A stretch of DNA of 64,000 nt from a virus. Location of the stretch: IMG/VR virus record IMGVR_UViG_3300050821_017570, positions 1 through 64,000 of that record, one strand, 5' to 3'. Each line of letters opens with the position of its first letter. Within the stretch, counting starts at the first letter, position 1. The translations under genes were made by a program, and so were the position numbers. A model generated the notes under the pieces. That model had not been told where the DNA came from and ran no database searches. It worked only from the letters and a program-made list of their open reading frames with translations. Below are positions 1 through 64,000 of this stretch, piece by piece.

Positions 1-123
1 TCATACGTATTCCAGGCACCCTTTACGGCATTCACAGCCTTGGGCTCATACGTATTCCAAGCACCCTTGACCGCATTGACCGCCTTCGGCTCATACGTGT
101 TCCAGGCACCCTTGGCCTTGTCC
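1..123. repeat. 45-bp in-frame tandem repeat
   Basis: Two full 45-bp units (1-45 and 46-90) and a third partial unit (91 to about 123) each begin tcatacgt[ag]ttccaggcac or a close variant. The unit length is a multiple of three, so it adds 15 residues per copy to the overlapping minus-strand gene. The array probably continues left of the window. Confidence 0.85.
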
Positions 124-212
124 ATCAGCGATGGGGCTGGTGCGGGTACGGCCGGTTGAACCGGGGCCTCGGCTGGTGCGGTAGGATCTGCGGAGGTCTT
201 ACTAATGGACAT
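1..212 (-). CDS. N-terminus of a repeat-containing protein (cut by left edge)
   Basis: About 70 N-terminal residues are visible; the rest lies left of the window. The start at 212 is preceded by a GAGG box. After an Ala/Pro-rich leader of about 28 residues, the protein enters a perfect-phase 15-residue repeat of the form KGAWNTYEPKAVNAV, encoded by 45-bp tandem DNA repeats. The repeat carries one Trp and one Tyr per unit and alternating Ala/Val and Lys/Glu, which would suit an amphipathic or coiled structural element. It lies just downstream of the portal gene, so a virion or scaffold role is possible, but the function is unknown. Confidence 0.75.
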   Translation of the reverse strand, partial: MSISKTSADPTAPAEAPVQPAVPAPAPSLMDKAKGAWNTYEPKAVNAVKGAWNTYEPKAVNAVKGAWNTY

Positions 213-242
213 GATGCCCTCTATCCGCTTACCTTACCTCGA

Positions 243-2081
243 CTACTGGGGTTGACCACCCTGCTGGCCTTGACCCAAAACCTGCTGCTGACCCTGGGAG
301 GCCGCCTGTTGGCGCAGCTTGTCCATCTTCGCAGTCACCATGCTGTGGAGGTCCTGGTTAGACTCACGGATCTGGCGAAGCTGTTGCTTACGGTCATAGT
401 CCGGCATCGAGACAAGCTGTTGGGCAATCTGGTCAGCCTGATCGGCCATCGCCTGGATGGTCGTCGGCTGCTGACCACCCGACCCCATACCTGGGATGCC
501 GCCCATCCCGCCGGCCGCCGCTGCGGCGTTTGGCTGCCCAGCCTGCTGTTGCTGGGACAGGAGAGCCTGACTACCAGGAGCCTGGTTAAGCTGTTGGGCC
601 GCACCCATTTCCTGCTCTTCCTGCTGCTGCTCGTTGGCCTTCTCCTGCTCCTTCGCAACCGTCTTCTGGTGCTGGAACACCTTCTTGACCTCTTCCTCGG
701 CGTTGATGCCGATGGCCGCGAGAGCCGTCTGGGGCGAGATCTGATTGGCACTCATGAGCTGCATGAGGATCTGCTTGCGCCCCTCATCGTACGAGACGGT
801 TGTCTTCTGCATGATCGCAGTGGTCTCGTCGATATCGAAGTTACGGGCGCAGACCTTAATCATCCAGGCGAGGATTTGGTTGTAGAGGGCTGGGACGGAC
901 TGCCAGCACGACTCAAACAGCTGAAGCGCCATAGGGGCGGCCTGCACCGATAGTGTCATGCTATGGTATTCGAGCGGGATACCGAGGCTGTTCAGGTATT
1001 CCTGATGACGGAACTTGAGCTTGTCTGGCGGAATCAGGGTCGCACCCTCACCGCCTGCAAACTGGTAGGTCAATGGATAGGGGGCGGTGTGATAGGTCGC
1101 GGGGTCGGCCCGGTGCTGGGCGACGATACGACGAACCGCACGAACAAACCGATCCATACCCTGGGTCTGCACGGGGTCCTGGACCTGACCAGGCGCCGGA
1201 GTCGGTGACAGGATTCGCATACCGAGCGTGTAATCCAAACAGATCGCTTGGTCGGCCCGATTGATCGTCTGCATCAGCCATGCCATGCGGAAATTGCTGA
1301 TACTGCGTGGGACACCCCAACCGCGGGTATCCATGCCGGTGATGATAGGCTCGTCCATGTGAAGGACGCACTCGTCATCGAGTTTCACGTCCCCATCGTA
1401 AGCGACCGCTTCGAGGACCGACATCGGCGTGTCCTCGATATGAATGGGTGCACCACGACGAATATCTTCGCGCACATAGTTCGGGATACGCCAGTAGATC
1501 TCTTTACGCTTCGAGTGACGGTTGAACCCGATATCGATTTCAAACGGGCTGTAACGCTCTAACCGAACCTTCGAGATATCCGGGTCACGACGATCCTTGC
1601 AGATATAGTCGCGTGCATCCTTGCACATCGGGCAACCGCCACCGGTGCGCTTCCAGTGCACGCCTTCGGTATCGAACCCAATACCATAACGGACCCGTCG
1701 AATCGGCTGCTCGTACCCACATTGACGACAAATCAAAAAGCGCTGAAACGGGATGTAGAGCGAAACAATCAGGTTGCCATAGCAGAGGAACTCATCAGCA
1801 CACGACTGTAGTTCTCGCCGGTAATTCAGATGCTTGTTGAACAGATCCTTGAACTGGGACTCTTCGTCTGGCTCAAGATCTGGAAACTGAATCGAGGTGA
1901 TGAAGTGGCTGCCAACCCGCTGGAAAGCTGTCCTAAAGTTACCGTCTGTTAACCAGAGATATTGGGCCCACCACAGGATGAGGGTGTGGGAGGTCGGCAT
2001 CGCCATCGTGGCGTAGTCCAGCCAGGGGAGTTGTGCCTCCCGCATAGCCGGCATGGTCGACCTAAAGCTGTCTAGTCCCAT
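243..2081 (-). CDS. Portal protein with inserted zinc ribbon
   Basis: The 612-residue protein has the organisation of a phage portal: an N-terminal part typical of the clip and stem approach, a central wing region, and a Gln-rich C-terminal tail (residues about 490-612, rich in QQQ and Gly) like those that line the portal crown. The portal would form the dodecameric DNA channel at one capsid vertex. An unusual feature is a four-cysteine zinc-ribbon-like insertion, CRQC near residue 117 and CPMC near 150. The start at 2081 follows an AAGG box. Assignment rests on overall pattern, length and head-gene context rather than a single motif. Confidence 0.7.
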   Translation of the reverse strand: MGLDSFRSTMPAMREAQLPWLDYATMAMPTSHTLILWWAQYLWLTDGNFRTAFQRVGSHFITSIQFPDLEPDEESQFKDLFNKHLNYRRELQSCADEFLCYGNLIVSLYIPFQRFLICRQCGYEQPIRRVRYGIGFDTEGVHWKRTGGGCPMCKDARDYICKDRRDPDISKVRLERYSPFEIDIGFNRHSKRKEIYWRIPNYVREDIRRGAPIHIEDTPMSVLEAVAYDGDVKLDDECVLHMDEPIITGMDTRGWGVPRSISNFRMAWLMQTINRADQAICLDYTLGMRILSPTPAPGQVQDPVQTQGMDRFVRAVRRIVAQHRADPATYHTAPYPLTYQFAGGEGATLIPPDKLKFRHQEYLNSLGIPLEYHSMTLSVQAAPMALQLFESCWQSVPALYNQILAWMIKVCARNFDIDETTAIMQKTTVSYDEGRKQILMQLMSANQISPQTALAAIGINAEEEVKKVFQHQKTVAKEQEKANEQQQEEQEMGAAQQLNQAPGSQALLSQQQQAGQPNAAAAAGGMGGIPGMGSGGQQPTTIQAMADQADQIAQQLVSMPDYDRKQQLRQIRESNQDLHSMVTAKMDKLRQQAASQGQQQVLGQGQQGGQPQ

Positions 2082-2120
2082 AAGACCTTATTCTGGTTAT
2101 CTGATTAGCTCAGAACAGGC

Positions 2121-3014
2121 CTAACCCGCCTTTACCAGCACGACATGCCGGTACCCAGCGTAATCGTATGCGAGCCCAAACGACACGACCTGATATGACT
2201 TTGGAGTATCGCCCGCAACCGTCACATCCAGTATCTGCTCGACATCGTGTGGTGGTGTAACTACAGCCACCGTACCATCGTTAGGAAAAATCAGTGCCAG
2301 AACGTTATCTTCATCCACGACGTCAAAGCAGAACACTCGCAGCTGCCCAAGGTGTTTGCCCTTGATGGTGACTGGTCGTAGTTTTGGTTTCGCAGTCATC
2401 TTGGGTTCCTCAGGCTGGTAGACCTGGACCGGTGCTGGAGCTGGTGGTGGGACATATGGTCCGACCGTCTGTACCGGCATCGGCTGGACAGCTGGCTGGT
2501 AGGGAGCCGGTGCCTGCGGTGCCGCCTGATAGGGCGATGGCGGTGTCGCCGGTGGTAACTGTAAGGCTGGTAGGACCTGACCCAACATGGCCTGCTGAAG
2601 CATCTGCTGGGCTGCCCGAACGGCTTCTTCCGACACCAGCTGCTGAGCCGTGGGTGCCGGACCACCCACGTGGACTGGGCCTTGCGAAGTGGGCTCCTGA
2701 GCCTGCATGGGACGGGTGACGGTCGTGTTGCGCCCCAGCTTGATCATGCTGGCTGACGTTCCATCGACGAGTGCGATCTCAGGAGCGGAAGGTGGACTAT
2801 TAGGATCGCCACAATTCCGTTGGACCAGAACCGGAGCGCTTTTCTGACCGCGACTCAGATGGGGAATCACACTACCCCGCCCGCCCAGAGCGGTCACGAC
2901 CTGATCCTGCTGAGGATCCATCTTAGCCTTCAGATGGTCTGGTCGGGACGACGCGACTGCGATCGACATGTCGGCCATGCGATGAACGGGTGCTTGGGCG
3001 CCATCGTCAGACAT
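2121..3014 (-). CDS. Linker-rich protein in head region, unknown function
   Basis: The 297-residue protein starts at 3014 behind a GGAG box. Residues about 90-205 form a long Pro/Ala/Gln-rich low-complexity linker. Residues about 210-297 form a compact predicted beta-rich domain ending FGLAYDYAGYRHVVLVKAG. It lies directly upstream of the portal gene on the transcript. The two-part build, a disordered arm plus a small globular domain, fits a minor head or decoration protein, but I do not recognise the family. Confidence 0.8.
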   Translation of the reverse strand: MSDDGAQAPVHRMADMSIAVASSRPDHLKAKMDPQQDQVVTALGGRGSVIPHLSRGQKSAPVLVQRNCGDPNSPPSAPEIALVDGTSASMIKLGRNTTVTRPMQAQEPTSQGPVHVGGPAPTAQQLVSEEAVRAAQQMLQQAMLGQVLPALQLPPATPPSPYQAAPQAPAPYQPAVQPMPVQTVGPYVPPPAPAPVQVYQPEEPKMTAKPKLRPVTIKGKHLGQLRVFCFDVVDEDNVLALIFPNDGTVAVVTPPHDVEQILDVTVAGDTPKSYQVVSFGLAYDYAGYRHVVLVKAG

Positions 3015-3054
3015 AGTAACTCCGGCTGCTACTGTAGCGGGCCATTCCGATAGA

Positions 3055-3849
3055 TCAATCGCCCGTGGAACCTAATACGGTTTCGTGCTGAAGGATACGT
3101 CGGTAGCTCGCGCGTGCCTTACCAGCGGGTTCGGACTCAATCGCTTCGTAGGGTTCAAACGCATCCAACACGTCATCTGGTACGGATGAGTTGGTTAGTA
3201 TGAGGTTACGAGGCGACGTTTGCGGTAGATGGTCTTGGCAATCCCAGACTCGGGTCAGGTCCGCACCAGCGCGCCGAACGGTCGATTTGACGTTAAGAAA
3301 CTCATACGATTTACGCCGCCCAATATAGTTGAGCCAAACCACATCACACAGTCGGACCAATTGGCTCAACTCCTCCCGCTCCACCGACCAGGCTTCACGC
3401 CCCTGGTAGGCGTCTCCGAACCCGACATCCCAATGGGATTCGGCGGTCTCAGATTCGGTCAGATAGTCGCTACTCGATTTACAGACAATACGTAGACGAC
3501 CTTCGTCTTCAAACTTCCCCACGAGGTGAAAGTGCTTTCGGCACATATCGATCACCACCGGGTCGATCTCCACCACCGTAAGATCAAATCCGGGAAAACA
3601 GCTCAGCAGGGCGATCGGGCCTGCACCTGACCCCAATCCGAGCATGACACCAGAACCGTTAGGCTTATCGGCCCCAGCCATCAGCCAGCCATTCATGTAG
3701 AGGGATTCCGCTACCGGGCCTGGCTTACCGGTCTGGTCGAGAAACGACCCACCCTGAACCTGATGGTCGATAGCGAGACATCTGGCTTCCGGTTTATCAA
3801 ACACCCAGACTGAGCCAAACATCCCTGGTCGGGATTCCAATAGCTTCAC
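3055..3849 (-). CDS. Spermidine-synthase-like / Rossmann methyltransferase-fold protein
   Basis: The 264-residue protein has a class I SAM-binding fold signature: the glycine loop GLGSGAG near residue 71, followed by the acidic strand VVEIDPVVIDMCRKHF about 20 residues later. This spacing and the EIDP motif resemble spermidine synthases and related aminopropyl- or methyltransferases. The substrate cannot be read from the sequence. The start overlaps the stop of the 1395-residue gene by four bases (ATGA), so the two are translationally coupled. Phage head operons sometimes carry such genes, but the role is unclear. Confidence 0.75.
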   Translation of the reverse strand: MKLLESRPGMFGSVWVFDKPEARCLAIDHQVQGGSFLDQTGKPGPVAESLYMNGWLMAGADKPNGSGVMLGLGSGAGPIALLSCFPGFDLTVVEIDPVVIDMCRKHFHLVGKFEDEGRLRIVCKSSSDYLTESETAESHWDVGFGDAYQGREAWSVEREELSQLVRLCDVVWLNYIGRRKSYEFLNVKSTVRRAGADLTRVWDCQDHLPQTSPRNLILTNSSVPDDVLDAFEPYEAIESEPAGKARASYRRILQHETVLGSTGD

Positions 3850-6800
3850 TTGGTTGGTTTCTTGTGGTAGTGCTTGTACAGAAGGTATCCAAGTAACCCT
3901 ACTGCGCCAGCCCCCAATACGGCCCCACCACCGATCAGATTGTTACGTATGTGCTGGCCGGTCTGGATAGCCGTATTGTAGAGACCCGCACTGGTGTTCT
4001 GCGCGTTAAGCCCCACGACTGAATTCATCAGCTGTGACTGCCCATACGTGGTGGGGTTATGCTTGGAAAGCCACGGATCCAAATGTTTCAGCACATTGGT
4101 CTGCTGGTCTGGTGACCATGTGTGGTAGTCGCCCCTCAGCCCCTCAGATGCACCTACAGCTTCTGCCGCGCCACGCAATTGCGTGATAAATCGGTCAGGA
4201 TTGAAGTGACTGACATTCTCAGGTTTCACTCCAGCGGCCTGTAGATTTGCCAGCATTTTTGCGAACGTTTTTACGTTCTTACCCAACAGGTCAGGATTCG
4301 AGTCACTACCAGTGTAGCCGGGCTGAGCGTTAAACGCCACCATATCAGGATGGATCACATCATCTGCACCAAACTGAGCCGATGCTCCGGGTTTGGTCTT
4401 TATGGCTGTGAAGATCTGGGTTCGTGGATAGTCGACATTTGGGTCACCACTCGGATAGGCGTACTCTTTCATGCGCTGGAGGTAGCCAGCGAGCGGTCCA
4501 TTAGCGAATTCATGGTAATGCTGAGCCGAACCCGCATTCCAACGAGCCTGTGGCGGAACACCTGGAATCTCTCGAATCCAGTGCATGGCCTTCTCCATCG
4601 GAACACCCAACGGGTGAATCCGCATGGCCTTGCTGCCCTCAATAGCATAACCCTTGGCCGGTTCATCCAAGCCCACCTCGCCAGTATTCCACTTTCTGGC
4701 TTGCTCGGAAAACTCATTCAGCACCGCATTATCTTTCGGTGTTAGAAATACTTCACCTGCACCGACGGCCCCAAGTCCGGTCAGCCCGAGTGCTCCAGCC
4801 CCCATAAGGGCTCGACGCTCACCTTTATCCCACGTATTTTTCTTTTTCGCAGGCGCACCCATTTGGGCCGCGACCTTGACAAGCGAACTGATTTTCGGCA
4901 TACCCAACGGCTCGGTCGTAGGTTGAACTGGTTGCGCCGCCACTGATACGACCGGTTGCGCCTTACGCTTGCGCTTGAGATAGTTGAGGATCACACGGGC
5001 CCGGGCGCGATCGAGATCTCGATAGCCAGCGTTCTGTTTCAGCCCCATCGATCCATACATGTTCTTGAGCACTTCCTCAGGAGGTGCCCAAACCCCGCCC
5101 TCAAATAGCGGAGCTGCCGCTGGATCCACGTCACCCACATTGAGTGTGACGTCATACCCGTGGACGCCTGGTTCGTCCGCCCCATTGGGTGGAAGATACC
5201 GAAGGGTCGGTTCATACGGAGCCTTGGCTCCGACCCCACTGGTGGGAAACCGATACCGACGATTCTGATCGGGTGCCACGTAGACCCTATTCTCAGGGTC
5301 AAACATCACGTACTCAGACCGCGGCGCCGTGGTGACACGATCAGCTTGTTTGGTCTGACCGGGCAGGCCAAGCATCTGTTGGACCGTTTCAACCGTATGG
5401 GCTGGGTCGCTGAAGAAGTGCTGGGCCTCACAGAACGGGATACCGGCAGCATCGGCCGCCCCACCATCATGATCCAGGTTGTCACCCACCATGACGCATT
5501 TGGCCGGATCGAGTCCAAACCGCTTCATCACATGGACAATCATGGTTGGGGCAGGCTTCAGAACATCCGGATGTGGTGCCGGAGTATAGCAGATGTCGTC
5601 GAGTGTTCCGCCCATCAGACCAATCGTCTCACGTTGCAGGTCACCCAACAGGTCTGGCGTCAGACTCGAATGATCGTCTCGATCACCACGGCAGGTGTGG
5701 TTGGTCACCCCGATGATCCGACAGCCCATCTGCTTGAGCGGATCGAGCGTTTCGATCCTATTCGGCATGATGAACTGATCGCCGAGCGTGTCGTACCGGC
5801 CGTTGCGCCACTGCCGTACCGTTGAATCCATATCCAACAGGATAGCCGGAAAGTCACCCTGATCGTCTGGCTCTTCGGCCGGCTTCATAGCCAGCATAGG
5901 GCAAGCTTCTTCAGCTGGAGAACCGGCCGGGTCACCATCGTCGACGGCCGTCTTGGCTAACTGCGGATTGTTGCCACCATGAGCGTTTGGTGACGGCACC
6001 TGTGGTGCATGTTCATACCCGTGGAGGGCCGCCTCGTGATCGACCGGCGTTACAGCGGTTTGACGTTTTTCTGGTTTGACCGTCTTGGCGATATCGCCGG
6101 GCTGGACCTCATCACCGGCACCGGAATTGTCGCCGGCTTTGGGGTTTTCACCGTCCTGGATTGGTCCAGTTGCGGGTCCTTTGAGGGACGAGATGACACC
6201 GGCCCAATGGGTCGCGGCAAGCTTTTCGCCCGCGAGGGCCAGTTTGACCGCTGTGGTGAATCCATTGTTGGCTGCTTTCTCTGCTTCCTCAATCGCCTGA
6301 AGACGTGTCTGGTTAGGCTTCTCGGCCCACTTGTTGTCTTGGTCGCTCATACAGCCACGTAGAAAGCTCTTGGCTTCCTTGAACGGAATGGTCGCGAACG
6401 GCTCGTTATCCGCATGCTCGGTACCGAGAGAACCGCCATCTAGAGCCAGGAAGAAGTAGGTACGCTCACCATCAAACCCATCGACCAGCTTCTTATCTTC
6501 TGGCCATATCGCTTCCACCACACCCATCGGTTTGATATGGAGGAGCTTACGATCGGCCTCTTCGATAGATTCACGGTATGCGGCAAACTCAGGCTCTTCG
6601 CCATCATCGATCCCACCGCCGGGCATCAATAGGTAGCCGGGCTTCCGAAACCCGATGATCCCGTCCTTACTGTATATCACTACTTCGGAACGACTGCGGA
6701 GGTGCGGGTGGTCGCTGTTGGACTGGTCGGAATCTGGGGTCTCGTCGGTGTCCTGCTCGGCGGCCTTTACGACCCCGTGCCTGCCGCCCGAGTAGCGGGT

Positions 6801-8033
6801 CGGCACTCCGGCCAGCCCTCTGGTGAGAATCCGGTTGGAGGCCTTGCGGGGGTTGCCACCGGTTGGTTGAGGGTTTCGTGGTGCGTTGGTTTCTGGCCAC
6901 CCAACCGGCTCCTCAGTTTTGTTAGCGGATGTCTTCATCTGGTGGTTAGCGTGCTGTCTCAGCTTACCTTCGAACGCGTTAGCGGCATCATGGGCGTCGT
7001 CGTAACTAACCCCACTTCTCATGAGTCCGCGTTCAGTTAGCTCGTGCGAGAGAATGAAGGCTCGATCCAGCTCCGGCACCTCTGTGTCGATCCAGATCTC
7101 ATTCTCGGGGATCCAGTCGTAGACCAGGTGGTGACCGCCACCGATGTAATCGGTATGGCCATCGTTACGGACCTGTACCCCATCGACCAACCGGACGTCA
7201 GTACCGTCGGGTAGTGTGACCCAGGGGGTCGTCGTGATACTTGCCGTCTTCTGCACCCACGCCCGTTTAGCCAACTGCTGCTTCAGTCGGTTACGATACT
7301 GGTTCCGATACAGGAGGGCACTCAGGACACCGATCGCACCCCCAACCCCTAGGCCAATGAGCCCCATCTTGCCGCCTGAACGCAGCTGGGATGGACTCAT
7401 CTGGATACCCAGCTGGTTGGTTGGCAGGGGAGCTTCACCTGTGACGTGCGGGGCGTTCATCACGCCAGTGAGCGAACCTGTCGTCCCACCCAGAAGGGCT
7501 CCCAGCTCACCCCAGCGGACCGGCGTGTCTTTCACCTGCTCGTACTGTTGGGCTGCCTGCTGAGTCTCTGGATCTGCAAGACGCCGTTGGATCCCTGCGG
7601 GTGCGGCGCGCAGGATACGTTTCGCACGCATCAATCGTTTGGGGTCCAGCACCGTGTCGGCCAGCTCTAGTGATGCACCTGTACCCAGCCCGATACCACC
7701 ACCGATCGCTAGCCCTTTGAGAGCAGACCCTTCGGCTGCCCGAGGATCATTCCCAGCCGCATGCCCAAGTAGCCCAGCCTTTGCACCGATACCAAACCCA
7801 CCCACCGCGGCACTCGGGAGGGCTCGCTGAAGCACACGCTCCCAAAGTGGGTGCTGTCGACGATCCTCAACCTGCTTGACCGTCTCTAACGCATCAGCAA
7901 CCGATGAGACCTGCTCGGGTGTCGGTTGGGCAGGTGTGGTTACCGGCGAAGGGGTCGATGACGGCAACACATCACCAATGCGCTGAAGCGCACTCGTGAT
8001 GGGTGTGATGTGATGAGTGAGCGATTCACTCAT
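3846..8033 (-). CDS. Giant multidomain protein: zincin-like + Nudix + HAD phosphatase domains
   Basis: The 1395-residue protein begins with Gly/Ala-rich hydrophobic stretches (about 75-125 and 175-240). A zincin-like segment follows with HELTER near residue 329 and a downstream H in YDDAHDAANAFE. A Nudix domain has a near-complete Nudix box near 471-491 (G-x5-E-x7-RE-x2-EE). A HAD-type phosphatase domain has DMDST near 733, VTNHT, and GDNLDHD near 848. The C-terminal part carries hydrophobic segments near 1073-1092 and 1368-1386 and a basic tail. The domains are joined by long polar linkers. The gene lies upstream of the portal gene and downstream of a small head gene. It could be a virion-packaged polyfunctional or processed protein; this is inference. 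Confidence 0.8.
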   Translation of the reverse strand: MSESLTHHITPITSALQRIGDVLPSSTPSPVTTPAQPTPEQVSSVADALETVKQVEDRRQHPLWERVLQRALPSAAVGGFGIGAKAGLLGHAAGNDPRAAEGSALKGLAIGGGIGLGTGASLELADTVLDPKRLMRAKRILRAAPAGIQRRLADPETQQAAQQYEQVKDTPVRWGELGALLGGTTGSLTGVMNAPHVTGEAPLPTNQLGIQMSPSQLRSGGKMGLIGLGVGGAIGVLSALLYRNQYRNRLKQQLAKRAWVQKTASITTTPWVTLPDGTDVRLVDGVQVRNDGHTDYIGGGHHLVYDWIPENEIWIDTEVPELDRAFILSHELTERGLMRSGVSYDDAHDAANAFEGKLRQHANHQMKTSANKTEEPVGWPETNAPRNPQPTGGNPRKASNRILTRGLAGVPTRYSGGRHGVVKAAEQDTDETPDSDQSNSDHPHLRSRSEVVIYSKDGIIGFRKPGYLLMPGGGIDDGEEPEFAAYRESIEEADRKLLHIKPMGVVEAIWPEDKKLVDGFDGERTYFFLALDGGSLGTEHADNEPFATIPFKEAKSFLRGCMSDQDNKWAEKPNQTRLQAIEEAEKAANNGFTTAVKLALAGEKLAATHWAGVISSLKGPATGPIQDGENPKAGDNSGAGDEVQPGDIAKTVKPEKRQTAVTPVDHEAALHGYEHAPQVPSPNAHGGNNPQLAKTAVDDGDPAGSPAEEACPMLAMKPAEEPDDQGDFPAILLDMDSTVRQWRNGRYDTLGDQFIMPNRIETLDPLKQMGCRIIGVTNHTCRGDRDDHSSLTPDLLGDLQRETIGLMGGTLDDICYTPAPHPDVLKPAPTMIVHVMKRFGLDPAKCVMVGDNLDHDGGAADAAGIPFCEAQHFFSDPAHTVETVQQMLGLPGQTKQADRVTTAPRSEYVMFDPENRVYVAPDQNRRYRFPTSGVGAKAPYEPTLRYLPPNGADEPGVHGYDVTLNVGDVDPAAAPLFEGGVWAPPEEVLKNMYGSMGLKQNAGYRDLDRARARVILNYLKRKRKAQPVVSVAAQPVQPTTEPLGMPKISSLVKVAAQMGAPAKKKNTWDKGERRALMGAGALGLTGLGAVGAGEVFLTPKDNAVLNEFSEQARKWNTGEVGLDEPAKGYAIEGSKAMRIHPLGVPMEKAMHWIREIPGVPPQARWNAGSAQHYHEFANGPLAGYLQRMKEYAYPSGDPNVDYPRTQIFTAIKTKPGASAQFGADDVIHPDMVAFNAQPGYTGSDSNPDLLGKNVKTFAKMLANLQAAGVKPENVSHFNPDRFITQLRGAAEAVGASEGLRGDYHTWSPDQQTNVLKHLDPWLSKHNPTTYGQSQLMNSVVGLNAQNTSAGLYNTAIQTGQHIRNNLIGGGAVLGAGAVGLLGYLLYKHYHKKPTK

Positions 8034-8036
8034 CGG

Positions 8037-8534
8037 TTAGACCAGTCCGTGGAGCCGTCCCCACAGCTTGGCGAGTCGGACATCCAACATCGCATTGGCG
8101 CTCATTTTGTTCATCCGATGCGCGATCTGCTGTTCCGCGAGGTTTATAGCCCCAGGCGTTTCCTGCGCAAGCTGTTGAGCTTTCTGAGCCGTCAGTGCCA
8201 TGGTGGTACCCTTGGGCGGTGCAGCCGCATTGACGGGTGCCGGTGCCTGAGGGGCTGGCTTCTGAGGAGCCGCCGGTTGAGGTGCAGCTTTGGCAGGTGC
8301 CGCAGGGGTCGCTACCAGCTTTGGTACCGGCGGTGCCCCAGGGATCATCTGCTGCTGCTGTACCTGCACGGCCAGCTTGGCGAGCGCGGCCTGGACCTTT
8401 GGGCCTAACTCTTCAGCCTTCTTGACGTGCTCTGGAAGCTTTTTGCCCTTAGGCGTGTGGGCGGCCCAACGCTTCGCCATAGCTGGTTCGTTTGCGAACA
8501 TCCAGCCACGTTGAGCTTTACTTTTAAACGGCAT
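8037..8534 (-). CDS. Small conserved phage protein with MPFKSKAQRGWMFAN start
   Basis: The 165-residue protein opens with a basic, aromatic N-terminal motif (MPFKSKAQR-WMF, then AKRWAAHTP) that I recognise from many small phage proteins of unknown function. A Pro/Ala-rich linker (about 65-115) and a short alpha-helical C-terminus follow. Only three bases separate its stop from the start of the next, 1395-residue gene. It may be a head-associated or DNA-binding accessory protein; no catalytic motif is visible. Confidence 0.75.
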   Translation of the reverse strand: MPFKSKAQRGWMFANEPAMAKRWAAHTPKGKKLPEHVKKAEELGPKVQAALAKLAVQVQQQQMIPGAPPVPKLVATPAAPAKAAPQPAAPQKPAPQAPAPVNAAAPPKGTTMALTAQKAQQLAQETPGAINLAEQQIAHRMNKMSANAMLDVRLAKLWGRLHGLV

Positions 8535-8605
8535 ACCTAATAGTTCCTTCAGCGCTCACTACCGATTCTCCCAACCAGCGGAGGCCCAACAAGCCTCTTA
8601 CCCGA

Positions 8606-11353
8606 CTAGACGGTAATCCAGCTACCGCCGGTATACACGTAGAGTGCCATGCTGGTGGTATCATAGACCAACGGAACCGCAGCCGGCCATGCCTCAGGTG
8701 TACCCGTCGGGGTACCGGCGCAGGTCGGGATGTAGAGGAACCCATTGGTCGCGGAGGTCGATAGTGCGGTACCGGAACTCACCACGACTGAACCAGCTGC
8801 GGTGAGGCTGGCGGTACCAGTGGTGATCGTCACGTTGGTACCAGCCGCGGCAGGCGCGTCGAGTGCCAGTACGATCGAAAAGTCTAGATTCGAACCAGTG
8901 CCACAGCTGACCGTAGGGGCGCCGATATGAACGGCATTGAATTGTGACGCTCCTGAAAGCGCGGCAAAGACTTGTGTCGGTTGTACAATATCGATTGCGC
9001 TGCCACCGGCGGTAGCGCCGCTGCCGATACCACCACTACCATAGAAGCGAATAATGTCAGCGGATGCGCCGGAATCATAGATTGAGAAAAAGACATTTCC
9101 GCCAGACATGCCAACCGCCGCAGTGGCATTGATGACTAGGCCGAAGCGGTCTGTCGACACCGATTGGAATGTAAAGCCAGCATAGCCAACAATACCGGCC
9201 CCAACGGTAGAGCCGAACGTCATCAGATCACGAGAATTGCTCGTTGTGAGTGCAACGGTCGAACCGTTGTAGGTAAAGTTACCGGACCCTGTGATGGTTG
9301 CGGTGCCGGACCCGTATGCGACCTGGTTGGCAGTAATGGATCCACCAATCCCACCAACCGTACTCCAGCTGCCGTTGTAGAAGTAGATCCCACCACTGGA
9401 GCTGTTGTAGACGACCGGAATACACGATCCCATCGTCACAGGCGTACCGGTTGGGACGCCGGCGCATGATGGGATATAGAGGAACCCAGCTGTGGTAGAG
9501 GTTGATAAGGCGGCGCTGCCAATCGCAACCGACCCACCGCTTGGGTTCAGAAGCAGCGATACAGGCCCGTTGTTGGCTTGGATCGATTGGATCGCATTGG
9601 CGGTTAGGCTGGTGTCGGTGACAAAATTGGTGAAGAGCCCAAACGTACCAGTGTTACCGATGTTGACCGCAACACTGCCGTCGTTGGCAAACAGATGACT
9701 CCCGCCATCGACCTCCAACGTACCCTGTGAGATCAGCGCTGAAGTGGCCGTGATGTCGGGGGCCTGGAATAGTGCACCCGCCGTAACGGTACCCCCACCT
9801 GGATTCAACTGCAGGAGTGTGTCACCAACACTCGCCTGGATCGCCTGAATCGACATCGCACCAGCACCGGTGTTGGTCACAATATTCAGGAAGAAGTTTG
9901 TCCCCGAAGTGCTGCCGATGTTGACAGCCGTACTATTGTTGGCGAACAGGTTGGACCCACCTGTTGTAACCAGACTCGGGATCGTAACTGTGCTGCTACC
10001 TGAGTTGTAGGTAAAGCTCGATGACCCCGCGATCGTATTGGCGGTAACGTCACCGTAGGCGACCTGACCCGAAGTGATCGACCCACCAATCCCACCACCC
10101 CCGCCGGTTGCGGCGATCGTCAGGAGGGTACCAGAGTCGGTGATCGTGATACCGGAACCGGAATTGATGGTCTTAAAGACCAAAGTTGACGAAGTCGAAT
10201 TGACTGAGTCAAACACCGCGTATGTGCCACCACCCTCGTTCGAACCACCCGTTACGGTACCGGAACCGCTCGCGGTCGACGCGATCGTGATGGCGGTGCC
10301 GGACGGGGTCAACGTGATGTTGGAGCCAGCAATCAGTGACTTGAAGAAGAGTGTCGAAGCGGTCGAGTTGGTGGCGTCGAAAACCGCCGAACCCGAACCT
10401 TCACTCGATCCGCCCGTTACGGTACCGGCCCCAAGTGGCCCAACGGTAGTTCCGCCAGCATGGTAGAACAATCCACTGCTGGTCATCCATTCATCGCCAT
10501 TATTGGGCGACGTGGGGGCCGTACCCTGAGGGAGGTTCAGTCCTGCCCCACCGGTAGTCGAGGCGGCCGTCTGCAGGAGCCCCGTGAGGGTCTCACCACC
10601 GGTAAGGCTGAGGAGGCTTCCGTTGTAGGTGAGGCCGGAACTTCCGGCGATCGTGTTGGTACCAGAGCCGACCGCCACCTGATTGGTCGCGATCGTCCCA
10701 CCAATCGTCCCACCACCACCGCTCCCACCAATCAGCGCGATACTGATGTAGTTGGCATACTGGTACGTATTGAGGGCGATGGCCCCACCGGTGCCGGTCT
10801 GAATGATCTGAACGTTGAGCGTATCACCCATCGTCATCTGGATGATGTCACCACCCCCGCCCTCAACCCCGATGAAAGCAGCCGCCTGAACATTCCCGCC
10901 GTTGGGGCTCGAATAGACCGATCCGTTCACATAGATGTAGAGGGACCAGTAGGTTGAGACTGACCACGTGGCGCCCGCAAATAGAAAGCTGGCGTTGACC
11001 TGGTAGTAACCAGTAGCCGGCGCGGTGAAGGTCCAACTGGCACCCGTGGTGACCGTACCGTGTGGATCATACACCATGGTGTCGTAATTGATGACCGTAT
11101 TGGCATTGTAGGGGATCGACTGCCCTAGCGTCGCCACATACCTCGCCACCTCAGTCCCTGGGGCGACCGGTGGGGCTACCCAGGTTGGCTGAGACGTCGA
11201 ACCCGTCGATGCCAGCAGGTATCCAGATGTGCCAAACCCAACCCCAGTGCCCAAGCCATTCACATCGGTCGTCACGACCGAATAGGCGGGACCTTTGATT
11301 TTGCCCAAAAGGGCCTGGTAGAGATTCGAGCTGATACCGCTGGTAATACCCAT
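8606..11353 (-). CDS. Tail fibre protein with C1q-like domain and repeated modules
   Basis: The 915-residue Gly/Ser/Thr-rich protein is typical of phage fibres. Residues about 70-215 resemble a C1q/TNF-like jelly roll (TGYYQVNASFLFAG, later YISIALIGG), a fold used for trimerisation or receptor contact. The rest consists of repeats such as GSGTVTGGSNEG and GGSITANQVAYGSGT. A module of the form GFLYIP-x-CAG-x-PTGTP followed by YDTT/Y-Y-GSW occurs twice, once at the C-terminus, and is shared with the protein at 36036. The protein probably mediates host recognition. Confidence 0.85.
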   Translation of the reverse strand: MGITSGISSNLYQALLGKIKGPAYSVVTTDVNGLGTGVGFGTSGYLLASTGSTSQPTWVAPPVAPGTEVARYVATLGQSIPYNANTVINYDTMVYDPHGTVTTGASWTFTAPATGYYQVNASFLFAGATWSVSTYWSLYIYVNGSVYSSPNGGNVQAAAFIGVEGGGGDIIQMTMGDTLNVQIIQTGTGGAIALNTYQYANYISIALIGGSGGGGTIGGTIATNQVAVGSGTNTIAGSSGLTYNGSLLSLTGGETLTGLLQTAASTTGGAGLNLPQGTAPTSPNNGDEWMTSSGLFYHAGGTTVGPLGAGTVTGGSSEGSGSAVFDATNSTASTLFFKSLIAGSNITLTPSGTAITIASTASGSGTVTGGSNEGGGTYAVFDSVNSTSSTLVFKTINSGSGITITDSGTLLTIAATGGGGGIGGSITSGQVAYGDVTANTIAGSSSFTYNSGSSTVTIPSLVTTGGSNLFANNSTAVNIGSTSGTNFFLNIVTNTGAGAMSIQAIQASVGDTLLQLNPGGGTVTAGALFQAPDITATSALISQGTLEVDGGSHLFANDGSVAVNIGNTGTFGLFTNFVTDTSLTANAIQSIQANNGPVSLLLNPSGGSVAIGSAALSTSTTAGFLYIPSCAGVPTGTPVTMGSCIPVVYNSSSGGIYFYNGSWSTVGGIGGSITANQVAYGSGTATITGSGNFTYNGSTVALTTSNSRDLMTFGSTVGAGIVGYAGFTFQSVSTDRFGLVINATAAVGMSGGNVFFSIYDSGASADIIRFYGSGGIGSGATAGGSAIDIVQPTQVFAALSGASQFNAVHIGAPTVSCGTGSNLDFSIVLALDAPAAAGTNVTITTGTASLTAAGSVVVSSGTALSTSATNGFLYIPTCAGTPTGTPEAWPAAVPLVYDTTSMALYVYTGGSWITV

Positions 11354-11365
11354 ATCTGGCCAGTC

Positions 11366-11722
11366 TTAGAACAGGCCGGCAACAGAGCCGGTGGCCGTAA
11401 CACCTGACCCATTGGCGAGCACGTATAACATATCTCCGCCCTGGAAGGTTGTTTTGTCATCAAGAGACTGACGCTCACCTGCCAATAGTGGTTGGTTGGC
11501 CACAATCAGATGCTGTGGTACATCACTTGAAAGGATCGGAACCGTACCGCCATTGGGCACCCGCCAGAGCCACCAGTTGACGGTCGATCCACTGGTATTC
11601 AGCATGAGAAACTGAAACGCAGTTGATGATGGAGTTGTGCCACTCGACGGAGCCGTATACATAAGGGTTGCGGTTGATGCCGTCAGGACCTGACCTGGGA
11701 TACGAAATAGTGTACTACTCAT
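11366..11722 (-). CDS. Small virion-associated beta-rich protein
   Basis: The 118-residue protein contains segments such as ATLMYTAPSSGT and GGDMLYVLANGSGVTATGSV. These resemble small phage tail-tip or fibre-associated proteins with a beta-sandwich core. Its start overlaps the stop of the HNH gene by four bases, and it lies 12 bases upstream of the 915-residue fibre gene. It probably belongs to the tail fibre module, but the exact role is unknown. Confidence 0.75.
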   Translation of the reverse strand: MSSTLFRIPGQVLTASTATLMYTAPSSGTTPSSTAFQFLMLNTSGSTVNWWLWRVPNGGTVPILSSDVPQHLIVANQPLLAGERQSLDDKTTFQGGDMLYVLANGSGVTATGSVAGLF

Positions 11723-12276
11723 ATAGCAGCCTTAATAGCATGAACTTCAGTGGCAGGCACAGGGAATTGTTTATTGTGTAGTGCTTCGATAAAAAGTCTG
11801 AACTGATCAATTTCTAAATTAGATTTGAATGAGTTCACAACCGCGCAACATAGTACACAATTAGTTTTAAGGTAGCCACGCTCGGGATACATTCGATCGA
11901 CTGAGGTTGCAAACGGATCTCCACGATGAGTTAGAAACACCATGGGGACACCCGAATAGTGGCACAGCCCTTGCTGCGTATCCCATCGTTGTTTAAACCA
12001 ATCTTCGTCGAGATCAAATAAAATTTGTCCCTTTTTAGCACGCCCTTCTATATTTTTTATCTTACTTCGATAAGGGTTAGATCTGTACGCTTTTATAGCA
12101 CGATCAGCCGCACAACGATGACAAACGTAACTACAAGTCACGATCATCTCACTTGCCAAAAATCCCCTAGTACATACTGAGCATATAAACTGTCGTCCAT
12201 CACATAGACGCCGACTATCGTCTAGTTCTTGTTTCAGCTTATGCCGGTGAATGACCATTGAACGTGGTGTTGGCAT
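11719..12276 (-). CDS. HNH homing-type endonuclease
   Basis: The 185-residue protein has an N-terminal two-Cys pair motif (CSVC ... CHRC) and a phage HNH signature in which GLCHYSGVPM is followed by SVDRMYPERGYLKTNCVLCC and N-x2-K. The DNA is visibly richer in A+T than the flanking fibre genes, as expected for a mobile freestanding endonuclease gene. It is wedged between two fibre genes, with a four-base overlap to the next gene. No intron is evident. The endonuclease would nick or cut a homologous site in related phages and so promote its own spread. Confidence 0.9.
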   Translation of the reverse strand: MPTPRSMVIHRHKLKQELDDSRRLCDGRQFICSVCTRGFLASEMIVTCSYVCHRCAADRAIKAYRSNPYRSKIKNIEGRAKKGQILFDLDEDWFKQRWDTQQGLCHYSGVPMVFLTHRGDPFATSVDRMYPERGYLKTNCVLCCAVVNSFKSNLEIDQFRLFIEALHNKQFPVPATEVHAIKAAI

Positions 12277-12279
12277 TTG

Positions 12280-13626
12280 TTACGAGCCAAATACTAGGGC
12301 GGCTACTATTGGATCAATAGTGCTCGAACCAGACGCCGTGATGGTGATGTCGACACTATTGTTGCCCGGGTTATCAACCGCCGTTGCTCCACCACCGATG
12401 AAGTTCAGGATCGGACGTGTGGCCACCGGTGTACCCGCTACCTCAACCTCAACACCAATCCAACTGAGATAGAGATCTGCCATTAGGTTGCCCCCACCCG
12501 TTAGATAGGACTGAGGGCTGGAGAGCGTGAAGATACTGCGGGTCAGCGGAACAAACGTCCCTGAGAGATCGAACCACCCGTTGGAGGTATTGCCAGGGTT
12601 GCGGGCCAACACCTGGTTGGCTGCCGTGGCGCCGCTGATGTCGTTCGGCTGGATCGCCCGGAAGGTTGGGGCCCCACTGCCGGAGCCGATCGTGGGACCG
12701 ATGAAGGCAAACCCAGCCCCAACGCTCGATGCGTTGGTTCCCGTCCCACCCTGGGCCAGCGAGATGGTCCCGGTGGCGATCTGGCTGGCATCCAGCGAAA
12801 CCGGATCACTCCCCGAGATCCCATGGGTCGAAGCATGCGCGGATGGAGGAAAGCTAGTCGGCACGCTCGATAGGTGTGACCAAGGTACCGTAGCGGAAAA
12901 TGCCGGAACCCCAGCGGTCCAGTAGAGATAGCCGGCCCCAGCCGATGCATTGATACCCAACCCACCAACCGCAGCCGAAACCGTACCGGTCAGAATGTCG
13001 GAACCATCGATGGCTCGGAAGCTAGGTACGCCGGACGAACCCAGTGGGGCCAGAAACCCGTAGTGCTGGGTCTGAGATCCATTGATGTACCCGTACTGGG
13101 TAGCATTGAGATGGTAGTACTGGGCGGTCGTTCCGCCCTGGAGCGAACCCAGCAGGTTGTGCGTGATGATGGTCGAGACATCGACCCAAACGGTACCGTT
13201 GTAGAGGAGGATGATTTGGGTATCACGGACGAAGCTAACGTAGCCGATTGTTGGCGTTACGAAGCTCCAGGACGTGCCGTTATCGAGCGCCAGTGTCCCA
13301 GCAGGCTGTGAACCCCAATCGGGCCCTGTGGGGCTCGCTGGAAGGATATAGCGGGCACCAGCGACGTGTGAGCCAGGCTCGGCTGCCGTTGTGGCCGACA
13401 ACACCGGAAGCTGCCAGGTGAGCCCACCTGCGTAGCTGGCTACGAATGCCTGAGTAGTTAGGTCAGCAGGGTTGGACCCATCGACGCCAGCCTGAGCGGC
13501 CACAAATGGGTTAGCCCCACTGGTGAGGACCACTGTGGAAGGCAATGTGGAGATATCGAAGGCCCCGGCCCCAATTTGGGCCATATCGGAGCCATTCCAT
13601 CCAATCGGGGTACCGGGACCGGTCAT
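12280..13626 (-). CDS. Tail fibre / short tail protein with DUF2793-like domain
   Basis: The 448-residue protein has a segment about 85-150 (ARYILPASPTG ... WSFVTPTIGYVSFVRD) that resembles the DUF2793 domain found in phage tail and GTA proteins. The C-terminal half carries tail-fibre motifs such as SLAQGGTGTNAS, and LTGGGNLMAD. It is likely a structural component of the distal tail or a fibre attachment protein. Confidence 0.8.
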   Translation of the reverse strand: MTGPGTPIGWNGSDMAQIGAGAFDISTLPSTVVLTSGANPFVAAQAGVDGSNPADLTTQAFVASYAGGLTWQLPVLSATTAAEPGSHVAGARYILPASPTGPDWGSQPAGTLALDNGTSWSFVTPTIGYVSFVRDTQIILLYNGTVWVDVSTIITHNLLGSLQGGTTAQYYHLNATQYGYINGSQTQHYGFLAPLGSSGVPSFRAIDGSDILTGTVSAAVGGLGINASAGAGYLYWTAGVPAFSATVPWSHLSSVPTSFPPSAHASTHGISGSDPVSLDASQIATGTISLAQGGTGTNASSVGAGFAFIGPTIGSGSGAPTFRAIQPNDISGATAANQVLARNPGNTSNGWFDLSGTFVPLTRSIFTLSSPQSYLTGGGNLMADLYLSWIGVEVEVAGTPVATRPILNFIGGGATAVDNPGNNSVDITITASGSSTIDPIVAALVFGS

Positions 13627-13669
13627 GCTGATACGTTACCCTACGGTCGAATCCGAGCCAGCCTACCGG

Positions 13670-14833
13670 CTAGCGTGCTATCTGGGTGAGAAACTCATAG
13701 GCTCGTAGGAGATGCCGATCTGGTTTGTGGTCTGGTAGGCTGTCCAACGCAAGCTGGTAGGCCTCCACAGGTGTGGTGCGGGTGTCGTCATCATCATCAT
13801 AATCGGTCCAATTGAAATGCGGGGTCGGAATGGCGCTTCCACAATCGTTGACCCCAAGGTACTCCTGAGTCGCTGCCGCCAGCCCACTCACGATACCGCT
13901 CCGACACTCGTAGGCCCAACGCCTCATAATATCCTTTTGCCGGTACATCAGGTTGATCGGCAGGAGTGGGCCGATCGTCTCAAACCGATGGGTCCACTGC
14001 TCGATTTCCAGAAGATCGTGCTCCATATCCCCGTTTAGGTTCGGTCCATACCGTATGACATACCGGTAGAGGAGGCTGCCATCGATCCGCGGGACCGACA
14101 GCTGTGGCAGTAGGTATCGGCTGCCCGCGTACACGAGAGGTGGGTAGGCCGTGTCGAGCCACTCCAGATCACCCACCGTGAGGCCTTCTCGAATCGCCTC
14201 TCTGGTCTCCACAATCATGGCGGCCAACTCCATCGCCTCGGGCCCTACCTGGCTGTTCCAGTACTGGTACGCGTGGCGGTAGTTGGTGATCTGGAAGAAA
14301 TGCGTCATCTCGTGCAGAATAATCGCCCTGGTGGGTAGCCCGGTTTTCGAGTACGGCACCCGCGGTATCACAACCGTCCCCTTGTAGGTGACATGGGCAA
14401 ACCCTGCGATCGGCGCCTGGGCTAGCACGAACTGGTGGTGTCGCCGCTCAATGAATGACTTCAGGACCACAATATCCGACATGGTGGCGGGCTGACTGGG
14501 TAGCCGATCAAACAGCTCGATCGCCCGTATCAGCAGCTGAACCGCCCGGACCCGTCGATCGAGTCGTGGTCCATCGAACGTTCGGATCTCCTGCCAAAGT
14601 GCTGGCGCGAGCGCGATATGCTCACACAGATCCATCGCGTCCCCAACCCCAAGTTCCCACGCCGCACCTCTGGTCCATAGGCGTGGGTTGTTGATACGAC
14701 CATCGTGAATGGCTGTCAGTGGGGTACCGGTGTTGGTCGTGGGAAGCAACCACTCCTGCTCATCCGGTGTCATCGGCGGAGCAGGAGTGTGGGGGAAGAG
14801 GGTTCCGAGCCAACAGATCAATGCGAGCAGCAT
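13670..14833 (-). CDS. Exported zincin metallopeptidase-like protein
   Basis: The 387-residue protein begins with a hydrophobic segment (MLLALICWLGTLF) like a Sec signal or membrane anchor. It carries the zinc motif HEMTH near residue 173, preceded by PTRAIILHEM, with acidic residues about 25-35 residues downstream (PEAMELAAMIVETREA) that could supply the third ligand. Family placement beyond zincin is uncertain. It sits between a fibre gene and a terminator, so it may act on the cell envelope or on virion proteins. Confidence 0.7.
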   Translation of the reverse strand: MLLALICWLGTLFPHTPAPPMTPDEQEWLLPTTNTGTPLTAIHDGRINNPRLWTRGAAWELGVGDAMDLCEHIALAPALWQEIRTFDGPRLDRRVRAVQLLIRAIELFDRLPSQPATMSDIVVLKSFIERRHHQFVLAQAPIAGFAHVTYKGTVVIPRVPYSKTGLPTRAIILHEMTHFFQITNYRHAYQYWNSQVGPEAMELAAMIVETREAIREGLTVGDLEWLDTAYPPLVYAGSRYLLPQLSVPRIDGSLLYRYVIRYGPNLNGDMEHDLLEIEQWTHRFETIGPLLPINLMYRQKDIMRRWAYECRSGIVSGLAAATQEYLGVNDCGSAIPTPHFNWTDYDDDDDTRTTPVEAYQLALDSLPDHKPDRHLLRAYEFLTQIAR

Positions 14834-14851
14834 CGGATCCCCCTACGTGAT

Positions 14852-14885
14852 AGCAAAAAGAAAGAACTCCCGCCACTAGGGCGGG
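14852..14885 (-). terminator. Intrinsic terminator, minus strand
   Basis: A six-bp GC stem (cccgcc/ggcggg, loop actag) at 14869-14885 is followed on the minus strand by a T-rich tract (TTCTTTCTTTTT). It starts four bases after the stop of the HNH gene and precedes the exported zincin gene. Confidence 0.75.
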
Positions 14886-14888
14886 TGA

Positions 14889-15812
14889 CTAGATCGGTAG
14901 ACTTAACTCTTGACGCTTAGCACAGACCGCAGCATAGGCTTCTTCAGCAGTAGCGAATCCACTACAGGTGAACTTCTTACCACTGGTAACGAAAGCCCAG
15001 TAAAACGACTTCTTATTCCTCGCCTGAAAGACACGGTCAAACCCGAGGCCATTGGGTCGTCCAAGCGCCGTACGGCTAGTTATACCGGCTACTTCGACAA
15101 TTTTATGCTCCCGCCGCGGCTTCTGCCATTCACCATCCCACTTATCGTTCTTAGACGCATTGTCTTTCTGCCACATCGGTTGTAGGTTTGTGTAGTGTAC
15201 CGCTACAGCTAACTGAGCTTGATCAGTTAAGTCAAACGACGCCAACGGCCGCTTGTGGTCAATGTGCCAACCATAATAGGTATAGTTGTCCCATGACATA
15301 CCTTCTGTCCACAGCGACTCAATATAAGCCATCAATTCTTCAGGTGTGCAACCTAAATGAGTTTTCAAGACTGTACCGCTGTAACCGGTCTTCAGTACTC
15401 TATAGATACGATTTCTTATATTAAGTTTCACTCGTAAATCTGGTTCAGTAGCATACCGCTCTTTAGCGCGTGCTGCTTTCTTGTCTATACGAGCTGGTGT
15501 CCTATCGTAGCCGGTTTGTTGCGCCCACGTTCTGTTAGCCGCGTTGTGCTTTTCACGTGCCTCAGGGCTGAGGTTTTTATGATACTCACGCATAGCTGCC
15601 ATAAGCCTATCGCGGTTTGCTTCGTAGTGCTTACGTGAGGCTTCAGCGTCGCGTGCCTTAACAGCTGGATCATTGTGGCGTAGAGCAGTTCGGCGAGCAA
15701 CTTCCAGTGCCTTATGCTCTTCAATCTCTTCTGGCGTTGCTGTTCCGTTATTCCGCTTTCGTCGCAACACCAGCCGCCGCTCGCAGCTCACATCTACATG
15801 CTCAGTCGACAT
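14889..15812 (-). CDS. HNH endonuclease with C-terminal AP2-like DNA-binding segment
   Basis: I chose the ATG at 15812 (307 residues), which overlaps the end of the metallophosphoesterase by 11 bases; an upstream in-frame ATG at 15920 would lie deeper in that gene. The N-terminal half is basic and helical with arrays of K/R/E. The HNH core is WHIDHKRPLASFDL followed by NLQPMWQKDNASKNDKW. The last 50 residues (FYWAFVTSGKKFTCSGFATAEEAYAA) resemble the AP2-like DNA-recognition domains of homing endonucleases. The gene is A+T-richer than its neighbours, consistent with recent transfer. Confidence 0.88.
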   Translation of the reverse strand: MSTEHVDVSCERRLVLRRKRNNGTATPEEIEEHKALEVARRTALRHNDPAVKARDAEASRKHYEANRDRLMAAMREYHKNLSPEAREKHNAANRTWAQQTGYDRTPARIDKKAARAKERYATEPDLRVKLNIRNRIYRVLKTGYSGTVLKTHLGCTPEELMAYIESLWTEGMSWDNYTYYGWHIDHKRPLASFDLTDQAQLAVAVHYTNLQPMWQKDNASKNDKWDGEWQKPRREHKIVEVAGITSRTALGRPNGLGFDRVFQARNKKSFYWAFVTSGKKFTCSGFATAEEAYAAVCAKRQELSLPI

Positions 15813-17025
15813 AGAGTCGACCACACATCGTTTTGCCTCTTTCGGAATCGATCCAGAAGCATGCCTGCTGTGGCGGCTCAGCAGATGCCCCAATGCTAAG
15901 TGCAAAAGCATTAAAGCCAATCAATGAGCCATTAACAATAAAGTCACCACCATCGATCAGCTGATGAAAATGTCCCATTACGCTTAGATCGGCCGGATTA
16001 GGGTTGCTAGCGTTCCATGCAGCTAACCGCTTACGTATTGGTATGGTGATACCGCCAACACCAGAACCGTAGGCGATCTGGTCTCCATGAAGCCAACGCA
16101 CCCTCGTGTTGTATAAGTCAGTGTAAAGATGTGCACCCTCAGCGATCCTAAAGTCCAGCCGCCGTTCAGCACGCCACTCACGCTGTAGTGTCTTATACAT
16201 GAGATAAGACAGCGAGTGTTCCATCATTGTGTTCTGACGTGGCTTTTTGACCATTCTATCGTGGTTACCTGAACACATTGGGAGCACCAAGTGGTCCAAA
16301 TCGCCGTGACTTAGAATATATTCAATACCAGCGCTGATAAGTTCTTGGGCAAACAACACAGCTTTTGTAGGCCCAAGATGGTTAGTCTCTGCCGCATCCT
16401 CCCAAATTCCATTGGTTAAAACGTCCCCCAGAATAGCGAGCACAGCAGTATCGCAAGTTCCGATATGCCTCCAGTTATTCAACATAAACACGTAGGACTG
16501 GAAAACCTTCTTCATTCGGGCTTCAGCGATTTCCAAATTAAATTCGTTGTCAAACCCAGGAATTGAATCTCTAGTAACAGACTCCTCAACATGTAAGTCA
16601 GACAATACACCACAGAAAATTCCCTGGCCTCCGGTGGTGATTGGCTCATCGATACGAATGGTACGAGACCCTTGACCAGCCTCGATACCTCGAAGCAGTT
16701 CAAGCTGTGCCTGGAGTTTCTGGTTCTCCTCTTCAGAGACCTTGAGTTTCTCTGACACATCGTTCTTATCCGCTACAGCCTTAGCAGCCTTACGCTCAGC
16801 AGCCAGCACTACCTTAGGCTCTGGCTTCGGTGTGGCGGCGACCGGTTCACGATCGTGAACCGCCGCCGGCTTCGACATTGCCACCATACCCTTTTGGAGG
16901 GCACGGGCATACCGGTCAGCGAGGGTCTTACGAGGAATTCCAGAAGCAGCCGCGGCGGCCGTAGGGGTACCGTGAATGGTGATGAGATCGAGAGCGTCCT
17001 GACAAACCTGATCGTGATCAGACAT
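15802..17025 (-). CDS. HTH + coiled coil + calcineurin-like metallophosphoesterase
   Basis: The start at 17025 (407 residues) follows a GAGA box and gives MSDHDQVCQDALDLI. Residues about 1-45 look like a helix-turn-helix (GTPTAAAAASGIPRKTLADRY). A basic coiled coil lies at about 70-125, then a metallophosphoesterase domain with DLHVEE, ILGDVL, GNHDR, HGD and GHFHQ, which supply the bimetal ligands. This combination is common in phages and may process DNA, but the substrate is unknown. The 3' end of the gene overlaps an HNH endonuclease, so its last residues may have been altered by that insertion. Confidence 0.85.
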   Translation of the reverse strand: MSDHDQVCQDALDLITIHGTPTAAAAASGIPRKTLADRYARALQKGMVAMSKPAAVHDREPVAATPKPEPKVVLAAERKAAKAVADKNDVSEKLKVSEEENQKLQAQLELLRGIEAGQGSRTIRIDEPITTGGQGIFCGVLSDLHVEESVTRDSIPGFDNEFNLEIAEARMKKVFQSYVFMLNNWRHIGTCDTAVLAILGDVLTNGIWEDAAETNHLGPTKAVLFAQELISAGIEYILSHGDLDHLVLPMCSGNHDRMVKKPRQNTMMEHSLSYLMYKTLQREWRAERRLDFRIAEGAHLYTDLYNTRVRWLHGDQIAYGSGVGGITIPIRKRLAAWNASNPNPADLSVMGHFHQLIDGGDFIVNGSLIGFNAFALSIGASAEPPQQACFWIDSERGKTMCGRLYVD

Positions 17026-17174
17026 AGTCTCTTTCGTGGAGGGGTTGGGTGGGGCGACTATGTCGGATCCGTTTGAGATCGCAACCAAAATCCGCCGCCA
17101 TCCCTAGATCTTCCACCGCCGCCACAATCCCGCCACCACAACCTAATGGGCTAAAACTGTCCCATCACCCGATA

Positions 17175-17210
17175 GCAAAAAATAAGGCACCCCGGGGTTT
17201 GGCCCCGGAG
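17175..17210 (-). terminator. Intrinsic terminator downstream of tRNA island
   Basis: On the minus strand an eight-bp GC stem (CTCCGGGG/CCCCGGGG, loop CCAAA) is followed by TTATTTTTT. It lies just past the 3' end of the last tRNA-like element and before the metallophosphoesterase gene, so it probably ends the tRNA transcript. Confidence 0.7.
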
Positions 17211-17220
17211 CACTAGAGGA

Positions 17221-17289
17221 TGGTGGGAAGCAGTGGAGTTGAACCACACGCCCAGCAGGAAGTGCTCTACCAGGCTGAGCTACGCACTG
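17221..17289 (-). tRNA. Degenerate tRNA-like element
   Basis: The minus strand shows a canonical D arm (TAGCTC-AGCCTGGTA-GAGC), a T arm with TTCAACT loop, and an encoded CCA. However, the expected acceptor partner of GCTTCCC is absent at the 5' end (CAGTGCG instead), and no good five-bp anticodon stem can be drawn. A weak reading would put GGG in the loop. I regard it as a decayed or chimeric tRNA rather than a functional gene. Confidence 0.35.
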
Positions 17290-17292
17290 AAG

Positions 17293-17373
17293 TGGAGACG
17301 TCCAGCTGAGTCGAACAGCTTGCCAGGTGGATTGCAATCACCCCCATGCCCCGCACGGTTTGGCTTGTCCGTC
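17293..17373 (-). tRNA. tRNA-like element, possibly Cys (GCA)
   Basis: The T arm is perfect (AGCTG-TTCGACT-CAGCT), and an encoded CCA follows discriminator U73. The loop context GATTGCAATCC resembles tRNA-Cys with anticodon GCA, and U73 fits Cys identity. The acceptor GACGGAC/GGACGTC has two adjacent mismatches (G-A, A-G), the D arm has only three pairs, and the anticodon arm needs a bulge. It is either a divergent tRNA-Cys or a decaying one. Confidence 0.4.
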
Positions 17374-17376
17374 ATA

Positions 17377-17463
17377 TGGCTTGTCGGGTTGGATTCGAAC
17401 CAACGATGGTCTCTCGACTACGGATTAACAGTCCGTTCCCTGCTACCTCTCGGGTACCGACAA
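17377..17463 (-). tRNA. tRNA-Asn (GTT) with a long, class II-type variable arm
   Basis: The 87-nt gene with encoded CCA has a perfect seven-bp acceptor (TTGTCGG/CCGACAA), anticodon stem ACGGA/TCCGT with loop CTGTTAA, and T stem GTTGG/CCAAC with TTCGAAT. The anticodon is GUU and the discriminator is G73, both as in Asn. The D arm (TACCCGAG ... GGG) looks Tyr-like. The variable region is about 15 nt and can form GTC-GAGA-GAC, a class II feature not expected for Asn. Confidence 0.85.
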
Positions 17464-17466
17464 ATG

Positions 17467-18018
17467 TTATTTCAGACCAAGTCGTTTAGCCCTCTTATGG
17501 ACCGCAGCATCTGAGACACCTAGCTCTTCACCGATTGCCCAAAATGACTTTGTCTTCAGCATCATTTCAAGATCTACAGTATCCCAGTTGAGCTTCCAAG
17601 CCTTTCTACCTGCACACTCCACAGAGCACGTAATCATGTGGTCTGGTTTTAGTTTACCGCACACCCTACATGGTGTCTGTTTAGCGTCACGAGCCACCTT
17701 TCTATAATCTGCGTACTCCTCATTAAATCGGTTGGCGTCGATAGGGACTACAGCAACTCCAGCGTGTATTTCTACATGACATCTGTTACAAACCATGACA
17801 CATTTTCGCATTTCTGCTACTATGTGATCCCAGCTTCTAATATTCGCTCTCAGTTCGCCAGCACCTTCAATCTTGTCATGTGCGTCTAAGTGATGGAACT
17901 GTAAACACCCGCTGTGTACAGAATACCCGCAAACGCAGCAGCTACCGCCAAAAGCAGTTACTAGACGCGCCTTCGTACGTCGACGCCACTCTTTAACGCG
18001 TTCAGAATATATAGACAT
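17467..18018 (-). CDS. HNH endonuclease with C-terminal HTH, inside tRNA island
   Basis: The 183-residue product starts at 18018 (MSIYSERVKEW). The N-terminal part has CCVCGYSVHSGCLQFHHLD and CVMVCNRCHVEIHAG, a classic Cys-paired HNH core. A further Cys pair (CRVCGK) and a helix-turn-helix (AIGEELGVSDAAVHKRAKRLGL) at the C-terminus would give site recognition. The stop is only three bases from the tRNA-Asn gene and the DNA is A+T-rich, so the gene probably inserted between tRNA genes as a mobile element. Confidence 0.9.
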   Translation of the reverse strand: MSIYSERVKEWRRRTKARLVTAFGGSCCVCGYSVHSGCLQFHHLDAHDKIEGAGELRANIRSWDHIVAEMRKCVMVCNRCHVEIHAGVAVVPIDANRFNEEYADYRKVARDAKQTPCRVCGKLKPDHMITCSVECAGRKAWKLNWDTVDLEMMLKTKSFWAIGEELGVSDAAVHKRAKRLGLK

Positions 18019-18078
18019 GGTGGTAGTGTGTGCAGTTAACATAAGCTGTCAAGGTTAGACTGTTACCAAGTTGAACAA

Positions 18079-18148
18079 ACCATCCTGCGTGAATCGAACA
18101 CGCGTTAGCGCCTTGGAAGGGCACCGCCTACCACTGACAGAAGGATGG
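18079..18148 (-). tRNA. tRNA-Gly (TCC)
   Basis: The acceptor CCATCCT/AGGATGG is fully paired, anticodon stem GTGCC/GGCGC closes loop CTTCCAA (anticodon UCC), and T stem GCGTG/CACGC closes TTCGATT. U73 matches bacterial Gly tRNAs. No CCA is encoded, so the host would add it. Confidence 0.9.
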
Positions 18149-18152
18149 ATAA

Positions 18153-18225
18153 TTCAGGAGAGCCGATTCGAACAGCTAGCTAACCGGGTCAGAGCCGGTC
18201 CTTCTACCGATTGAAGTACTCCTGA
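18153..18225 (-). tRNA. tRNA-Gln (CTG)
   Basis: The acceptor TCAGGAG/CTCCTGA, D stem CTTC/GAAG, anticodon stem ACCGG/CCGGT with loop CTCTGAC (anticodon CUG) and T stem AGCTG/CGGCT are all formed. The discriminator is A and no CCA is encoded. It lies four bases upstream of tRNA-Gly on the same transcript. Confidence 0.9.
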
Positions 18226-18246
18226 GGATGAGATCCTTTCTAAACG

Positions 18247-18275
18247 AAAAAACCCCGAGGCTGGCGGCCTCGGGG
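18247..18275 (-). terminator. Strong intrinsic terminator, minus strand
   Basis: A perfect nine-bp stem (ccccgaggc/gcctcgggg, loop tggcg) at 18253-18275 is followed on the minus strand by TTTTTT. It separates the kinase and zinc-ribbon genes on the right from the tRNA island on the left. Confidence 0.9.
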
Positions 18276-18360
18276 TCTAGTGGGTGGTGGTACGACAACC
18301 CTTAGTCCGCCGAGGAATCCTCGTTGGGATATGGTTGATTTAGGTTTCCACCACAGAGCA
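18276..18360. other. Short region without a recognised gene
   Basis: About 85 bases lie between the terminator and the stop of the small zinc-ribbon gene. I see no tRNA, ORF or repeat in it. Confidence 0.5.
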
Positions 18361-18564
18361 TCATGCGTGTATCTTGCCGTCGTCATTGAGCCGGGCAAGG
18401 GCCAAACTGGCCGTCACCTCAGGTGCCTTGATATGGATCCGCTCGGGCGTATTGACCATCCGGGTATCGAGGCAGCAGTCGCAGATACCAAGCCAGCTCG
18501 AACCATCCACCGGTAGGACGGTGCCGGCGCAGTCTTCACAGCAGTAACGGGCGTGTTTAAGCAT
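18361..18564 (-). CDS. Small Cys-rich zinc-ribbon-like protein
   Basis: The start at 18564 follows an AAAGGA box and gives a 67-residue protein with CCEDC near residues 8-12 and CDCC near 28-31, which could bind one zinc ion. The C-terminal half is polar without recognisable motifs. The start overlaps the kinase stop by eight bases. It may be a small regulatory or adaptor protein. Confidence 0.75.
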   Translation of the reverse strand: MLKHARYCCEDCAGTVLPVDGSSWLGICDCCLDTRMVNTPERIHIKAPEVTASLALARLNDDGKIHA

Positions 18565-19231
18565 TTGGATCCTTTGCAAAAGTTGGGACCCCCAGCAGGC
18601 TGTGGACCCAGTTTTCAATCACAGGACTCATACCTGCGATGGTTGAATGATTACTCACCACGAGATCACACCAGTCGATCGGGATCTGGTCGACCGCGAC
18701 TTCCGACGCGTGAGTCAGTTGCGGTATGCCGGGTCGATTGACCTTGATGAGTCGATTCAGAAATCCGCCGCGGCTGATTGGACGTGCCTCATCAGGAAAG
18801 CGGACATCATCGATCACGCAGATACCTTCGAACCGCTTGGCCCGATTGACCGTCATCCTGACCCACGTGTCTTGCATGAAACCATCACGGATCACTTCGC
18901 TCCCGAAGATCTGCATCAGCTCGCGACCCGTTGGATGCGGATGCGTGGCGATCCATCCTTCACCGTATGTGGTGTGTACGTACCGTTGGACCGGTACCGA
19001 CATGTTGGCCCACCAGAGATTCGTGATGGGCGCGTTACGCTGCTCATCCGTACCCCGGAACGGCATTGTGGACCCAGCTAGGTCAGAGAGAAAGTCTTTG
19101 ATCGGATCGGCGAAGCTCAGGTGGTGAACCTGAACCTGATAGTGCTCGGTGAGGTAGTGGGTCAGCAGGTCACGAATGGTCGTTTTGCCATTCCGTGCCC
19201 TTCCGGTTACCCCAATGATCAGTGGTTCCAT
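18557..19231 (-). CDS. Deoxynucleoside monophosphate kinase-like P-loop protein
   Basis: I chose MEPLIIGVTG at 19231, preceded by AAGGAAA, giving 224 residues. The P-loop is GVTGRARNGKTT, and the lid and substrate parts (HHLSFADPIKDFL, ELMQIFGSEVIRD, CVIDDVRFPDEA) match phage dNMP kinases of the T4 gp1 type. It would phosphorylate dNMPs to feed phage DNA synthesis. A functional relative, such as a dephospho-CoA kinase-like enzyme, cannot be excluded. Confidence 0.85.
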   Translation of the reverse strand: MEPLIIGVTGRARNGKTTIRDLLTHYLTEHYQVQVHHLSFADPIKDFLSDLAGSTMPFRGTDEQRNAPITNLWWANMSVPVQRYVHTTYGEGWIATHPHPTGRELMQIFGSEVIRDGFMQDTWVRMTVNRAKRFEGICVIDDVRFPDEARPISRGGFLNRLIKVNRPGIPQLTHASEVAVDQIPIDWCDLVVSNHSTIAGMSPVIENWVHSLLGVPTFAKDPNA

Positions 19232-19314
19232 AGGTTTCCTTGGACAGGATTGTTTCGAGACATTAGAGCTTTTCAAGCCATTCCCCGGGCAGGCCAGCCG
19301 GTTAATGTGATGGG
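19232..19314. promoter_or_regulatory. Divergent intergenic region
   Basis: This 83-bp gap separates the leftward kinase gene from the only rightward gene of the window. Promoters for both directions should lie here or in adjacent coding sequence, but I cannot pick out a convincing -35/-10 pair. Confidence 0.35.
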
Positions 19315-20013
19315 ATGCCCCAGATCATTCCGACGGTCAACGTTCCCTCTACTGGGCTACGAGTCGTATCCGGACAGACTTCGACCAGTGGGTCAGGATT
19401 CAGTGAAGCCACGACCGTTACGTTGACCCAAGAGGTAGCCCTGCATAGCTGGGAAAACAACGGCACCATCGTAGCGGCCATCAAGGGGGCAGGCCAGCTG
19501 TGGACGAATGTCCTCTCTTCCGCCCCAACCTCCCCGGTTGCGGGCGACATCTGGATCTACACCAACGTTTCAGACTCGTCGGTCGACCTGGCGTTCTATG
19601 ACGGTGCGTCGATTCGGGTCGTCACCACCAACACAGGGTCGGGGTTCAACCCGAACGCCGGCGCCGCTCTGGTGGCTGGGTTTGCCCTCCAGATCAACAG
19701 CTCCGGTAACGCGGTCTACGCGTCCACAACGATTGACTCGCATCGTCAGTTTCAGATCGTCGGCCTAGCGGGCGTGACCGTCTCGATGGGTTCACCCGTC
19801 AGTTGTCTAACGGATGGCGACCGTCTCACACTGAGCGACTGGACCGCCGTCACCGGTACGTCTGCTCTTACCGTGGGGGCCCAATACTTTCTTCAAGACT
19901 CGCCAGGCCAGCTTGGTCTTACGGTTCCTTCGTCGGGCGTCATATCGAGAGCTGGGATCGCCATCACGGCTACCCAGCTGCTTGTGCGGCCCAACCTGAT
20001 CATCTTGCCTTAA
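19315..20013 (+). CDS. Virion-type beta-rich protein, sole plus-strand gene
   Basis: The 232-residue protein starts at 19315. Its composition (Thr/Ser/Gly/Val) and motifs such as SPVAGDIWIYTNVSD, VGAQYFLQDSPGQ and GVISRAGIAITATQLLV resemble phage tail or capsid-decoration proteins. It runs opposite to every other gene. It converges on the gene at 20010 so tightly that the two stop codons overlap in a TTAA tetranucleotide. The isolated orientation suggests separate acquisition or separate control. Confidence 0.85.
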   Translation: MPQIIPTVNVPSTGLRVVSGQTSTSGSGFSEATTVTLTQEVALHSWENNGTIVAAIKGAGQLWTNVLSSAPTSPVAGDIWIYTNVSDSSVDLAFYDGASIRVVTTNTGSGFNPNAGAALVAGFALQINSSGNAVYASTTIDSHRQFQIVGLAGVTVSMGSPVSCLTDGDRLTLSDWTAVTGTSALTVGAQYFLQDSPGQLGLTVPSSGVISRAGIAITATQLLVRPNLIILP

Positions 20014-20378
20014 TAATAGTCGTCAGGGCTAAGCCCACCATCTTCATAGCCTCGAAAGAAAAGGCCCTGGCTCTTGGTGTCACTCTTGAGGCCACCAAAA
20101 ATACGCTCACCATACGCACATACCTTTGCGGTAGCGGTATAGTTGGTAGGCTGATCACGACGTCTGTTGTCGGCAACCAGGTAGCCATCAAACACTAATC
20201 GCGACAGGTGGTATTTGATCGGGATCCGCTGACCTAAGAAACGACGTCGACGTGCCCAACCATGCGCATGGTCACTCGACATGGGCCCTAGCTGTGACCA
20301 TTCGCTAAACGAGACCGAATTCCATACCACGGCTTCGTAACCAAGCAACTCAACCGCTAGCTGATACTGGTCGTGCAT
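20010..20378 (-). CDS. Small protein of unknown function
   Basis: The start at 20378 (MHDQYQLAVELLGYEA, 122 residues) overlaps the ATPase stop by 29 bases; an upstream in-frame start at 20477 is possible. The sequence is basic in the middle (GWARRRRFLGQRIPIKYHLSRLVFDGYLV), which resembles a winged-helix-like DNA-binding segment. It is directly downstream of the AAA+ gene and probably co-transcribed. Confidence 0.65.
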   Translation of the reverse strand: MHDQYQLAVELLGYEAVVWNSVSFSEWSQLGPMSSDHAHGWARRRRFLGQRIPIKYHLSRLVFDGYLVADNRRRDQPTNYTATAKVCAYGERIFGGLKSDTKSQGLFFRGYEDGGLSPDDYY

Positions 20379-21741
20379 GGGCGTCACTAACCGGTTTAGC
20401 CGTTTGGCGGTCCCAGTGAAGCCGTAACGCGACGACCCGACACCGCTCCTGGAACTGGGCACCCGTATCGCCCGCACCTTCGGAAACCAACCGGTCCTTC
20501 ACCTCTTGTGCCTCACCGGCCAAAATACGTGCGGCCAGCTTCTGGCGACCCTGCTCGGTGAGCGGCTGCATGGTAATTACGCGGTCCAAACGCCCCGGTC
20601 GGGTTGAGATCGTGTCGGTCGCACCCGCCACGCCCAAAGCTTCGTCTACATGCTCGACATGGTTGGTCGTAATGATCGTCATGACCCCATCGGCTGGCGT
20701 GACACCCGAAATGGCATTCAGAAGGGTTGAGAAGTCCAATAAGGCGCTCTTTTCGCCATTGTTCTCGCCCGCCACGATGTTCTTACGACCATGGAAGACA
20801 CCGTCGATATCCTCGATCAGCACAAAGCACGGGGTGTTGACGAGTGCCTCGTTCCACGCGCTCATGAACTCGTTATTCGTCATGCTGCCAAGATCGAAAT
20901 GATAGATCGGGACATCGAGGTCCTGACCCATCGCTCGAACGAAACTGGTCTTACCCGTGCCGGGCGGACCTGCCAGGAGCCAACCACGACGCCACGGAAT
21001 GGCGCGCTCACGATACCATTCTTTCGAGCCCAGCCACTGACGGGCCTCCGTAATGGCCGACTCCATCTCTGGCGTCATACTCATCCGCTCAAGTGCCGCA
21101 CCGTGCTCGGTCGGCACGCCCAGCTCGGAAATCTTCCATCGGAGAAACCGAACCTCTGGTGCCGGCGTGTTGTCAGACGAAGGGGTTGACTGACTACCAT
21201 TCGGATGGCCCTGACCAGCACCACTACGCCCAAGGCCGGAACCAGCCTTGTAGTGCACGGCAAACCGGGTCTGCCCGGTCTTCTGTCGATCATTGTAGAA
21301 GTCAACAGCTCGATTGATGAAGTCTTCGGCACCAAACGTCCAACGCAGAAACGATACGCTGAATCGGTCGGGGCCGTTCTGGACCCGAGCCAGGCTAGCC
21401 CGGATGGGACGATAGCCGAACATGAAAACCAGAGACTTGGACTCAATCGATTCGAACGCAACCGCAAGATGGCGCGCCACTGGTTGGACAAAATAGTTGC
21501 CGGCACCAAACGTCCCATACCCACTCATGGGAAGCCGCTTACCTTTTGTCCAAACGTAGTAGGACAAGGCTTTCGCGAGGTCATGGTCCGACTCGATCGT
21601 AATGATCAGGAGACCAACGATACGCGACCAGATTGCCTTCAGATAACCAGACGCATGAGAAAAAATCGCCAACACACCAGTCGTGGCGCCACCTGCAATA
21701 AGCCATGGGGCATATTGCGACAGCGCAGACATATCAGCCAT
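20350..21741 (-). CDS. BCS1-like membrane-anchored AAA+ ATPase
   Basis: The 463-residue protein has an N-terminal hydrophobic segment (about 11-45), a middle domain typical of BCS1 proteins, and a C-terminal AAA+ module. The module has Walker A GPPGTGKT near 257, Walker B FVLIEDID near 305, sensor 1 TTNHVEH, and arginine-finger region RPGRLDRV near 380. Mitochondrial BCS1 translocates a folded protein across a membrane. Here the substrate is unknown, and a membrane-linked remodelling role is inference. Confidence 0.88.
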   Translation of the reverse strand: MADMSALSQYAPWLIAGGATTGVLAIFSHASGYLKAIWSRIVGLLIITIESDHDLAKALSYYVWTKGKRLPMSGYGTFGAGNYFVQPVARHLAVAFESIESKSLVFMFGYRPIRASLARVQNGPDRFSVSFLRWTFGAEDFINRAVDFYNDRQKTGQTRFAVHYKAGSGLGRSGAGQGHPNGSQSTPSSDNTPAPEVRFLRWKISELGVPTEHGAALERMSMTPEMESAITEARQWLGSKEWYRERAIPWRRGWLLAGPPGTGKTSFVRAMGQDLDVPIYHFDLGSMTNNEFMSAWNEALVNTPCFVLIEDIDGVFHGRKNIVAGENNGEKSALLDFSTLLNAISGVTPADGVMTIITTNHVEHVDEALGVAGATDTISTRPGRLDRVITMQPLTEQGRQKLAARILAGEAQEVKDRLVSEGAGDTGAQFQERCRVVALRLHWDRQTAKPVSDAHARPVSASG

Positions 21742-21745
21742 ACGT

Positions 21746-22567
21746 TTACCCTAGTTGGGTGATGATATCGTTAAGTTCATCAAACGCCTTGGTCACCGAT
21801 TTCGGTAGACCGGCGTAGCCGCCCTTCTGGCCTGAAGCCAGCGCGAGCAAAATAGCCTCAACCGTCTTGAGGGCCTGTGTGACCTGCGGGCCAGGATGTA
21901 CCTTTGGTGCCTGTATCAGATCAACCGGCTTGGCACTAAAAGCCTTCAGATCTGACACTACCGCCGGCGGTATCTCCGGAGCTGGTTCAGCCTCAGCTTC
22001 AGTCGAGTCGTCAACCATAACGGCCGGATCTGGAGTCGGTGGACGCATCAGCTCGGCTGGCGACGACTCCTGCAGCATCTTATCTTCTGCTGGCGAAGCC
22101 GCCTGAATCGCGCCACGATTTGCCAGCACTGCTGGTTCAGACATCTGTTTGAGCTTCTTCTCCATGTTGGGAGCCTTGATTTCGGATCCAGACGCCTGGG
22201 TCGCAAAGCTACGATCGAAGGCCGAAACCGGGCCAGTCTTATCCATTGTCGTCTTCGCACCCGGCACGGTCTCCAGGTTTGAGAATGCCGACTTACCACC
22301 TACCCCCATAACCGATTTACCCTTACGAGGCGGGATACCGGGGCGCCAATAGATGAAGTTAGTCGCATTATCATCCGGTAGCGTGCGGAACAAGCCGATC
22401 GGCACCTCGCCCTTGGAGTGCCACATACCTGCGCTAGCAAAATAGGTGGGCTCATTCGTGTGTGCCTTCACCTTACCATGCTGGTCAACCGTCACGCAGA
22501 TCACCTGCGGGGCTAGGGTGGCCCAATCCCAGATCTGGCCTGGTCTCTTAGTAGCAGAATCCACCAT
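21746..22567 (-). CDS. Unknown protein with disordered middle
   Basis: The 273-residue protein has an N-terminal part with aromatic segments (GQIWDWATLAPQVICV, FIYWRPGIP), a polar Pro/Glu-rich middle (about 130-200), and a short helical C-terminus (QALKTVEAILLAL). No known domain is evident. It is five bases upstream of the BCS1-like gene and probably co-transcribed with it. Confidence 0.75.
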   Translation of the reverse strand: MVDSATKRPGQIWDWATLAPQVICVTVDQHGKVKAHTNEPTYFASAGMWHSKGEVPIGLFRTLPDDNATNFIYWRPGIPPRKGKSVMGVGGKSAFSNLETVPGAKTTMDKTGPVSAFDRSFATQASGSEIKAPNMEKKLKQMSEPAVLANRGAIQAASPAEDKMLQESSPAELMRPPTPDPAVMVDDSTEAEAEPAPEIPPAVVSDLKAFSAKPVDLIQAPKVHPGPQVTQALKTVEAILLALASGQKGGYAGLPKSVTKAFDELNDIITQLG

Positions 22568-22599
22568 AACGCCTCCAGGGTTGGTATCGTCTCAGACAG

Positions 22600-23070
22600 T
22601 TACGGATTGTCGAGAGCATTTTGTTCGGCTGCCTCGCGAGCCTTTTGAGCCGCTAGCGCTGCCTCCCATGCCTTCTCAATCTCAGCCTCTTCAGCCGTGG
22701 TGAGCTTTCGAATCACCATTTCGCGGTCACGAACCAGAGTCATCTCTGGCTGGGCGTCAACCCGTGCCTGCGACGACGTACCGAGTTTCTCGGTGGCGAT
22801 CGGAGGGGTGTCCTTACGGTAATCGAGTTCACCAGTCGCAACCTTACGAAAGTCGAGCGGTGGTCGTTGGGCCGCCAGTTCACGACGCCGTTCGAGCGTC
22901 ATCGGCTGCCCGTCTTCGGCAATCGGCTCACCTGGATCGATCGAATTGGTCACCGTGGTACCGCGCACCAGAATATTGTGGCGGTACATGTCTAGCGCAC
23001 GTTGAAGCTCAGGATTCTTGATCTGATGGACAATCGCCACAGGATCAAATCCAAGTGGGTCATGGGGCAT
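22600..23070 (-). CDS. Unknown helical protein
   Basis: The 156-residue protein is mainly charged and helical at the C-terminus (TTAEEAEIEKAWEAALAAQ), with a Pro-rich middle. No motif is recognised. Its start overlaps the stop of the next upstream gene by 11 bases. Confidence 0.7.
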   Translation of the reverse strand: MPHDPLGFDPVAIVHQIKNPELQRALDMYRHNILVRGTTVTNSIDPGEPIAEDGQPMTLERRRELAAQRPPLDFRKVATGELDYRKDTPPIATEKLGTSSQARVDAQPEMTLVRDREMVIRKLTTAEEAEIEKAWEAALAAQKAREAAEQNALDNP

Positions 23071-23293
23071 CGTGATCGTCCTTTATCATTGTCATCAGCA
23101 GGTTCAGGTGGGTGGGTGACTCAATCTCATCCAACCCAATGATATATGGGTGCAGATAAATATTGGTTGGACAGATACAGAGACAAGGGCCAGTACCTAA
23201 CTTGGTGTAGAGGCTAAAGGTCCACCCACCAAGATCAATGGGGTCTAGCTGGCCTTGCTTGGCCTTCCGCCAGATCGATTCTAATGGGTTCAT
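23060..23293 (-). CDS. Small unknown protein
   Basis: Starting at 23293 (MNPLESIWRKAKQG) gives 77 residues with a Cys-containing aromatic core (GGWTFSLYTKLGTGPCLCIC). It overlaps the next upstream gene by 59 bases. The function is unknown. Confidence 0.6.
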   Translation of the reverse strand: MNPLESIWRKAKQGQLDPIDLGGWTFSLYTKLGTGPCLCICPTNIYLHPYIIGLDEIESPTHLNLLMTMIKDDHDAP

Positions 23294-23813
23294 CCAACAC
23301 CACACATGCTTCGGAACGCTCGATATCCCATGCCGTAAACCTCATCAGAGTGTTGGTCTTCTCGTCATATTGAGCCGCGACACGGAATCTGCCACGTTCA
23401 ACCGGAATGAGCGAATTCACTATCCCTATAGGAGTAATGATGCAGTAGGCGGGTTTACCTTCTTCCTGATAGACCTGCACGGGAAAGGTTGAGTGCTCCA
23501 GGAGCGCCTGAGTCGTTTTTACTCCAGTACCAAACAGGGAACGGATCCCTTCCGGGTCCTTCTGAAGTGCCTCATTGAGTATCTTGGCATAGTGGTGGGC
23601 AGTCGTCTTCTGAACCTCTAGCCGAGATTCCATCGGAAGGCGCATCTCCTGCTCTCGTGACCAAATGATCGCGTTGTGTGCGCCTCGTTGGTACCCACGA
23701 TCGAATCCGTCTTCAGCGGCTTTTTCGATCGCGTGGTTCACATACCCGCGCAGCTTGATAGCGGCCAAGATGATGAGGGTCCACAAGCCACAAACAATTA
23801 AAGTTGAAACCAT
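23235..23813 (-). CDS. Membrane-anchored unknown protein
   Basis: The start at 23813 follows a GAGG box and gives 192 residues. The protein begins with a single transmembrane helix (STLIVCGLWTLIILAAIKL), then a charged helical region, then a domain with VYQEEGKPAYCIITPIGIV and FTAWDIERSEACVVL. This suggests a membrane-tethered cytoplasmic domain. No family is recognised. It lies seven bases downstream of the deformylase gene. Confidence 0.75.
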   Translation of the reverse strand: MVSTLIVCGLWTLIILAAIKLRGYVNHAIEKAAEDGFDRGYQRGAHNAIIWSREQEMRLPMESRLEVQKTTAHHYAKILNEALQKDPEGIRSLFGTGVKTTQALLEHSTFPVQVYQEEGKPAYCIITPIGIVNSLIPVERGRFRVAAQYDEKTNTLMRFTAWDIERSEACVVLDEPIRIDLAEGQARPARPH

Positions 23814-23820
23814 CTGAACC

Positions 23821-24297
23821 TCACTCGTAATGAATGATAGTCTTGCCGTCCAGGTGATCGATCTCGTGCCCAACGATCTGGGCCGTGATGAGATCGGGGT
23901 ACCTGATTGATTCAAACCAACGTACCTGTGGGTATCCATTGGTGTCTTGCCATCGAACCCTGATACGGGCTGGGCGTGCCACCGTTACATAATGTGCTTC
24001 AACACTCAGACAGCCTTCCCGCATGCTGAACTGACCTGAGCTATCGATGATCTCAGGGTTCACCATACAGAGGACCGGCACGATGTCCGAAAACGGTACT
24101 GCGGCCTCAGCCTCATACACCACGATCGCACGTAACGAAACACCGATCTGTGGTGCGGCCAACCCAATCGCATGATTGGTTCGCATGATCCCACACATAG
24201 TCTCTAAAAGCTGAACCAGCGAAGGACCAAACTCCTTCACTGGTTCAGCTGGCGTGGTCAGACATGGGTCTGGCCACTTACGAATCACGGGCGTCAT
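23821..24297 (-). CDS. def: Peptide deformylase
   Basis: The 158-residue protein has all three deformylase motifs: GLAAPQIGV near residue 45, EGCLS, and HEIDHLDG near the C-terminus; the Cys and two His residues bind the catalytic metal. It removes the formyl group from the initiator Met of new proteins. Phage-encoded versions probably support translation of viral proteins during infection. Its start overlaps the stop of the small upstream gene by four bases. Confidence 0.95.
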   Translation of the reverse strand: MTPVIRKWPDPCLTTPAEPVKEFGPSLVQLLETMCGIMRTNHAIGLAAPQIGVSLRAIVVYEAEAAVPFSDIVPVLCMVNPEIIDSSGQFSMREGCLSVEAHYVTVARPARIRVRWQDTNGYPQVRWFESIRYPDLITAQIVGHEIDHLDGKTIIHYE

Positions 24298-24464
24298 GGC
24301 TTACGCGGGTCAGGCTTTATCGATGTCTTCATCGCTTCGTCAGCTTGATCCTGACCAGTCTTCTCACACGCCCGCTCGGTCTCATCCTCGCGGATGTCAC
24401 CGGTCTTCACCATGCGGCACTTGCAATCCGTACAAGGTTGCTTTGGTTCATCAGGAGGGGTCAT
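24294..24464 (-). CDS. Tiny Cys-containing protein
   Basis: A 56-residue ORF fits exactly between its neighbours, with ATGA overlaps at both ends, which strongly supports it. It carries CTDCKCRM near residues 11-18 and a further Cys at about 33, a possible metal site. The function is unknown. Confidence 0.7.
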   Translation of the reverse strand: MTPPDEPKQPCTDCKCRMVKTGDIREDETERACEKTGQDQADEAMKTSIKPDPRKP

Positions 24465-24934
24465 TCGGCACCTAGGGTGGTGGAATCGAGAATCGGCATC
24501 AGACGGATGACAAGTTCCGGAGAGAGCTTGTTCTCGTCAATATTCAGGAGCTTCACATCAATCGGCTTCATCGAGATATCAAGCTCACAAGCCAGCATCT
24601 GCTTGAGATCAGCCTGGAACTTCTCATGGTCGGCCGGCGCCGGCATACCGTTGGCGTCCTTTGGGAGCGCCTTGATCAGCGCCATATGCTCGGTCTGGAA
24701 GGCCTCAACGAGCGAACTCAACTTCTTGCGAAGCAGTGCAAGTTGAAGACGCAGGCCAGCACCAAACGTATGAGGTACCGTGTCGGTAACGATCTGTCCT
24801 TCCTTATTGGTGACAGCTGAGCCGTCTTCCTTCATAAGGGACTTCGTGGTTCCGTGGAGCTGATCAAGCGCACCCATCAGGTTGAAGGGTTGGTAACCCG
24901 CAAGATCCAGCACATTGAGCATGGTGAGTTTCAT
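24461..24934 (-). CDS. Unknown cytoplasmic protein
   Basis: The 157-residue protein is helical with charged stretches (LRLQLALLRKKLSSLVEAF, SPELVIRLMPILDSTTL). No motif is recognised. The start at 24934 opens MKLTMLNVLDLAG, and the stop overlaps the tiny downstream gene by four bases. Confidence 0.75.
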   Translation of the reverse strand: MKLTMLNVLDLAGYQPFNLMGALDQLHGTTKSLMKEDGSAVTNKEGQIVTDTVPHTFGAGLRLQLALLRKKLSSLVEAFQTEHMALIKALPKDANGMPAPADHEKFQADLKQMLACELDISMKPIDVKLLNIDENKLSPELVIRLMPILDSTTLGAE

Positions 24935-24976
24935 GCCTGGGATGATAAGGCACTTCCTGCCAGCGCAAGACTCTAC

Positions 24977-25432
24977 TTAGCCCGAATGGATCCGATACCA
25001 GACCGTCCCGATAAACATGTACCTAACGCACTGATGCTGAGCCAGCTGGGTTACCGTCACGTTGATCGTATGCCCCGAACCGGCCATCAGGGTAAAGGAC
25101 GTCACGGGCGCGCCCGTGATGATGGTAACGGTTTGCTCTTGAGCCGGGTTAGCCGGTAGGGTGAGAGCGAATGCCGGAATCGCTAGCGTGTTGGTGTTAA
25201 TGACGGTGGCGACACCGGCTCCAACCACGAGATTGCTACCCGACACCCAAGCACCAACTAAGGTTCTGGGTGACAGCGCATGCGGCGATCCAGTCGGTGA
25301 ATGACCCGAGGTGGGACTTGTGGCTGGTGTCGCATGGGGCGCTACCGGTACAGGTGCTGATGTAGCCGGATGTGGGGCAGCCGGCACAACAGGTGGTCTC
25401 GGCGGAACGGGCGAAGCAGGGGGTGTGGTCAT
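24977..25432 (-). CDS. Virion-type protein with Pro-rich arm (paralogue A)
   Basis: The 151-residue protein has a Pro/Ala/Ser-rich N-terminal arm of about 55 residues and a C-terminal beta-domain (FALTLPANPAQEQTVTIITG, AGSGHTINV, YMFIGTVWYRI). The same C-terminal domain occurs in the next upstream gene at 25483, so the two are tandem paralogues. The domain resembles small decoration or fibre-tip domains seen in phages; the role is inferred. Confidence 0.75.
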   Translation of the reverse strand: MTTPPASPVPPRPPVVPAAPHPATSAPVPVAPHATPATSPTSGHSPTGSPHALSPRTLVGAWVSGSNLVVGAGVATVINTNTLAIPAFALTLPANPAQEQTVTIITGAPVTSFTLMAGSGHTINVTVTQLAQHQCVRYMFIGTVWYRIHSG

Positions 25433-25482
25433 GATGGTAGCTTACCGATTGAAAACTGATTGGGAGATGAAGAACACATTAA

Positions 25483-25917
25483 CTAGATCGCAGTACCGCG
25501 CGAGTGACAGCAGTACCAGGTGTTACCGATAAAGATGTACTGAAGGTATGCGTGCTGGGCGAACTTCCTAGGTAGCAGGTTGATCAGATGACCAGTCCCA
25601 GCCACGAGAGTCAGCTCTTGAACCGCACCAATCGTTAGGATGGCGATCTCTTGCTCCGAAACAGGGCTTGCTGGCAAGACGAGCGTGAATGTCTCGATCA
25701 TCGAGGGATTTAGATTAAGAACCCGTAAAATCCTAGATGGGACAATCAGCTGAGCTTTGGTAGTCCACGATCCGATCAGGGTCGATGAGGAAGGAGCTAC
25801 CGGCTTAGCAACCGGTGCCAGCTCAATCGGAGGGGCTAGAGGCGCCTTCTTACTCTCGGGCTTCGCCTGGGGGGTCGGACGATTAGGCGGTGGCGGTACA
25901 AATGGGGTGACCGGCAT
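25483..25917 (-). CDS. Virion-type protein with Pro-rich arm (paralogue B)
   Basis: The 144-residue protein is a paralogue of the gene at 24977. A Pro-rich N-terminus of about 45 residues is followed by FTLVLPASPVSEQEIAILTI, AGTGHLINLLP and YIFIGNTWYCC, which align with the partner. It ends in two Cys residues not present in the partner. It lies immediately downstream of an IPT/TIG protein gene. Confidence 0.75.
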   Translation of the reverse strand: MPVTPFVPPPPNRPTPQAKPESKKAPLAPPIELAPVAKPVAPSSSTLIGSWTTKAQLIVPSRILRVLNLNPSMIETFTLVLPASPVSEQEIAILTIGAVQELTLVAGTGHLINLLPRKFAQHAYLQYIFIGNTWYCCHSRGTAI

Positions 25918-25921
25918 ATCG

Positions 25922-26497
25922 TTACTCGTATATGAACGACTGGGCTAACGTATATCTGTTAGGCCCCATAATAACGGTGAGGTCGATACAGTCACCTTGG
26001 ATGCCAGCCGGAGCCACCACAGTGGCGGCCTCAGCGGTCGTTACGGTTGCGGCAACCGGGGTGCCTTCGCCGAACGATACCATCATGCCGGTCCCAAAGC
26101 CGGTTCCACTCAACGAGACCACCGTTCCGCCTGCCGCCGGCCCCACGCTAGGGGAACGAGTAATCAACGTAGGGTTGGGCCACACAAACGACCTGGTTGG
26201 CATTCTGGTCTTCAGCAAATCCATCGCCGCAATGAGTGAACCCTGGAGGGACTGATACTCTGGGCAGAGGATAAGGAACTGCTGTAGGTTGAACGTATAC
26301 GGGGCGTTATATTCAACGTCCTGAACATTCACAATGGTGGTGTTGGGCCACGGGGTAGCGGTGGCACAATTCACTATCTGGCTGATAACCGTGAACTGCG
26401 GAATCCCACTGACAGGAATAATCAGTTGCATCGACGCAGTGATTTCCTGCGGATACAGGGTTGACGGGACCGTAACGGGTGGGGAGACGATGGCCAT
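25922..26497 (-). CDS. Virion protein with C-terminal IPT/TIG domain
   Basis: The 191-residue protein has an N-terminal part of unknown type (about 1-110) and a C-terminal immunoglobulin-like IPT/TIG domain (SPSVGPAAGGTVVSLSGTGF, then VSFGEG and AESFIY-type ending). TIG domains are common on phage tail tube and fibre proteins, where they bind carbohydrate or add surface decoration. It lies 10 bases downstream of the 1115-residue fibre gene. Confidence 0.8.
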   Translation of the reverse strand: MAIVSPPVTVPSTLYPQEITASMQLIIPVSGIPQFTVISQIVNCATATPWPNTTIVNVQDVEYNAPYTFNLQQFLILCPEYQSLQGSLIAAMDLLKTRMPTRSFVWPNPTLITRSPSVGPAAGGTVVSLSGTGFGTGMMVSFGEGTPVAATVTTAEAATVVAPAGIQGDCIDLTVIMGPNRYTLAQSFIYE

Positions 26498-26506
26498 ATG
26501 GGTGCT

Positions 26507-29500
26507 TTAGTTAACGAGTTCCGCAGTCGTGGTAACGGATGTGATGGTGTTGGTAGCCGACGACGCCGACCACGTTACCTGTGAATCGATAAGGTTGGTA
26601 ATCGTCGTGTTGAGCGCAACCGTAGCGGTGCCCGCGATCACGATATCAACGACCGTGGTGCTGGTACCAAAAATCGTCAATCTGCCGCGTACCCAGCAGG
26701 TACCACCAGTCCCGGTGGTATAGCAGGTGACGTAGAATTCCGCCGACCATGGCACACTCGTATAGGCGGTGGCGATCGCGGTTGCGGCAGACGCGATTGT
26801 GTTGGCCCCGACCGCAATGGTCCACGTCAGCGTATCGGTCGCGACGTTACTCACATACCCGAACTGTGTGACCCGACAGGTACGACCGGCGATGAACGTG
26901 TTTGCCGGAATCGTCATGCTACCGATACCGGTACCGACGATGGATGTCTTCGCAGCTGTGCTGGCTACGGTCTTTGTCGCATCCTGGCCAAACACCGCCG
27001 AAACGTTGGTTCCCGCACCCGTGGGCGCGACCGCCACACTAATACTGCCAGACCCATTGGTGACCGCGATACCGGTACCGGCGGTTAGGGTGGCCAGTGT
27101 GTATCCGGTGCCGTTACCAATCAGGAGGGTACCATCGGCAGCCGACGATCCGCTCAATCCGGTTCCACCAACCCCAACACCGACGGTTCCCGACGTAATG
27201 ATCGAACCTGCAAGGCTTGGGATGTCAGACGCGGCTAAGGCGATCCATGCGGGAGCAGCTGATACCGAACCAGTACCCGTTTGTGACAGGAACTGACGGG
27301 TCGTTGTGGTGTTGCCGGCAAGCCGTGTATCAGTGCCGCCGGCGCCTGCATAAAGGATGTCGCCTAGTGTGGTTAGGGGGCTCAGGTTGTTAAAAGCCAC
27401 ACTAGCGGTGTTGGCTCCAGTACCACCAGCCGCGATTGGGAGAATCCCTACCGCAGCGGTACCTACGTTGTAACTGAGCGAATCCCATGAGACCGATGTG
27501 GTATCGATGGTGATCGCACCAGTAGTGGCAACGAACCAGACCGTTCCACCATACGTGGTACCGGCCTGAACCGCTACAGCCATTCCGTAGAACGCCATCG
27601 TGGTTGAACCACTCGGGTAATCGGTTGGTCTGGTGAGCGCGCTTCCAGTTCCGTTAAATACCCAAATACCATTCTGGGAACCGGTCGTCTGGGCGCCTAG
27701 GAGGATACGGTTTCCACTGACTAGCGTCACCCCATCCATTGTGGCGGGAGCCGAAGTGATGCTGACGTTAGCAGCCGACAGAGCCACAACTGAGACTTTG
27801 TAAACAACTGGAAGTTCTGTATTGATCGGAAGACGGAACGTCGGGGCCGCAGCCGCACCGCTGGTAGGGCCGGCGAAAAATGTATTGGCGGCCTGGGTGG
27901 CTAGCGAAACCGCTAGTGTACCCGAACTGGTGATCGGTGATCCACCTACGGCTAGGAAACTGGGAACCGTCATCGCCACCGAAGTGACGTAAGCCAACGC
28001 AGGAATGTCGGTTGAAGACAATGCGGTCCAAACCGGTGCGGCCGAGACCGAGCCTGTTCCGGTCTGGGCATGGAACATACGAGTCGCTGTAGTATTGCCA
28101 GCAAGACGCGTCGCTGCACCAGACGCACCGCCGTAGATGGTGTCACCCAGAGTGGTCATTGGGCTCAATGCATTGAATCCAGCCGCGGCGGTATTTTGAC
28201 CCGTACCGCCAGCACCAATCGGAAGAATCCCGACGGCCGAATAAGCGACGTTGTAGCCAATCGAATCAAACGAAATCGATGTCGTATCGATGGTGATCGC
28301 ACCAGTGGTGGCGATAAACCACGCGGTGCCGCCATAGGTCGCGCCAGCCAGCACTGGAATCGACACACCATAATAGGCAGCCGTAGTGGACCCACTGGGA
28401 AAGTCGGCCGTACGGGTCAATGCGGAACTGGGACCGTTGTAGGTCCAAAGACCATTCTGGGAACCAACCGTCTGGGCACCCAACAGGATGCGATTTCCAG
28501 TCGATAACGCTACCCCGTCAACCGTAGCGGGCGGAGCAGACAAACTGATGTTGCTGGCAACCAACACGACCGCCGGAGCGCGATAAACGGTTGGTACATC
28601 GAGGTAGGTGAGGTTACGGAACGTCGGAACAGCTGCGGATCCACTGCTGGGGCCGGCAAGCACAAGATTGGCTGCTTGGGTTACTAATGAGACCGCAAGC
28701 GTACCAGATGTCGTGATGGGTGACCCGCTAACACTCAGGAAGCTCGGAACCGTCATTGCGACAGACGTCACGGTAGCGGCTGGTGCCCACAGTGCGGCGC
28801 CGGTCAGTACGTAAGTTTGTTGGCCAGCCGTCGGAGCCGGAACCGCTCCTGCGGTACCGGCGCTGACACCTGTCGCCCCCACCATGACCGGAATGTCAGA
28901 TGCTGCGAGAGCTGTCCAAACCGGCGCAGCACTCACACTACCGGTGCCGGTCTGGGCGTGAAACTGACGGGTCGCCGTAGTGTTGCCGGCCAATCGGGTC
29001 GGGGTGCCTGAAGCGCCACCATAGATGGTGTCGCCAAGCGTAGTCATCGGAACCAGGTTATCGGTAACGCCTGCGATCCTGACAAAGAAGCCAGTTGATG
29101 TCACCCATGCGTCACCATTGTTGGGTGACGTAGGGGCTGCTCCTGGGGGCAGATTGAGGCCAGCCGTACCGGCCGCGCTCGCAGCGGTCTGTACCAGCCC
29201 ACTGGCCGTCAGTGTGGTAAACGAACCACTGTTCGGAGTGGTGGTGCCGATCGCCGCTGGAACCGCCCAGGTGTTGCCAAGGAGATAGCTGGCGTTCAGA
29301 TTGACCACGTTGGTGGTACTGGCGACCACAAATGGCGCCGTACCGGTACTAACGGTCGAGGTGATCTGACCGCTGGCCGAAACGGTGGTGAATGCCCCAC
29401 TAGAGGCGGTGGTCGAACCAATCGGGCCAGGGGCGGCAAACGTGGCGCCGTTAAGGCTCGACGCATTGAGGTTTGCCACATTGGTAGTGCTGGAGACGAC

Positions 29501-29854
29501 AAATGGTGCCGTGCCGGTACTAACGGTAGACGTGATCTGACCGCTAGCCGCAAGCGTCGTGAACTTACCAGTATTGGGTGTGGTCGACCCAATCGTACCC
29601 GGTGCGGCCCACGTAAAGGTCAGCAGGGTATTGGCGTTGATGGTTGGTGAGGCGACCAAACCCAGATTGGTCAACGCGGTGGTGACGTCACCAGTCGGCT
29701 GCGCAATCGCGGTTGCGCCCCAGAAGGCAAATTTCTGAGATGTCGTGGTACCGATGATTGTGCCGGTTGAGGTACCGAAACTGATACCTCCACCGTTTAC
29801 CATAACGATGGAGGTGGGGTTGATCCCCGCGGCCACGTAGATTGGCGTCGCCAT
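26507..29854 (-). CDS. Long tail fibre with ~200-residue internal repeats
   Basis: The 1115-residue protein opens with GTIIGTTTSQKFAFWGATAI, a motif also present in the 958-residue fibre. It contains at least two long copies of a module running from APPATVDGV-L-STGNRILLGAQ through GILPI-AGGTG and TTLGD-ILYAGA to AVSL-TQAANT, plus shorter pieces. This matches the known phage tail fibre repeat in which DGV-x5-G-RILL is followed by NG-W and A-TR. It probably forms a trimeric shaft with a distal receptor tip. Confidence 0.9.
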   Translation of the reverse strand: MATPIYVAAGINPTSIVMVNGGGISFGTSTGTIIGTTTSQKFAFWGATAIAQPTGDVTTALTNLGLVASPTINANTLLTFTWAAPGTIGSTTPNTGKFTTLAASGQITSTVSTGTAPFVVSSTTNVANLNASSLNGATFAAPGPIGSTTASSGAFTTVSASGQITSTVSTGTAPFVVASTTNVVNLNASYLLGNTWAVPAAIGTTTPNSGSFTTLTASGLVQTAASAAGTAGLNLPPGAAPTSPNNGDAWVTSTGFFVRIAGVTDNLVPMTTLGDTIYGGASGTPTRLAGNTTATRQFHAQTGTGSVSAAPVWTALAASDIPVMVGATGVSAGTAGAVPAPTAGQQTYVLTGAALWAPAATVTSVAMTVPSFLSVSGSPITTSGTLAVSLVTQAANLVLAGPSSGSAAVPTFRNLTYLDVPTVYRAPAVVLVASNISLSAPPATVDGVALSTGNRILLGAQTVGSQNGLWTYNGPSSALTRTADFPSGSTTAAYYGVSIPVLAGATYGGTAWFIATTGAITIDTTSISFDSIGYNVAYSAVGILPIGAGGTGQNTAAAGFNALSPMTTLGDTIYGGASGAATRLAGNTTATRMFHAQTGTGSVSAAPVWTALSSTDIPALAYVTSVAMTVPSFLAVGGSPITSSGTLAVSLATQAANTFFAGPTSGAAAAPTFRLPINTELPVVYKVSVVALSAANVSITSAPATMDGVTLVSGNRILLGAQTTGSQNGIWVFNGTGSALTRPTDYPSGSTTMAFYGMAVAVQAGTTYGGTVWFVATTGAITIDTTSVSWDSLSYNVGTAAVGILPIAAGGTGANTASVAFNNLSPLTTLGDILYAGAGGTDTRLAGNTTTTRQFLSQTGTGSVSAAPAWIALAASDIPSLAGSIITSGTVGVGVGGTGLSGSSAADGTLLIGNGTGYTLATLTAGTGIAVTNGSGSISVAVAPTGAGTNVSAVFGQDATKTVASTAAKTSIVGTGIGSMTIPANTFIAGRTCRVTQFGYVSNVATDTLTWTIAVGANTIASAATAIATAYTSVPWSAEFYVTCYTTGTGGTCWVRGRLTIFGTSTTVVDIVIAGTATVALNTTITNLIDSQVTWSASSATNTITSVTTTAELVN

Positions 29855-29877
29855 ATGTTAGACGCCTATTATGGGGA

Positions 29878-32754
29878 TTAACCCATCACCACAACTCTAT
29901 ATTGGCCAGCCGTCGGGGCGACGGCGAAGTTAATCGTCGCAGTGTTGGTGGTCGTAGTCTCGACATCGGTCTCAATGTAGGTCAAGAGACTCGTGTCATA
30001 GACCGCGATCACCACATCCTGGGTACCCAGGTTATGGGTAACCGTGTAGGTGGTCGAGCTGGTCGACAAGGTAGTGGCGTACTTGTTAACCGTGCCGGTA
30101 CCGGTGGTCGAGATAGTGATCCCACCCACACCATTGACGATGCTGATGTTGGTGCCGGCCGTCAGGGTCGACAGAGTGAACCCACCACCGTTACCGATCA
30201 GGAGGGTACCGTTGGCAGCCGAATTGGTGTTCAGACCGGTGCCACCATGGGTGTTCGAAACGATCCCACTGATGCCGCTGGCGTTATAGACAGGGCTGGT
30301 GACGAGTCCATATGTGCTCAGCGCGGTCGCAACATCACCCGTCTGCTGGATCACTGGGGTGGCGCCGAAGAAGGCAAACTTCTGCGTCGATACCGTACCG
30401 ATCATCGTGCCGGTCGTGGATCCGAAGATGAAGTTGTACCCATCTCCGATCATCACGTTACCGTTGAAGGTCGACTGACCCGACTCAACAATAAGGGCGT
30501 TGTTGTTGGTGATGCTGACGTTGGTACCGGCGATCGGAGCGCCGGAGATCGCAACGGTAGCGCCGTTGGTGATCGTCTGAAGCGCAGTATTGCAGGTATA
30601 GGTGGGCGCGAGAATCCGGAACTCGCGCTGCGTCACTGGGGTGCTGGACGCCCACTGTACGGTGTGGTTGACACCCCAGAGGACACTCGTGACCTCAGTA
30701 CCTGAGGTCATCAGGTTGAGGGTTCCACCTGTGTAGTTGAAGCCCTGAGGGGTACCACCCGAAGTGGTCGACTGGGTTAGCGCCAGCACCGCACCCGTGG
30801 AGGTCACATAGGTGGTGCCGCCAAAGAACGATGCACCAGCCGCAACCTGTAGGGCATACGAGTTGGTGATGCTGACATTAGTACCAGCGATTGGTGCGCC
30901 ATCGATCGAAACGGTTGCGGCGGTAGCGATGACTTGGCTAGACGCACTGCAGGCGTAGGTCGGATTGGTGATCCGGATCGCGCGCTGGGTCGACGGAGTG
31001 GAGGTGATCCAGGTCTCGGTCGCCGACAGATTGATATAGAAACTGTTGACCTCAGTACCTGAGGAGAGGTTGGTATGGGCACCACCGGTAAAGGTAAAGC
31101 CAATCGGAGCACCCGAGGTGGCGGCCGACTGGGTCAGAACGAGTGGTGACGTACCCTGGACGGTGAGACCGACACCGGAGCTGAACGTGTAGCCAGCATA
31201 CCCGGTGATGGAGTTGGTACCGTTCCACACGGTAACCTGGCCGGCGGTACCAGAACCGGTGATCGATGAGGTCGCATTGATCGTGATGGTGCCAGCACCA
31301 TTGACGATCGAGATGTTGGTGCCAGCCGTTAGGGTGGCGAGGCTGAACCCGGACCCATTGCCAATCAGGAGGGTGCCGTTGGCTGCCGAACTGGTGTTCA
31401 GACCGGTGCCGCCGTATTGGGCCGAAACCGCAGTACCGTTCCAGGTACCGGTGGTGATAGTGCCGAGTGTGGTGATGGAGGTCTGACCAACGTAGCCAGA
31501 GTCGATCGAAACCACCGGGTTACCCGCGATGCCAGCGCCGTTGCTGATATCGATCTGACCAGCCGTACCCGTGAGGGTTCGAGGGCTAAACGTTCCCGCA
31601 CCCGTGCAGGCAACGAAACCCGTCGATGTCACGATCTGACTGGCAGAATCAACACGACCGAAAACATCGACCGTCACGCTTGTGTAGGTACCAGCGGAAA
31701 CGCCGGTATCGGAGAGTTCGAGCTGGCCGCCAGTGAATTGGAAATTCGAAGTCGCGTTCACCGAGATGGTGTTGACGCTTTTGCTGATACCGTTTCCAGC
31801 GATGATGTCGGCCGCGCCAGTGAACTGAACAAACGACAGGCTGGTCGTATTCAGCGTGATGGGCGCGAGCGTATCGAGGATCCAGCCGGTATTGGCGTTC
31901 GAGGTACCCTCGATGATGAAGGTGTAGATGCCAGTCGTGACAAGAGCCGACGAGTTCGCGTCAGTCGAACGGGTCAGAATGTAGGGAGTGGAACCACTGC
32001 CGGTCTGGGTAACAACGTAGATACCGTTATAGGGGGCGTTGCCACCGGACTCGTTCTTAACCAACACACGATCATTGGTGAGCGGGCTTCCGCCGTCGAT
32101 CGAAAGGGCACCGTTGGCGTTAGCGGTGAGGGTACCACCGGCGGTCGAGCTGAACGTGTAGGCAGGGAGGGCGGCCGTGGTGGCCCACTCACAGGCAGCC
32201 TTCGGAGTCAGACCGGCGGTTGACGCGTCAACATATGCCTTGGTGGCCGCATCCTGCGGGTTAACCGGATTGGCCAAGTTGGTGATGTTGTAGCCACCGT
32301 TTGACCAGCTACCCGTAGGGGTCGTCAGGCTATTGACGGGAATCGCCTCAACCGCGGTGGTGAAGTCGCTGATCGTGCTGGCGGTTTGGGTGCCAGTCTG
32401 GTTGGCACGGTTCAGATAGTAGGAACCGTTGTAGTAGGGGCCACCCGAACCGGTCGAATCGAGAGTCGTCGCCTGGCTGGCCGTACCCGTTAGATTGGCG
32501 GTGATGGTGCCGGCAGAGAAGTTACCCGACCCGTCGCGCAGTACCTCAGTGTTGGGAGTATCGGCAGTCGTCGACGGATAGATGTACCACGAAGTGGTTC
32601 CGTCGTACCAGCGAGGACGATCCACATCCGAGCGAAACCACAGCTGACCAACAACCGGTGAACCAGGATCAGAGCCGAGCTGCTGCAACTGTACGTTGAG
32701 CAGCTGCAGCTGTGTCAGGTCGATCGGGGTCGTGAACTTCTTGGGTGCAGACAT
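29878..32754 (-). CDS. Tail fibre protein
   Basis: The 958-residue protein has an N-terminal segment that may attach to the tail (KKFTTPIDLTQLQLLNVQL, then GQLWFRSDVDRPRWYDGT). A phage fibre repeat with NDRVLVKNESGGNAPYNGIY and SFVQFTGA follows, and then repeated HGGTGLNT-S-ANGTLLIGNG blocks. The C-terminal 100 residues (VTHNLGTQDVVIAVYDTS) resemble a fibre tip domain. It lies 23 bases upstream of the 1115-residue fibre gene. Confidence 0.9.
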   Translation of the reverse strand: MSAPKKFTTPIDLTQLQLLNVQLQQLGSDPGSPVVGQLWFRSDVDRPRWYDGTTSWYIYPSTTADTPNTEVLRDGSGNFSAGTITANLTGTASQATTLDSTGSGGPYYNGSYYLNRANQTGTQTASTISDFTTAVEAIPVNSLTTPTGSWSNGGYNITNLANPVNPQDAATKAYVDASTAGLTPKAACEWATTAALPAYTFSSTAGGTLTANANGALSIDGGSPLTNDRVLVKNESGGNAPYNGIYVVTQTGSGSTPYILTRSTDANSSALVTTGIYTFIIEGTSNANTGWILDTLAPITLNTTSLSFVQFTGAADIIAGNGISKSVNTISVNATSNFQFTGGQLELSDTGVSAGTYTSVTVDVFGRVDSASQIVTSTGFVACTGAGTFSPRTLTGTAGQIDISNGAGIAGNPVVSIDSGYVGQTSITTLGTITTGTWNGTAVSAQYGGTGLNTSSAANGTLLIGNGSGFSLATLTAGTNISIVNGAGTITINATSSITGSGTAGQVTVWNGTNSITGYAGYTFSSGVGLTVQGTSPLVLTQSAATSGAPIGFTFTGGAHTNLSSGTEVNSFYINLSATETWITSTPSTQRAIRITNPTYACSASSQVIATAATVSIDGAPIAGTNVSITNSYALQVAAGASFFGGTTYVTSTGAVLALTQSTTSGGTPQGFNYTGGTLNLMTSGTEVTSVLWGVNHTVQWASSTPVTQREFRILAPTYTCNTALQTITNGATVAISGAPIAGTNVSITNNNALIVESGQSTFNGNVMIGDGYNFIFGSTTGTMIGTVSTQKFAFFGATPVIQQTGDVATALSTYGLVTSPVYNASGISGIVSNTHGGTGLNTNSAANGTLLIGNGGGFTLSTLTAGTNISIVNGVGGITISTTGTGTVNKYATTLSTSSTTYTVTHNLGTQDVVIAVYDTSLLTYIETDVETTTTNTATINFAVAPTAGQYRVVVMG

Positions 32755-32763
32755 GGTGGCTCA

Positions 32764-33354
32764 CTAAGTCAGAATGGCAGTGCCGGAAAACGCGTAGATA
32801 GACGAACTGGTGAGGCTGTTGCTATCTATATAAGCGATGGCTGTTTCTACGATAGTATTGGTAGAATCCATCACCGTTACGGCTGGGTAGGTACCTAGAT
32901 TATGATTGATGGTCCAAATTGCAGCCGCAACCCCTTGGGTGTAGAGGAAGGAGCCTTTGGTCCTATAGAGGGTGTCGGCTTCTGCTTCGCTCAGTCCGGG
33001 GGCAGCCAGTTGCCCCCAATATGGGGCAAGCGATGACGGCGGCACCCCAAGACTAGGTTCCAGCGCTAGATAGCTACCGCCTTGGTAGGCGACAATGTCG
33101 TTAACGAAATAACTGTCCGAGGACACCCAGTCGCCTCGGAAGTTGAAATCGACGTTACCACTGGAACCAACCTGTATCCACTGAGCCGCACCTGGGGTGT
33201 TGTCGCTGCACGCGTATAGGGTGAATGGGCTTACACCACGGTTCACCCATAGCATGCCATTGATGAACCCGGAATTCGCATCATCTGTAGTAGTTGGCGC
33301 CGCTACTTGATACGACACCATTGACGGGGACGTATTGCGAGCAATTGTGCGCAC
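32764..33354 (-). CDS. Short tail protein with shared SDD/GTLWVN adaptor module
   Basis: The 196-residue protein starts with an adaptor of about 60 residues (TTDDANSGFINGMLWVNRGV, then YACSDNTPGAAQWIQVG) nearly identical to that of the 853-residue spike. Residues about 65-110 resemble a carbohydrate-binding module (FRGDWVSSDSYFVNDIVAYQG). The C-terminus (WTINHNLGTYPAVTVMDSTN) is a fibre-tip type domain. It is likely an accessory fibre or an assembly adaptor. Confidence 0.85.
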   Translation of the reverse strand: MRTIARNTSPSMVSYQVAAPTTTDDANSGFINGMLWVNRGVSPFTLYACSDNTPGAAQWIQVGSSGNVDFNFRGDWVSSDSYFVNDIVAYQGGSYLALEPSLGVPPSSLAPYWGQLAAPGLSEAEADTLYRTKGSFLYTQGVAAAIWTINHNLGTYPAVTVMDSTNTIVETAIAYIDSNSLTSSSIYAFSGTAILT

Positions 33355-33429
33355 GATTGAAAGATTATGACGGTAACGTTACCGTCCTAGCCCATAATCT
33401 TGTGTTGCATGGCAAAACACTCAATAACC
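33355..33429. promoter_or_regulatory. Intergenic compound palindrome
   Basis: The perfect 18-bp palindrome gacggtaacgttaccgtc lies at 33369-33386 and is enclosed by a seven-bp inverted repeat (agattat/ataatct, 33362-33368 and 33394-33400). It sits between two fibre genes that share their N-terminal module. It could be a protein-binding site, an RNA structure or a weak terminator; there is no strong T-run. Confidence 0.55.
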
Positions 33430-35991
33430 CTAAGTAAACGCGCAATAATGCCAGGATCCACCATAGTAGGCCCATAGCTTACCATCTACCGGATCAATGC
33501 GGCACGCGATCCCATTGGGAAACGACGACTGTAAAACCGGGAAGCCTGTCGGTGCCCCTGGGGTGGAAGGCATGAAAAAGAAGCCAACCTGATCCGCGAC
33601 GTTAAACCCGCTTGGGTTACCCATCCCGACGTCACCACCCGATACCGTGTTGAGCCCTAACGGAAGTGCCCCAACGCCGTTCTGCTGGACCTGGACGGTC
33701 AATCCGGTGGGGCCGACTCCAAAGTCAGCCTGATAGGGAGTCGAGCCGTCAGGTACCAGAATGCGGAATGGGCCATCGGTTTCGACCCTACCGCCACTCG
33801 GGTTAAGGATTAGAGGGATGCTGCTGACGCCAGAATCCTGCGAATCAATGGTGTTGCCGGTGAGGTTGGATTCCATCCAAAGGATAGGGTTATGACCAGG
33901 CGAGGGAAGCCCCTGAACGATAAGGTTGGGAAACTCCCCCATCACGTTGATGGGCGACTCATTCGTATAGATGGCCTCGACCTCTACCAACGCATTCGCA
34001 CCTGTCCCACCATAGAGGGGCTGAGTGAGCTGGAAAAGCAGATTTGCATCTCCGGTAATTCGCGGGACAAACTTAAGCGTAATCGGACGCCACTCTGGCG
34101 TCATCTGAAGTTGCTGCGAATAGTGGTTGGTACCACCAGGGACTGCTTCCCAAATCGACACCTGTAGGAATGACAACGGATTTGACGAAGCTGCCTTCAC
34201 ATTCAGCTTCATAAAGATTGGTTTGCCAGCCACGACAGCTGACCCAGGCGCCAAGAGTGCCTGAATGGCAGACGTGGGGGTGGGTAGCGAAATCGCACCA
34301 GCGGATAACCGTCCATACGGGTTAAGTGTCGGGGTACAGGTTGCACCGCTCTGAAGGGAGAACCCATTGATAAGGTTGTAAGCGTTGTATCCAATCGTCA
34401 GGAGGGCGAACCCCACCATATCGTTGGACGTTAGCTGCGAGGTATCGTGCCCAGACTGGATCCGACCCCGTGGGTCTATGACAAACCCCATACCGGCGAC
34501 GTTCGATATATTGACCGAATAGAATGACGCCGTCCCAACCCCATCACCATAAAAGGGACCAAACTGATTGTCCGAATTATAGGCATCCGGATCAGGCTGG
34601 TAGAGCATCTGAAGGATGTAGGCGGGCGGGTACGGCAGCAAACACAACGGGCCAAACATGCATCCACGCAGATTAGGACACGTACTGTAGACGAATGGTG
34701 GAGATGGACTCCATCCCCCAACCTCGCACCCATTGAAGATGTGACCGGCAATGTATCCGTTGCTCACCCCGATCGCTACCGTCAACCCAGACACGCTACC
34801 TGCGGTGCCTGGGGCGGCCAAGACGGCGGTAGTGGGGTTGGTGACACTAGCGATGGTGGTGTGGAGGCTCAGTCCATATTGGAGCCCCTGCTTAACCACA
34901 ACGTTGCGCCCAACATCAGCAGACGTGAACACAGCGGTCGCGCTGGTGAGGGTGGTGGAATTATTCATCACCCCATCGGTTACGCTACGCCCCAACAGCG
35001 GCAGTCTGCCACCAGTATCTGAACCGGTCGAAAGATCCTCATCCGCATAGCAGACCGGAATCTCTGCCGTGCTGAGGTTCTCGCCACCAAACTTTGCAAC
35101 ACATGAGAAGCCCTGACCGGCGGGTTCATAAACCGGCGATGGTACCACCCACAGACCATAACGGCCATACGTGGTGTACGGATTGAGCCGAATGAACTCG
35201 CAAGCATGGATGTATGCGGCGTCCCCGCCCTGCATGAGCTTCAGACCCACACGATTATTGTTGAAGGCACATGAGATCCATGCCGACGAGTCAGGCTTAC
35301 CCGAGTGGGCAAACCCAATGGTCGTCTCGTCATTAGCGGCATTGAAGGTACAGTTCTGGACATGCCAATACGGCATATCTGAGGCCTGCGTATAGACAGC
35401 ACACCGCGTGTATTGAAGGAAATCCACATCACGAATCACATGTTGGTTCGTGACATTCACGCCAGTGAATAGGTGCTGAACCGCCCCAAGCCCACCACTA
35501 AACGAGATACCTTCTAGGTGAAAGCTGGTCCACTTGAGTGACGAACTGACAAAATAATTGCCAGATAGGACGATGCTGGTGACGGCGCGCCCATCGCCAA
35601 TGATGACAAGATTCGCGCCAGAGAGACCGGATCCGGTGGTGTAGTGGTAGGTCGAAGCTGGGAAGTAGAGCGCTAGGTTGCCAGATATGGCTACCGCCGC
35701 AGCTGCGTTGATCGCAGCGGTGTCATCCCCACCGGTCCCGACGTTCAGACCATAATTCTTAACATTCACCCACGCGACAGGTGTTCCGGTCGCACTGGTT
35801 GTCCCAACCTGGATCCATTGAGCCGCACCTGGGGTGTTATCGCTACACGCGTAGAGAGTAAACGGAGTTGTGGCTCTATTTACCCACAACATACCGTTAA
35901 TAAAACCTACCGTTGCGCTGTCATCGATTCCTGGCGCATGGGTCTTGTAGACCACCATCGCTGGTGACGTAGTGCGGGCGATGGTTCTCAC
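33430..35991 (-). CDS. Tail spike with pectin-lyase-like beta-helix
   Basis: The 853-residue protein begins with the shared adaptor (about 1-60). A segment VKNYGLNVGTGGDDTAAINAA then opens a right-handed beta-helix, with DTAAINAAAAVA, LYFPASTYHY and IIGDGRAVTSI as in phage depolymerase spikes. It ends with the C-terminal module GFFFMP-x-PGAPTGFP ... YGGSWHYC. It is a good candidate for a polysaccharide-binding or -degrading receptor protein; catalytic residues are not obvious. Confidence 0.85.
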   Translation of the reverse strand: MRTIARTTSPAMVVYKTHAPGIDDSATVGFINGMLWVNRATTPFTLYACSDNTPGAAQWIQVGTTSATGTPVAWVNVKNYGLNVGTGGDDTAAINAAAAVAISGNLALYFPASTYHYTTGSGLSGANLVIIGDGRAVTSIVLSGNYFVSSSLKWTSFHLEGISFSGGLGAVQHLFTGVNVTNQHVIRDVDFLQYTRCAVYTQASDMPYWHVQNCTFNAANDETTIGFAHSGKPDSSAWISCAFNNNRVGLKLMQGGDAAYIHACEFIRLNPYTTYGRYGLWVVPSPVYEPAGQGFSCVAKFGGENLSTAEIPVCYADEDLSTGSDTGGRLPLLGRSVTDGVMNNSTTLTSATAVFTSADVGRNVVVKQGLQYGLSLHTTIASVTNPTTAVLAAPGTAGSVSGLTVAIGVSNGYIAGHIFNGCEVGGWSPSPPFVYSTCPNLRGCMFGPLCLLPYPPAYILQMLYQPDPDAYNSDNQFGPFYGDGVGTASFYSVNISNVAGMGFVIDPRGRIQSGHDTSQLTSNDMVGFALLTIGYNAYNLINGFSLQSGATCTPTLNPYGRLSAGAISLPTPTSAIQALLAPGSAVVAGKPIFMKLNVKAASSNPLSFLQVSIWEAVPGGTNHYSQQLQMTPEWRPITLKFVPRITGDANLLFQLTQPLYGGTGANALVEVEAIYTNESPINVMGEFPNLIVQGLPSPGHNPILWMESNLTGNTIDSQDSGVSSIPLILNPSGGRVETDGPFRILVPDGSTPYQADFGVGPTGLTVQVQQNGVGALPLGLNTVSGGDVGMGNPSGFNVADQVGFFFMPSTPGAPTGFPVLQSSFPNGIACRIDPVDGKLWAYYGGSWHYCAFT

Positions 35992-36035
35992 GATGCTAGG
36001 CCAGCGTCGGTTAAATTAATCGGTCAGGATGGACA

Positions 36036-38183
36036 TCATGAGAGTACGACTGACTTCCATGCACCGTTGTAGGCGTAGAGCTTGTTGTCCGTGGTGTCGT
36101 AGCAAAGCGCTACGGTGGCACCGTGCGTGGTTGGGGTCCCGGTTGGGGCGCCAGCGACCGATGGGATATAGAGGAAACCATCAGTCGCCGCGTTAGCCAG
36201 TACGGTATTACCGATGACAGCAGACGCGGTCGCAACCGCCAGTGTGCCGTCAACGTGTAGGATTCCGCCACCGGTCCAGATATCGGAATTATAGTTCGTA
36301 TTCAGGAACAGTGACGAGCCACCAGGTGCCTCGATATAGAGGGCGTTACCGGCCACATAAATGGATCCGGTGGTGCCGTTGTTGGGCGCAACCTTGTCAC
36401 TGAAATTTAGAATCGCACTACCCGCGCTCTGTAGGGAGAGCCACGCCGTACCGGTGGTGGCGGATGCGGTATCGGTGATATTGATCACCAAGCCCTGGAA
36501 GGCCACCGATGCGCTGTTCCAGATCTGGGTGATCGTCAGAGGAGGCGTGCTGGCCGTAACGGTCCCACCAGCCATCGTCGAGGCTCCGCTGGCCCCCACA
36601 TGGAGGACACCGTTGCAGAAATCAACATCCGCACCATACGGATTGAAATAGAACGGAAGATACGAGACCCCAACCTGCTGGGCCTGGAATGCTGCCGAAA
36701 CCCCTGCGGTGACGTCGAGGAAGATGCATGTCCCACCAGTGGTGACCCCGTTTCCGATATAGAGCGGGTTGCCGACATCGCTGTAGAGGAAGGCGTGGTT
36801 GGCAGCAATGAACTGAAGGTACCCACTGTTGATCTGGACGCTTCCACCGTTGAAGACGGTCCCACCGGGCTGTACCGAGAATGTGGATGACCCCCCAACC
36901 TGCACATCGAGAATCTTAGAGCCAGCCGCAGACGCAGTATTCGTTACGTCAATTATGACGGTTTCGAAATTGACCGACCCGTTGTTCCAGGTCTGGCTGA
37001 CACTAATCAACGGAGTGCTGGCAGTAACGGTCGCATTCGGGAACACAATTGGGCCGGCACCCAGTGGGCCCACAACCGTGCTGGCGTGCTGGTAGTAAAG
37101 CCCAGACGTCGTCATCCAGATGTCGCCATCGCTTGGCGTGCTGGGCGCGGTACCTTCAGCGATATTGAGCGCCGCAGCGGCTGCAGAGGCGGCTGGGAAA
37201 AGGGCTCGGTATCCGGTGCTGACAAAGTGCACATCACCGCCAGCCCCATTGAACGAGATCGGCAGGTAAGAGGTGCCTTCCTGCTGAGCCTGGAAGGTGA
37301 CGCTGACCCCGGGGTTAATTTGCAGCTCAAGATTGCTGTTACCGGAGCCAACCCCATTACCGAAGAAGAGATTGTTAGGCCCAACCGTGCTGACCAGGAT
37401 GTAAGCCCCACCGGTGAACTGGAGATACCTACCCGTCCCATTGAGGGTCAGGGCGGTACCATCGAACGTCAGTGCGCTAGAGCCCGTCAGAATGTCGGGC
37501 CCACTCCCGTAGGCGACCTGATTGGTTGCGGCGCTCCCACCGAGTCCGCCCATCAGGGGACCCACTACACCGCTACCGTAGTTGTAGAACAACCCTGCGG
37601 TGGTCATCCAGACGTCACCGTTGTTAGGAATCGACGGAGCAGTGCCGAACGGGATGTTGAGGCTCGCGGTGAGAGACGTCGACGCTGGAGTCAGCACCTG
37701 ACCAATCGTCTGCAGCGACCCCTGCACCACCGTATTGCCACTACCCGCGATGGTGACCTGTGTGGTTGATCCGGCGACAAAGTTGAGGGTGCCGCCGTTA
37801 CCGTAGAGGCTCCAACCCGGACTACGACCATCACGGTCATGAAGGCTGAGCGCGGTCATGCTGCCAGCCAACTGGAGGGCTCCCCCGTCCGTATACGTTA
37901 GGTTGCTGGTTCCGGTGATGGTGTCTGTAGAGACACCAAACGCCACCTGGTTCGCCGAAATCGACCCACCGATACTTCCGCCTCCACCCCCGCCACCAAC
38001 CTGACCCCACGATGCGGCCCCGACGCTATTATCGGCACACATGTAAATCGTGCCAGGCGTGGTACTTGTATTGACCCAAAGCGTACCCGGTAGGTAGCCT
38101 ACCGACAAATCATCCGAGACCGTCGGTGCAGACGGATGATAGAAAACCGTTGATTTAAGAGTGTTGAAGCCCCATCGCAGCAT
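36036..38183 (-). CDS. Tail fibre with shared adaptor and repeated fibre modules
   Basis: The 715-residue protein has the adaptor PTVSDDLSVGYLPGTLWVN near residues 18-36, followed by a Gly stretch. Repeats such as GGSISANQVAFGVST, SIPNNGDVWMTTAGLFYNYG and TASTP-I-Q-WN-SVNF then recur. The C-terminal module GFLYIPSVAGAPTGTP ... YNGAW matches the 915-residue fibre. It lies 44 bases upstream of the tail spike gene and probably belongs to the same tail complex. Confidence 0.88.
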   Translation of the reverse strand: MLRWGFNTLKSTVFYHPSAPTVSDDLSVGYLPGTLWVNTSTTPGTIYMCADNSVGAASWGQVGGGGGGGSIGGSISANQVAFGVSTDTITGTSNLTYTDGGALQLAGSMTALSLHDRDGRSPGWSLYGNGGTLNFVAGSTTQVTIAGSGNTVVQGSLQTIGQVLTPASTSLTASLNIPFGTAPSIPNNGDVWMTTAGLFYNYGSGVVGPLMGGLGGSAATNQVAYGSGPDILTGSSALTFDGTALTLNGTGRYLQFTGGAYILVSTVGPNNLFFGNGVGSGNSNLELQINPGVSVTFQAQQEGTSYLPISFNGAGGDVHFVSTGYRALFPAASAAAAALNIAEGTAPSTPSDGDIWMTTSGLYYQHASTVVGPLGAGPIVFPNATVTASTPLISVSQTWNNGSVNFETVIIDVTNTASAAGSKILDVQVGGSSTFSVQPGGTVFNGGSVQINSGYLQFIAANHAFLYSDVGNPLYIGNGVTTGGTCIFLDVTAGVSAAFQAQQVGVSYLPFYFNPYGADVDFCNGVLHVGASGASTMAGGTVTASTPPLTITQIWNSASVAFQGLVINITDTASATTGTAWLSLQSAGSAILNFSDKVAPNNGTTGSIYVAGNALYIEAPGGSSLFLNTNYNSDIWTGGGILHVDGTLAVATASAVIGNTVLANAATDGFLYIPSVAGAPTGTPTTHGATVALCYDTTDNKLYAYNGAWKSVVLS

Positions 38184-38226
38184 ACCCTAATATTAGGCAG
38201 CCAGGTAGCGCAACAACCTCAAGTGC

Positions 38227-38264
38227 CAAAAAGGCTCAGGCTGCCCCATGAGAGCAGCCTGAGC
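38227..38264 (-). terminator. Intrinsic terminator upstream of fibre cluster
   Basis: A perfect 11-bp stem (gctcaggctgc/gcagcctgagc, nine-base loop) at 38234-38264 is followed on the minus strand by CTTTTTGG. It lies downstream of the small membrane protein and upstream of the 715-residue fibre gene, so it separates the fibre transcript from the genes to the right. Confidence 0.85.
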
Positions 38265-38313
38265 AGATTCCCATCCACCAACACTAATCTGTCCCTATCA
38301 ACGATTAGAGATC

Positions 38314-38526
38314 TTAGGACTCTTCGGACTGGCGCAACTCTTTTTTCCGTTTGTGGTCGACCCAACTCATCAGCAGGATCCACAGCAAGGGTAGGACGAC
38401 AAACGCCATCACATCGATTGCCAGCATTGGATCTAGGTGGTGCCTAGACGGGGATGTCTCCACCGATGGTTGTGGGAAAATCGGTTCATGAACCTGATTC
38501 AGTACCACCACAGGTGCGACATCCAT
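38314..38526 (-). CDS. Small single-helix membrane protein
   Basis: The start at 38526 gives 70 residues: a polar N-terminus of about 35 residues, one transmembrane helix (VMAFVVLPLLWILLMSW), and a basic tail (HKRKKELRQ). The layout suggests a small membrane protein with a cytoplasmic C-terminus. No family is recognised. Confidence 0.7.
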   Translation of the reverse strand: MDVAPVVVLNQVHEPIFPQPSVETSPSRHHLDPMLAIDVMAFVVLPLLWILLMSWVDHKRKKELRQSEES

Positions 38527-38534
38527 AAGGGTCC

Positions 38535-39254
38535 TTAGGTGAGGAGACGGGCTCCACATGAGACGCAGTACTTGGCCCCATCAATCCTCTTGGCACCGCA
38601 GGCGTGGCAATAGAGAGCCGGAGCCGTTGTACCGGTTTTGCTGGTGAGTCGGAAGTTAAACGTGACAGGAACCGACGAGACATCGCCATTCCAGTACACG
38701 TTCGTGAACTGTTGATTTGACGACGAGCCTTCGACGGTTTTCATCGGCTCAACCGGCATGGCAGCCTGAAGGTTGCCACAGAAATTGAGCTGCTGCGGCT
38801 CCGCACCGGCCGAGTACATACACCCAATGGTGTCACCAGGATACCAATAACCCTGACCCATTTGTGCGGTAAACGTGCGAAGGATTGGCGGGCTATAGAG
38901 TTGGATCTCTTCCCACACGTCCACACGGATCAGTCCGTTGGTTGGGCTGGTGGGGTCGCCGGTACCATCAGAGCTAGCCAGCACGGCTTTGAACCGTTTG
39001 TCGCTGTCCTGGAATCGCTCCAGATCGACTGAGCCGTACGAGGGGACAACCAGGCCACACATGACCTTGGTCCCATCGATCGTCACATCGACTCGCCGAC
39101 GCTCACACTTGAGATTACGGACACGGAGCATGTACTCAGTGTCATGGTCGATCGCTATACGAGCCGTATTGGTGATCTTGTCGTGGTCGAACTCTCGGAG
39201 GACTGAGCCACCCTTAGCCACCACCATAATAGATACAAAGCTGTCACGATGCAC
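38535..39254 (-). CDS. Beta-rich protein with C-terminal zinc ribbon
   Basis: A GTG start at 39254 follows a strong AAAGGAG box. The 239-residue protein has an N-terminal domain with VDVTIDGTKVMCGLVVPSYG followed by VDLERFQ. It ends with a zinc ribbon made of two Cys pairs about 15 residues apart (YCHACGAKRI and YCVSCGARL). A zinc ribbon at the end of a beta-protein suggests a docking domain. The cellular role is unknown; the gene is next to the fibre cluster. Confidence 0.78.
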   Translation of the reverse strand: MHRDSFVSIMVVAKGGSVLREFDHDKITNTARIAIDHDTEYMLRVRNLKCERRRVDVTIDGTKVMCGLVVPSYGSVDLERFQDSDKRFKAVLASSDGTGDPTSPTNGLIRVDVWEEIQLYSPPILRTFTAQMGQGYWYPGDTIGCMYSAGAEPQQLNFCGNLQAAMPVEPMKTVEGSSSNQQFTNVYWNGDVSSVPVTFNFRLTSKTGTTAPALYCHACGAKRIDGAKYCVSCGARLLT

Positions 39255-39353
39255 GATAGGCTCCTTTATTTGTTAAGCTGACGGTCTAGGCAGCTGTGGG
39301 TTAAAGACCGTAGAACCTGTGCCCGTGCACCCTAATCGGATCAAATCAATATG
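39255..39353. promoter_or_regulatory. Intergenic gap, possible promoter or leader
   Basis: This 99-bp A+T-rich gap lies between the HNH gene and the zinc-ribbon gene. It contains the strong Shine-Dalgarno box of the downstream gene; I see no clear promoter. Confidence 0.35.
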
Positions 39354-39956
39354 TCAAGACGAAGGTAATGCAACCAATCTAGCATGCAGCTTTCGATGAC
39401 AGTTCTCACAGATACAGATACATTTTGCCAACTCGGCAATCACTTCTTCTACCGGCCTATGGTTCCAAACCATACGAGAAACCGAACTCTCTTTCTCAGT
39501 CGGATTCAGGTGATGGGCTACCAAGCAACATAGAGTTTTTTCATCACAGATCGCACAGCCATTGGCACGAAATGCATCAACAAGATCACGTAGTCTTTTA
39601 TGCCGTTCCTTTTGTCGAACTTGTCCAGCAGCACGTCTGCGACTTATAACAGCTGGATCGGTACACCTGAGTCGACTCAAGCCGTTATAGACGATAACAC
39701 AAGGTTTACAGAATCTGTGTAATCCGTCCTTGTAATTACTATGCGCATAAAATTCTGTCTTCGGCTTCTCTAATCCGCATCTCGAACAGATCTTTACACC
39801 GTCATAATCAGGTTTGTACTTTATAGCTGGCTTATGCGGATACCTCGATTTGCAGACTCGACAGTAATAACTTAGGCCATCTTTAGTAGCCTTGTCTTTA
39901 TTAAACGCCTCAAACGGTTTTTCTTGCCGGCATCTAGAGCAACACTTTGTACTCAT
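39354..39956 (-). CDS. HNH endonuclease with two N-terminal zinc knuckles
   Basis: The 200-residue protein opens with two treble-clef Cys4 units (CCSRCRQEKPFEAF ... CRVCK and CSRCGLEKPKTEFY ... CKPC), followed by an HNH core with CAICDEK, LVAHHLNP and CICENCHRKLHA. The nucleotide composition is distinctly A+T-rich. It is a freestanding mobile endonuclease between structural and small-protein genes. The double zinc knuckle probably recognises the target DNA. Confidence 0.9.
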   Translation of the reverse strand: MSTKCCSRCRQEKPFEAFNKDKATKDGLSYYCRVCKSRYPHKPAIKYKPDYDGVKICSRCGLEKPKTEFYAHSNYKDGLHRFCKPCVIVYNGLSRLRCTDPAVISRRRAAGQVRQKERHKRLRDLVDAFRANGCAICDEKTLCCLVAHHLNPTEKESSVSRMVWNHRPVEEVIAELAKCICICENCHRKLHARLVALPSS

Positions 39957-39988
39957 GACACGAGTACTGTACGGTTCTTACTTCTAAA

Positions 39989-40492
39989 TCAATCCTTAGG
40001 CGGTCGCAACGACGCCGGCATCCGGGCTGGATGCGGAAGCGGCTGGGCGACACCCTTCAGGCCCACCAATCGGTTCTGCTCGGCCAGCAGTTGCTCGATA
40101 TAGACGGCTTCCCACAGATTCGCATGTTGAGTTTTCGGATACAAGGCTTCCCACTGAAAGAACCGCTTCGAATGGTCCGGCTCATTCTTTACCGGAAATT
40201 GGTCCTGGAACGTGTGACATAGTTCATGCCACAGGATGGCGTCCAACACCTCTTTGGGGACCCAATCGGCCGCTAACACGAGGCTGATATAGATGACCTG
40301 TTCATCGGACGCGTAGATACCGAAGACGATGTTTCGCTTACTGGCTCGCTTCGGATACATCCACACGCACACCGGCAGTACTTTTTGCCAGGGCGCATAT
40401 TTGTCCCGTAGCTTGCGAAGCCTCGCATTGAGATCGGGTGGACCGGATGGCTTACCCATACCGTCATGTTCAGGTATGGGTAAGCGGAACAA
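39989..40492 (-). CDS. SprT-like zincin metallopeptidase
   Basis: The 167-residue protein has the zinc motif HELCHTFQ near residue 87, preceded by LDAILWHELCH, and a later His about 18-20 residues on (PDHSKRFFQWE). This fits a SprT/M48-type zincin. The annotated start is a TTG; a more conventional ATG lies at 40459. A cytoplasmic role in protein turnover or DNA-protein processing is possible; the substrate is unknown. Confidence 0.8.
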   Translation of the reverse strand: MFRLPIPEHDGMGKPSGPPDLNARLRKLRDKYAPWQKVLPVCVWMYPKRASKRNIVFGIYASDEQVIYISLVLAADWVPKEVLDAILWHELCHTFQDQFPVKNEPDHSKRFFQWEALYPKTQHANLWEAVYIEQLLAEQNRLVGLKGVAQPLPHPARMPASLRPPKD

Positions 40493-40509
40493 CCAGGAGA
40501 GCTAGAAGG

Positions 40510-40698
40510 TCACGGCCAGACTAGTTCCAGCTTAGCGAAGCCTGTATCGAACTCCTTGACACCATGGTCGTTAAAGCGAATCACGATGCTACCATAGCCA
40601 GCGTAATCCTTCACCTCAATGACGATGCCGTGGCCGAACAGTGGGTGCGCCACCTCCTGGCCGGGCCGAAGCTCCAATATCTCCTCGGGCGACAGCAT
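40510..40698 (-). CDS. Standalone Tudor-like domain (UvrD/PcrA C-terminal type)
   Basis: The 62-residue protein matches the C-terminal Tudor-like domain of UvrD/PcrA helicases: VAHPLFGHGIVIEV, YGSIVIRFNDHGVKEF and FAKLELV. In the helicases this domain contacts RNA polymerase. No helicase gene is present here, so it may mimic or modulate that contact. The single-base overlap with its neighbour suggests co-expression. Confidence 0.8.
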   Translation of the reverse strand: MLSPEEILELRPGQEVAHPLFGHGIVIEVKDYAGYGSIVIRFNDHGVKEFDTGFAKLELVWP

Positions 40699-41162
40699 TA
40701 GTGGTTAGGAGGCAGCTGGGGTGGCGGATGGACCAAGAGCTGAAACGGTGTGGTGTTTTCGGCCTCAGGCTCGCCCTCACTATCATAGGCTTTCTGCACA
40801 ATCAGCCGGTAGTACTTTTTCGTTATCCGATGACCCGTCTGATCGATAATCGGCACGGCTATGTCGTAGGTACCCGAATGGGCAGTTTCGATCACGATGA
40901 TGTATTGGGTCGCGTGGGTACCATCATCTAGTTGATAAAAAGCACCCGGCTCAATCATTGCGACCCGAATGCCTGGCTGGGCCTCAGGCTCGATCGCCTT
41001 ATTGGGATCCGAACAGGTGGCAAACAAATCTGCATAGTCACCAGCCGTGCAGACCACGGTATGAACGTGCGCGGGATCCACTGGCGTATCGACAGCAACG
41101 CCTGGGGTGCTAGCGCCCCAGGCGAGACAGCCAATCAGCCAGACGAGCCAATACGCCTTCAC
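40698..41162 (-). CDS. Exported Ig-like protein (paralogue 1)
   Basis: The 154-residue protein has a Sec-type signal (MKAYWLVWLIGCLAWGAST). A domain with SGTYDIAVPIIDQTGHRITK is similar to the neighbour at 41159, so the two are probably paralogues. The two Cys residues (VVCTAGDYADLFATC) could form a disulfide. It probably acts in the periplasm or envelope. Confidence 0.75.
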   Translation of the reverse strand: MKAYWLVWLIGCLAWGASTPGVAVDTPVDPAHVHTVVCTAGDYADLFATCSDPNKAIEPEAQPGIRVAMIEPGAFYQLDDGTHATQYIIVIETAHSGTYDIAVPIIDQTGHRITKKYYRLIVQKAYDSEGEPEAENTTPFQLLVHPPPQLPPNH

Positions 41163-41584
41163 GGCGTCACAGGAGCCGCTGGCTGAGGCAGTGAGGGCAG
41201 GGGGTCCGACGGATCTGGCGCCGTCACGTTGATCTTTCGAAGCTGCTGATACACAATCTTTCCAGTTGCGTCAGCAATGTCGAAATGGACATCATAGGAA
41301 CCGGCGATATCGCACTCGATGACCACACGATGCGTCTGTACGGTCACACCATCCGACAGCACGTCGGTACCAGTGTCCTCATCATCAACCACCTTCAGGC
41401 CAGCCGGAAGAGCTGGGGCGACAAGATGTTCGCTATCCAGGTAGATGAAGTGGATCTCACCCACCTGACCAACCTTGGGGGCGTCGACCTGAACGGTCGA
41501 ATGGGGGATGACCGGCGCGTCGGCCGCCACGAGAGACGAAGCCATCAGGAGTGACGCCATAAGCGTCATGAACGGGAATCGCAT
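41159..41584 (-). CDS. Exported Ig-like protein (paralogue 2)
   Basis: The 141-residue protein starts with a signal peptide (MTLMASLLMASSLVAADAP) and has a domain with AGSYDVHFDIADATGKIVYQ that matches its neighbour. Its stop overlaps the start of that gene by four bases. The pair resembles exported phage proteins of unknown role. Confidence 0.75.
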   Translation of the reverse strand: MRFPFMTLMASLLMASSLVAADAPVIPHSTVQVDAPKVGQVGEIHFIYLDSEHLVAPALPAGLKVVDDEDTGTDVLSDGVTVQTHRVVIECDIAGSYDVHFDIADATGKIVYQQLRKINVTAPDPSDPLPSLPQPAAPVTP

Positions 41585-41601
41585 AGGTTGTCCTAGCCGG
41601 G

Positions 41602-42273
41602 TTAGTGGAGAGGAAGAAGAACGAAGTTACCAGCCCAGTGCTCGGTCAGACCGGTCACCGGATGCGTGATCGTGAGGCCACCAGACGAAACCACCAGATC
41701 GCCCACCGCTACGTGTTCAGTCTTGAGCGGACGGCCATCAGCGTCTTGGAAAATCACCGTAAACGCCACAACATCATGCTGCAGCGAATGCGGGGCACCA
41801 TGATGGTTGCGGTAGTAGTGATGGGCCCCATAGGCACCACCACCAAGCGCACACACCGACATGATGACCGATATGAGACCAGAAATCTTATGAATCTTCG
41901 ATGCACTCACGGCGGCTGCGTGGCTCGGGCTCGTGTTAGAGAACTCTGACGTCACCTGTCCCCAAAGAGCAAAAATATGAGCCAGCACCCAACGGACCGC
42001 CGGATGTATACACTGCTTTACCAGCAGGACCAATCGCGAGAGCGGGGCATAGCAGATTCGGACCAGCCGATGGATCGTCACTGACATCAGACCGGACACC
42101 AGACTCGTGAGCCGCTTCGATAGAGCAGGTTCATCCTTCAGGACAGCTTCGGCCTCCTGCCAATACTCAACCACCTTACCAGATGCGGCGGCCTTGAGGA
42201 TTGCGATGACATGCTTGGCATCCGTCACTAGGACGGTTAGCCAACCGTGGAGAAGAGCGAGAAGTTTCGTCAT
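41602..42273 (-). CDS. Membrane protein with C-terminal soluble domain
   Basis: The 223-residue protein has a helical N-terminal part, a transmembrane helix near residues 135-150 (ISGLISVIMSVCALGGGAYG), and a C-terminal domain (VVAFTVIFQDADGRPLKTEH). The C-terminal part resembles a small beta-domain. Function unknown; it is next to two exported genes and may belong to the same envelope unit. Confidence 0.75.
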   Translation of the reverse strand: MTKLLALLHGWLTVLVTDAKHVIAILKAAASGKVVEYWQEAEAVLKDEPALSKRLTSLVSGLMSVTIHRLVRICYAPLSRLVLLVKQCIHPAVRWVLAHIFALWGQVTSEFSNTSPSHAAAVSASKIHKISGLISVIMSVCALGGGAYGAHHYYRNHHGAPHSLQHDVVAFTVIFQDADGRPLKTEHVAVGDLVVSSGGLTITHPVTGLTEHWAGNFVLLPLH

Positions 42274-42281
42274 ACAATATC

Positions 42282-42569
42282 CTATCTACTAACTAATGGT
42301 TGCAGGCACCAACGACCACTCTTGAAGGTGGCCATCCGCTGGGTCCCAATGGGGATTTGGTGATCAGACTTCTGAATCCCAAGACAAAACACAGGCGTAT
42401 CGAGAATGGTCGGCTTTTCCATGATGCCGTTCCCATAGACGGAAGCCCTGTGTTTGGTACGCGTATCCCTGGTGTCGTCGTTAGCCGTGATGATACAGAT
42501 GGCGGTATAGCCTTCTGGGATCGCCGGTAACCGAACGCTACGTGGGTAAAACTTGGATCTCGCTAGCAT
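42282..42569 (-). CDS. Unknown small protein
   Basis: The 95-residue protein has a basic N-terminus, a central hydrophobic strand (TAICIITAND) and a C-terminal GRWCLQPL. No family is recognised. It is nine bases upstream of the membrane protein at 41602. Confidence 0.65.
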   Translation of the reverse strand: MLARSKFYPRSVRLPAIPEGYTAICIITANDDTRDTRTKHRASVYGNGIMEKPTILDTPVFCLGIQKSDHQIPIGTQRMATFKSGRWCLQPLVSR

Positions 42570-42608
42570 GGTTACCTTAGGCTCAAAACGTATCAGGAGG
42601 GTTTCGGC

Positions 42609-42836
42609 TTACAACGCTTTGTTGGCGTTGAGGGCTCCACGGGCACTCGTGAGGATAAACAGCAGATTAAGGACAACGAGGGGTAACGAGTGAATCGCTA
42701 GGCCAAACAAAACCCAGAATAAGTCACTAACGATCCAAACGATAAACCCGATACGGCGCCACTTAGCTAGCTTGGAACCAGCCGGCCAAGCCCCGAGCGC
42801 GCCTAGCGCCATACCGACCCAGTCGAACCAATGCAT
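42609..42836 (-). CDS. Small two-helix membrane protein
   Basis: The 75-residue protein has about three hydrophobic segments (GMALGALGAWPAG, IGFIVWIVSDLFWVLFGL, LPLVVLNLLFILTSARG). The pattern WRRIGFIVWIVSDLFW resembles small PnuC-like or related phage membrane proteins, but the assignment is weak. It overlaps the start of the 349-residue gene by one base. Confidence 0.75.
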   Translation of the reverse strand: MHWFDWVGMALGALGAWPAGSKLAKWRRIGFIVWIVSDLFWVLFGLAIHSLPLVVLNLLFILTSARGALNANKAL

Positions 42837-43885
42837 CAGGGGGCTTGGTAGAAAAAGAAGTCGAACCCAGGATTCGTCCCATTCGTGGGATAGAGGGTCG
42901 TCATGGTGGTGATGGGGCTGAGAGGAATATTGAGGGCACCGTAGTTGATCTGGATCGGAACGTAGGTGCCGGCGTTCGGGTACCCACCGCCAGTCGTGAT
43001 GTGAGCGGTGCCGATCGATGCGTTGATACCAAACCAGACCGCAAACTGTGACGGCAGATTGGACCGATTGAAACTGTAGCTGGTGGTTGGGTAGACGATA
43101 TTGAAGGTCGCCTGGGTCGTGATGATACCCTGATCGTGCGGCGCAGTCGTGTTATCGATCGTGGTGGTCTGACCGGACAACGTGATGACACCCGTATAGG
43201 GCGACGGCACTCCCGTGAGGGTTGATGGCGTTAGGGTCTGCAGGATCGACAGGGTGGGCGGCACCGTTAGGCCAGCCGAGAAGTCAGCCAGATAGAGGTT
43301 CGCATAGATGGCAAACTTGTATGGTACGAGACCCCAGGTTTGCGTGCTTGGCGTGACGCTAACCGTCGGGTCGATCGTGAACGCCTGCTGGGGTATCGTG
43401 ATGTACCACTGGTTACCACCAACGAGCGTACCAGGAGATACGACGGTTGTGATGGCCGCGTACTGGCGGATCCCCAGGTCATAACCAATCGGGTAGGGGC
43501 CAGACCCACCGGGAAAGGTCGGAACAGCGAAGCTCTCATCAAATAGGAACCCGAGATTAAAGTAATGCATGTTCGGGACCGCATCGCCAATCACGGGCCC
43601 AGACGTAATCGGAATGGTCTCACTACCGTTGCAGGTAGCGAGACTGGTCGAACCCGATCCCTCGGTGATGTAGCTGCTGTAGGCGCACGGGAACTCATTA
43701 TAGAGGACCAGTGGGTCCCCAACGTACATGGCGAACGGCGGTAGAAACGCCACATTGCCAACCACCATGTCACCGATATAGGTGAGCCGGTTGGCCTGCA
43801 GGGTTGGCGCCCCCGTTGTATCGACTGGATGCGAACCACTCGGGATGTCGACTGGCTCGCCCGTGTAGGTGCTGTACTGGGCCAC
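42836..43885 (-). CDS. Structural-type protein, unknown
   Basis: The 349-residue protein is rich in Thr/Ser/Pro/Tyr with beta-type segments (FLPPFAMYVGDPLVLYNEF, IRQYAAITTVVSPGT, YAVWFGINASIGTAH-like). The composition matches virion surface proteins. It has no recognised domain and lies next to a similar gene at 43889. Confidence 0.75.
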   Translation of the reverse strand: MAQYSTYTGEPVDIPSGSHPVDTTGAPTLQANRLTYIGDMVVGNVAFLPPFAMYVGDPLVLYNEFPCAYSSYITEGSGSTSLATCNGSETIPITSGPVIGDAVPNMHYFNLGFLFDESFAVPTFPGGSGPYPIGYDLGIRQYAAITTVVSPGTLVGGNQWYITIPQQAFTIDPTVSVTPSTQTWGLVPYKFAIYANLYLADFSAGLTVPPTLSILQTLTPSTLTGVPSPYTGVITLSGQTTTIDNTTAPHDQGIITTQATFNIVYPTTSYSFNRSNLPSQFAVWFGINASIGTAHITTGGGYPNAGTYVPIQINYGALNIPLSPITTMTTLYPTNGTNPGFDFFFYQAP

Positions 43886-43888
43886 CGG

Positions 43889-44743
43889 TTAGTTCCAGAC
43901 AGGGGACTGTACGTACCAAGCGCCAGCGATACGGGTGGCGATCGCCCACGTGCCGGTCGCTAAGGTGGAACTCCCTGAGATCTGAAGCTGTGTGACCGGT
44001 ACGCCAGTATCGGTGTACGGTTGGGTTGGGCCCAACGCGTAGAAATTCGCCGTATAGGAGGCACCTGGACCACCACCGGTGATTTCACAAAGACAGGTGT
44101 TGCTGCCCAGTGGACTCACCGACCATGCGTAGCTGTAACCCATCGGGAGGGCACCGGTAATCTGGCTGGCTGGCAACCGGGCGTTAATCAGCTGGAGCGC
44201 CCCTGGCATGGCGGCATCCATGGCAGGATTCAGGGCAAACACACCATCGAGATTCGTCGACAGGTATCCCATCTTGGACCGTGTCGAATGCCCCGTTTGG
44301 TCCACAAACTCCAGCTCCATATACTGGCCCGCATAGGCGGTCTGATAGGTTGTGGTACCAAAGTTGAGGTAATTGGTAACCGCCACGGCAGTGAATGTCG
44401 GTTCAATCACCGTGCTGTAGCAGGTCGTCGTTCCCGCATCAACCGACGCATCCTTACGAATCAGAACGAACGGTTGATTCGCACGTATGTACGAGATGGG
44501 GAGGGTTGGTGCCACCACGGTGCCGAACCAAAATAGGTTCGCCGCATACGCCGTACACGGTATGGCGTTCGGTAGCATCACCCTGACGGTCAGATTCGTT
44601 CCAGGCGGACCCGCCGGCGTATCAGAGTCATTGATCACGCAGGTTGCCAAGGCCTGGCGCTCCCCTGCGGGACTCGACATGTCGGTCGAGTCCTCAACAG
44701 TGGTCTGAATGACCCGCCCCCTAAATAACGCCGGATCCGACAC
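43889..44743 (-). CDS. Structural-type protein, unknown
   Basis: The 284-residue protein is again beta-rich (VRVMLPNAIPCTAYAANLFW, YMELEFVDQTGHSTRSKMGY, GTWAIATRIAGAWYVQSP). The final part resembles fibre or decoration domains. Three bases separate it from the 349-residue gene. It overlaps the start of the next gene by one base. Confidence 0.75.
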   Translation of the reverse strand: MSDPALFRGRVIQTTVEDSTDMSSPAGERQALATCVINDSDTPAGPPGTNLTVRVMLPNAIPCTAYAANLFWFGTVVAPTLPISYIRANQPFVLIRKDASVDAGTTTCYSTVIEPTFTAVAVTNYLNFGTTTYQTAYAGQYMELEFVDQTGHSTRSKMGYLSTNLDGVFALNPAMDAAMPGALQLINARLPASQITGALPMGYSYAWSVSPLGSNTCLCEITGGGPGASYTANFYALGPTQPYTDTGVPVTQLQISGSSTLATGTWAIATRIAGAWYVQSPVWN

Positions 44744-45138
44744 TAGTAGCCTCTATCATCCGCTTCTGGCTTGAAGTTCGGGTTCCGCTCCAGCCTCAGC
44801 TGGTAGGCAATCTCACCGTCCAACAGGATGTTGTAGCCGGTAAGTCGGTACGGGATGCGTGAGCGCCCAAACGAGATCTCCTGCCCCTCAGCACAACGAG
44901 CGGTAATCATGCGAGCCTGATCAATCACCTGATCGATGCTGCTACCCCTCTGGACGGGTTGGAAGATCTTATGCTCATGCCCTTCCTGATCCACCACTAG
45001 GGCCACCATTTGCAATCGCGTGTCGGATGCCTGTCGCAGCACCTCATCGGAGCAGGTGTCCCAGTGGAATGGTTCCATCACCTTAACCCCCATGGTGGCC
45101 TCCGCGGCCAAGTATGAGTTTCGGTCGAATCGGGTCAA
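44743..45138 (-). CDS. Unknown protein
   Basis: The 131-residue protein contains LQMVALVVDQEGHEHKIF and RLTGYNILLDGEIAYQL. No motif is recognised. The polar composition and location between structural genes suggest a virion-related role, but this is weak. Confidence 0.7.
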   Translation of the reverse strand: MTRFDRNSYLAAEATMGVKVMEPFHWDTCSDEVLRQASDTRLQMVALVVDQEGHEHKIFQPVQRGSSIDQVIDQARMITARCAEGQEISFGRSRIPYRLTGYNILLDGEIAYQLRLERNPNFKPEADDRGY

Positions 45139-45157
45139 CCTCTACTGGTAAAGCCAA

Positions 45158-45532
45158 TCAGGTGGGATCAGCAGGCTGATCGGTTTGCGGGGCCGGCGCT
45201 TCTGCCGGAACTCGAACCACCCGCACGGTACCATCAGCCAGAGCGTCCTCCAGGTACATCTCCAGCAGCATCATCTGGGTCTCATGGGTCGCTACCTGAC
45301 GGCCATAGGGGGCCCAGATAGACGTCCAGTAGCCACGGATCATGAGACCCGCACACGCGTTGGCCATTCGAGCGCCAGCGAGATTGCCAACCCGCCTGCC
45401 CAGCAGGCCAGACACGACAAAACGTGTCACACGGATCGCCAGCTTACCGCAAAAGGGTAGCAGCTTGAGAAATCCAACCAGCGGCAGCGTGATCAGGACG
45501 AACCCAGCATAGTAGCGAAGCGATTTAAGCAT
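45158..45532 (-). CDS. Membrane protein
   Basis: The 124-residue protein has an N-terminal transmembrane helix (YYAGFVLITLPLVGFLKLL), a Gly/Ala-rich middle, and a Pro-rich C-terminus. It precedes a terminator hairpin and has no recognisable family. Confidence 0.7.
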   Translation of the reverse strand: MLKSLRYYAGFVLITLPLVGFLKLLPFCGKLAIRVTRFVVSGLLGRRVGNLAGARMANACAGLMIRGYWTSIWAPYGRQVATHETQMMLLEMYLEDALADGTVRVVRVPAEAPAPQTDQPADPT

Positions 45533-45566
45533 CGTGGTCCCCTTTCGGGATCATGGGATTGGATAG

Positions 45567-45603
45567 TAAAAAACAAGAGGGCAGGGGTTGAACCCCTGCC
45601 CTC
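45567..45603 (-). terminator. Strong intrinsic terminator, minus strand
   Basis: A perfect 11-bp stem (gagggcagggg/cccctgccctc, loop ttgaa) at 45577-45603 is followed on the minus strand by TTGTTTTTT. It ends the transcript of the adaptor-module protein at 45629. Confidence 0.92.
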
Positions 45604-45628
45604 CACGCGAACCACTCTATCGGCCTAA

Positions 45629-46267
45629 TTAGGCGAGGGGGTTCACCACAGTGACGGCGATCGTGCACGAGCCAGCCGTCAGAACATTCAGGTCCGCACC
45701 AGTCGAGGTGGCGGTCAGTAGGATGGCGGTCGAGCTAGTGGCAGACTCGATACCAGCGACCCCACCAAGCTCAATATTGTCACCAGCCGTCAGAACCGTG
45801 TGGGCGGCCATGTACTTGGCGAGCGTACCGGTGATACCAACCTCAACCGTCACGTTGGTGACCGAAGGGCCAGCAAAGTGCGGGGTAGCGGCAGCCTGGA
45901 TCAGATCCACGCCAACGATCTTGTAGCTGGCAGGAAGCGTCAGGAGGGTAAACGAACCAGTCGTCACGGCGCCCAGGGCAACCAGCTCAGCATACCCAAC
46001 CGTAATCGGAATCACGACCGGGATGTTGACGACATTGGAAATCGTCGCCGGGGTCAGGCTAGCGTAGGGGTTGGTCACGCAGCGCCAGCTTGCCGCACCA
46101 GCCGCGTTGCTCAGGCAGACGTACTGATTCCGAGGGCTGACCGACGTATCGACCCAAAGGGTGCCCTCAAAGATGCCGAGGGTGCTGTCATCGGACACGG
46201 TCGGCGCACGGTCCTGATAAACCGTCCAGCCAAGATCAGTGAGTAGACGCTTCGTTAGGGTATGCAT
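45629..46267 (-). CDS. Tail or decoration protein with shared adaptor module
   Basis: The start at 46267 (MHTLTKRLLTDLG, 212 residues) leads to APTVSDDSTLGIFEGTLWVD and YVCLSNAAGAASWRCV, the same adaptor as in the fibre proteins at 32764, 33430 and 36036. The C-terminal part (about 65-212) is a beta-rich domain (ASYKIVGVDLIQAAATPHF, VTVEVGITGTLAKYM). It has its own terminator, so it may be separately expressed. Confidence 0.85.
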   Translation of the reverse strand: MHTLTKRLLTDLGWTVYQDRAPTVSDDSTLGIFEGTLWVDTSVSPRNQYVCLSNAAGAASWRCVTNPYASLTPATISNVVNIPVVIPITVGYAELVALGAVTTGSFTLLTLPASYKIVGVDLIQAAATPHFAGPSVTNVTVEVGITGTLAKYMAAHTVLTAGDNIELGGVAGIESATSSTAILLTATSTGADLNVLTAGSCTIAVTVVNPLA

Positions 46268-46341
46268 GATAATCCAAGCTTGTGTTGCGCTTAGTATAAG
46301 GGGGCCTATCAGGCGTACCAGATAGGATTTTCTTAGACCCG
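46268..46341. other. Short intergenic region
   Basis: About 74 bases between the adaptor protein and the next small gene. I see no promoter or hairpin of note. Confidence 0.4.
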
Positions 46342-46506
46342 CTAGTGGGTGGCCCAATACTGGTTCGCCGCATGACGTTCCAGCTGTTTCGCCAATTCTC
46401 CCCACACCGGGTCGCCTGTCAAACTACCCCTATACCAGGTCATCGGAGCCCCTACTTCGCCCTCGTCGTCCCGTATGTAGTCCCGACCCTCATACTCGAC
46501 CCGCAC
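46342..46506 (-). CDS. Small protein, GTG start
   Basis: A 54-residue ORF with a GTG start preceded by AGGATGAACCC. It contains VEYEGRDYIRDDEGE and WGELAKQLERHAANQYWATH. The predicted composition is typical of small phage proteins. Confidence is moderate because there is no recognised family. Confidence 0.55.
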   Translation of the reverse strand: MRVEYEGRDYIRDDEGEVGAPMTWYRGSLTGDPVWGELAKQLERHAANQYWATH

Positions 46507-46549
46507 GGGTTCATCCTACCCGCCGGCGGATACATGGTTGCCATAATGG

Positions 46550-46738
46550 CTATGTGGCGGCCTGCGGAGGCTCATATGGCTCCGGAAGCGGCTGCCACGC
46601 CACCACGTCCGGAACCGCCCAGCCGACCCCACTGAGCCAAAACGCCTGCTGGACCGCTCGCTTACCCTGGCTGTTGCAGCGGCTCACCAGGTAGTTGCCA
46701 CCCGTCTTGGGCACGCAGGGAGAGGTGAGCCAGGTCAT
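46550..46738 (-). CDS. DUF551-like small phage protein
   Basis: The 62-residue protein shows GGNYLVSRC, a Trp-rich core, and a final WQPLPEPYEPP. This pattern matches the DUF551 family, in which GG-YLV and W-PLPEPP are conserved. The start overlaps the next gene by four bases. Confidence 0.7.
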   Translation of the reverse strand: MTWLTSPCVPKTGGNYLVSRCNSQGKRAVQQAFWLSGVGWAVPDVVAWQPLPEPYEPPQAAT

Positions 46739-46965
46739 TTGGGTGCCTGTGGATCAATCCACTGGAACTGAAGGACCGGGTCAGCCTCGTCTGCCTTGGG
46801 ATCGATAATCCATTTGGCCACCCCATGGTTGATCGCCTGGGACCGTACCACAGCGGTCCCCATCGCCTCACCAATCGGAATGCCAATCACGACGCCAAAT
46901 AAAACGATACCAATGATAATTCCGAAGAAACCGAAAAGTTCGCTAGTTGTTGGCTTATCACTCAT
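46735..46965 (-). CDS. Small membrane protein
   Basis: The 76-residue protein has one transmembrane helix (FGFFGIIIGIVLFGVVIGIP) followed by a soluble tail ending VLQFQWIDPQ. The pattern resembles small phage membrane proteins ending in an aromatic F-W motif. RBS AAGGAAACCAA precedes the start. Overlap with the next gene is four bases. Confidence 0.75.
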   Translation of the reverse strand: MSDKPTTSELFGFFGIIIGIVLFGVVIGIPIGEAMGTAVVRSQAINHGVAKWIIDPKADEADPVLQFQWIDPQAPK

Positions 46966-47201
46966 TTGGTTTCCTTACACCAGGCCACAACGGTACCGTT
47001 TGGCCCAAAAATCGGGAACCAGTGCTCGGTAAGAGCGTGCTTGGGTTCCACCGGTATCCGCATGACGATCACCTCGCGTGCACTCTCGGTCTCGCTGGTG
47101 GACAGCCCCAACCATACCCCGAGTGCCAAAATACTCATCGTGTACCAGCCCAACAGGACCGCATTCAGGACCTGCCGCAGTACCGTCACCCCGCTAGTCA
47201 T
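46962..47201 (-). CDS. Small membrane-anchored protein
   Basis: The start at 47201 gives 79 residues with an N-terminal helix (VLLGWYTMSILALGVWLGLS) and a soluble C-terminus (EHWFPIFGPNGTVVAWCKE). It overlaps the upstream gene by eight bases. Function unknown. Confidence 0.7.
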   Translation of the reverse strand: MTSGVTVLRQVLNAVLLGWYTMSILALGVWLGLSTSETESAREVIVMRIPVEPKHALTEHWFPIFGPNGTVVAWCKETK

Positions 47202-47460
47202 GGGGGAACTCAGGCGCCGCACAGTGGCACCACATACAGCCGAGGCGACGATACTCAGCGATGTCGTCGATGGTCGACCAGTTGTTCCAGTTGCTATGCA
47301 GGGAGATGACTGGCCCACCCGCTCCGTGAGGGTTGTAGATCCAGATGTCGACCCCACTGGGCTGCATCTCGTCCATCACCTCAGGCAGCATGCTGAATGG
47401 GCGCCAGGCCTGCATCTCGTACCGCACCTGCGGTAGTCGCTTACGCTCAGCAAGACTCAT
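47194..47460 (-). CDS. Small unknown protein
   Basis: The start at 47460 follows an AGAGGA box and gives 88 residues, with GVDIWIYNPHGAGGPVIS and a C-terminal MWCHCAAPEF. The Cys/His cluster may bind metal. Overlap with the neighbours is 8 and 14 bases. Confidence 0.65.
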   Translation of the reverse strand: MSLAERKRLPQVRYEMQAWRPFSMLPEVMDEMQPSGVDIWIYNPHGAGGPVISLHSNWNNWSTIDDIAEYRRLGCMWCHCAAPEFPHD

Positions 47461-47671
47461 GGTTTTCCTCTTTGATCGTGACAACAAAGTTACCCGGATG
47501 GTCAATCCGACAGCTATCAAAGCAATCGGGACAGTCTTCGTTATCGCCAGTCGCCTCAACCCACGCGGCAAACCGATCACCCATTCCGACGGGAATGAAG
47601 TACCAGTGGGCGTCATCGTCCTTGGTGAAGAACCCGGTGGTTGGGCGCTTCACCGGTTTGGCTGACTTCAC
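47447..47671 (-). CDS. Small conserved phage protein
   Basis: The 74-residue protein contains DAHWYFIPVGMGDRFAAWVE and CPDCFDSC. The HWYxIP pattern is common in small phage proteins. The Cys cluster suggests a metal site. Function unknown. Confidence 0.7.
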   Translation of the reverse strand: MKSAKPVKRPTTGFFTKDDDAHWYFIPVGMGDRFAAWVEATGDNEDCPDCFDSCRIDHPGNFVVTIKEENHESC

Positions 47672-47883
47672 GACGACCGACTGAACCGATAGTGTCGCCT
47701 ACGACGCGCGTCAACCGGCCGGATAATGCCGTCCGCGGTGCCCCACAGACAAGCATGATAGGCCCGTTCGGCTGCGGCCTCACGTTCACCGAAGAACTTC
47801 TCAAGCGCCTTACTCCGTAGGGTACGCGCGCTCGAAGCATCGATAGCAGTTACCCAGTTGCGCCAGCTCATCGCTCTAACCAC
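47668..47883 (-). CDS. Small basic protein
   Basis: The 71-residue protein is Arg-rich (AVERAYHACLW-like core, RPVDARRRRHYRFSRSS C-terminus). The four-base overlap with the next gene supports expression. A start at 47871 is also possible. Function unknown. Confidence 0.6.
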   Translation of the reverse strand: MVRAMSWRNWVTAIDASSARTLRSKALEKFFGEREAAAERAYHACLWGTADGIIRPVDARRRRHYRFSRSS

Positions 47884-48074
47884 GTTTCAGAGATCTTGAG
47901 GTTGTAGCTGCGGGTGGCGAACTCGCCAGCCTTGCGAGCTTCACGCACCATATCGGTATCGGCGCCCAGATGGGTCAGAATGCTGGCAAGGCGACGCTTC
48001 GCCGCAGTCTTGGTACGATAGGCGGTTGGGACGACTTGGCTGCCGTCACGCTCCGTTAGGATGAAAATCTTCAT
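47868..48074 (-). CDS. Small unknown protein
   Basis: The 68-residue protein has TKTAAKRRLASILTHLG and a helical tail. It begins MKIFILTERDGS. No motif recognised. Confidence 0.6.
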   Translation of the reverse strand: MKIFILTERDGSQVVPTAYRTKTAAKRRLASILTHLGADTDMVREARKAGEFATRSYNLKISETWLER

Positions 48075-48104
48075 ATTGTGGTTTCCGAAAAAGATAGAAA
48101 TGAA

Positions 48105-48443
48105 TCAATCTGACAATTCAGCCGTACTGACCGAGCCGCTAGCCGCCGGTGGCTCATACGGTGCACCGGTTCGCCACGGAATGTCGGTGGCGGATTCAAC
48201 GTCGAGGCAGAATTCCTCCAACGCATCCAGCAGATCGCGCTTACCATACTTGCTGCAGTCCTCGTAACCGGGAATCGTTGCGAACGTTCCGTCAGCCAGC
48301 ATGGTCTTAATCTGCTGGTATGTGTACTGGTTGAGTGAATCCATCGAGTACCAAACCGATAGGTTCTGTTCCTCCTTGGTCGGCCCACTATCACAGTGCC
48401 AAAAGATGTACCATTCGGAATCACTCCAACGGCAATAGCTCAT
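48105..48443 (-). CDS. Small phage protein beginning MSYCRWS
   Basis: The 112-residue protein starts MSYCRWSDSEWYIFW, a characteristic N-terminus of small phage proteins of unknown function. A Cys-containing middle (CSKYGKRDLLDALEEFC) follows. It overlaps the next gene by four bases. Confidence 0.75.
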   Translation of the reverse strand: MSYCRWSDSEWYIFWHCDSGPTKEEQNLSVWYSMDSLNQYTYQQIKTMLADGTFATIPGYEDCSKYGKRDLLDALEEFCLDVESATDIPWRTGAPYEPPAASGSVSTAELSD

Positions 48444-48754
48444 CTGTTGCTCCTAATGAGATCATCGAAAAACCAACACCATTCGACACACTTGAACCCA
48501 TCACCCGCCACTCGGAAACAATACTCAGCGCTCAGGAGCCCTGACCCTTTCGAGTAGGTGAACTTGAGCCCAATTTGGTGAGCCCGATGGCTAACCGCAC
48601 GAATGACCTGACCGGCCATCAGAGCACCGATCTCGATCTGTCTGGTAGTGGTCATGACCCTACCGCCCAGCATTTCACCCACGGGGACCATCTGATCGAA
48701 ACTGAAATGACGATTTGGGTTACCGGATACGACGGGGCAATGAAACTCATGCAT
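48440..48754 (-). CDS. Unknown protein
   Basis: The 104-residue protein has HEFHCPVVSGNP near the start and a C-terminal FKCVEWCWFFDDLI. The Cys and His residues at the ends might bind metal. No family is recognised. Confidence 0.6.
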   Translation of the reverse strand: MHEFHCPVVSGNPNRHFSFDQMVPVGEMLGGRVMTTTRQIEIGALMAGQVIRAVSHRAHQIGLKFTYSKGSGLLSAEYCFRVAGDGFKCVEWCWFFDDLIRSNR

Positions 48755-49001
48755 TGTCGATATCCTCTGGTAGTTCGTGGATCTTCAGGCAAGCCGTACG
48801 TTCAGCCTGCAGTGACGCATTCAGACGATCCAACTCAGTAGCGATGGCTCGCAAGGTAGCAGCTGTCATATCCCCGGTATAGTGGTCTGGGCGCCAATGG
48901 GGATGACTCGTAAACCGGCAATCGGGATTCCAGACGTAAGCGCCTTGGTCACCCAGAATGATACCGAGATAGTTAGGAGCCGGAGGTGGAAGATCGCTCA
49001 T
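48747..49001 (-). CDS. Small protein (paralogue of the gene at 48973)
   Basis: The 84-residue protein has RAIATELDRLNASLQAERTA, which matches ELNRLNAPLEAEYEA in its upstream neighbour. The two genes are probably tandem duplicates. The Trp/His region HPHWRPDHYTGDM is specific to it. Function unknown. Confidence 0.65.
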   Translation of the reverse strand: MSDLPPPAPNYLGIILGDQGAYVWNPDCRFTSHPHWRPDHYTGDMTAATLRAIATELDRLNASLQAERTACLKIHELPEDIDNA

Positions 49002-49329
49002 CGTGTGCTTTCACGTAGGCCTCGTACTCAGCCTCTAATGGTGCGTTCAAACGGTTCAGCTCATTGGTCAGTACGGTTAGGCTACCGGCGTCTAGGAAAC
49101 CTTTGATCACGCGTGGCCACCAGACGTACTCACCTGTCTCGATCCGAACGATCCCATCCTCATGGAATCGACGAATCATATGGGAGCGCCACGGTTCCTG
49201 AACCGCAGACTCAGTAATCGGATTATCCGGTTTGGCCTCCAGCCGAGGCGGCACGGGTTCTGGTTCCGGTGGTAGTGGGATTCGGGAGCGCCGACGCCCA
49301 ACCAGCCCTTTAGATTTTGGTTTCGGCAT
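48973..49329 (-). CDS. Protein with basic N-terminus (paralogue of the gene at 48747)
   Basis: The start at 49329 gives 118 residues. The N-terminal 50 residues are basic and Pro-rich; then comes GEYVWWPRVIKGFLDAGS and TNELNRLNAPLEAEYEAY, which match the downstream neighbour. The basic region may bind nucleic acid. Overlap with the neighbour is 29 bases. Confidence 0.65.
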   Translation of the reverse strand: MPKPKSKGLVGRRRSRIPLPPEPEPVPPRLEAKPDNPITESAVQEPWRSHMIRRFHEDGIVRIETGEYVWWPRVIKGFLDAGSLTVLTNELNRLNAPLEAEYEAYVKAHDERSSTSGS

Positions 49330-49483
49330 CTGGCTTAGCTTTCGCTGGTTTGGCTGTCTTGGTTTCGCTGTCGAGACGTCGCTGTGCCTCCTCAGGAGTG
49401 TCACCGTAGACCTTGAGTTCACCCGTAGCGGTCTTGACGGTCAGTTGGAAACGGCCATTGGGAAGCTTCTTGGGTTTACTCAT
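49310..49483 (-). CDS. Small basic protein
   Basis: The start at 49483 follows an AGGAG box and gives 57 residues: KPKKLPNGRFQLTVKTATGE, then a helical Lys/Ala-rich C-terminus. Small basic protein of unknown function. It overlaps the next gene by 20 bases. Confidence 0.65.
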   Translation of the reverse strand: MSKPKKLPNGRFQLTVKTATGELKVYGDTPEEAQRRLDSETKTAKPAKAKPDAETKI

Positions 49484-49490
49484 CTGGCTC

Positions 49491-49862
49491 CTAACAAGTA
49501 AGTTCGCCGACGCTCTGGTCGTCGATCGTGTAGATAAACCTGGTACACCCAAGGTGCCCAAGCAGACGCTGACACTGCTGGCACGGACGGGCCAGCCGGA
49601 TCCGATGATCGCGGCCTATCCGGACGTTAATGCAGCAGAATTCATCTCGCGAGAGCCGACGCCTCGCTTTACTGTAGGCGCAATACTCCGCATGGAGGGT
49701 GCGCTCATAGTAGGGGTTCGGCTCATCTATATTCATGCCACACGAGAGGATCTCTCCGTGCTGGAAGATAAAGCTAAAATGTTTGAACCCGAGAGTGTTC
49801 TGGAACCGACGGTCAAAGGCGCGCCGGATACACTCCCGGACCACCTTCTGACCGGGTCTCAC
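49491..49862 (-). CDS. Cytidine-deaminase-fold (dCMP-deaminase-like) enzyme
   Basis: The 123-residue protein has the zinc and catalytic motif HAE near residue 57 (TLHAEYCAYSKA) and the second zinc motif PCQQC near residue 93, as in deoxycytidylate and cytidine deaminases. Residues C, C and H bind the catalytic zinc and Glu is the proton shuttle. It could supply dUMP for thymidylate synthesis, but RNA or nucleobase editing is not excluded. Confidence 0.85.
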   Translation of the reverse strand: MRPGQKVVRECIRRAFDRRFQNTLGFKHFSFIFQHGEILSCGMNIDEPNPYYERTLHAEYCAYSKARRRLSRDEFCCINVRIGRDHRIRLARPCQQCQRLLGHLGCTRFIYTIDDQSVGELTC

Positions 49863-49863
49863 G

Positions 49864-49938
49864 TTACTCTTTCGTATTCCTAAGGTACCACAACAGGATC
49901 AGCAGCCCAATCACCAACATGATGAGGAGATCAACCAT
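49864..49938 (-). CDS. 24-residue single-helix membrane microprotein
   Basis: An ORF of 25 codons encodes a hydrophobic helix (VDLLIMLVIGLLILLWYLR) with a basic C-terminal end. Its start overlaps the end of the next gene by eight bases, and it lies one base from the deaminase gene, so it is well packed in the operon. Function unknown. Confidence 0.6.
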   Translation of the reverse strand: MVDLLIMLVIGLLILLWYLRNTKE

Positions 49939-50746
49939 TGGGTTGGCGCCCTCGGTTAATCACACCTTCCGTCGTCATCTGAATGTTGACCTCTGGAAGC
50001 AACCGTACGTTTTCGTCATTCACGTGAGCGTGTTGGACACCGTTAACGGTCCACATGTCACCGTTCGCTGGGGTCGGATTCGGGTCAGGGTCGACCGGCA
50101 ACCCTAACCCATGCCATCTGTTGCCCGTCCATAGGTAGGGTTGACCTGTGAGGGTGTTCCACACCATACCACCAGCGGTTTGTGGCTGACCAGGTTGAGG
50201 AGTAATGGCCTCAGCCACGCCTTCACCAGTTTGGCCAAACTGAAGCTCAACATCATCATCATCGGGCGGTGGCACCGGTGGGTAGACCACCATCGTGGTG
50301 TTTTGGGTTGTGGTTATCGTGGCGCCGGTAGCCCGCTGGGTCCCTGGCCATTGCTGGGCATGGGCCTCATAGAGCTGGCCAGGATTCAGCACACCATTGG
50401 TAATGCCGATACCGTAGTCACGACCAAGTCGCTCATCCTTGTATCCAGCGGGGGTATCGCGCCACTTACGAACCTCTTCACAAGCGCGCCACACACGATC
50501 ACGCGATCGTTGGTCAAACAGTTCGATATGTTGCTGGATCCAATCGAGTTCCGTACGACCCAAACGGATAAGCCGGCAGTTTTCCATGCCGAACCATGGG
50601 CCACGGACCTCTAGTCGATCATAAGTTTCATTGAAGGTGTATTCGTACCATGTGAACCCAGCCGCTAGATCAATCTCAATGTCGGGAAGGGCGGTATAGC
50701 CTTGGCCATCTGGTAGCTCAATGTTGCGCATGCGCCCTAGTGTCAC
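49931..50746 (-). CDS. Unknown protein with disordered middle
   Basis: The 271-residue protein has an N-terminal domain (ADLAAGFTWYEYTF-like, RLEVRGPWFGMENCRL), then a low-complexity Pro/Asp linker (PPVPPPDDDDVELQFG), and a C-terminal part with WTGNRWHGLGLPV. No family is recognised. It overlaps the next gene by four bases. Confidence 0.7.
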   Translation of the reverse strand: MTLGRMRNIELPDGQGYTALPDIEIDLAAGFTWYEYTFNETYDRLEVRGPWFGMENCRLIRLGRTELDWIQQHIELFDQRSRDRVWRACEEVRKWRDTPAGYKDERLGRDYGIGITNGVLNPGQLYEAHAQQWPGTQRATGATITTTQNTTMVVYPPVPPPDDDDVELQFGQTGEGVAEAITPQPGQPQTAGGMVWNTLTGQPYLWTGNRWHGLGLPVDPDPNPTPANGDMWTVNGVQHAHVNDENVRLLPEVNIQMTTEGVINRGRQPNG

Positions 50747-50997
50747 CGATGAACAAACGAATCAAGCACAATATGATCGGCATCCTCTGGGTCCAGACAA
50801 TGCTCGTACCAGGCCTGGAAGTCCTCCATCGTTCTGACGAGACCTTCGATATTCTCGTTACGAGGGAACTCAATCAGGTTGGTGCGCCAGATCGGTACAC
50901 TGAATGGGCTTACGTAACGAAACCAGTAATCCCAAACAGCCAGCTGGCGTCGACTCGTCAGGCTAAGCCCCATCAGGAGGGGAATCGGTTTTCTCAT
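50743..50997 (-). CDS. Small unknown protein
   Basis: The start at 50997 follows an AAAGG box and gives 84 residues, with AVWDYWFRYVSPFSVPIW. Overlap with the HTH gene is 35 bases. Function unknown. Confidence 0.6.
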   Translation of the reverse strand: MRKPIPLLMGLSLTSRRQLAVWDYWFRYVSPFSVPIWRTNLIEFPRNENIEGLVRTMEDFQAWYEHCLDPEDADHIVLDSFVHR

Positions 50998-51439
50998 CTG
51001 GTACCTTTCTGGCACCGACGTAACGGGTAATACGGGCCGTCTTGGCCCCATACAGGAGATCAAACGCAGGGCTGCCGCGAGCGATGTTTCGGCTACCCAG
51101 CGGCCCCACACCGAGTCGGCGAAGGGCCCGTCGGAGGGTCGCCACATTCACCCCAACCGAATCAGCGATCTGCTGGGCCAACCGCCCCTGTCGCACCATC
51201 AGCTGGATGTGCGGGATCAGCTCCTGCCACTGTCGGGTGGATCGGCGTCGCCACCGGGGCGGTTGCAGCGGACGTTTGGGGCGCTGGCATCCCAGGAGGG
51301 TTCGCTTGTCCGCTACCGTCCTCAGTGACTTCCCCAGCTGGACCGCGATATCCAAGTTGGTGCGAGCCGGGTCCTGGAGTAGTGGTAGCCATTGCGTCTG
51401 ACTGCAACCACGTAATGGCTGATTCGGTGGCCGAGACAT
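50963..51439 (-). CDS. Protein with two helix-turn-helix motifs
   Basis: The start at 51439 (MSRPPNQPLRG) gives 158 residues. Two HTH-like units are visible: TNLDIAVQLGKSLRTVADKR near residue 25 and AQQIADSVGVNVATLRRALR near residue 90. The repeat of such units suggests a DNA-binding regulator or terminase-small-like protein. It overlaps the gene at 51162 in another frame for 278 bases. Confidence 0.75.
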   Translation of the reverse strand: MSRPPNQPLRGCSQTQWLPLLQDPARTNLDIAVQLGKSLRTVADKRTLLGCQRPKRPLQPPRWRRRSTRQWQELIPHIQLMVRQGRLAQQIADSVGVNVATLRRALRRLGVGPLGSRNIARGSPAFDLLYGAKTARITRYVGARKVPDEKTDSPPDGA

Positions 51440-51629
51440 TCCATATGAATGTAACGGGCTGGCGACGCAGGCAAGCTTTGGCCCGCTCGAACGGCACCTC
51501 TTCCCCGGCGATCCAATCGACCGTACACCAGGGATACTGCATCCCACCTAGGATCTCGACCCGGAACTCCAGATGGAGATTCCCGGCGCTATCTTCCCAC
51601 GCACGCTGGAACACCCCGCCCCACCTCAT
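51162..51629 (-). CDS. Protein overlapping the HTH gene in a second frame
   Basis: The start at 51629 overlaps the preceding gene's stop by four bases. The N-terminal 60 residues (WGGVFQRAWEDSAGNLHLEF, WCTVDWIAGEEVPFERAKAC) look like a genuine domain. The C-terminal 90 residues, rich in Ala/Pro/Gly, coincide with the HTH gene and may simply be the other-frame translation of it. Coding through the whole overlap is uncertain. Confidence 0.6.
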   Translation of the reverse strand: MRWGGVFQRAWEDSAGNLHLEFRVEILGGMQYPWCTVDWIAGEEVPFERAKACLRRQPVTFIWNVSATESAITWLQSDAMATTTPGPGSHQLGYRGPAGEVTEDGSGQANPPGMPAPQTSAATAPVATPIHPTVAGADPAHPADGATGAVGPADR

Positions 51630-52075
51630 AGGTTGAGCCGGTCGGCCCATTCCTTCATCATCTGGATCTGGACCTCATGAGACGACCTCTGGAAGGCCTC
51701 TTGGTTCTCAGCAAACAGGTCAATCAGCTGCCAGTTATCGGCCGCAACCGCCGCACGGATCCGGGCGATGGTTTGGCGATCCTGGTCCAACATGGCGAGC
51801 CGCTCTACACATTCCTCGCGTTGGATATCAAGCAGCCGGATCTTATCGTGAATCTCTCGCAGCTCGGTCAGGCTGGCTGCCGATTCGACCCAATAGGCGA
51901 CCGTTATGGACCCAACAAAAACCGTCACCACGGCTGCCAACGTGGTCAGCACACCATCGTGCCCCACACCCGCACATAGGGTCAGTCCTGCCAATACTGT
52001 CGTGGCGACCAAATAGCCGATCCTGGTACGCCAGACCATCCGGACGAATCTTTCGTACTCGGACCGACTATTCAT
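51626..52075 (-). CDS. Membrane protein with coiled coil
   Basis: The start at 52075 gives 149 residues. Two transmembrane helices (IGYLVATTVLAGLTLCAGV, LTTLAAVVTVFVGSITVAYW) are followed by a charged coiled coil of about 75 residues (LTELREIHDKIRLLDIQREE). A cytoplasmic coiled coil with a membrane anchor suggests a scaffold or signal element. Confidence 0.75.
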   Translation of the reverse strand: MNSRSEYERFVRMVWRTRIGYLVATTVLAGLTLCAGVGHDGVLTTLAAVVTVFVGSITVAYWVESAASLTELREIHDKIRLLDIQREECVERLAMLDQDRQTIARIRAAVAADNWQLIDLFAENQEAFQRSSHEVQIQMMKEWADRLNL

Positions 52076-52250
52076 CTGGTTGGCCAGATGTCCGGAATGC
52101 CATATAGACACAAAAGATGATCAACGGGATTTGGAAGCATAAACACCACCAAGTATCTTTTGAGAACCCGATCAACATGAGCCCGAGGTTCAGCATCGCC
52201 AAAGCGACCCACCAGAGGGCTACCAGGGTACGTAACTGTTGTGGCGACAT
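52068..52250 (-). CDS. Small two-helix membrane protein
   Basis: The start at 52250 gives 60 residues with two transmembrane segments (LVALWWVALAMLNLGLMLIG, WWCLCFQIPLIIFCVYMAF). It is packed between two other membrane-protein genes. Function unknown. Confidence 0.7.
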   Translation of the reverse strand: MSPQQLRTLVALWWVALAMLNLGLMLIGFSKDTWWCLCFQIPLIIFCVYMAFRTSGQPDE

Positions 52251-52251
52251 G

Positions 52252-52512
52252 TTATCTTCGATCCTGAAACGTATCGACGGGTTGTTTCGATTGCAGCTTA
52301 CGCAGCCGAACGAACGACCAGATGGCCCCCACGATGCCCGCGCAGTCCACCACACCGCAGAAAAGACTGAACCAGATTGACTGGTCAATCACACTGATGA
52401 TGGTCCAAAACCCCATGATGGCCAAACTGACGAGACTGCAGGTGAGGCTCTGGTGGGCCCAATGGACCTCCGACTTATCCTCATCCGTCAGTCTGCTGTA
52501 CCAATCGGTCAC
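52252..52512 (-). CDS. Small two-helix membrane protein
   Basis: The 86-residue protein has a polar N-terminus, two helices (LVSLAIMGFWTIISVI, WFSLFCGVVDCAGIVGAIWSF) and a basic C-terminus. It overlaps the upstream gene by four bases. Function unknown. Confidence 0.72.
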   Translation of the reverse strand: MTDWYSRLTDEDKSEVHWAHQSLTCSLVSLAIMGFWTIISVIDQSIWFSLFCGVVDCAGIVGAIWSFVRLRKLQSKQPVDTFQDRR

Positions 52513-52730
52513 AGGTCGTCCTGTCGAGCGAGTGGTGCTTTCTCTACAATGGGCTTGGCCTGATCTACCGCGCTAACGTAGTGTGCCTCTCGATCAGCTT
52601 TCTCGGCTCGCAGCTGTTCCAGTTCGGCCAGCAACGGATCGACATCGGGCGCGGCATAGAACAAACCAGTCGCAGAGTGCTCCATGCGGTTGGTGGCCCA
52701 ATCGTCTGAATATTTTTGAAGCTGAATCAT
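52509..52730 (-). CDS. Small helical protein
   Basis: The 73-residue protein has a charged helical middle (DPLLAELEQLRAEKADREAH). No motif is recognised. Four-base overlaps with both neighbours support expression. Confidence 0.65.
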   Translation of the reverse strand: MIQLQKYSDDWATNRMEHSATGLFYAAPDVDPLLAELEQLRAEKADREAHYVSAVDQAKPIVEKAPLARQDDL

Positions 52731-53182
52731 ACACCCAATCCTAGTATGAGTCTAAGACGTGAACGAATATCCATCAGGACGAGACCAAGGTGGTTCTCGC
52801 CAACTCCATTACACCGACCCCAGAATTGGTCACCCCAACCGTTCTCCTCGACCAATTCATGTGGGTATGTGTTGACCAGACGTTCTGCCAGATCCGCATG
52901 CCGGGTGAATTTGTCCAGGTTGACCGAATACATCACCCCAACCCGCACGTCGAGCCAATCGGGACGATGGCGCTCCGGCTGGGTTCGACCCAACCGCATG
53001 GCCTGCCCACAGGTCAGCGTCGTACCCGGCAGGGCAAACACGGCCCGCATCCTGACGTCGGGTAGCTTGGCCGACTGGTAAGCGTGCTCGGTCGACGGAT
53101 ACAGCAGACCCTCGTACGCCACCTCACAGAGATGGAAGTTGGAGAGCCAGCGGTACTCGCCGTACATCTGATCGATCGTCAT
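52727..53182 (-). CDS. NADAR / YbiA-like protein
   Basis: The 151-residue protein shows the hallmark of the YbiA/NADAR superfamily: YRWLSNFHLCEVAYEG and YPSTEHAYQSAKL near residues 10-45, and later DLAERLVNTYPHELVEENG followed by WGDQFWG. Members act as N-glycosidases; some reverse ADP-ribosylation of DNA guanine and others act in riboflavin metabolism. A phage copy could counter host ADP-ribosylation-based defence, but this is inference. Confidence 0.88.
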   Translation of the reverse strand: MTIDQMYGEYRWLSNFHLCEVAYEGLLYPSTEHAYQSAKLPDVRMRAVFALPGTTLTCGQAMRLGRTQPERHRPDWLDVRVGVMYSVNLDKFTRHADLAERLVNTYPHELVEENGWGDQFWGRCNGVGENHLGLVLMDIRSRLRLILGLGV

Positions 53183-53322
53183 TCGTATTTCCGCTCATAG
53201 ATCAGGTCACACGTACCCAGCATCCGCTTGGCGCGTCTGGCATTCTTCAGGCTCTTGTACTGGCCAATGATGAAGGGTCGACCACTGTGCTCTTGCTCAC
53301 AGATGATGACAAATTGTTTCAT
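53179..53322 (-). CDS. Small basic protein
   Basis: A 47-residue ORF linked to the NADAR gene by an ATGA overlap. It contains QFVIICEQEHSGRPFIIGQY and SLKNARRAKRMLG. Small phage protein of unknown function, not on longer-ORF lists but well positioned. Confidence 0.65.
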   Translation of the reverse strand: MKQFVIICEQEHSGRPFIIGQYKSLKNARRAKRMLGTCDLIYERKYE

Positions 53323-53326
53323 TTTT

Positions 53327-53842
53327 CTAGCCACGGGTGTCTTTCATGACTCGGCCCGCAATCCGGGCCTTGGCGCGCCAATACATACGTGCAGGTTCCG
53401 ACAGCTCCTCCCACGGAATGGGCGCTTCGGCTCCATCGGACTCACAGAGTGCCCGTGCGATCGCCTCTACCTGTGCGTCAGTCGGCCAGGCACCGATCAT
53501 GGCACCGGCGTCGATCCAGTCGACACAGTTGCAGTACTCGGGCGTACCGTCTGGCCTCATCCCACCACCGATGGGGGTCAGACGACTGAAGTTACAGAAC
53601 GGATGATGGTAGAAGTACGTCCTAGGTTTGCCAGCCTCTAGCTCTTCAATCAGCTGGCGTGCTTGTGCTAACAGTCGGGCAGTTTCCTCATGTTGGGCGC
53701 ACTCGACCCGATAGCTCTCACAGCAGCAGCGTGGCTGGATCTTACCGATCCGGACGACCTCATACGGAAGCCCACAGTGCTCGCAGGTAGTATTTAGGGC
53801 CTCATTCTCGGTGTCGGACCACTCATCGTAATCGTCGCTCAT
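53327..53842 (-). CDS. Cys-rich unknown protein
   Basis: The 171-residue protein has CEHCGLPYEVV, CCCESYRVEC and EYCNCVDW Cys clusters that could bind one or more zinc ions, and a helical C-terminus (QVEAIARALCESDGAE). RBS AAGGAAATCAA. Function unknown. Confidence 0.68.
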   Translation of the reverse strand: MSDDYDEWSDTENEALNTTCEHCGLPYEVVRIGKIQPRCCCESYRVECAQHEETARLLAQARQLIEELEAGKPRTYFYHHPFCNFSRLTPIGGGMRPDGTPEYCNCVDWIDAGAMIGAWPTDAQVEAIARALCESDGAEAPIPWEELSEPARMYWRAKARIAGRVMKDTRG

Positions 53843-53858
53843 TTGATTTCCTTGTCAG

Positions 53859-53924
53859 TCAGAGAGATTTCATCCATAGGGATACAAGGCCTGCTAGAAC
53901 CAGCAAGATAAGAAACCAGATCAT
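53859..53924 (-). CDS. 21-residue single-helix membrane microprotein
   Basis: An ORF of 22 codons with ATGA overlap to its upstream neighbour encodes MIWFL followed by a hydrophobic helix and a short basic tail. Its N-terminus matches that of the 124-residue gene at 54336. Function unknown. Confidence 0.58.
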   Translation of the reverse strand: MIWFLILLVLAGLVSLWMKSL

Positions 53925-54349
53925 GCCGGTATCTTGAGAAAGTATTCGTGCCCCTCGTCATCCACCACGCTGACGCGGCAGCCATCGAATTGACAATCGA
54001 CCTCATAGTTGGCATGCGGGTCAGCCGGCCATACCTTAATCAGATCACCGTAATGATCGTCTGGCGCATCATAATGCTCAAAGAACTTATAGTAGTTTGG
54101 AATCGCCATACGGGCCGTCTCGTTCCGTGACTGCCAACCGCCTGTCTTTGACTCTAGCTGCTGAAGCTGTCTCACCACGTCGACTAATTCCTTGCAGATG
54201 GCACGACGCCCCAACGGAATGACAAACTCTTCGGACCGATATCCGTCGGCATCGCCTTCCATGAAACGGATCACGAAATGCCAACCCGGTGGCTTGAGAC
54301 GCTTTGTCGGCTCGGCCTCAACCAGTCCGGTACCATCAAGATTCAGCAT
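53921..54349 (-). CDS. Unknown protein
   Basis: The start at 54349 gives 142 residues with GWHFVIRFMEGDADGYRSEE and ELVDVVRQLQQLESK. No family is recognised. The product ends HEYFLKIPA. Overlap with the neighbouring genes is 4 and 14 bases. Confidence 0.65.
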   Translation of the reverse strand: MLNLDGTGLVEAEPTKRLKPPGWHFVIRFMEGDADGYRSEEFVIPLGRRAICKELVDVVRQLQQLESKTGGWQSRNETARMAIPNYYKFFEHYDAPDDHYGDLIKVWPADPHANYEVDCQFDGCRVSVVDDEGHEYFLKIPA

Positions 54350-54710
54350 GTGGTGTTTCCTTTTTTGAGCCCTGGCATCTACGGGATTCAAACTCAGCAA
54401 GCGATCCAGCCCTGTAGGTGCGGCTATGATCGGATTCGATCTCCATCATATCACGGCCACAGTTACGGCACTGACGGGTCAACGGGCAGAACCGATGGGT
54501 CGCCCACAACGTGGGGAGCGCGTCTATCTGTGCCTGCTCCTGTCGAGCCCGCTTCTCCGCGTCCAGCATCGCGACAAACTGCTGGGCAGTCATCCCACCG
54601 TAGGGGCCATACGATCTATCCGGCTGACACTCTACTGGACTGGTGGCGCGGCTACGGGCGATGGTGGCCAATAAGCCGAGACCGGCCAATAGGAGGAGGA
54701 ACCAGATCAT
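54336..54710 (-). CDS. Membrane-anchored protein with Cys motif
   Basis: The 124-residue protein starts with a transmembrane helix (MIWFLLLLAGLGLLA), then a polar middle and a Cys motif FCPLTRQCRNCGRDMM. The first residues match the 21-residue microprotein downstream, so the anchor has probably been duplicated. It overlaps the next gene by four bases. Confidence 0.68.
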   Translation of the reverse strand: MIWFLLLLAGLGLLATIARSRATSPVECQPDRSYGPYGGMTAQQFVAMLDAEKRARQEQAQIDALPTLWATHRFCPLTRQCRNCGRDMMEIESDHSRTYRAGSLAEFESRRCQGSKKETPHAES

Positions 54711-54904
54711 CGGAGTCGTCGATACGCCCGGTAGCTGGCCCAGCCATTAACGGCTGTCACAACCGCGCCAACTACGTTTAGGGCAAGGAGCGCCCAAGCC
54801 CCTACCACAACATCATGGACCGCACACACAATGTTGAGCGGGCATAAGATGCCGCACAACACACATACGATCCATACACAGACGAGGTGTACGGTTGTCT
54901 TCAT
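54707..54904 (-). CDS. Two-helix membrane protein
   Basis: The 65-residue protein has two hydrophobic segments (HLVCVWIVCVLCGILCPLNI, VVVGAWALLALNVVGAVVTA) and a basic end. It is Cys-rich in the first helix. Function unknown. Confidence 0.7.
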   Translation of the reverse strand: MKTTVHLVCVWIVCVLCGILCPLNIVCAVHDVVVGAWALLALNVVGAVVTAVNGWASYRAYRRLR

Positions 54905-55125
54905 GGGCTGCCCGTGCCACGCAGGCTAGCCACCTGCTCGGACGTAGACCGGCGAAGAATGCGATCACGTTGGCTCCAACTGAATGGAGCATGCTCACCC
55001 GTTCCGCGGGCGCGCTTCGCCTCCTTGGCGACCGTCTGAAGCTGATGATCGAACCGTAGTGGCTGCCGCTGGGCCAAACTACGGAGTGGGGCGGTCTGCG
55101 GGGTACGATGTTTGTAATGAGTCAT
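54901..55125 (-). CDS. Small basic protein
   Basis: The start at 55125 follows AAAGGAAACCAA and gives 74 residues, rich in Arg/Gln (SLAQRQPLRFDHQLQTVAKE). The overlap with the next gene is four bases. Function unknown. Confidence 0.65.
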   Translation of the reverse strand: MTHYKHRTPQTAPLRSLAQRQPLRFDHQLQTVAKEAKRARGTGEHAPFSWSQRDRILRRSTSEQVASLRGTGSP

Positions 55126-55135
55126 TTGGTTTCCT

Positions 55136-55339
55136 TTATTCCCGACTACGCCGGTACTCGTCCATGGAATGAACAACATGATTAGCCACAGCTTTACCTG
55201 CTACCTCCCACGCAGCCTGGATTTCAGGCTTCTGCGCGTCATAGGTGGGCAACGGAGCGCCGCTGATGAGCGACTTACCGCCACACTGTGCTAGATATGC
55301 TTCGTAGGCCATACGTCCATAATCAGGTGGTGGGTTCAT
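55136..55339 (-). CDS. Small conserved phage protein
   Basis: The start at 55339 gives 67 residues: MAYEAYLAQCGGKSLISG, then a Pro segment and AAWEVAGKAVANHV. The pattern is that of a widespread small phage protein of unknown function. Confidence 0.72.
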   Translation of the reverse strand: MNPPPDYGRMAYEAYLAQCGGKSLISGAPLPTYDAQKPEIQAAWEVAGKAVANHVVHSMDEYRRSRE

Positions 55340-55584
55340 TGGGCCGCCTTCGCCTTCCACTCGCGCTCCTCCGACAGATACGACTGCAGGAGTTTCGCCA
55401 GCCTAACCATGGCAGACCCATAGTTCAGCGCATGGGCGGTCAGACGATGGCTGTCCGACAGTTCGATCGTCGCCTCAACCCACTGACCATCGGGGTCACG
55501 GGTCACAACCGCGTGGAGGTCCCAATCCGGACGGACCAACATATCCTTGCCTCGAAACTTGAGGCGGTCTTCAGCGATAGTCAT
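55336..55584 (-). CDS. Small unknown protein
   Basis: The 82-residue protein has WDLHAVVTRDPDGQWVEATI and an Ala-rich helical C-terminus. It overlaps the preceding gene by four bases. Function unknown. Confidence 0.65.
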   Translation of the reverse strand: MTIAEDRLKFRGKDMLVRPDWDLHAVVTRDPDGQWVEATIELSDSHRLTAHALNYGSAMVRLAKLLQSYLSEEREWKAKAAQ

Positions 55585-55634
55585 TTAGAATCCTTTTCAT
55601 CCATCTGAATGATCTCCACGGGTTTACGGCTCAT
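55581..55634 (-). CDS. Possible 17-residue microprotein
   Basis: A short ORF of 18 codons with ATGA-type overlaps to both neighbours: MSRKPVEIIQMDEKDSK. It fills the gap exactly, which supports expression, but its length makes this uncertain. Confidence 0.35.
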   Translation of the reverse strand: MSRKPVEIIQMDEKDSK

Positions 55635-55860
55635 TGTGGTCCCACCTGACGTAGTAGGTGACGTTCGTCAGAACACCCAATGGACCAGTATGCGGCACAA
55701 TCGCCGTGACGGTACCCTCCTGGTCAGGATGGTCAACGTTGTAGACGCGTTCGCCAACCGAGTAGTCGTACCCACAGGCAAACCATGGAGTCGCCTGGTC
55801 ACGTACCCCGCCACAGCCCATCAGTCCCAATAGGGCGGCCAACATGATAAGTTTTCGCAT
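55624..55860 (-). CDS. Lipoprotein
   Basis: The start at 55860 gives 78 residues. A signal sequence with lipobox LMGC (MRKLIMLAALLGLMGCGG) suggests a lipid-anchored envelope protein. The mature part contains YDYSVGERVYNVDHPDQEGT and a final VTYYVRWDHNEP. It may act in superinfection exclusion or lysis, but this is speculation. Confidence 0.72.
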   Translation of the reverse strand: MRKLIMLAALLGLMGCGGVRDQATPWFACGYDYSVGERVYNVDHPDQEGTVTAIVPHTGPLGVLTNVTYYVRWDHNEP

Positions 55861-55866
55861 AACCAC

Positions 55867-56055
55867 TCACTTCTCGGCGAGGCAATCGCCATCTGTGTTG
55901 TAGAGATCGTAGACAAACGGACAGCGCTTGCGCTCAGAGCACCCATCACATGTGAAGGCCGGATCACGCCTCAGCTGCTGGTTTGCATCAATCAGCGCTT
56001 GGGCCCGAATGCTCGCGAGTTGCTCATCGGTCAGAAGTCGCTCCCGTTTAGGCAT
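55867..56055 (-). CDS. Cys-rich small protein
   Basis: The 62-residue protein ends with CDGCSERKRCPFVYDLYN followed by a final Cys, a four-Cys pattern that may bind zinc or an iron-sulfur cluster. Overlap with the next gene is eight bases. Confidence 0.7.
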   Translation of the reverse strand: MPKRERLLTDEQLASIRAQALIDANQQLRRDPAFTCDGCSERKRCPFVYDLYNTDGDCLAEK

Positions 56056-56443
56056 CGGGTGTCTCCTTGGCTGGATGACACTCGTTAAGCCCGTGATCGA
56101 TCCACGTTTGCTCAGCTGCCAACATGGCAGCCCGAGAGATCGCCAGCTCAGGCGTCGTCTCGGTCACCTCGGCATGGAGGTCCAGCTGAGTATGATGGAA
56201 CTGAACGTACACCTTCTGATTCAGCATCCGCAGGGTCAGACTCCACCCGAGCTGATCCATCCGGTGGGCGACCTGCCAGGCGTCTGCCGGATCGGTCGTG
56301 GGGTTCCACTCGTCGACATGGAGCCCAACCGGATCCCACACCTGATAGCATGCCAGGAAAAGCCCTGACGCGTTCGTACGCTCCCAGCCCATCACCTGTT
56401 GGGCCACCTGCGCATCCAGTATCTGCGGAAATTCGTGGCTCAC
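56048..56443 (-). CDS. Phage ABA-sandwich-like protein
   Basis: The 131-residue protein has EWNPTTDPADAWQVAHRM, a central LTLRMLNQKVYVQFH, and ETTPELAISRAAMLAAEQTW. The order W-P-TD-x-A-W-V, then AISRAA, matches the phage ABA sandwich domain family of unknown function. Confidence 0.75.
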   Translation of the reverse strand: MSHEFPQILDAQVAQQVMGWERTNASGLFLACYQVWDPVGLHVDEWNPTTDPADAWQVAHRMDQLGWSLTLRMLNQKVYVQFHHTQLDLHAEVTETTPELAISRAAMLAAEQTWIDHGLNECHPAKETPDA

Positions 56444-56453
56444 TCTACCCCAC

Positions 56454-56558
56454 TCATCGGAACAGATCTTTCAGTGCTAGGTCGTAGAACACCCACAGGC
56501 CACCAAACGCAGCCAGCGTGATGATGAGCCTGATGCCAACCCGATTGATTGGGTTCAT
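56454..56558 (-). CDS. 34-residue membrane microprotein
   Basis: MNPINRVGIRLIITLAAFGG and a C-terminal basic end; one transmembrane helix. ATGA overlap with the upstream gene. Part of a run of five consecutive micro-membrane proteins. Confidence 0.65.
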   Translation of the reverse strand: MNPINRVGIRLIITLAAFGGLWVFYDLALKDLFR

Positions 56559-56689
56559 GAGCCAGCCTCATACAGCCAGACCAGCAGGGTGCCGACCACG
56601 GGTGCGATCACCAGGATGAGGCCCACGTAGAGCGCCATGTTGTCGTTCCACTTGTTACGACTGAACCGGCGGTTTCCAAATCGACGCAT
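56555..56689 (-). CDS. 44-residue membrane microprotein
   Basis: A strong AAGGAG box precedes MRRFGNRRFSRNKWNDN. A basic N-terminal segment is followed by one helix (MALYVGLILVIAPVVGTLLV). ATGA overlap with the downstream gene. The strong RBS supports expression. Confidence 0.7.
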   Translation of the reverse strand: MRRFGNRRFSRNKWNDNMALYVGLILVIAPVVGTLLVWLYEAGS

Positions 56690-56698
56690 TCGTTCTCC

Positions 56699-56794
56699 TT
56701 AGAAGATGTCGAGCCACCTCAACAAGAGGAGCACGAGAATAACAATCGCTCCGAACATTCCAACCGCTAAGAGTGCGGTATCTAACCCATCCAT
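56699..56794 (-). CDS. 31-residue membrane microprotein
   Basis: MDGLDTALLAVGMFGAIVIL and an Arg/Trp-containing end form one helix. It lies between two other microproteins with minimal spacing. Function unknown. Confidence 0.65.
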   Translation of the reverse strand: MDGLDTALLAVGMFGAIVILVLLLLRWLDIF

Positions 56795-56795
56795 A

Positions 56796-56882
56796 TCATT
56801 TCTTTCGTGTCAGCCAGCAGAAGAGACCAAACAGTCCACCCGCCAGACAGATCATGACGATCGTAGCGAGGAAGACACTCAC
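56796..56882 (-). CDS. 28-residue membrane microprotein (GTG start)
   Basis: A GTG start overlapping the upstream stop (GTGA) encodes SVFLATIVMICLAGGLFGLF and a basic tail (TRKK). One transmembrane helix. Function unknown. Confidence 0.6.
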   Translation of the reverse strand: MSVFLATIVMICLAGGLFGLFCWLTRKK

Positions 56883-57100
56883 CTGCCACCCAGCCGATAC
56901 AGGATGCTGAAGTGGACCCACTTGCCCAGCGTCATAATGGCATCGCCAAGCCGACTGACCAGGCCAGCTAGCCAAACGATCGCCACGGCCAGATAGTCAA
57001 CCAATGCGGCCCCTACCCAACAGGCCACCGCCAACGGAAGCCAGCAGATCGTCCACACCACGATGATTGCCGTCACGGCAAACTCACGAATCTTGTTCAT
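56879..57100 (-). CDS. Two-helix membrane protein
   Basis: The 73-residue protein has two hydrophobic segments (TAIIVVWTICWLPLAVACWV, LVDYLAVAIVWLAGLVSRLG) and an amphipathic end (WVHFSILYRLGGR). ATGA overlap with the upstream gene. It heads the micro-membrane cassette. Confidence 0.72.
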   Translation of the reverse strand: MNKIREFAVTAIIVVWTICWLPLAVACWVGAALVDYLAVAIVWLAGLVSRLGDAIMTLGKWVHFSILYRLGGR

Positions 57101-57495
57101 AGGTGGTCCTCAATCACGTCGGCTAGTTTGCTGAAACTAACACCGTCATCGTTCGCCTCGCTCAGGCAGCCATACTGCGTACGACCACACTCAAAATCAA
57201 AGTGCGGCTCATCGTCCCGAATCAAGGCGGCCTTACCCTTGAGGGCCCACTTCCAGACTTTCTCTGGTGGGTGCGTCTCATTCGACTCGCCCTTGGGGCT
57301 TGCCTGAAACTCAAAGTCACCTGCTTCGGGTTCGATCCACTGGGCCTTCGGATGCTCTTTCCGGTACAGCTCACACAGCACACCCAACACGCAGAATCGC
57401 TCGCCACGATGCATGACGTTACGGATCTTTCGGTAGCGACCGGACCGTAACGCACGCACCAGCTTCTTCTTAATTTTTGGTTTTAACACAACCAT
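57097..57495 (-). CDS. Conserved phage protein with RFCVLGVLCELY motif
   Basis: The 132-residue protein has RALRSGRYRKIRNVM, then RFCVLGVLCELY near residue 33, and ends YGCLSEANDDGVSFSKLADV. This is a widespread conserved family in phages and bacteria of unknown function. RBS AAGGGAACCAT. Cys residues might bind metal. Confidence 0.75.
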   Translation of the reverse strand: MVVLKPKIKKKLVRALRSGRYRKIRNVMHRGERFCVLGVLCELYRKEHPKAQWIEPEAGDFEFQASPKGESNETHPPEKVWKWALKGKAALIRDDEPHFDFECGRTQYGCLSEANDDGVSFSKLADVIEDHL

Positions 57496-57504
57496 ATGGT
57501 TCCC

Positions 57505-57816
57505 TTAGGATTCGTACAACAGATACATGAGATCGCGGTCATGCAGGTCTTCAGGATATCCACTATATCCGTAAAAGTATAAGTTACTCCATTCGCTCCA
57601 AGTGCTTGCCGCCACTCGGGCGCTATCGCTCTCAACCGTGCCATCACTAGCGTAGCTGACACAGGTGTAGGTGAGGTGATACTGCCAACGATGCGTGTGG
57701 CCACCGCGATCATGCCGCTGGCCAGCACTACGGTCGATTCCTCGGATCGTGTACCGATATAGATGGTTTCGAGTCATCCAGACCTGACCGATCCGTAAGG
57801 GTGCCAAATCTGTCAT
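57505..57816 (-). CDS. GQxW family protein (member 1)
   Basis: The 103-residue protein has the family's N-terminal motif LRIGQVWMTRNHLYRYTI and the C-terminal LMYLLYES. The middle is Ser/Thr/Tyr-rich. It is the leftmost of about ten paralogues in 57.5-64 kb. It overlaps the next gene by four bases. A small beta-barrel is likely, and the function is unknown. Confidence 0.72.
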   Translation of the reverse strand: MTDLAPLRIGQVWMTRNHLYRYTIRGIDRSAGQRHDRGGHTHRWQYHLTYTCVSYASDGTVESDSARVAASTWSEWSNLYFYGYSGYPEDLHDRDLMYLLYES

Positions 57817-58103
57817 GGTGGAATCTTTCCATTTGGGTCACCAGCGGTTTCGAAACTTACTGGTGAGATCTCGCTAGCATACTCGCAGGTCTCGCCAGCC
57901 GCTCGGTTCAGCATACTGCTCGCCAATTGACCGTTTCCAAACGCGACCTTGATCGCTTCAAGCGTCTCGGCTGAAATCACATCGGTATGTGGGAACGTGC
58001 CGACACGTACCCACATCCCACGAGGTAGCATTGCGTATACGGCCTGCTGATCATCGAACCGAGAGACCACAAACTCTGGCACAAAATGTAACGTCTCATC
58101 CAT
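57813..58103 (-). CDS. Unknown protein
   Basis: The 96-residue protein has FVPEFVVSRFDDQQAVYAML, GTFPHTDVISAETLEAIKVA and NRAAGETCEYA. No family is recognised, and it lacks the GQxW motif. It overlaps both neighbours by four and eight bases. Confidence 0.62.
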   Translation of the reverse strand: MDETLHFVPEFVVSRFDDQQAVYAMLPRGMWVRVGTFPHTDVISAETLEAIKVAFGNGQLASSMLNRAAGETCEYASEISPVSFETAGDPNGKIPP

Positions 58104-58452
58104 GGTATGCTTTCGGGTCCCACAAGAGGGTTATGAGGTCCACACCTTCGGGATGATTTGGTGTCTGATGAAACCACCAGGCGGTCGAACCCATGTATGC
58201 GGTATAGATGGTGTCGCGATCGCCTAACGAAATGTCAGGATAATCTGGATGAAGCCCACACCGATATCCGTGGGAGTAGATCCGAACATCATACTTACCC
58301 AGACCGGATCGCACTCTCGTTACGTGCACAATCTCAACACGGTGTGACTGATCGCGCAGCTGCCAAATCTGACCCGCCCGCAGCATGGGTGGATAGACCC
58401 CCCAGTGGAGCGGGAACAACCAGCCCGGCAGGTTACTGACGAACCGCCACAT
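58096..58452 (-). CDS. GQxW family protein (member 2)
   Basis: The first ATG at 58452 abuts the upstream stop (TGATG), giving 118 residues; the ATG at 58386 would start just before the motif. It contains MLRAGQIWQLRDQSHRVEIV and ends VDLITLLWDPKAYHG, the clearest example of the C-terminal D-L-I-T-L-L-W-D-P motif. The middle is Asp/Tyr-rich. Confidence 0.78.
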   Translation of the reverse strand: MWRFVSNLPGWLFPLHWGVYPPMLRAGQIWQLRDQSHRVEIVHVTRVRSGLGKYDVRIYSHGYRCGLHPDYPDISLGDRDTIYTAYMGSTAWWFHQTPNHPEGVDLITLLWDPKAYHG

Positions 58453-59105
58453 CAGGTGGCCCGACAGAAGCCAAGTGAATCCAAGGTCTCGTTCGGGTCA
58501 CGGAAGTATCCGATGATCTGCTTGGGCGTCACCCGGTTGGTCCCACTCATGGTGCCACCGTTCTGGATCATCTGGATCAGAATGCCGACCGTGTCGATCG
58601 TCAGGTTCGACTGGCCGGTTTGTTCACGCAGGTACTTGGCGAACTCAGGCCAACTGGCCAGCTGGGCGTGCCCCTGACGGCTCATGATGCCTTCGCACAC
58701 GTAGGCCAACCCAATCGAGCAGCTCGGGAAGTGGGTCAGCAGTTGAACTTCGGGAATCTGGTAGAGCACCGACTCAACGTCGGCGACCGGGTTACGGAGG
58801 TAGCTATCGCACCAGCTGATGGCTCTCAGGAGGCCCAGACTGCGGGTGCAACCGATGACCTGTTCGGCTCGTAGGCTAAACGTCTGATCGAGCCATTCGG
58901 TCATCCGCTTGTCACGATACTCGTACCCACAGAGCGTGGTGGCCTCAAGCCCATCACCCCATGGCATGGACAGCGTCTGGGCCAACACGAGGTTCCACTG
59001 GGTCAGCTCGGGCTGCCGGACGAACTCAGGTGCATTCTTCAGGACGACAAGACCTGCTTTGGTCGCGCGAGCCAATTGGCCGGCGCGTTTCGATTGTTTC
59101 GACAT
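58452..59105 (-). CDS. Unknown protein
   Basis: The 217-residue protein has a basic N-terminus (RAGQLARATKAGLVVLK), a middle with SLGLLRAISWCDSYLRNP, and a Ser/Cys-containing C-terminus. No family is recognised. It lies between GQxW members 2 and 3 and shares their transcript. Confidence 0.65.
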   Translation of the reverse strand: MSKQSKRAGQLARATKAGLVVLKNAPEFVRQPELTQWNLVLAQTLSMPWGDGLEATTLCGYEYRDKRMTEWLDQTFSLRAEQVIGCTRSLGLLRAISWCDSYLRNPVADVESVLYQIPEVQLLTHFPSCSIGLAYVCEGIMSRQGHAQLASWPEFAKYLREQTGQSNLTIDTVGILIQMIQNGGTMSGTNRVTPKQIIGYFRDPNETLDSLGFCRAT

Positions 59106-59120
59106 GATGTGCTTTCTAGT

Positions 59121-59765
59121 TCACGAACCTGAACTGGTATCAGCCGGGTTGGGACCAGGATCCTGATCCGACGTCGGACGGGCCGGCTTCGCCATATCGT
59201 CCGGCTTGGGCCAATTCAGCGGACAGGTTCGCTGGCTCGAAACCGAACTATCGTCATCAAAGTACTGAACCCGTACCTCACTGGGGAGGCGACCGGCCTC
59301 AATCGCCTTGGCCGCACCCTCAGGCCAATCAAGCCGACGGGTCACCTCATGAGCCGTAGGTTCCGACATCACGCTGGCCTGGATCTCCTTGGCCAGCCCT
59401 TCGCCGTGCCGCTTATGGGCCGCCGGATCACGCGCGTGAGCCAGCCAGGTGACCCCCATGGCGGCCAGCTCGGGATCCTGCTGGGCCGACTTACCAGTGA
59501 CGAAGTCATTGTGAGCTTCATCGAACCCAGCATACCCGTGCTGTCTCGCCACCTGATCGATCTTGTGGGCCTGATCTCGTTGGTAGCGAATGCTGGCCCT
59601 ATGGTTGCGCCAGTACTTGAGTGCGATCCGGAAGGCGTCCCAGGCCGCATGGACGACAGATGGGCGACCCGTCGCTACAGGCATTCGGGTGGCTGGGTCG
59701 TATCGGTAGTTCTGCTGACGCTGCGAATGGTAGGCTGACCGAAACGACTGAATCAGGTTGAACAT
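59121..59765 (-). CDS. Unknown protein
   Basis: The start at 59765 follows AAAGGACCAT and gives 214 residues. The N-terminal half is helical with KYWRNHRASIRYQRDQAHK; the C-terminal part is polar and Pro-rich (KPARPTSDQDPGPNPADTSS). No motif is recognised. Confidence 0.65.
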   Translation of the reverse strand: MFNLIQSFRSAYHSQRQQNYRYDPATRMPVATGRPSVVHAAWDAFRIALKYWRNHRASIRYQRDQAHKIDQVARQHGYAGFDEAHNDFVTGKSAQQDPELAAMGVTWLAHARDPAAHKRHGEGLAKEIQASVMSEPTAHEVTRRLDWPEGAAKAIEAGRLPSEVRVQYFDDDSSVSSQRTCPLNWPKPDDMAKPARPTSDQDPGPNPADTSSGS

Positions 59766-59773
59766 ATGGTCCT

Positions 59774-60262
59774 TTAATCCAAATGATGGAGGAGCCACCA
59801 GACCGCCACTAACTCGCGACGGCTCATCAGGTGGAGGGGTCGGGCAGTCGCGCGTAACGCGACGATACGGTCAAAGATGGGGCCACAATCGGCTCGCTCG
59901 TCGGCCGACACCATCTCACAGATCTGCTGATCCAGCAGATCGATCTGGTGGGTCAACCGCCTAGACTGACCAGTCTGGAACAGCTCAGTCAGGCGAATCG
60001 CATCGGCCGCCTCATTGGCCATCAGGTTGGGCCAATAGATCAGGTGGTAGCGAATCTGACTGGTGACATAACTCAGTATGCCGACCTGATAGTCAGCCGA
60101 CGTGTAGTCACCGTGTGGGTCCACCAGAGCGGGCAAATGGACCTCGTCAGCCCACCGGCCGGCTGTGACGGTATCACCATAGGGCCAGTACCGTTCCATC
60201 GCTACCTCATGCGTGGCGAGCTGTTGACAGAACTCTGGCGTCAGTACCGATGGAGCACCCAT
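59774..60262 (-). CDS. Unknown protein
   Basis: The 162-residue protein has ADYQVGILSYVTSQIRYHLI and EYFQ-like segments, with a helical C-terminus (RRELVAVWWLLHHLD). RBS AAAGGACCCACT. Function unknown. Confidence 0.65.
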   Translation of the reverse strand: MGAPSVLTPEFCQQLATHEVAMERYWPYGDTVTAGRWADEVHLPALVDPHGDYTSADYQVGILSYVTSQIRYHLIYWPNLMANEAADAIRLTELFQTGQSRRLTHQIDLLDQQICEMVSADERADCGPIFDRIVALRATARPLHLMSRRELVAVWWLLHHLD

Positions 60263-60272
60263 AGTGGGTCCT

Positions 60273-60560
60273 TTATAGGAGTTGGGTCTCTACATGCAAG
60301 GCAGGATCGTACAGACACTGCGTGAGATCCCAATCCGATCCACACCGAGAGTGCCAGTAGTTGGCCGTGGCGATCCACCGGTAAGGCATGAGTTCACTCA
60401 CATGATCAGACCAACAGCCAGACGGCAACATACGGCGGGTATGCGGATGAACCCCTTCGGCATCAATGGTAGTGTCAACGATACGGTATCGATGCTGCTG
60501 GCTCCGACACAGCCAGACCTGACCTGGCAGCAATCTGCTGGGGTTTAGGATGGGGTCCAT
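60273..60560 (-). CDS. GQxW family protein (member 3)
   Basis: The 95-residue protein has LLPGQVWLCRSQQHRYRIVD near residue 10 and ends WDLTQCLYDPAL. It fits the GQxW family pattern with a slightly diverged C-terminus. The next gene overlaps its start by 16 bases. Confidence 0.75.
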   Translation of the reverse strand: MDPILNPSRLLPGQVWLCRSQQHRYRIVDTTIDAEGVHPHTRRMLPSGCWSDHVSELMPYRWIATANYWHSRCGSDWDLTQCLYDPALHVETQLL

Positions 60561-60814
60561 AGGAGTTGCCAGGTGTTGTTATCTCCGTCTTGAAACGCGA
60601 CATCGGACAACACTTTCGACACACGAAACGCCCATCCTGGGGACTGAATCGCTCCTTCATAGTTCCCCCAGTAATTCCATCCGAACCAGCGGTCACCGTG
60701 CCGGATGATGGCAACCCGATTGACTGATTCCTGTCGCAACTCAAAATATTCCCGATACATCCGCATCCAGATCTGTCCATGTCTGAACCGAATCGATGAT
60801 TTGTGTGGTTCCAC
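60545..60814 (-). CDS. GQxW family protein (member 4)
   Basis: The 89-residue protein has FRHGQIWMRMYREYFELRQE and ends WQLLWTPS. The middle has several Trp and Gly residues. The family motif is clear at the N-terminus. Confidence 0.75.
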   Translation of the reverse strand: MEPHKSSIRFRHGQIWMRMYREYFELRQESVNRVAIIRHGDRWFGWNYWGNYEGAIQSPGWAFRVSKVLSDVAFQDGDNNTWQLLWTPS

Positions 60815-60815
60815 G

Positions 60816-61172
60816 TTAGGTCTCGGTCGACCCTGCCTCAGGGTCCCAGTAGAGGAGAATGTAGTTGGCCTGGTCAGACGGGGTGTAGAACTGGGTAGGT
60901 GTCATGACTTTGATATCAGGCAGATAGTCAGAGAGTGGTCTAACCTCCGCATCATCACTTTCCAAAAATCTGAACACTGCGCCGCCGTGTGGTTTCAGCT
61001 CATACCCACCGTAGTAGCAGCCATGGAGACTCAGCCGCCCGCTAGGACCTTTGGCTCGGAAAACTGCGAAGTATTCGGTCATACGCTCGTAACGGCGTTC
61101 CTCACTGCCACAACGGTCTAATAGTGTCCCATGTTGGCGCCAAATCTGAAAGTGTTTGAAATGGTGCTTCAT
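60816..61172 (-). CDS. GQxW-like family protein (diverged member)
   Basis: The 118-residue protein starts FKHFQIWRQHGTLLDRC and ends NYILLYWDPEAG. HFQIW replaces the GQIW of the other members but keeps Q-I-W, and the end keeps the L-x-Y-W-D-P pattern. It overlaps the upstream gene by four bases. Confidence 0.68.
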   Translation of the reverse strand: MKHHFKHFQIWRQHGTLLDRCGSEERRYERMTEYFAVFRAKGPSGRLSLHGCYYGGYELKPHGGAVFRFLESDDAEVRPLSDYLPDIKVMTPTQFYTPSDQANYILLYWDPEAGSTET

Positions 61173-61483
61173 ATGATGGCCTGTTCTGTGTCTTCATACG
61201 TGAGAATCCAAGCGGTGCCGTGTGGTTCTACCAGCACGGTGGGCTCGATAAGTTTGGGCTGGCTAAGACCGTGTTGGAGTTTCCACGGCTTGGAAACACG
61301 CTGTAGGTAGGTTATTACCGTGAGACCACCTCGTACGGCGCTACGCTTGAAGAACCAACCACCCAAACGATCCCTGGTATTGTGGTGCCGCATGACCGCC
61401 ATCAACCACGGATCCTCAGGATCATCTGTAGCCTGCCAGAGCTGGAAGTGCCTGAAACAATCGTAGGGGTTCGGAGCCGTCAT
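61169..61483 (-). CDS. GQxW-like family protein (diverged member)
   Basis: The 104-residue protein has CFRHFQLWQATDDPEDPWLM and ends WILTYEDTEQAII. HFQLW is similar to the neighbour at 60816, so the pair forms a subgroup. ATGA overlaps on both sides. Confidence 0.65.
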   Translation of the reverse strand: MTAPNPYDCFRHFQLWQATDDPEDPWLMAVMRHHNTRDRLGGWFFKRSAVRGGLTVITYLQRVSKPWKLQHGLSQPKLIEPTVLVEPHGTAWILTYEDTEQAII

Positions 61484-61770
61484 GTTGGACTCCAGACGAG
61501 ATGGATGAGCGGGTAGTTGTCTAGCCCAGTGTGTCCTTTATCGCGGCTCCAAACTCCTCCGTAGCGATAGAACGTATTGGTGGTTGTCCTATGGTCACAA
61601 CTATACTTGGTTTCACAATCAATCGAATCGTCTCGTTTATACCGCTTGATAATCTCAACGATCTGGCAGGTCACCTCTTGATCGTCTGTCATCCAGATCT
61701 GACCGGCCTGTAGGTCACACGGTAAGCACGAGTCCTGGGTTGAACCCATTGGTTTCTCCTCGATAGCCAC
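61480..61770 (-). CDS. GQxW family protein (member 7)
   Basis: The 96-residue protein has CDLQAGQIWMTDDQEVTCQI and ends YPLIHLVWSPT. Cys residues near the N-terminus are extra. Alternative start at 61749. It overlaps the metallophosphoesterase by 56 bases. Confidence 0.75.
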   Translation of the reverse strand: MAIEEKPMGSTQDSCLPCDLQAGQIWMTDDQEVTCQIVEIIKRYKRDDSIDCETKYSCDHRTTTNTFYRYGGVWSRDKGHTGLDNYPLIHLVWSPT

Positions 61771-62614
61771 GCGGGTTGGCTACCAAACGGGTCTGGTCGA
61801 TATGAAAGTCAAACTCAGTATGGGTGTGACCGAAGCACCAGAGGTCTGGCTGGGTTCGGTAGATCAGATCATCCAGTGGGGCACAGAAATAGGGGTTCAG
61901 CCAATGGCCACGGAACTTTGGCGCAATCGCCTCCTCTGAGGGAATCCAATGGGTCAGCACGATCCGCTTGGGAGTAGGGATCTGCATGGCGCGATCGGCC
62001 CGTCGGAGCCAACCCGTTAGCCTCATCACGGCATCCTGGTGGGCCTCAATATGTCGGGCTGGAGTCCATTCAAACCTATCCCGCATGATGAGGTTCGGGC
62101 TAAAGTCGCTCACCCCTACCGAGGTGAGCCAGCAGTTGAGCCCAACCTCGGTGAGGCCGCCAGGTGGCGTCACCTGAATGGGAACCAACGGGTTCAGTGG
62201 GTTGACCAGTCTGAGGCCGTCACGCTCGATCCGCTGTCTCAGATCGGGGTCCAGCGATATGGTGAGGCCGCTCCACAAGGGGGTTCCGTAGATCTCATAG
62301 GGTTGGCCCCCAACCATCAGGGTGGTGGCCTCGTTGTGAAGCAACGTCACATGCGGACATTCCTGAAGTGCGGCCTTGAAATACGGTGACAGGAGATCTT
62401 TATGCCGGAGATCCTGAGAGTCGGTGTGGTAGAAGTCATGGTTACCGAGCACCAAATAGACAGGCCGTTCAATCTGGTTGAGAAAATCGATCACCAGTTT
62501 GGGTTTAGACCAGTGGCCCAAATCCCCACATACGCAGGTGATGTCGGCCTCCACCTCCGGCAACCCAAGGTAGCGGCCCTCAAGATGGAGATCACTAATG
62601 AGGTGAAGCCGCAT
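61715..62614 (-). CDS. Calcineurin-like metallophosphoesterase
   Basis: The 299-residue protein shows the full motif set: DLHLEG near residue 8, GDLGHW near 31, GNHDFYH near 57, HWIP near 229 and GHTHTEFD near 261, ligands for a two-metal centre. Bacterial relatives hydrolyse cyclic nucleotides or other phosphodiesters. A phage copy could degrade a defence signal molecule or process nucleotides; the substrate cannot be told from sequence. Confidence 0.9.
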   Translation of the reverse strand: MRLHLISDLHLEGRYLGLPEVEADITCVCGDLGHWSKPKLVIDFLNQIERPVYLVLGNHDFYHTDSQDLRHKDLLSPYFKAALQECPHVTLLHNEATTLMVGGQPYEIYGTPLWSGLTISLDPDLRQRIERDGLRLVNPLNPLVPIQVTPPGGLTEVGLNCWLTSVGVSDFSPNLIMRDRFEWTPARHIEAHQDAVMRLTGWLRRADRAMQIPTPKRIVLTHWIPSEEAIAPKFRGHWLNPYFCAPLDDLIYRTQPDLWCFGHTHTEFDFHIDQTRLVANPRGYRGETNGFNPGLVLTV

Positions 62615-62881
62615 TTAGCCTTCTGGGTTGTAGATAAGGGTTATGAGATCAAGCCGTTGAGGATCGGTGGTCCCAAGATCATCGAAACGATAATAGGAGC
62701 CATCAGGCGATGGAACCCACCTATACGTTAGATTAGCTAGTCGCATACCATCGGTATGAAACCATCGACACTGTATCCGACCATCTGGCCATGGGTTTGT
62801 ATCTACTTTCAGACGCCAATCCTGATCCCTAGAGAGCCAAATCTGCCCGGCCTTAAGCGGAGCTAGCACGGTGGCTCCCAC
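62615..62881 (-). CDS. GQxW family protein (member 8)
   Basis: The 88-residue protein has LKAGQIWLSRDQDWRLKV and ends RLDLITLIYNPEG. It is one of the best examples of both conserved ends. Its stop immediately precedes the metallophosphoesterase start. Confidence 0.8.
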   Translation of the reverse strand: MGATVLAPLKAGQIWLSRDQDWRLKVDTNPWPDGRIQCRWFHTDGMRLANLTYRWVPSPDGSYYRFDDLGTTDPQRLDLITLIYNPEG

Positions 62882-63120
62882 AGCAGAGTGATGAGATCGT
62901 CCTGTGATGGATTACTCGGCAGGAACGCCCAATAGGCATTATTATAGGATGGTCGCCAATGAAGTTTTGTGGCACCGAAACCAGCAGACCCGGTCGAACG
63001 ATCCCGAAACGTGACTTCAAGCCAACCCTCAGTCGACGTAACGGGCTCACCAGTTACCTGGATACGACGATCCTGTCTCCGGCAGAGCCACACCTGGCCC
63101 TGTCGTAGTGGTACTAACAT
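62863..63120 (-). CDS. GQxW family protein (member 9)
   Basis: The 85-residue protein has LRQGQVWLCRRQDRRIQVTG and ends DDLITLLWEPPC. It overlaps its downstream paralogue by 19 bases. The family pattern is complete. Confidence 0.82.
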   Translation of the reverse strand: MLVPLRQGQVWLCRRQDRRIQVTGEPVTSTEGWLEVTFRDRSTGSAGFGATKLHWRPSYNNAYWAFLPSNPSQDDLITLLWEPPC

Positions 63121-63130
63121 GCAGGCCCCT

Positions 63131-63871
63131 TTAGCGTGGGGTTGTGTGCCTCAAACTGCCAGACAGACGGAAGCTGCGACGCTCCCGTCGTGACCCCACG
63201 GGGGCCGCATGAGCCATCCGGAATCTGCGGACCTCAGCATCGCTCACACCCTCTAGGGACGCGAACTCAAAATTCGTCGCTTGGTTCCACCGCATGGTAT
63301 GCAGGTCGAAATACCCAATGTAACCACCCTTGGCCAACTCAAACGCTCGGTGAACGTTCTGCCGGAAGCTACACGGGCCGACAAACCCAGGTTCGAACCA
63401 CTGAGGGGTCACGAAGTCACTCACGAGGGTGTTGTTGATCTTATACCCTAACGAGTCGTCTTCGACCGCATCAGCTACCTCGTAAGCCATGATGCGTGCG
63501 GTATGTGGGTCCAACACCGAGAGATTAACGTAGGGGTCTAAAATTTGCTCAAGAAGTTCGTGACTCACCGTAACTGACAACGCGTCGCCCGCCTGCTGGT
63601 CCGCCCGGGCAAACACCTTGCCGATCGGCTTGCCTGAGCTACTAAGGTCGTGGTATCCAAGCGCTCCAGCCTGATCCGCATCGTCCAGAATCAGCAGCTG
63701 CCAACACGCCGGGTCGATCGGATCGGTTCGACCGCAGAACTCCAGATGTGCATCAAGATCCCAGATTGGTGCAAAGTCCCTACTGATCTGGGTTTGAAGA
63801 TCTGGCACCATTGCCGCCACCACCGCATCTGATGTAATGGTCGAATGGTTAATCAGGCTGATACAGATCAT
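63131..63871 (-). CDS. Zincin-like protein with SHELLEQ motif
   Basis: The 246-residue protein has SVTVSHELLEQILDPYV near residue 100, a pattern in which SHELLE is followed by DP, and an upstream strand LILDD. The H-E-x-x-E arrangement is non-canonical for a zincin, so metal binding is plausible but unproven. The C-terminus is basic (RRERRSFRLSGSLRHTTPR). Function unknown; a metallopeptidase role is inference. Confidence 0.65.
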   Translation of the reverse strand: MICISLINHSTITSDAVVAAMVPDLQTQISRDFAPIWDLDAHLEFCGRTDPIDPACWQLLILDDADQAGALGYHDLSSSGKPIGKVFARADQQAGDALSVTVSHELLEQILDPYVNLSVLDPHTARIMAYEVADAVEDDSLGYKINNTLVSDFVTPQWFEPGFVGPCSFRQNVHRAFELAKGGYIGYFDLHTMRWNQATNFEFASLEGVSDAEVRRFRMAHAAPVGSRRERRSFRLSGSLRHTTPR

Positions 63872-63886
63872 GTGGGACCTCGCCGG

Positions 63887-64000
63887 CTAACCTACTTGGT
63901 CGATTGGGTCCCACAAGAGGGTGATGAGGTCAGTTATGCGTACAATGTCCGGCAGCTCGTCTGAAGAGCACTCGTGCCAATAGTCGCCGGTGCGGCCGAC
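63887..64000 (-). CDS. GQxW family protein C-terminus (member 10, cut by right edge)
   Basis: Only the C-terminal 37 codons are inside the window. They end TDLITLLWDPIDQVG, which matches the family's C-terminal motif. The N-terminal half lies to the right of the window. Confidence 0.7.
   Translation of the reverse strand, partial: VGRTGDYWHECSSDELPDIVRITDLITLLWDPIDQVG

What the first reader, a model, noticed from the sequence alone, without database searches (positions are those of the whole stretch)
3846..8033. 1395-residue protein joining zincin-like, Nudix and HAD phosphatase domains beside the portal gene
The gene contains HELTER near residue 329, a near-perfect Nudix box near 471 and HAD motifs near 733-848, separated by polar linkers and flanked by hydrophobic segments. 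These enzyme types do not usually belong together. Placed in the head operon, this suggests a virion-packaged enzyme set that could be processed by a protease. Nudix and HAD activities could act on nucleotide-derived signals such as ADP-ribose or (p)ppGpp.
Basis: partly seen in the sequence, partly recalled or inferred. Interest (0 to 1): 0.72.

Follow-up and report, generated by a model that had tools for sequence, protein, structure and literature searches.

The report
Modular enzyme protein in phage head operon
This large phage protein, encoded among the genes that build the virus head, strings together a Nudix hydrolase, a HAD phosphatase and a metallopeptidase-like fold, and related phages show these pieces being swapped between head genes, so it is probably a packaged multi-tool delivered into the host cell, a known strategy in a new and testable form.

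Summary
Window 3846-8033, on the MINUS strand, encodes 1395 aa with a Nudix domain and a HAD domain, both above Pfam cut-offs, and a conserved HELTER segment. It lies two genes upstream of the portal. It is best read as a phage 'polyvalent protein' (Iyer 2017): a virion-associated mosaic of unrelated enzymes.

Comparison with three related phage contigs adds three results. (1) The constant core is a Gly-rich N-terminus, the Nudix domain and a C-terminal domain (aa 893-1026). HAD is present in 2 of 4 homologues. The HELTER module and the C-terminal extension are optional and move between genes. (2) HELTER is a real, widespread, unnamed domain: 49 virus and 28 cellular-contig loci, no Pfam family. 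Its signature is HExxE-x14-H-x6-E, not HExxH. A confident AlphaFold model resembles IrrE/SprT/PolyVal metallopeptidases. Elsewhere it is fused to portal and prohead-protease proteins. (3) The HAD belongs to the GmhB/HisB/PNK-phosphatase group, which gives no support to (p)ppGpp as a substrate.

Virion packaging, processing and substrates remain inferred. The overall class is known; the architecture and the HExxE domain family are new variants worth testing.

The parts
3846..8033 (-). whole gene, 1395-aa polyvalent-type protein
   Evidence: homologues in three phage contigs
7254..8033 (-). aa 1-260: N-terminal Gly-rich/hydrophobic region, present in all complete homologues
   Evidence: 30% identity to the L012 homologue; Gly-zipper Pfam match just under cut-off in the L017 homologue; hydropathy
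6924..7244 (-). aa 264-370: HELTER domain, HExxE zincin-like fold, optional module
   Evidence: 49 viral and 28 genome-contig relatives; AlphaFold pLDDT 91.6; fold matches
6759..6908 (-). aa 376-425: short conserved TGGNPRKASNR block
   Evidence: 60% identity to the L012 homologue
6354..6704 (-). aa 444-560: Nudix hydrolase domain, box at aa 472-494 (window 6552-6620)
   Evidence: catalytic Glu/Arg residues invariant in four homologues
5379..5852 (-). aa 728-885: HAD-IIIA phosphatase domain, optional module inserted between Nudix and C-domain
   Evidence: absent at the same place in two homologues
4956..5357 (-). aa 893-1026: C-terminal core domain of unknown fold, present in all four homologues
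   Evidence: 40-56% identity; confident strands and helices in the model
3849..4847 (-). aa 1063-1395: optional module bounded by two hydrophobic segments
   Evidence: 28% identity to a module placed before Nudix in L079
8037..8534 (-). 165-aa protein with N-terminal PFKSKAQRGWM motif (phrog_1375), upstream neighbour; the motif begins the polyvalent homologue itself in L017
3055..3849 (-). 264-aa spermine-synthase/methyltransferase-like neighbour, conserved in order in L016 and L017
2121..3014 (-). 297-aa neighbour just upstream of the portal
   Evidence: similarly placed genes before the portal in L012, L016, L017
243..2081 (-). portal protein
   Evidence: E 2e-41 to Salmonella phage Arash gp204 'portal protein'

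Best explanation
The gene encodes a phage polyvalent protein: a head-associated polypeptide that carries a Nudix hydrolase, a HAD phosphatase and a zincin-fold HExxE domain into the virion and, with the DNA, into the host cell. Most likely steps. (1) It is made with the portal and other head proteins and built into the prohead; its Gly-rich N-terminus and hydrophobic ends serve in anchoring or membrane passage. (2) The HELTER domain and/or the phage's head maturation protease cut it in linkers, freeing the domains. (3) In the new host the Nudix domain splits a nucleoside-diphosphate-X compound (ADP-ribose-type signal, NAD-type molecule or RNA 5' end), and the HAD domain removes a phosphate from the product or from an RNA end, countering nucleotide-based defence or repairing RNA. 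Shown here: domains, conserved catalytic residues, head-operon context, and module gain, loss and relocation among relatives. Inferred: packaging, injection, cleavage, metal chemistry, substrates.
For: Pfam and NCBIfam domains. Nudix fold by model, VIA Z 11.8-13.0 to ADP-ribose pyrophosphatases and NudC, Foldseek also RppH. HAD closest to GmhB 4pnh, E 9.5e-8. Syntenic homologues upstream of the portal in L012, L016/L079 and L017. Module shuffling: HELTER missing in L012 and L017, and in G002 found at the end of another gene whose homologue in this phage lacks it; the C-terminal extension moved in front of Nudix in G002. HELTER sits in Rctr197k_173 together with InPase and 2H (LigT) domains, which are catalogued in phage polyvalent proteins (PMC5512222), and is fused to portal and S78 prohead proteases, and to CCA-adding plus GNAT enzymes. 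Standalone HELTER gene between portal and capsid genes in ctSlx955. Head protease candidate in the genome. Nudix packaging and head fusions are documented (PMC9503650).
Against: No virion proteomics. The close homologues are few (three contigs) and all from metagenomes. The HAD model was of low confidence (2 sequences). HELTER lacks HExxH, so self-cleavage is doubtful. HAD is absent from two homologues, so a joint Nudix-HAD pathway cannot be essential.
Confidence: 0.68

Rival explanations
1. It is mainly a structural or assembly protein of the head (portal-proximal internal or scaffold-like protein) and the enzyme domains work during head assembly in the producing cell, for example as maturation or moonlighting parts, not in the next host.
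For: Gly-rich N-terminus and hydrophobic ends; always next to the portal; HELTER fused to portal and prohead proteases.
Against: Nudix catalytic residues are invariant and HAD motifs intact while the linkers diverge, and diphosphate or phosphate hydrolysis has no known role in head assembly.
Confidence: 0.17
2. The Nudix and HAD domains serve RNA-end repair or nucleotide metabolism late in infection and are not packaged; their place among head genes only reflects late expression.
For: HAD-IIIA relatives include PNK 3'-phosphatases: a phage kinase-HAD protein is the best tblastn hit. The genome has RNA ligase, RlaP, NADAR and HD genes.
Against: Those repair genes lie about 70 kb away; this protein carries Gly-rich and hydrophobic regions unlike soluble repair enzymes, and its HELTER module recombines with head genes.
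Confidence: 0.1
3. About the HELTER part only: it is not peptidase-like but a metal-binding helical hairpin like the DtxR/IdeR C-terminal domain, used for metal binding or dimerisation.
For: Spacing H-x3-E-x14-H-x6-E equals IdeR His79-Glu83-His98 (and Glu105) (PMC4689551; 24 of 35 relatives). PF02742 weak matches, best 1.9e-5, 3 of 38 members. DtxR-like chains at Foldseek PDB ranks 1, 4 and 7.
Against: A preceding beta sheet and a conserved second Glu (E331, 37 of 38) as in zincins. Whole-domain matches are IrrE, M30, Wss1 and viral metallopeptidases. PF02742 is below its cut-off for the window sequence.
Confidence: 0.3

Closest known systems
Phage polyvalent proteins (Iyer et al. 2017, PMC5512222)
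   Same: One large polypeptide with several unrelated enzyme domains, in the late/virion gene cluster of a portal-type phage, variable architecture; a HELTER relative shares a polypeptide with InPase and 2H domains, both catalogued there
   Different: A HAD domain in such an architecture is not named in the passages read; the peptidase-like domain is HExxE rather than HEXXH; constant Nudix plus new C-domain core
Virion-packaged or head-fused phage Nudix proteins (PMC9503650)
   Same: Nudix domain linked to head genes, predicted to be injected
   Different: Here Nudix sits inside a much larger mosaic; PDB matches are to ADPR-ases, NudC, RppH and NUDT15; membership in the T4 NudE clade was not tested
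Virus Rctr197k protein 173 (APU88970.1, 2039 aa)
   Same: Shares the HELTER domain (33%), very large mosaic protein in a structural gene region
   Different: No Nudix or HAD; carries InPase, DUF7178, ParB-like and 2H domains; HELTER His replaced by Arg (REVVE)
IrrE/ImmA, SprT/Wss1 and PolyVal zincin-fold metallopeptidases
   Same: Sheet plus two C-terminal helices with HE on the first; Foldseek viral probability 0.98-1.0 for top annotated peptidases
   Different: HExxE with a His in place of the third-ligand Glu; activity unknown
GmhB/HisB-N/PNK-type HAD-IIIA phosphatases
   Same: Motifs I, II, III and IV conserved; best PDB relative GmhB 4pnh
   Different: Cys zinc-loop residues lost; embedded in a mosaic

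Membership tests
Phage polyvalent proteins | 2 to 15 domains with disparate activities in one polypeptide | tested here: met
   Nudix, HAD, zincin-fold HELTER, C-domain
Phage polyvalent proteins | Encoded near virion late genes of a portal-type phage | tested here: met
   Portal two genes downstream, order conserved in relatives
Phage polyvalent proteins | Variable domain combinations between relatives | tested here: met
   HAD, HELTER and extension gained, lost or moved
Phage polyvalent proteins | Delivered into the host with the DNA | not testable with these tools
   needs virion proteomics and an injection assay
Nudix hydrolases | Nudix box with catalytic Glu/Arg and Nudix fold | tested here: met
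   Pfam above cut-off; residues invariant in four homologues; VIA Z up to 13.0
HAD phosphatases | Motifs DxD, T/S, K, GDxxxD | tested here: met
   DMD 734, T 777, K 826, GDNLDHD 850
HAD phosphatases | Rossmann-like HAD fold | tested here: inconclusive
   Model region mostly below pLDDT 60 with only two sequences
Zincin metallopeptidases | HEXXH motif | tested here: not met
   HExxE here, in 36 of 38 viral and nearly all cellular-contig relatives
Zincin metallopeptidases | Fold of sheet plus two C-terminal helices | tested here: met
   pLDDT 91.6; IrrE Z 5.7 over 75 residues, M30 5.2, Wss1 4.6, scores modest and mixed with helical matches; viral metallopeptidase and IrrE entries
Zincin metallopeptidases | Proteolytic activity | not testable with these tools
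   needs assay
DtxR/IdeR C-terminal metal-binding domain | PF02742 gathering score | tested here: not met
   15.1 bits against cut-off 27 for the window
DtxR/IdeR C-terminal metal-binding domain | His-Glu-His ancillary site spacing | tested here: met
   may be convergent

The most novel reading that the evidence does not exclude
The HELTER domain is an unrecognised family of zincin-fold metalloenzymes with a swapped ligand set (HExxE...H instead of HExxH...E) that phages pass between head genes (portal, prohead protease, polyvalent proteins) to cut or mature virion cargo or to attack a host target.
Probability: 0.3. Interest if true: 0.7.

Novelty: new variant of a known kind. Interest (0 to 1): 0.5.

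Why it matters
It gives a concrete, testable set of head-associated enzymes: a Nudix-plus-C-domain core with exchangeable HAD and HExxE modules. The HExxE family, without a Pfam entry, recurs in head genes of many uncultured phages and in candidate-phyla genomes. If active, it would add a new metal-ligand variant of the zincin fold and a clue to how giant virion cargo is processed.

Tried and rejected
tblastn of the C-domain and of the C-terminal extension against phages, and of HELTER against plasmids: no hits. Scans of IMG/VR for closer homologues of the whole protein gave only one; for the C-domain only the three already known contigs; for the extension only G002. Portal scan of genome contigs: no relatives. 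A duplicated Nudix origin of the C-domain: full-length alignment in register but hhalign probability 1%, so not claimed. HAD fold by AlphaFold: failed for lack of sequences. (p)ppGpp as a substrate: nothing in the HAD or Nudix relatives supports it. Streptococcus phage Javan583 MuF-like protein with a similar C-terminal HHELMELGLM...AH segment: weak, E 0.3, kept as a lead only. Literature search for HEXXE metallopeptidases in phages: none held.

Full report
OBSERVATION. The gene is the 1395-codon ORF at 3846..8033 on the minus strand. Pfam finds NUDIX (aa 463-554, 27.9 bits, cut-off 21.1) and HAD hydrolase (aa 753-864, 37.0 bits, cut-off 26.4). NCBIfam places the HAD near the HAD-IIIA, GmhB and histidinol-phosphatase models, none above its curated cut-off. 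HELTE is at aa 330-334, the Nudix box at 472, DMDST at 734 and GDNLDHD at 850. The window is part of a 187,139-base IMG/VR virus record.

CONTEXT. All genes are on the minus strand, in the order: 165-aa PFKSKAQRGWM protein (phrog_1375), the 1395-aa gene, a 264-aa spermine-synthase/methyltransferase-like gene, a 297-aa gene, and the portal. The portal is recognised by 23-25% identity over 74% of its length to Salmonella phage Arash and Vibrio phage portals. A head maturation protease candidate (G000 185719-187044, phrog_18299, E 1.2e-4) lies at the far end of the contig, as if the contig were cut between portal and protease; no end repeat was found.

HOMOLOGUES. Portal-guided searches gave three contigs with the same neighbourhood. 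L012 has a 917-aa homologue (Nudix and HAD; no HELTER, no extension). L017 has an 837-aa homologue (Nudix and C-domain only), whose frame opens with the PFKSQ motif through an apparent ATT start. G002/L079 has a 999-aa homologue in which the extension module sits between the Gly-rich region and Nudix. The 264-aa neighbour is conserved (37% to L017). Between the window and L012, identity is 68% in Nudix, 61% in HAD and 56% in the C-domain, but 29-30% in the linker and N-terminus. In two homologues HAD is absent precisely between Nudix and C-domain. So Nudix plus C-domain is the constant core; HAD, HELTER and the extension are optional.

HELTER DOMAIN. The segment matches Virus Rctr197k_173 (33%, E 2e-6) and, weakly by tblastn but along the whole domain in alignment, a standalone 122-aa gene between portal and capsid genes of podovirus ctSlx955. 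The three-row alignment found 49 IMG/VR loci. In 38 non-redundant sequences I308, P309, E312 and W314 are invariant; H330 is kept in 36, E331 in 37, E334 in 37, H348 in 37 and E355 in 36. Another 28 loci come from genome contigs of Patescibacteria, Ignavibacteria, Bacteroidetes and small archaea, nearly all HExxE. No Pfam family covers it; PHROGs gives only single weak matches. In other phages it is fused to portal proteins, to S78-type prohead proteases, and to CCA-adding plus GNAT mosaics; neighbouring genes of the 32 loci tested include matches to baseplate, terminase, portal and major head families. In G002 it is fused to the end of a gene whose homologue in the present phage (G000 148730-149437, 36% identity) lacks it. 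This is direct evidence that the module moves between phage genes.

HELTER STRUCTURE. AlphaFold with 36 sequences gave pLDDT 91.6: a small sheet, then the HExxE helix, then a helix with H348 and E355. In PDB no match is strong, but the whole-domain matches are zincins: IrrE (Z 5.7, 75 residues, 2.7 A), Lugdulysin M30 (5.2), Wss1 (4.6), mixed with purely helical matches of similar score. In viral models the best hit is a 1019-residue fragment (E 6.5e-8), followed by entries named metallopeptidase, peptidase, IrrE, SprT-like and PolyVal metallopeptidase. The ligand spacing H-x3-E-x14-H also equals the ancillary metal site of IdeR (His79, Glu83, His98; PMC4689551), and PF02742 matches weakly. I read it as a zincin-fold domain with a changed ligand set. 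The conserved second Glu favours an enzyme; activity is unproven, and the model carries no metal.

NUDIX, HAD, C-DOMAIN. The second model (617 aa, 4 sequences) folded Nudix (pLDDT about 70-90) with VIA Z 11.8-13.0 to ADP-ribose pyrophosphatases and NudC; Foldseek also matched NUDT15 and RppH. A broad range of NDP-X substrates fits. HAD was not modelled confidently, but its sequence matches GmhB 4pnh (E 9.5e-8), and the best phage hit is a kinase-HAD protein that looks like a polynucleotide kinase-phosphatase. The C-domain is confidently five strands and two helices, fold unassigned.

MECHANISM. Iyer et al. define polyvalent proteins as 2-15 domain mosaics with unrelated activities, encoded near late genes and predicted to be injected with DNA (PMC5512222). 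A later survey reports Nudix proteins fused to MuF, portal and head proteases (PMC9503650). The present protein meets the architectural and contextual criteria. Packaging, cleavage (by HELTER or by the head protease), injection, and Nudix-then-HAD action on ADP-ribose-like or RNA-end substrates are inferred. The genome's NADAR, RNA ligase, RlaP and HD genes make a role in NAD/ADP-ribose or RNA-repair conflict plausible.

NOVELTY. The kind is known. The Nudix/C-domain core with exchangeable HAD and HExxE modules is a new variant, and the HExxE family is, as far as these libraries show, unnamed. The supplementary domain catalogue of Iyer et al. could not be read here, so it may list this domain under another name.

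Noticed in passing
head-region proteins: window 1-8600 and G000 181500-187139: Tripeptide K[LTVIA]A is enriched (34 against 11.5 expected by shuffling, z 7.2) while the reversed form is not (11 against 11.4); in the 1395-aa protein it falls at aa 262, 423, 586, 597, 604, 694 and 1053, several of them in linkers. Post hoc; candidate processing sites only; weak or absent in some homologues.
   Followed up: partly
window 52727-53182 (-): NADAR domain protein (Pfam E 4.8e-22), an ADP-ribose/NAD-linked enzyme family.
   Followed up: no
L004:10433-13258 (G000 74433-77258, -): RNA-repair-like cluster: RlaP, RNA ligase with PHA02142 OB-fold, HD_4 domain.
   Followed up: no
window 13670-14833 and 39989-40492 (-): Two other zincin-like candidates with canonical HExxH: HEMTH in a 387-aa protein without Pfam match, HELCH in a YgjP/SprT-like protein below the Pfam cut-off.
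   Followed up: no
window 63131-63871 (-): 246-aa protein with another HExxE motif (SHELLEQILDP), no Pfam match; relation to HELTER not tested.
   Followed up: no
L017:3675-6218: The PFKSQKQRAWMYAN motif (phrog_1375 type) reads in frame into the polyvalent homologue from an apparent ATT start, suggesting that this motif belongs to the same virion protein system.
   Followed up: partly
L012:17278-21684: 1468-aa protein that looks like an RNA polymerase beta subunit, encoded downstream of the portal in the related phage; Arash has an annotated RNAP subunit beside its portal.
   Followed up: no
window 4956-5357 (-): The C-domain may be a degenerate Nudix-like duplicate: strands and final helices align in order with Nudix, but profile comparison gives only probability 1%.
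   Followed up: partly
L019:4903-6138 (Streptococcus phage Javan583): 411-aa protein next to the portal ends in HHELMELGLMAKGMSYDEAH, similar to HELTER's helical half.
   Followed up: no

Follow-up and report, generated by a model that had tools for sequence, protein, structure and literature searches.

A cassette of five consecutive genes for very small predicted membrane proteins (28-73 residues) was found at 56454-57100 in the 64,000-nucleotide stretch of DNA analysed here (the window; bases 1-64000 of a 187,139-base IMG/VR virus record from a large uncultured phage). We put the probability that these genes encode host-membrane accessory peptides at about 0.5; by analogy with other phages, the proteins probably act on the host membrane early in infection. 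In architecture the cassette is a further example of a type already known from the ndd.x genes of phage T4, and it is not a homologue of ndd.x.

All five ORFs are encoded on the minus strand, which the preliminary description had not specified and which holds 76 of the 83 long ORFs in the window. They take up the entire 653-nt interval separating a 132-aa gene from a 131-aa gene, and in the order of translation they encode 73, 28, 31, 44 and 34 aa. The 132-aa gene (57097-57495, minus strand) lies upstream in the same compact row; its soluble product matched phrog_18067 (unknown function; E = 2.8e-13) and, weakly, a protein of Synechococcus phage B23 (E = 1e-4). It shares a 4-nt ATGA overlap with the 73-aa ORF (56879-57100; ATG start), whose stop lies in a second 4-nt overlap, GTGA, with the GTG start of the 28-aa ORF (56796-56882). 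A single nucleotide then precedes the ATG of the 31-aa ORF (56699-56794), the weakest of the five, which is without a clear Shine-Dalgarno sequence. A TAAGGAG box overlapping the stop of this ORF lies 5 nt before the ATG of the 44-aa ORF (56555-56689), which in turn overlaps the 34-aa ORF (56454-56558; GAGG box) by 4 nt (ATGA). At the end of the cassette, a gap of 10 nt separates the latter from the downstream 131-aa gene (56048-56443, minus strand), which encodes a Phage_ABA_S domain (PF18066, E = 7.8e-12; phrog_8017, E = 2.3e-10). ATGA or GTGA overlaps are thus present at three of the six junctions. The 4-nt overlap is also the commonest overlap type among larger genes (13 of 114 junctions here and 24 of 89 in G001, a related phage), and overlaps alone are weak evidence because a TGA stop after A or G gives such a start free. 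The ORFs, their lengths, the packing by overlaps or gaps of a few bases and the strong AAGGAG box at one gene all agree with the preliminary description.

Further downstream in the same row, an 80-aa predicted lipoprotein (55624-55866, minus strand) is possibly related to the cassette. It has a GTG start (an ATG at 55860 would give 78 aa), and its N-terminus, MRKLIMLAALLGLMGC, is lipobox-like by eye. Its profile matches were weak: phrog_7772 at E = 0.0024 and, below significance, the Cor superinfection exclusion profile at E = 0.06. Scans for promoters and terminators gave the same counts as in shuffled sequence, and no Rfam match to structured RNA was detected at the cassette at E ≤ 1.

Each of the five proteins contains a 19-residue hydrophobic core. 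The Kyte-Doolittle mean is 1.89-2.54 for the four ORFs called by the gene caller (2.48 for the 28-aa protein), and the 31-aa ORF, which the caller omitted, is also above the threshold of 1.6. The 73-aa protein has two hydrophobic stretches, and the other four are single-span proteins. In the 44-aa protein the N-terminus is strongly basic (flank charges +6 and -2 on the N and C sides) and should, by the usual rule of thumb, be inside. The same rule was used for the topology of the 28-aa protein, which has a basic C-terminus (TRKK), and the N-flank of the 34-aa protein carries a charge of +3. Hydrophobic helices with basic ends, as originally described, are therefore present in the 44-, 34-, 28- and 73-aa proteins, whereas the 31-aa protein has the core but acidic ends (net -1 on both flanks). 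A single-sequence AF2 model of the 73-aa protein showed one helix from residue 2 to 70 (pLDDT 89.6, pTM 0.47), in which one span and a hairpin are not separable. Taken together, the products are predicted single-span or hairpin peptides that would insert in the host inner membrane.

The codon log-likelihood, trained on the 83 long ORFs, favoured the proposed frames jointly by +40 bits; the remaining five frames across this DNA scored between -86 and +7.6. Individual scores were +13.5 (73 aa), +9.4 (44 aa), +9.2 (34 aa) and +5.6 bits (28 aa), and the score of the 31-aa ORF was neutral (+0.2 bits), giving it no codon-usage support by itself. A 96-aa plus-strand ORF overlapping the cassette scored -11.7 bits and was ruled out as a competing gene. 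We then looked for chains in which ORFs of 20-110 aa, each holding a 19-residue window with a mean hydropathy of ≥ 1.6, follow one another at a spacing of -20 to +15 nt. The cassette forms a chain of five ORFs spanning 637 of 657 nt, the sole chain of at least four on the coding strand of the whole 187-kb phage. The longest chain was three in 5,000 first-order Markov sequences (reached five times) and two among 1,769 antisense windows from this genome, and a chain of at least three was never found in six whole-genome shuffles of G000. Permutation of gene order gave p = 0.0003 with the 31-aa ORF and p = 0.003 without it. Adjacent pairs of small membrane genes exceed the expectation from random gene order both here (6, with 1.1 expected) and in G001 (10, with 3.7 expected); gene counts are approximate, the gene caller being simple and self-written. 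In our estimate, the four ORFs other than the 31-aa one are very likely to be real genes, and the 31-aa ORF is likely to be one. The five separate small genes would be translated from one compact row through stop/start coupling.

Seven related IMG/VR records (G001-G007) were found through capsid and portal proteins. G001 (IMGVR_UViG_3300033412_000002) has 76% identity in the capsid and 62-63% in the portal protein; capsid identity is 73-74% for G002-G005, and portal identity is 54% for G006 and G007. Structural genes are shared with these seven relatives, but no counterpart with a meaningful score was found in them for the 132-aa neighbour or for any of the five cassette proteins. Likewise, no close DNA relative was found in 50,697 phage records, and no IMG/VR protein relative for the 132-, 73-, 217- and 131-aa proteins. 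The block between the conserved anchors at 43889-44743 and 61715-62614, both present in G001, measures about 17 kb here and about 3 kb in G001 (28282-31271), where its content is different, and nearly all genes of the 17-kb block are without homologues in the relatives. To judge from this gene content, the cassette lies in an accessory block that is replaced wholesale, and missing conservation therefore does not undermine the frames. The preliminary description had named lack of conservation in related phages as grounds for discarding the genes; the locus is indeed absent from all seven relatives, rather than present with decayed frames, and the genes are not refuted. In the reading we favour, this tailed phage of about 187 kb carries the cassette within an accessory (host-takeover) block that turns over fast.

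Other genes of this block include a NADAR domain gene (52727-53182; PF08719, E = 4.8e-22), a candidate reverser of ADP-ribosylation. NADARs are described as antitoxins to DarT that reverse guanine ADP-ribosylation (PMC11125620). The gene is consistent with a host-conflict block but is not proof of one. A deaminase-like gene (49491-49862) is a further accessory enzyme of the block. Three consecutive predicted two-span proteins of 137, 60 and 86 aa (51626-52512, minus strand; gene calls) form a second run that the preliminary description missed. It had also listed two lone ORFs similar to those of the cassette, both on the minus strand: the 24-aa hydrophobic ORF (49864-49938), with an 8-nt overlap with the upstream gene, is plausible (codon score +5.2 bits), but the 21-aa one (53859-53924), which has an ATGA overlap with its upstream gene, is doubtful (-2.2). 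A 76-aa one-span protein is encoded at 46735-46965; compared by eye, its C-terminus (SQAINHGVAKWIIDP...FQW) looks similar to the C-terminus of a protein encoded in G001 (21596-21850; TEAIKRGYAEWVVVDP...FRW).

Elsewhere, a small paralogue family of about 24-29 members, mostly 77-116 aa, occupies 57505-63120 in the window and continues in the record up to 181081. Its motifs are an N-terminal GQ[IV]W and a C-terminal DLIxLLWxP-like stretch. Example positions are 57505, 58096, 60273, 61480, 62863, 64152, 64412, 64648, 64917, 65818, 66881, 67684, 68719, 68949, 70532, 77625, 84296, 115319, 119441, 119682, 122931, 128029 and 128394. Among five aligned members, identity to the first was 24-34%; motif counts in the relatives were 0-3, the large expansion being found in this single phage. 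Four members tested had no Pfam match, and AF2 run from five members gave one low-confidence all-beta model, with no PDB match. At 108867-110274 of the record, a ThiF/E1-like gene (PF00899, E = 1.1e-20) adjoins a gene whose product ends in a ThiS-like stretch (PF02597, E = 5.8e-7). Judging from these domain matches, the two may form a phage-encoded pair for ubiquitin-like activation.

The closest parallel to the cassette is found in phage T4. The chain test applied to T4 recovered five consecutive ORFs at 166432-166996, which are the annotated ndd.2a, ndd.3, ndd.4, ndd.5 and ndd.6. The ndd.2-ndd.6 genes, between ndd and denB, are five consecutive ORFs of 26-42 aa that overlap or nearly do so; the annotation predicts an inner/outer membrane or periplasmic location for their products, and the region is non-essential. 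The cassette shares with this architecture a run of at least four consecutive packed small hydrophobic ORFs and a variable accessory location. In contrast, no sequence similarity to the five proteins was detected (phmmer --max search of the T4 gene calls, lowest E = 0.49), ndd, denB, stp and ac were not recognised beside the cassette, and the two phages belong to separate groups. Because sequence similarity between the clusters is absent, we claim a class of architecture and not homology. It is known that T4 makes more than 100 small early products, some of them lethal to the host and many from deletable regions (PMC6071114). The T4 deletion sa-delta-9 takes out 52.1, ac, stp, ndd, ndd.1-6 and denB; in its presence phage-stimulated phospholipid synthesis is virtually abolished, yet phage production continues at a rate 50% that of the wild type (PMC6071114). 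Since many genes are deleted, the lipid effect is not assignable to the ndd.x peptides.

The related phage G001 also has runs of small membrane ORFs, at 6310-7053 (four members), 14404-14893 (three) and 45643-46355 (four), with several 4-nt overlaps. These runs, however, are in other places, consist mostly of larger proteins and have no detectable homology to the five. G001 has 29 small membrane genes, the highest number among the ten genomes of the gene-call comparison, whereas the larger relatives G003, G004, G005 and G007 and phage Arash showed no comparable clustering of such genes, a point against the host-membrane reading. The mycobacteriophage Amelie protein gp43 (58 aa) is likewise a small one-span phage protein; its function is unknown and it inhibits the host when overexpressed (PMC11797047), but its gene is not in a packed run of five. 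Each cassette peptide would most likely act early in infection, to the benefit of the phage, by binding or perturbing either a membrane protein of the host or its membrane directly. Such action would be dispensable and host-specific, as in the deletable T4 region with ndd.1-ndd.6, ac and stp.

The host-membrane reading has two narrower forms, superinfection exclusion and anti-defence, and we regard each as possible, on the unlikely side. For superinfection exclusion, at least one peptide would block DNA entry or the phage receptor apparatus of the inner membrane. Size and membrane location are like those of PfsE (PA0721) of a Pseudomonas Pf phage, a predicted inner-membrane protein of 30 residues that binds PilC (PMC8764522), and a lipoprotein-like gene is nearby. 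PfsE, however, is the product of a single gene of a filamentous phage, its YXWGW motif is in none of the five proteins by inspection, the match of the lipoprotein to Cor is not significant, and the need for five peptides is left unexplained. For anti-defence, the peptides would counter the host's anti-phage systems by inhibiting those effectors that are anchored in the membrane. The NADAR gene in the same block (PMC11125620) is in line with this, as is the T4 stp product (26 aa), encoded near the ndd.x genes, which targets the host PrrC restriction system; on the other hand, no sequence link to known anti-defence proteins was found in PHROGs or Pfam. Indeed, PHROGs and Pfam gave no family match for the five proteins that would indicate either function.

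The preliminary description had suggested that the five, as a dense set, could act on the host membrane, for example in lysis, superinfection exclusion or membrane-based anti-defence. The general reading is supported, with five distinct genes for small membrane proteins, of the kind that phages use against the host envelope, in a fast-replaced accessory block; its lysis version is weakened. The 73-aa protein with its two hydrophobic stretches is holin-sized and a lipoprotein-like gene lies downstream, as a cassette of small holins, antiholins or spanin parts might have. However, a canonical Phage_holin_4_1 holin is encoded at 178840-179760 (PF05105, E = 4.4e-16; phrog_199, lysis; 43% identical in G001), and a 3D-domain/peptidase-like candidate lies far off at 82685-83074. 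No endolysin was recognised beside the cassette, nor was an adjoining set of endolysin, holin and spanin genes as in a phage lysis cassette. Lysis is therefore disfavoured, and we consider it improbable. To about the same low degree, the five peptides could be parts of a single membrane assembly rather than independent effectors: a polytopic device divided among five coupled genes, with its stoichiometry set by stop/start re-initiation, e.g. a pore or an anti-defence plug. If so, split devices of this type would also occur in T4 (ndd.x) and G001, where their sequences are unrelated.

Profile searches of the five proteins against PHROGs and Pfam returned nothing significant (best PHROG E = 0.027; Pfam matches all under curated cut-offs). 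A Gemini_mov match to the 34-aa protein (E = 0.002) was under its cut-off and was dismissed as hydrophobic-segment noise. That a single six-span membrane protein has been broken by frameshifts, through decay or assembly errors, is very unlikely, and we rejected it: the summed length of 210 aa with about six hydrophobic stretches would suit such a protein, but the concatenate had no Pfam family match, no stop is more than about ten bases away from a start codon (one of these starts having a TAAGGAG box), and the N-terminus of the 44-aa protein is a long basic tail. Least probable of all are chance open frames within a non-coding stretch. In their favour, ATGA overlaps are easily produced after TGA stops, homologues were not found and the 31-aa ORF is without codon signal; against them, the run length was never matched by chance models, the joint codon signal is strong (+40 bits), and a 653-nt non-coding gap, here without an RNA family match, would be unusual for a compact row.

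The reading as host-membrane accessory peptides places the cassette in a class that has drawn little functional assignment. T4 has long been known to have runs of micro-membrane proteins, to which no function is assigned, and annotation readily passes over genes as short as these. A chain of small hydrophobic ORFs is a simple computable signature by which more of them may be located. The cassette itself is an ordinary-looking instance rather than a new system. That other large phages have this architecture, built from sequences that are unrelated, points to a recurrent strategy directed at the host membrane.

Follow-up and report, generated by a model that had tools for sequence, protein, structure and literature searches.

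In the genome of the tailed phage analysed here, one small protein has diverged into at least 42 copies, and the conserved tail of these copies, L[LI][WY][DE]P, is, judging from the junctions between the genes, also the carrier of the signals for the next gene, which is new here. This array is best explained, at a little under even confidence, as the expansion, within this lineage, of a single small all-beta domain, the copies of which would be coupled, host-directed binding proteins.

The window, a stretch of 64,000 nucleotides, corresponds to bases 1-64,000 of a viral record of 187,139 bp, which is possibly incomplete. Tail-fibre-like proteins and tRNAs are encoded in the window, and genes for a terminase, a family A DNA polymerase and a ribonucleotide reductase lie elsewhere in the record; this gene content identifies it as that of a tailed phage, which is isolated and new among the records compared. 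Indeed, (i) a megablast search with the last 14 kb of the window against 50,697 phage records returned no match, (ii) the terminase shares at most about 31% identity with its closest counterpart, across half of its length, and (iii) the DNA polymerase shares about 24% identity with its closest counterpart. Relatives were also sought in IMG/VR with the terminase, an SbcC-like protein and the phosphoesterase, and none was confirmed.

Elsewhere in the record, a ThiF/E1-like gene (PF00899, E 1e-20) lies next to a gene for a protein of 222 aa whose ThiS/ubiquitin-like matches are weak (108,867-110,274, minus strand); this pair adjoins two large genes without Pfam match and is possibly a ubiquitin-like conjugation module in a phage. 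Five consecutive genes (151,513-156,266, minus strand) start alike, with YP or FP ahead of acidic residues (e.g. ERVYPFVD, QRSYPLFD), and are possibly a second tandem family; the one pair compared matched over just 16 aa (E 8e-4). In the tail-fibre region of the window (32764-38183), three consecutive proteins, two of which are large, have in common an N-terminal G[FY][IL][NP]G[MT]LWVN when read by eye. At the N terminus of the family A DNA polymerase (100,989-104,036) there is a weak uracil-DNA-glycosylase-like match (E 1.5e-4), which falls short of the family cut-off. A protein encoded at 181,303-182,055 begins with a helix-turn-helix-like segment, and its end is Cys/His-rich and resembles, by eye, the recombination endonuclease VII type.

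The size of the family was established with sequence profiles. A single member used as query against the record gave 24 matches. A profile built from an alignment of 39 members (alignment A1) recovered all 39 together with weaker matches. In a search of 2,568 ORFs, taken from the two strands and spanning most of the record, at least 42 distinct members scored E<0.01, including three (77625, 96666 and 122931) that are absent from the alignment. The top score among reversed ORFs was only E 0.28. All 42 members are encoded on the minus strand and total 12,045 bases, or 6.4% of the record. A 13.3-kb block (57,505-70,801), which extends beyond the window, holds 32 of them, and the other ten are located near 77.6, 84.3, 96.7, 115.3-116.0, 119.1-119.9, 122.9 and 180.8 kb. 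Tentative candidate members are two neighbouring genes at 128.0-128.9 kb, the heads of which read GQ[IV]W and the tails YDP or YTPP; an ORF at 21746 with an N-terminal GQIW was rejected, as the curated profile gives no match to it.

As any profile will recognise the sequences that went into it, the aligned members were also scored one by one, each against a profile of the 38 others. At E<=1e-5, 36 of the 39 aligned members were recovered, the exceptions being 60545, 61169 and 60816. Seven members in the window, with start codons inferred throughout, scored between E 7e-12 and 2e-17, and their reversed or shuffled copies scored below 7 bits. In brief, these seven genes, all on the minus strand, include: 57505..57816 (103 aa, head PLRIGQVW, tail DLMYLLYES, E 4.8e-12); 58096..58386 (start at 58386 or 58452, head LRAGQIW, tail DLITLLWDPKAYHG, E 3e-16); 60273..60560 (95 aa, head LLPGQVW, tail CLYDP, E 1.2e-12); 61480..61749 (start at 61749 or 61770, tail LIHLVWSPT, E 7e-12), which has a 4-nt ATGA overlap with the next gene; 62615..62869 (tail DLITLIYNPEG, E 2.4e-13), the GTG start of which lies within the tail of 62863; 62863..63120 (tail DLITLLWEPPC, E 2e-17), the subject of the structure model; and 63887..64000 (E 1.8e-15), which is cut at the window end and is complete in the record (63887-64171).

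Two further minus-strand genes, 60545..60814 (89 aa, head FRHGQIW, tail WQLLWTPS, E 0.26), the end of which overlaps the start of the next member by 16 nt, and 61169..61483 (104 aa, head FRHFQLW, E 0.16), are probable divergent members, and 60816..61172 (minus strand, 118 aa, head FKHFQIW, tail YILLYWDP, E 19) is a possible one. Taken as single hypotheses, 60545 and 61169 reach p of about 1e-4 each, versus marginal database-wide E-values, and their heads are alike (F-R-H-[GF]-Q-[IL]-W). All three genes are adjacent and have a common head, F-[RK]-H-[GF]-Q-[IL]-W, and on account of these heads and of the normal LLWTP tail of 60545 we read them as a divergent branch of the family, 60816 being the least certain. 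An earlier reading of the sequence, made without database searches (hereafter the sequence-only reading), had described one duplicated family with about ten members in 6.5 kb. The ORFs that it named are all present, the existence of a single family is upheld by the 42 members found with the profile and by the 36 of 39 recovered by leave-one-out, and its count is an understatement for the 187-kb record; among the genes that it took as members, seven are certain, 60545 and 61169 are marginal and 60816 is weak.

Information in the profile peaks at L8-R9-x-G-Q-[IV]-W14, R22, I25, V28, W52, W/Y64 and D76-L-I-x-L-L-[WY]-[DE]-P84. The members are rich in tryptophan (4.8% versus 1.6%) and in arginine (9.1% versus 4.9%) and poor in lysine, with a near-neutral mean net charge of -0.6. 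The codons of GQIW track genome usage (CAG in 31 of 39, versus 79%), so the head is conserved as protein, and the idea of a DNA repeat or recombination site is not supported.

Structures were predicted for two members. For 62863, AlphaFold2 with alignment A1, which holds only paralogues from this same genome, gave a model with a mean pLDDT of 90.6, in which six strands form a small all-beta barrel, the first strand being at GQVW and the last at LITLLW. For 60816, a prediction with 14 relatives gave a pLDDT of 49.5 and no confident fold. The members probably adopt a small barrel fold, on the basis of the one confident model and of sequence homology, and the small beta-barrel suggested in the sequence-only reading is supported by that model. 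Information in the profile is densest in the strands at GQ[IV]W and LITLLW, plus W52 and W/Y64, and, as modelled, the core strands are conserved and the loops variable; the middles of the proteins do differ strongly, as had been noted earlier, yet W52 and W/Y64 are conserved mid-protein too.

A Foldseek search with the 62863 model against the PDB gave beta-lactoglobulins as best match (E 0.23, TM about 0.4, for a threshold of E<=0.001), and against viral models the best match was at E 0.08, the weak matches including DUF1653 and carbon storage regulator entries. The profile against PDB sequences gave a best E of 0.051, none being significant. The SH3-like barrels of DUF1653 (PF07866) are likewise small and all-beta, with a weak Foldseek resemblance (TM about 0.4), but PF07866 has no match in this genome at E<=10; in a control with 14 genomes, PF07866 gave a signal in Bacillus subtilis only, below the cut-off.

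The junctions between copies were classed by reading the 3' ends in register. An overlap is present at 25 of the 28 close family-to-family junctions. Where the tail has W, the overlap with the next gene is 4 or 7 nt long, and TGGGA, formed by the W-[DE] codons, stands a few bases 5' of the next start (e.g. CTG TGG GAG CCA CCA TGC TAG), which strongly suggests that the W-[DE]-P codons supply a Shine-Dalgarno sequence for the next gene. At the 7-nt overlap at 62863..62869 (minus strand), for example, W-E-P-P-C-stop is encoded by TGG GAG CCA CCG TGC TAG, and these codons include the GTG that starts the next gene as well as a GGGAG resembling a Shine-Dalgarno sequence. After Y tails, the next start is the ATG inside TATGA, in a different frame, and the overlap is 14, 17 or 20 nt; in TAT GAC CCC ACC GCT TAG, the same bases encode YDPTA-stop and MTPPLR. 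The tail of 67404 ends in RYDPPG. A Shine-Dalgarno-like sequence was searched for upstream of the Y-type starts and none was found; six of the nine Y-type genes have no upstream start codon in the open frame, which leaves no alternative to the TATGA start. The W tails comprise 13 short overlaps and one long, and the Y tails one short and nine long (Fisher p=7e-5). The sequence-only reading, in which most members are linked by short ATGA-type overlaps, needs refinement: the overlapping family junctions are mostly of 4 or 7 nt after W tails, and mostly of 14, 17 or 20 nt after Y tails.

Among the members that are not overlapped by a downstream family gene, 14 of 17 keep the tail aromatic. This indicates that the tail is under selection as protein and is exploited by the overlaps, and the notion that the overlaps alone account for the tail motif was rejected on the same grounds. 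The three members that lack the aromatic are all solitary copies (84296, 96666 and 180764), so overlap may help to maintain it. From the overlap geometry we infer translational coupling of the copies. Short co-directional overlaps have been tied to translational coupling, and the array has in common with known termination-reinitiation pairs the same co-directional short overlaps, the 4-nt ATGA included (PMC6728339, PMC10666635). Unlike those pairs, it has 25 overlapping junctions inside one paralogous family, and another class of junction, with overlaps of 14-20 nt, where the conserved tyrosine codon contains the next start. Promoter and terminator scans did no better than on shuffled sequence.

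Adjacent copies are closer to each other than shuffled pairs (mean 0.114 versus 0.070; none of 5,000 permutations as high), and 68719/68949 and 119441/119682 stand out as young tandem pairs. In these two youngest tandem pairs, dN/dS is 0.27 and 0.32, respectively, with dS >1, from simple site counts, which take no account of the overlapping ends and give rough values at such dS. These values indicate that the copies are kept as functional proteins and that their divergence is old and under purifying selection; the fast divergence, typical of host conflict, that had been proposed from the sequence alone is not supported as stated. Diversification at a few loop residues may be compatible with these whole-gene ratios.

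The block is tightly packed, and its members are interleaved with phosphoesterase, MazG-like, RNase_T exonuclease and unnamed genes; none of the named neighbours is a virion gene. The phosphoesterase (61715..62614, minus strand) is a calcineurin-like metallophosphoesterase (Pfam PF00149, E 4e-13; phrog_1649, E 6e-30) and not a family member. A singleton ORF (63131..63871, minus strand) with a SHELLEQ stretch is metallopeptidase-like by eye and has no match in Pfam or PHROG. These two genes had been suggested to belong to the functional unit of the family; they do lie in the same tight block, but position alone says little about a shared unit, since MazG-like and RNase_T genes are there too. 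The calcineurin-like phosphoesterase, MazG and RNase_T of large phages have counterparts in the block, which are single genes here and are unrelated in sequence to the barrel family.

Profile searches for phage and bacterial relatives, which the sequence-only reading had proposed, found none across the databases and 792 bacterial genomes. Pfam, NCBIfam, PHROGs and PADLOC gave no significant family common to the members, with isolated single-member matches at best E 0.004, and no relatives of the family were found in INPHARED. Two family sub-alignments and two junction DNA patterns confirmed no relative in IMG/VR, and two matches to the junction pattern in bacterial genomes were both chance on inspection. 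No relative was accepted among the 792 bacterial genomes (393 + 399), which were drawn around these two chance matches and not around a known host; four matches at E<0.01 per genome were judged chance, as the three inspected were head-only and the fourth crosses stop codons. These searches consisted of exact-pattern scans, BLAST and HMMER at set thresholds, and distant relatives elsewhere are possible. Searches of the literature turned up no account of such an array.

As we infer the function, host-directed binding is, we think, likelier than assembly or modulation of gene expression. The sequence strongly suggests that the copies are translated serially from long mRNAs, each tail helping to start the next gene, with the W-[DE]-P tail giving the Shine-Dalgarno sequence and the Y-[DE]-P tail holding the start codon. 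They would be non-identical binding scaffolds produced together during infection, the loops of each copy contacting a different partner and the conserved core holding the fold, and the likeliest partners would be host proteins that act in defence, transcription, translation or nucleotide metabolism. The copies may include inhibitors of host proteins, as the sequence-only reading had suggested. The young pairs are under purifying selection and show no trace of an arms race, which counts against this host-directed reading. Its full form, in which the phage carries a tandem-duplicated repertoire of dozens of binding proteins on one barrel scaffold, with different host targets and with each conserved tail signalling translation of the copy that follows, is possible and rather doubtful.

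The copies could alternatively be subunits of one hetero-oligomeric assembly (e.g. shell, sheath or scaffold), the synthesis of which would be synchronised by the overlaps. Genes for subunits of heteromeric complexes are enriched in short co-directional overlaps (PMC10666635), and the frequency of overlap at the close junctions, the constant core and the near-neutral charge are consistent with such an assembly; however, ten copies are scattered outside the block, the series is broken by singleton genes and the named neighbours belong to nucleotide metabolism, which makes it unlikely. The predicted small barrel, together with its weak likeness to small viral proteins such as the DUF1653 and carbon storage regulator entries, would also suit SH3/Tudor-like modulators of RNA polymerase, ribosomes or nucleic acid that tune host or phage expression. 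This proposal is improbable, given that the best structural match is just E 0.08, that the genome has no DUF1653 match and that net charge and lysine content are low, although arginine is abundant. A dosage effect or ratchet, in which repeated tandem duplication with little specialisation is locked in by shared start and stop signals that hinder loss, would agree with the higher average likeness of adjacent copies, compared with random pairs, and with the two prominent young pairs; the deletion of one gene would be disruptive given the overlaps. Purifying selection, the motifs retained despite deep divergence and the dispersed copies, which are free of overlap locking, render it very unlikely.

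In compact phage genomes, an orphan domain that takes up 6% of the sequence with over 40 diverged copies demands explanation. The array is a natural variant library of one scaffold, useful for partner mapping, and a case of a conserved protein motif encoding the start signals of the next gene by two alternative solutions.
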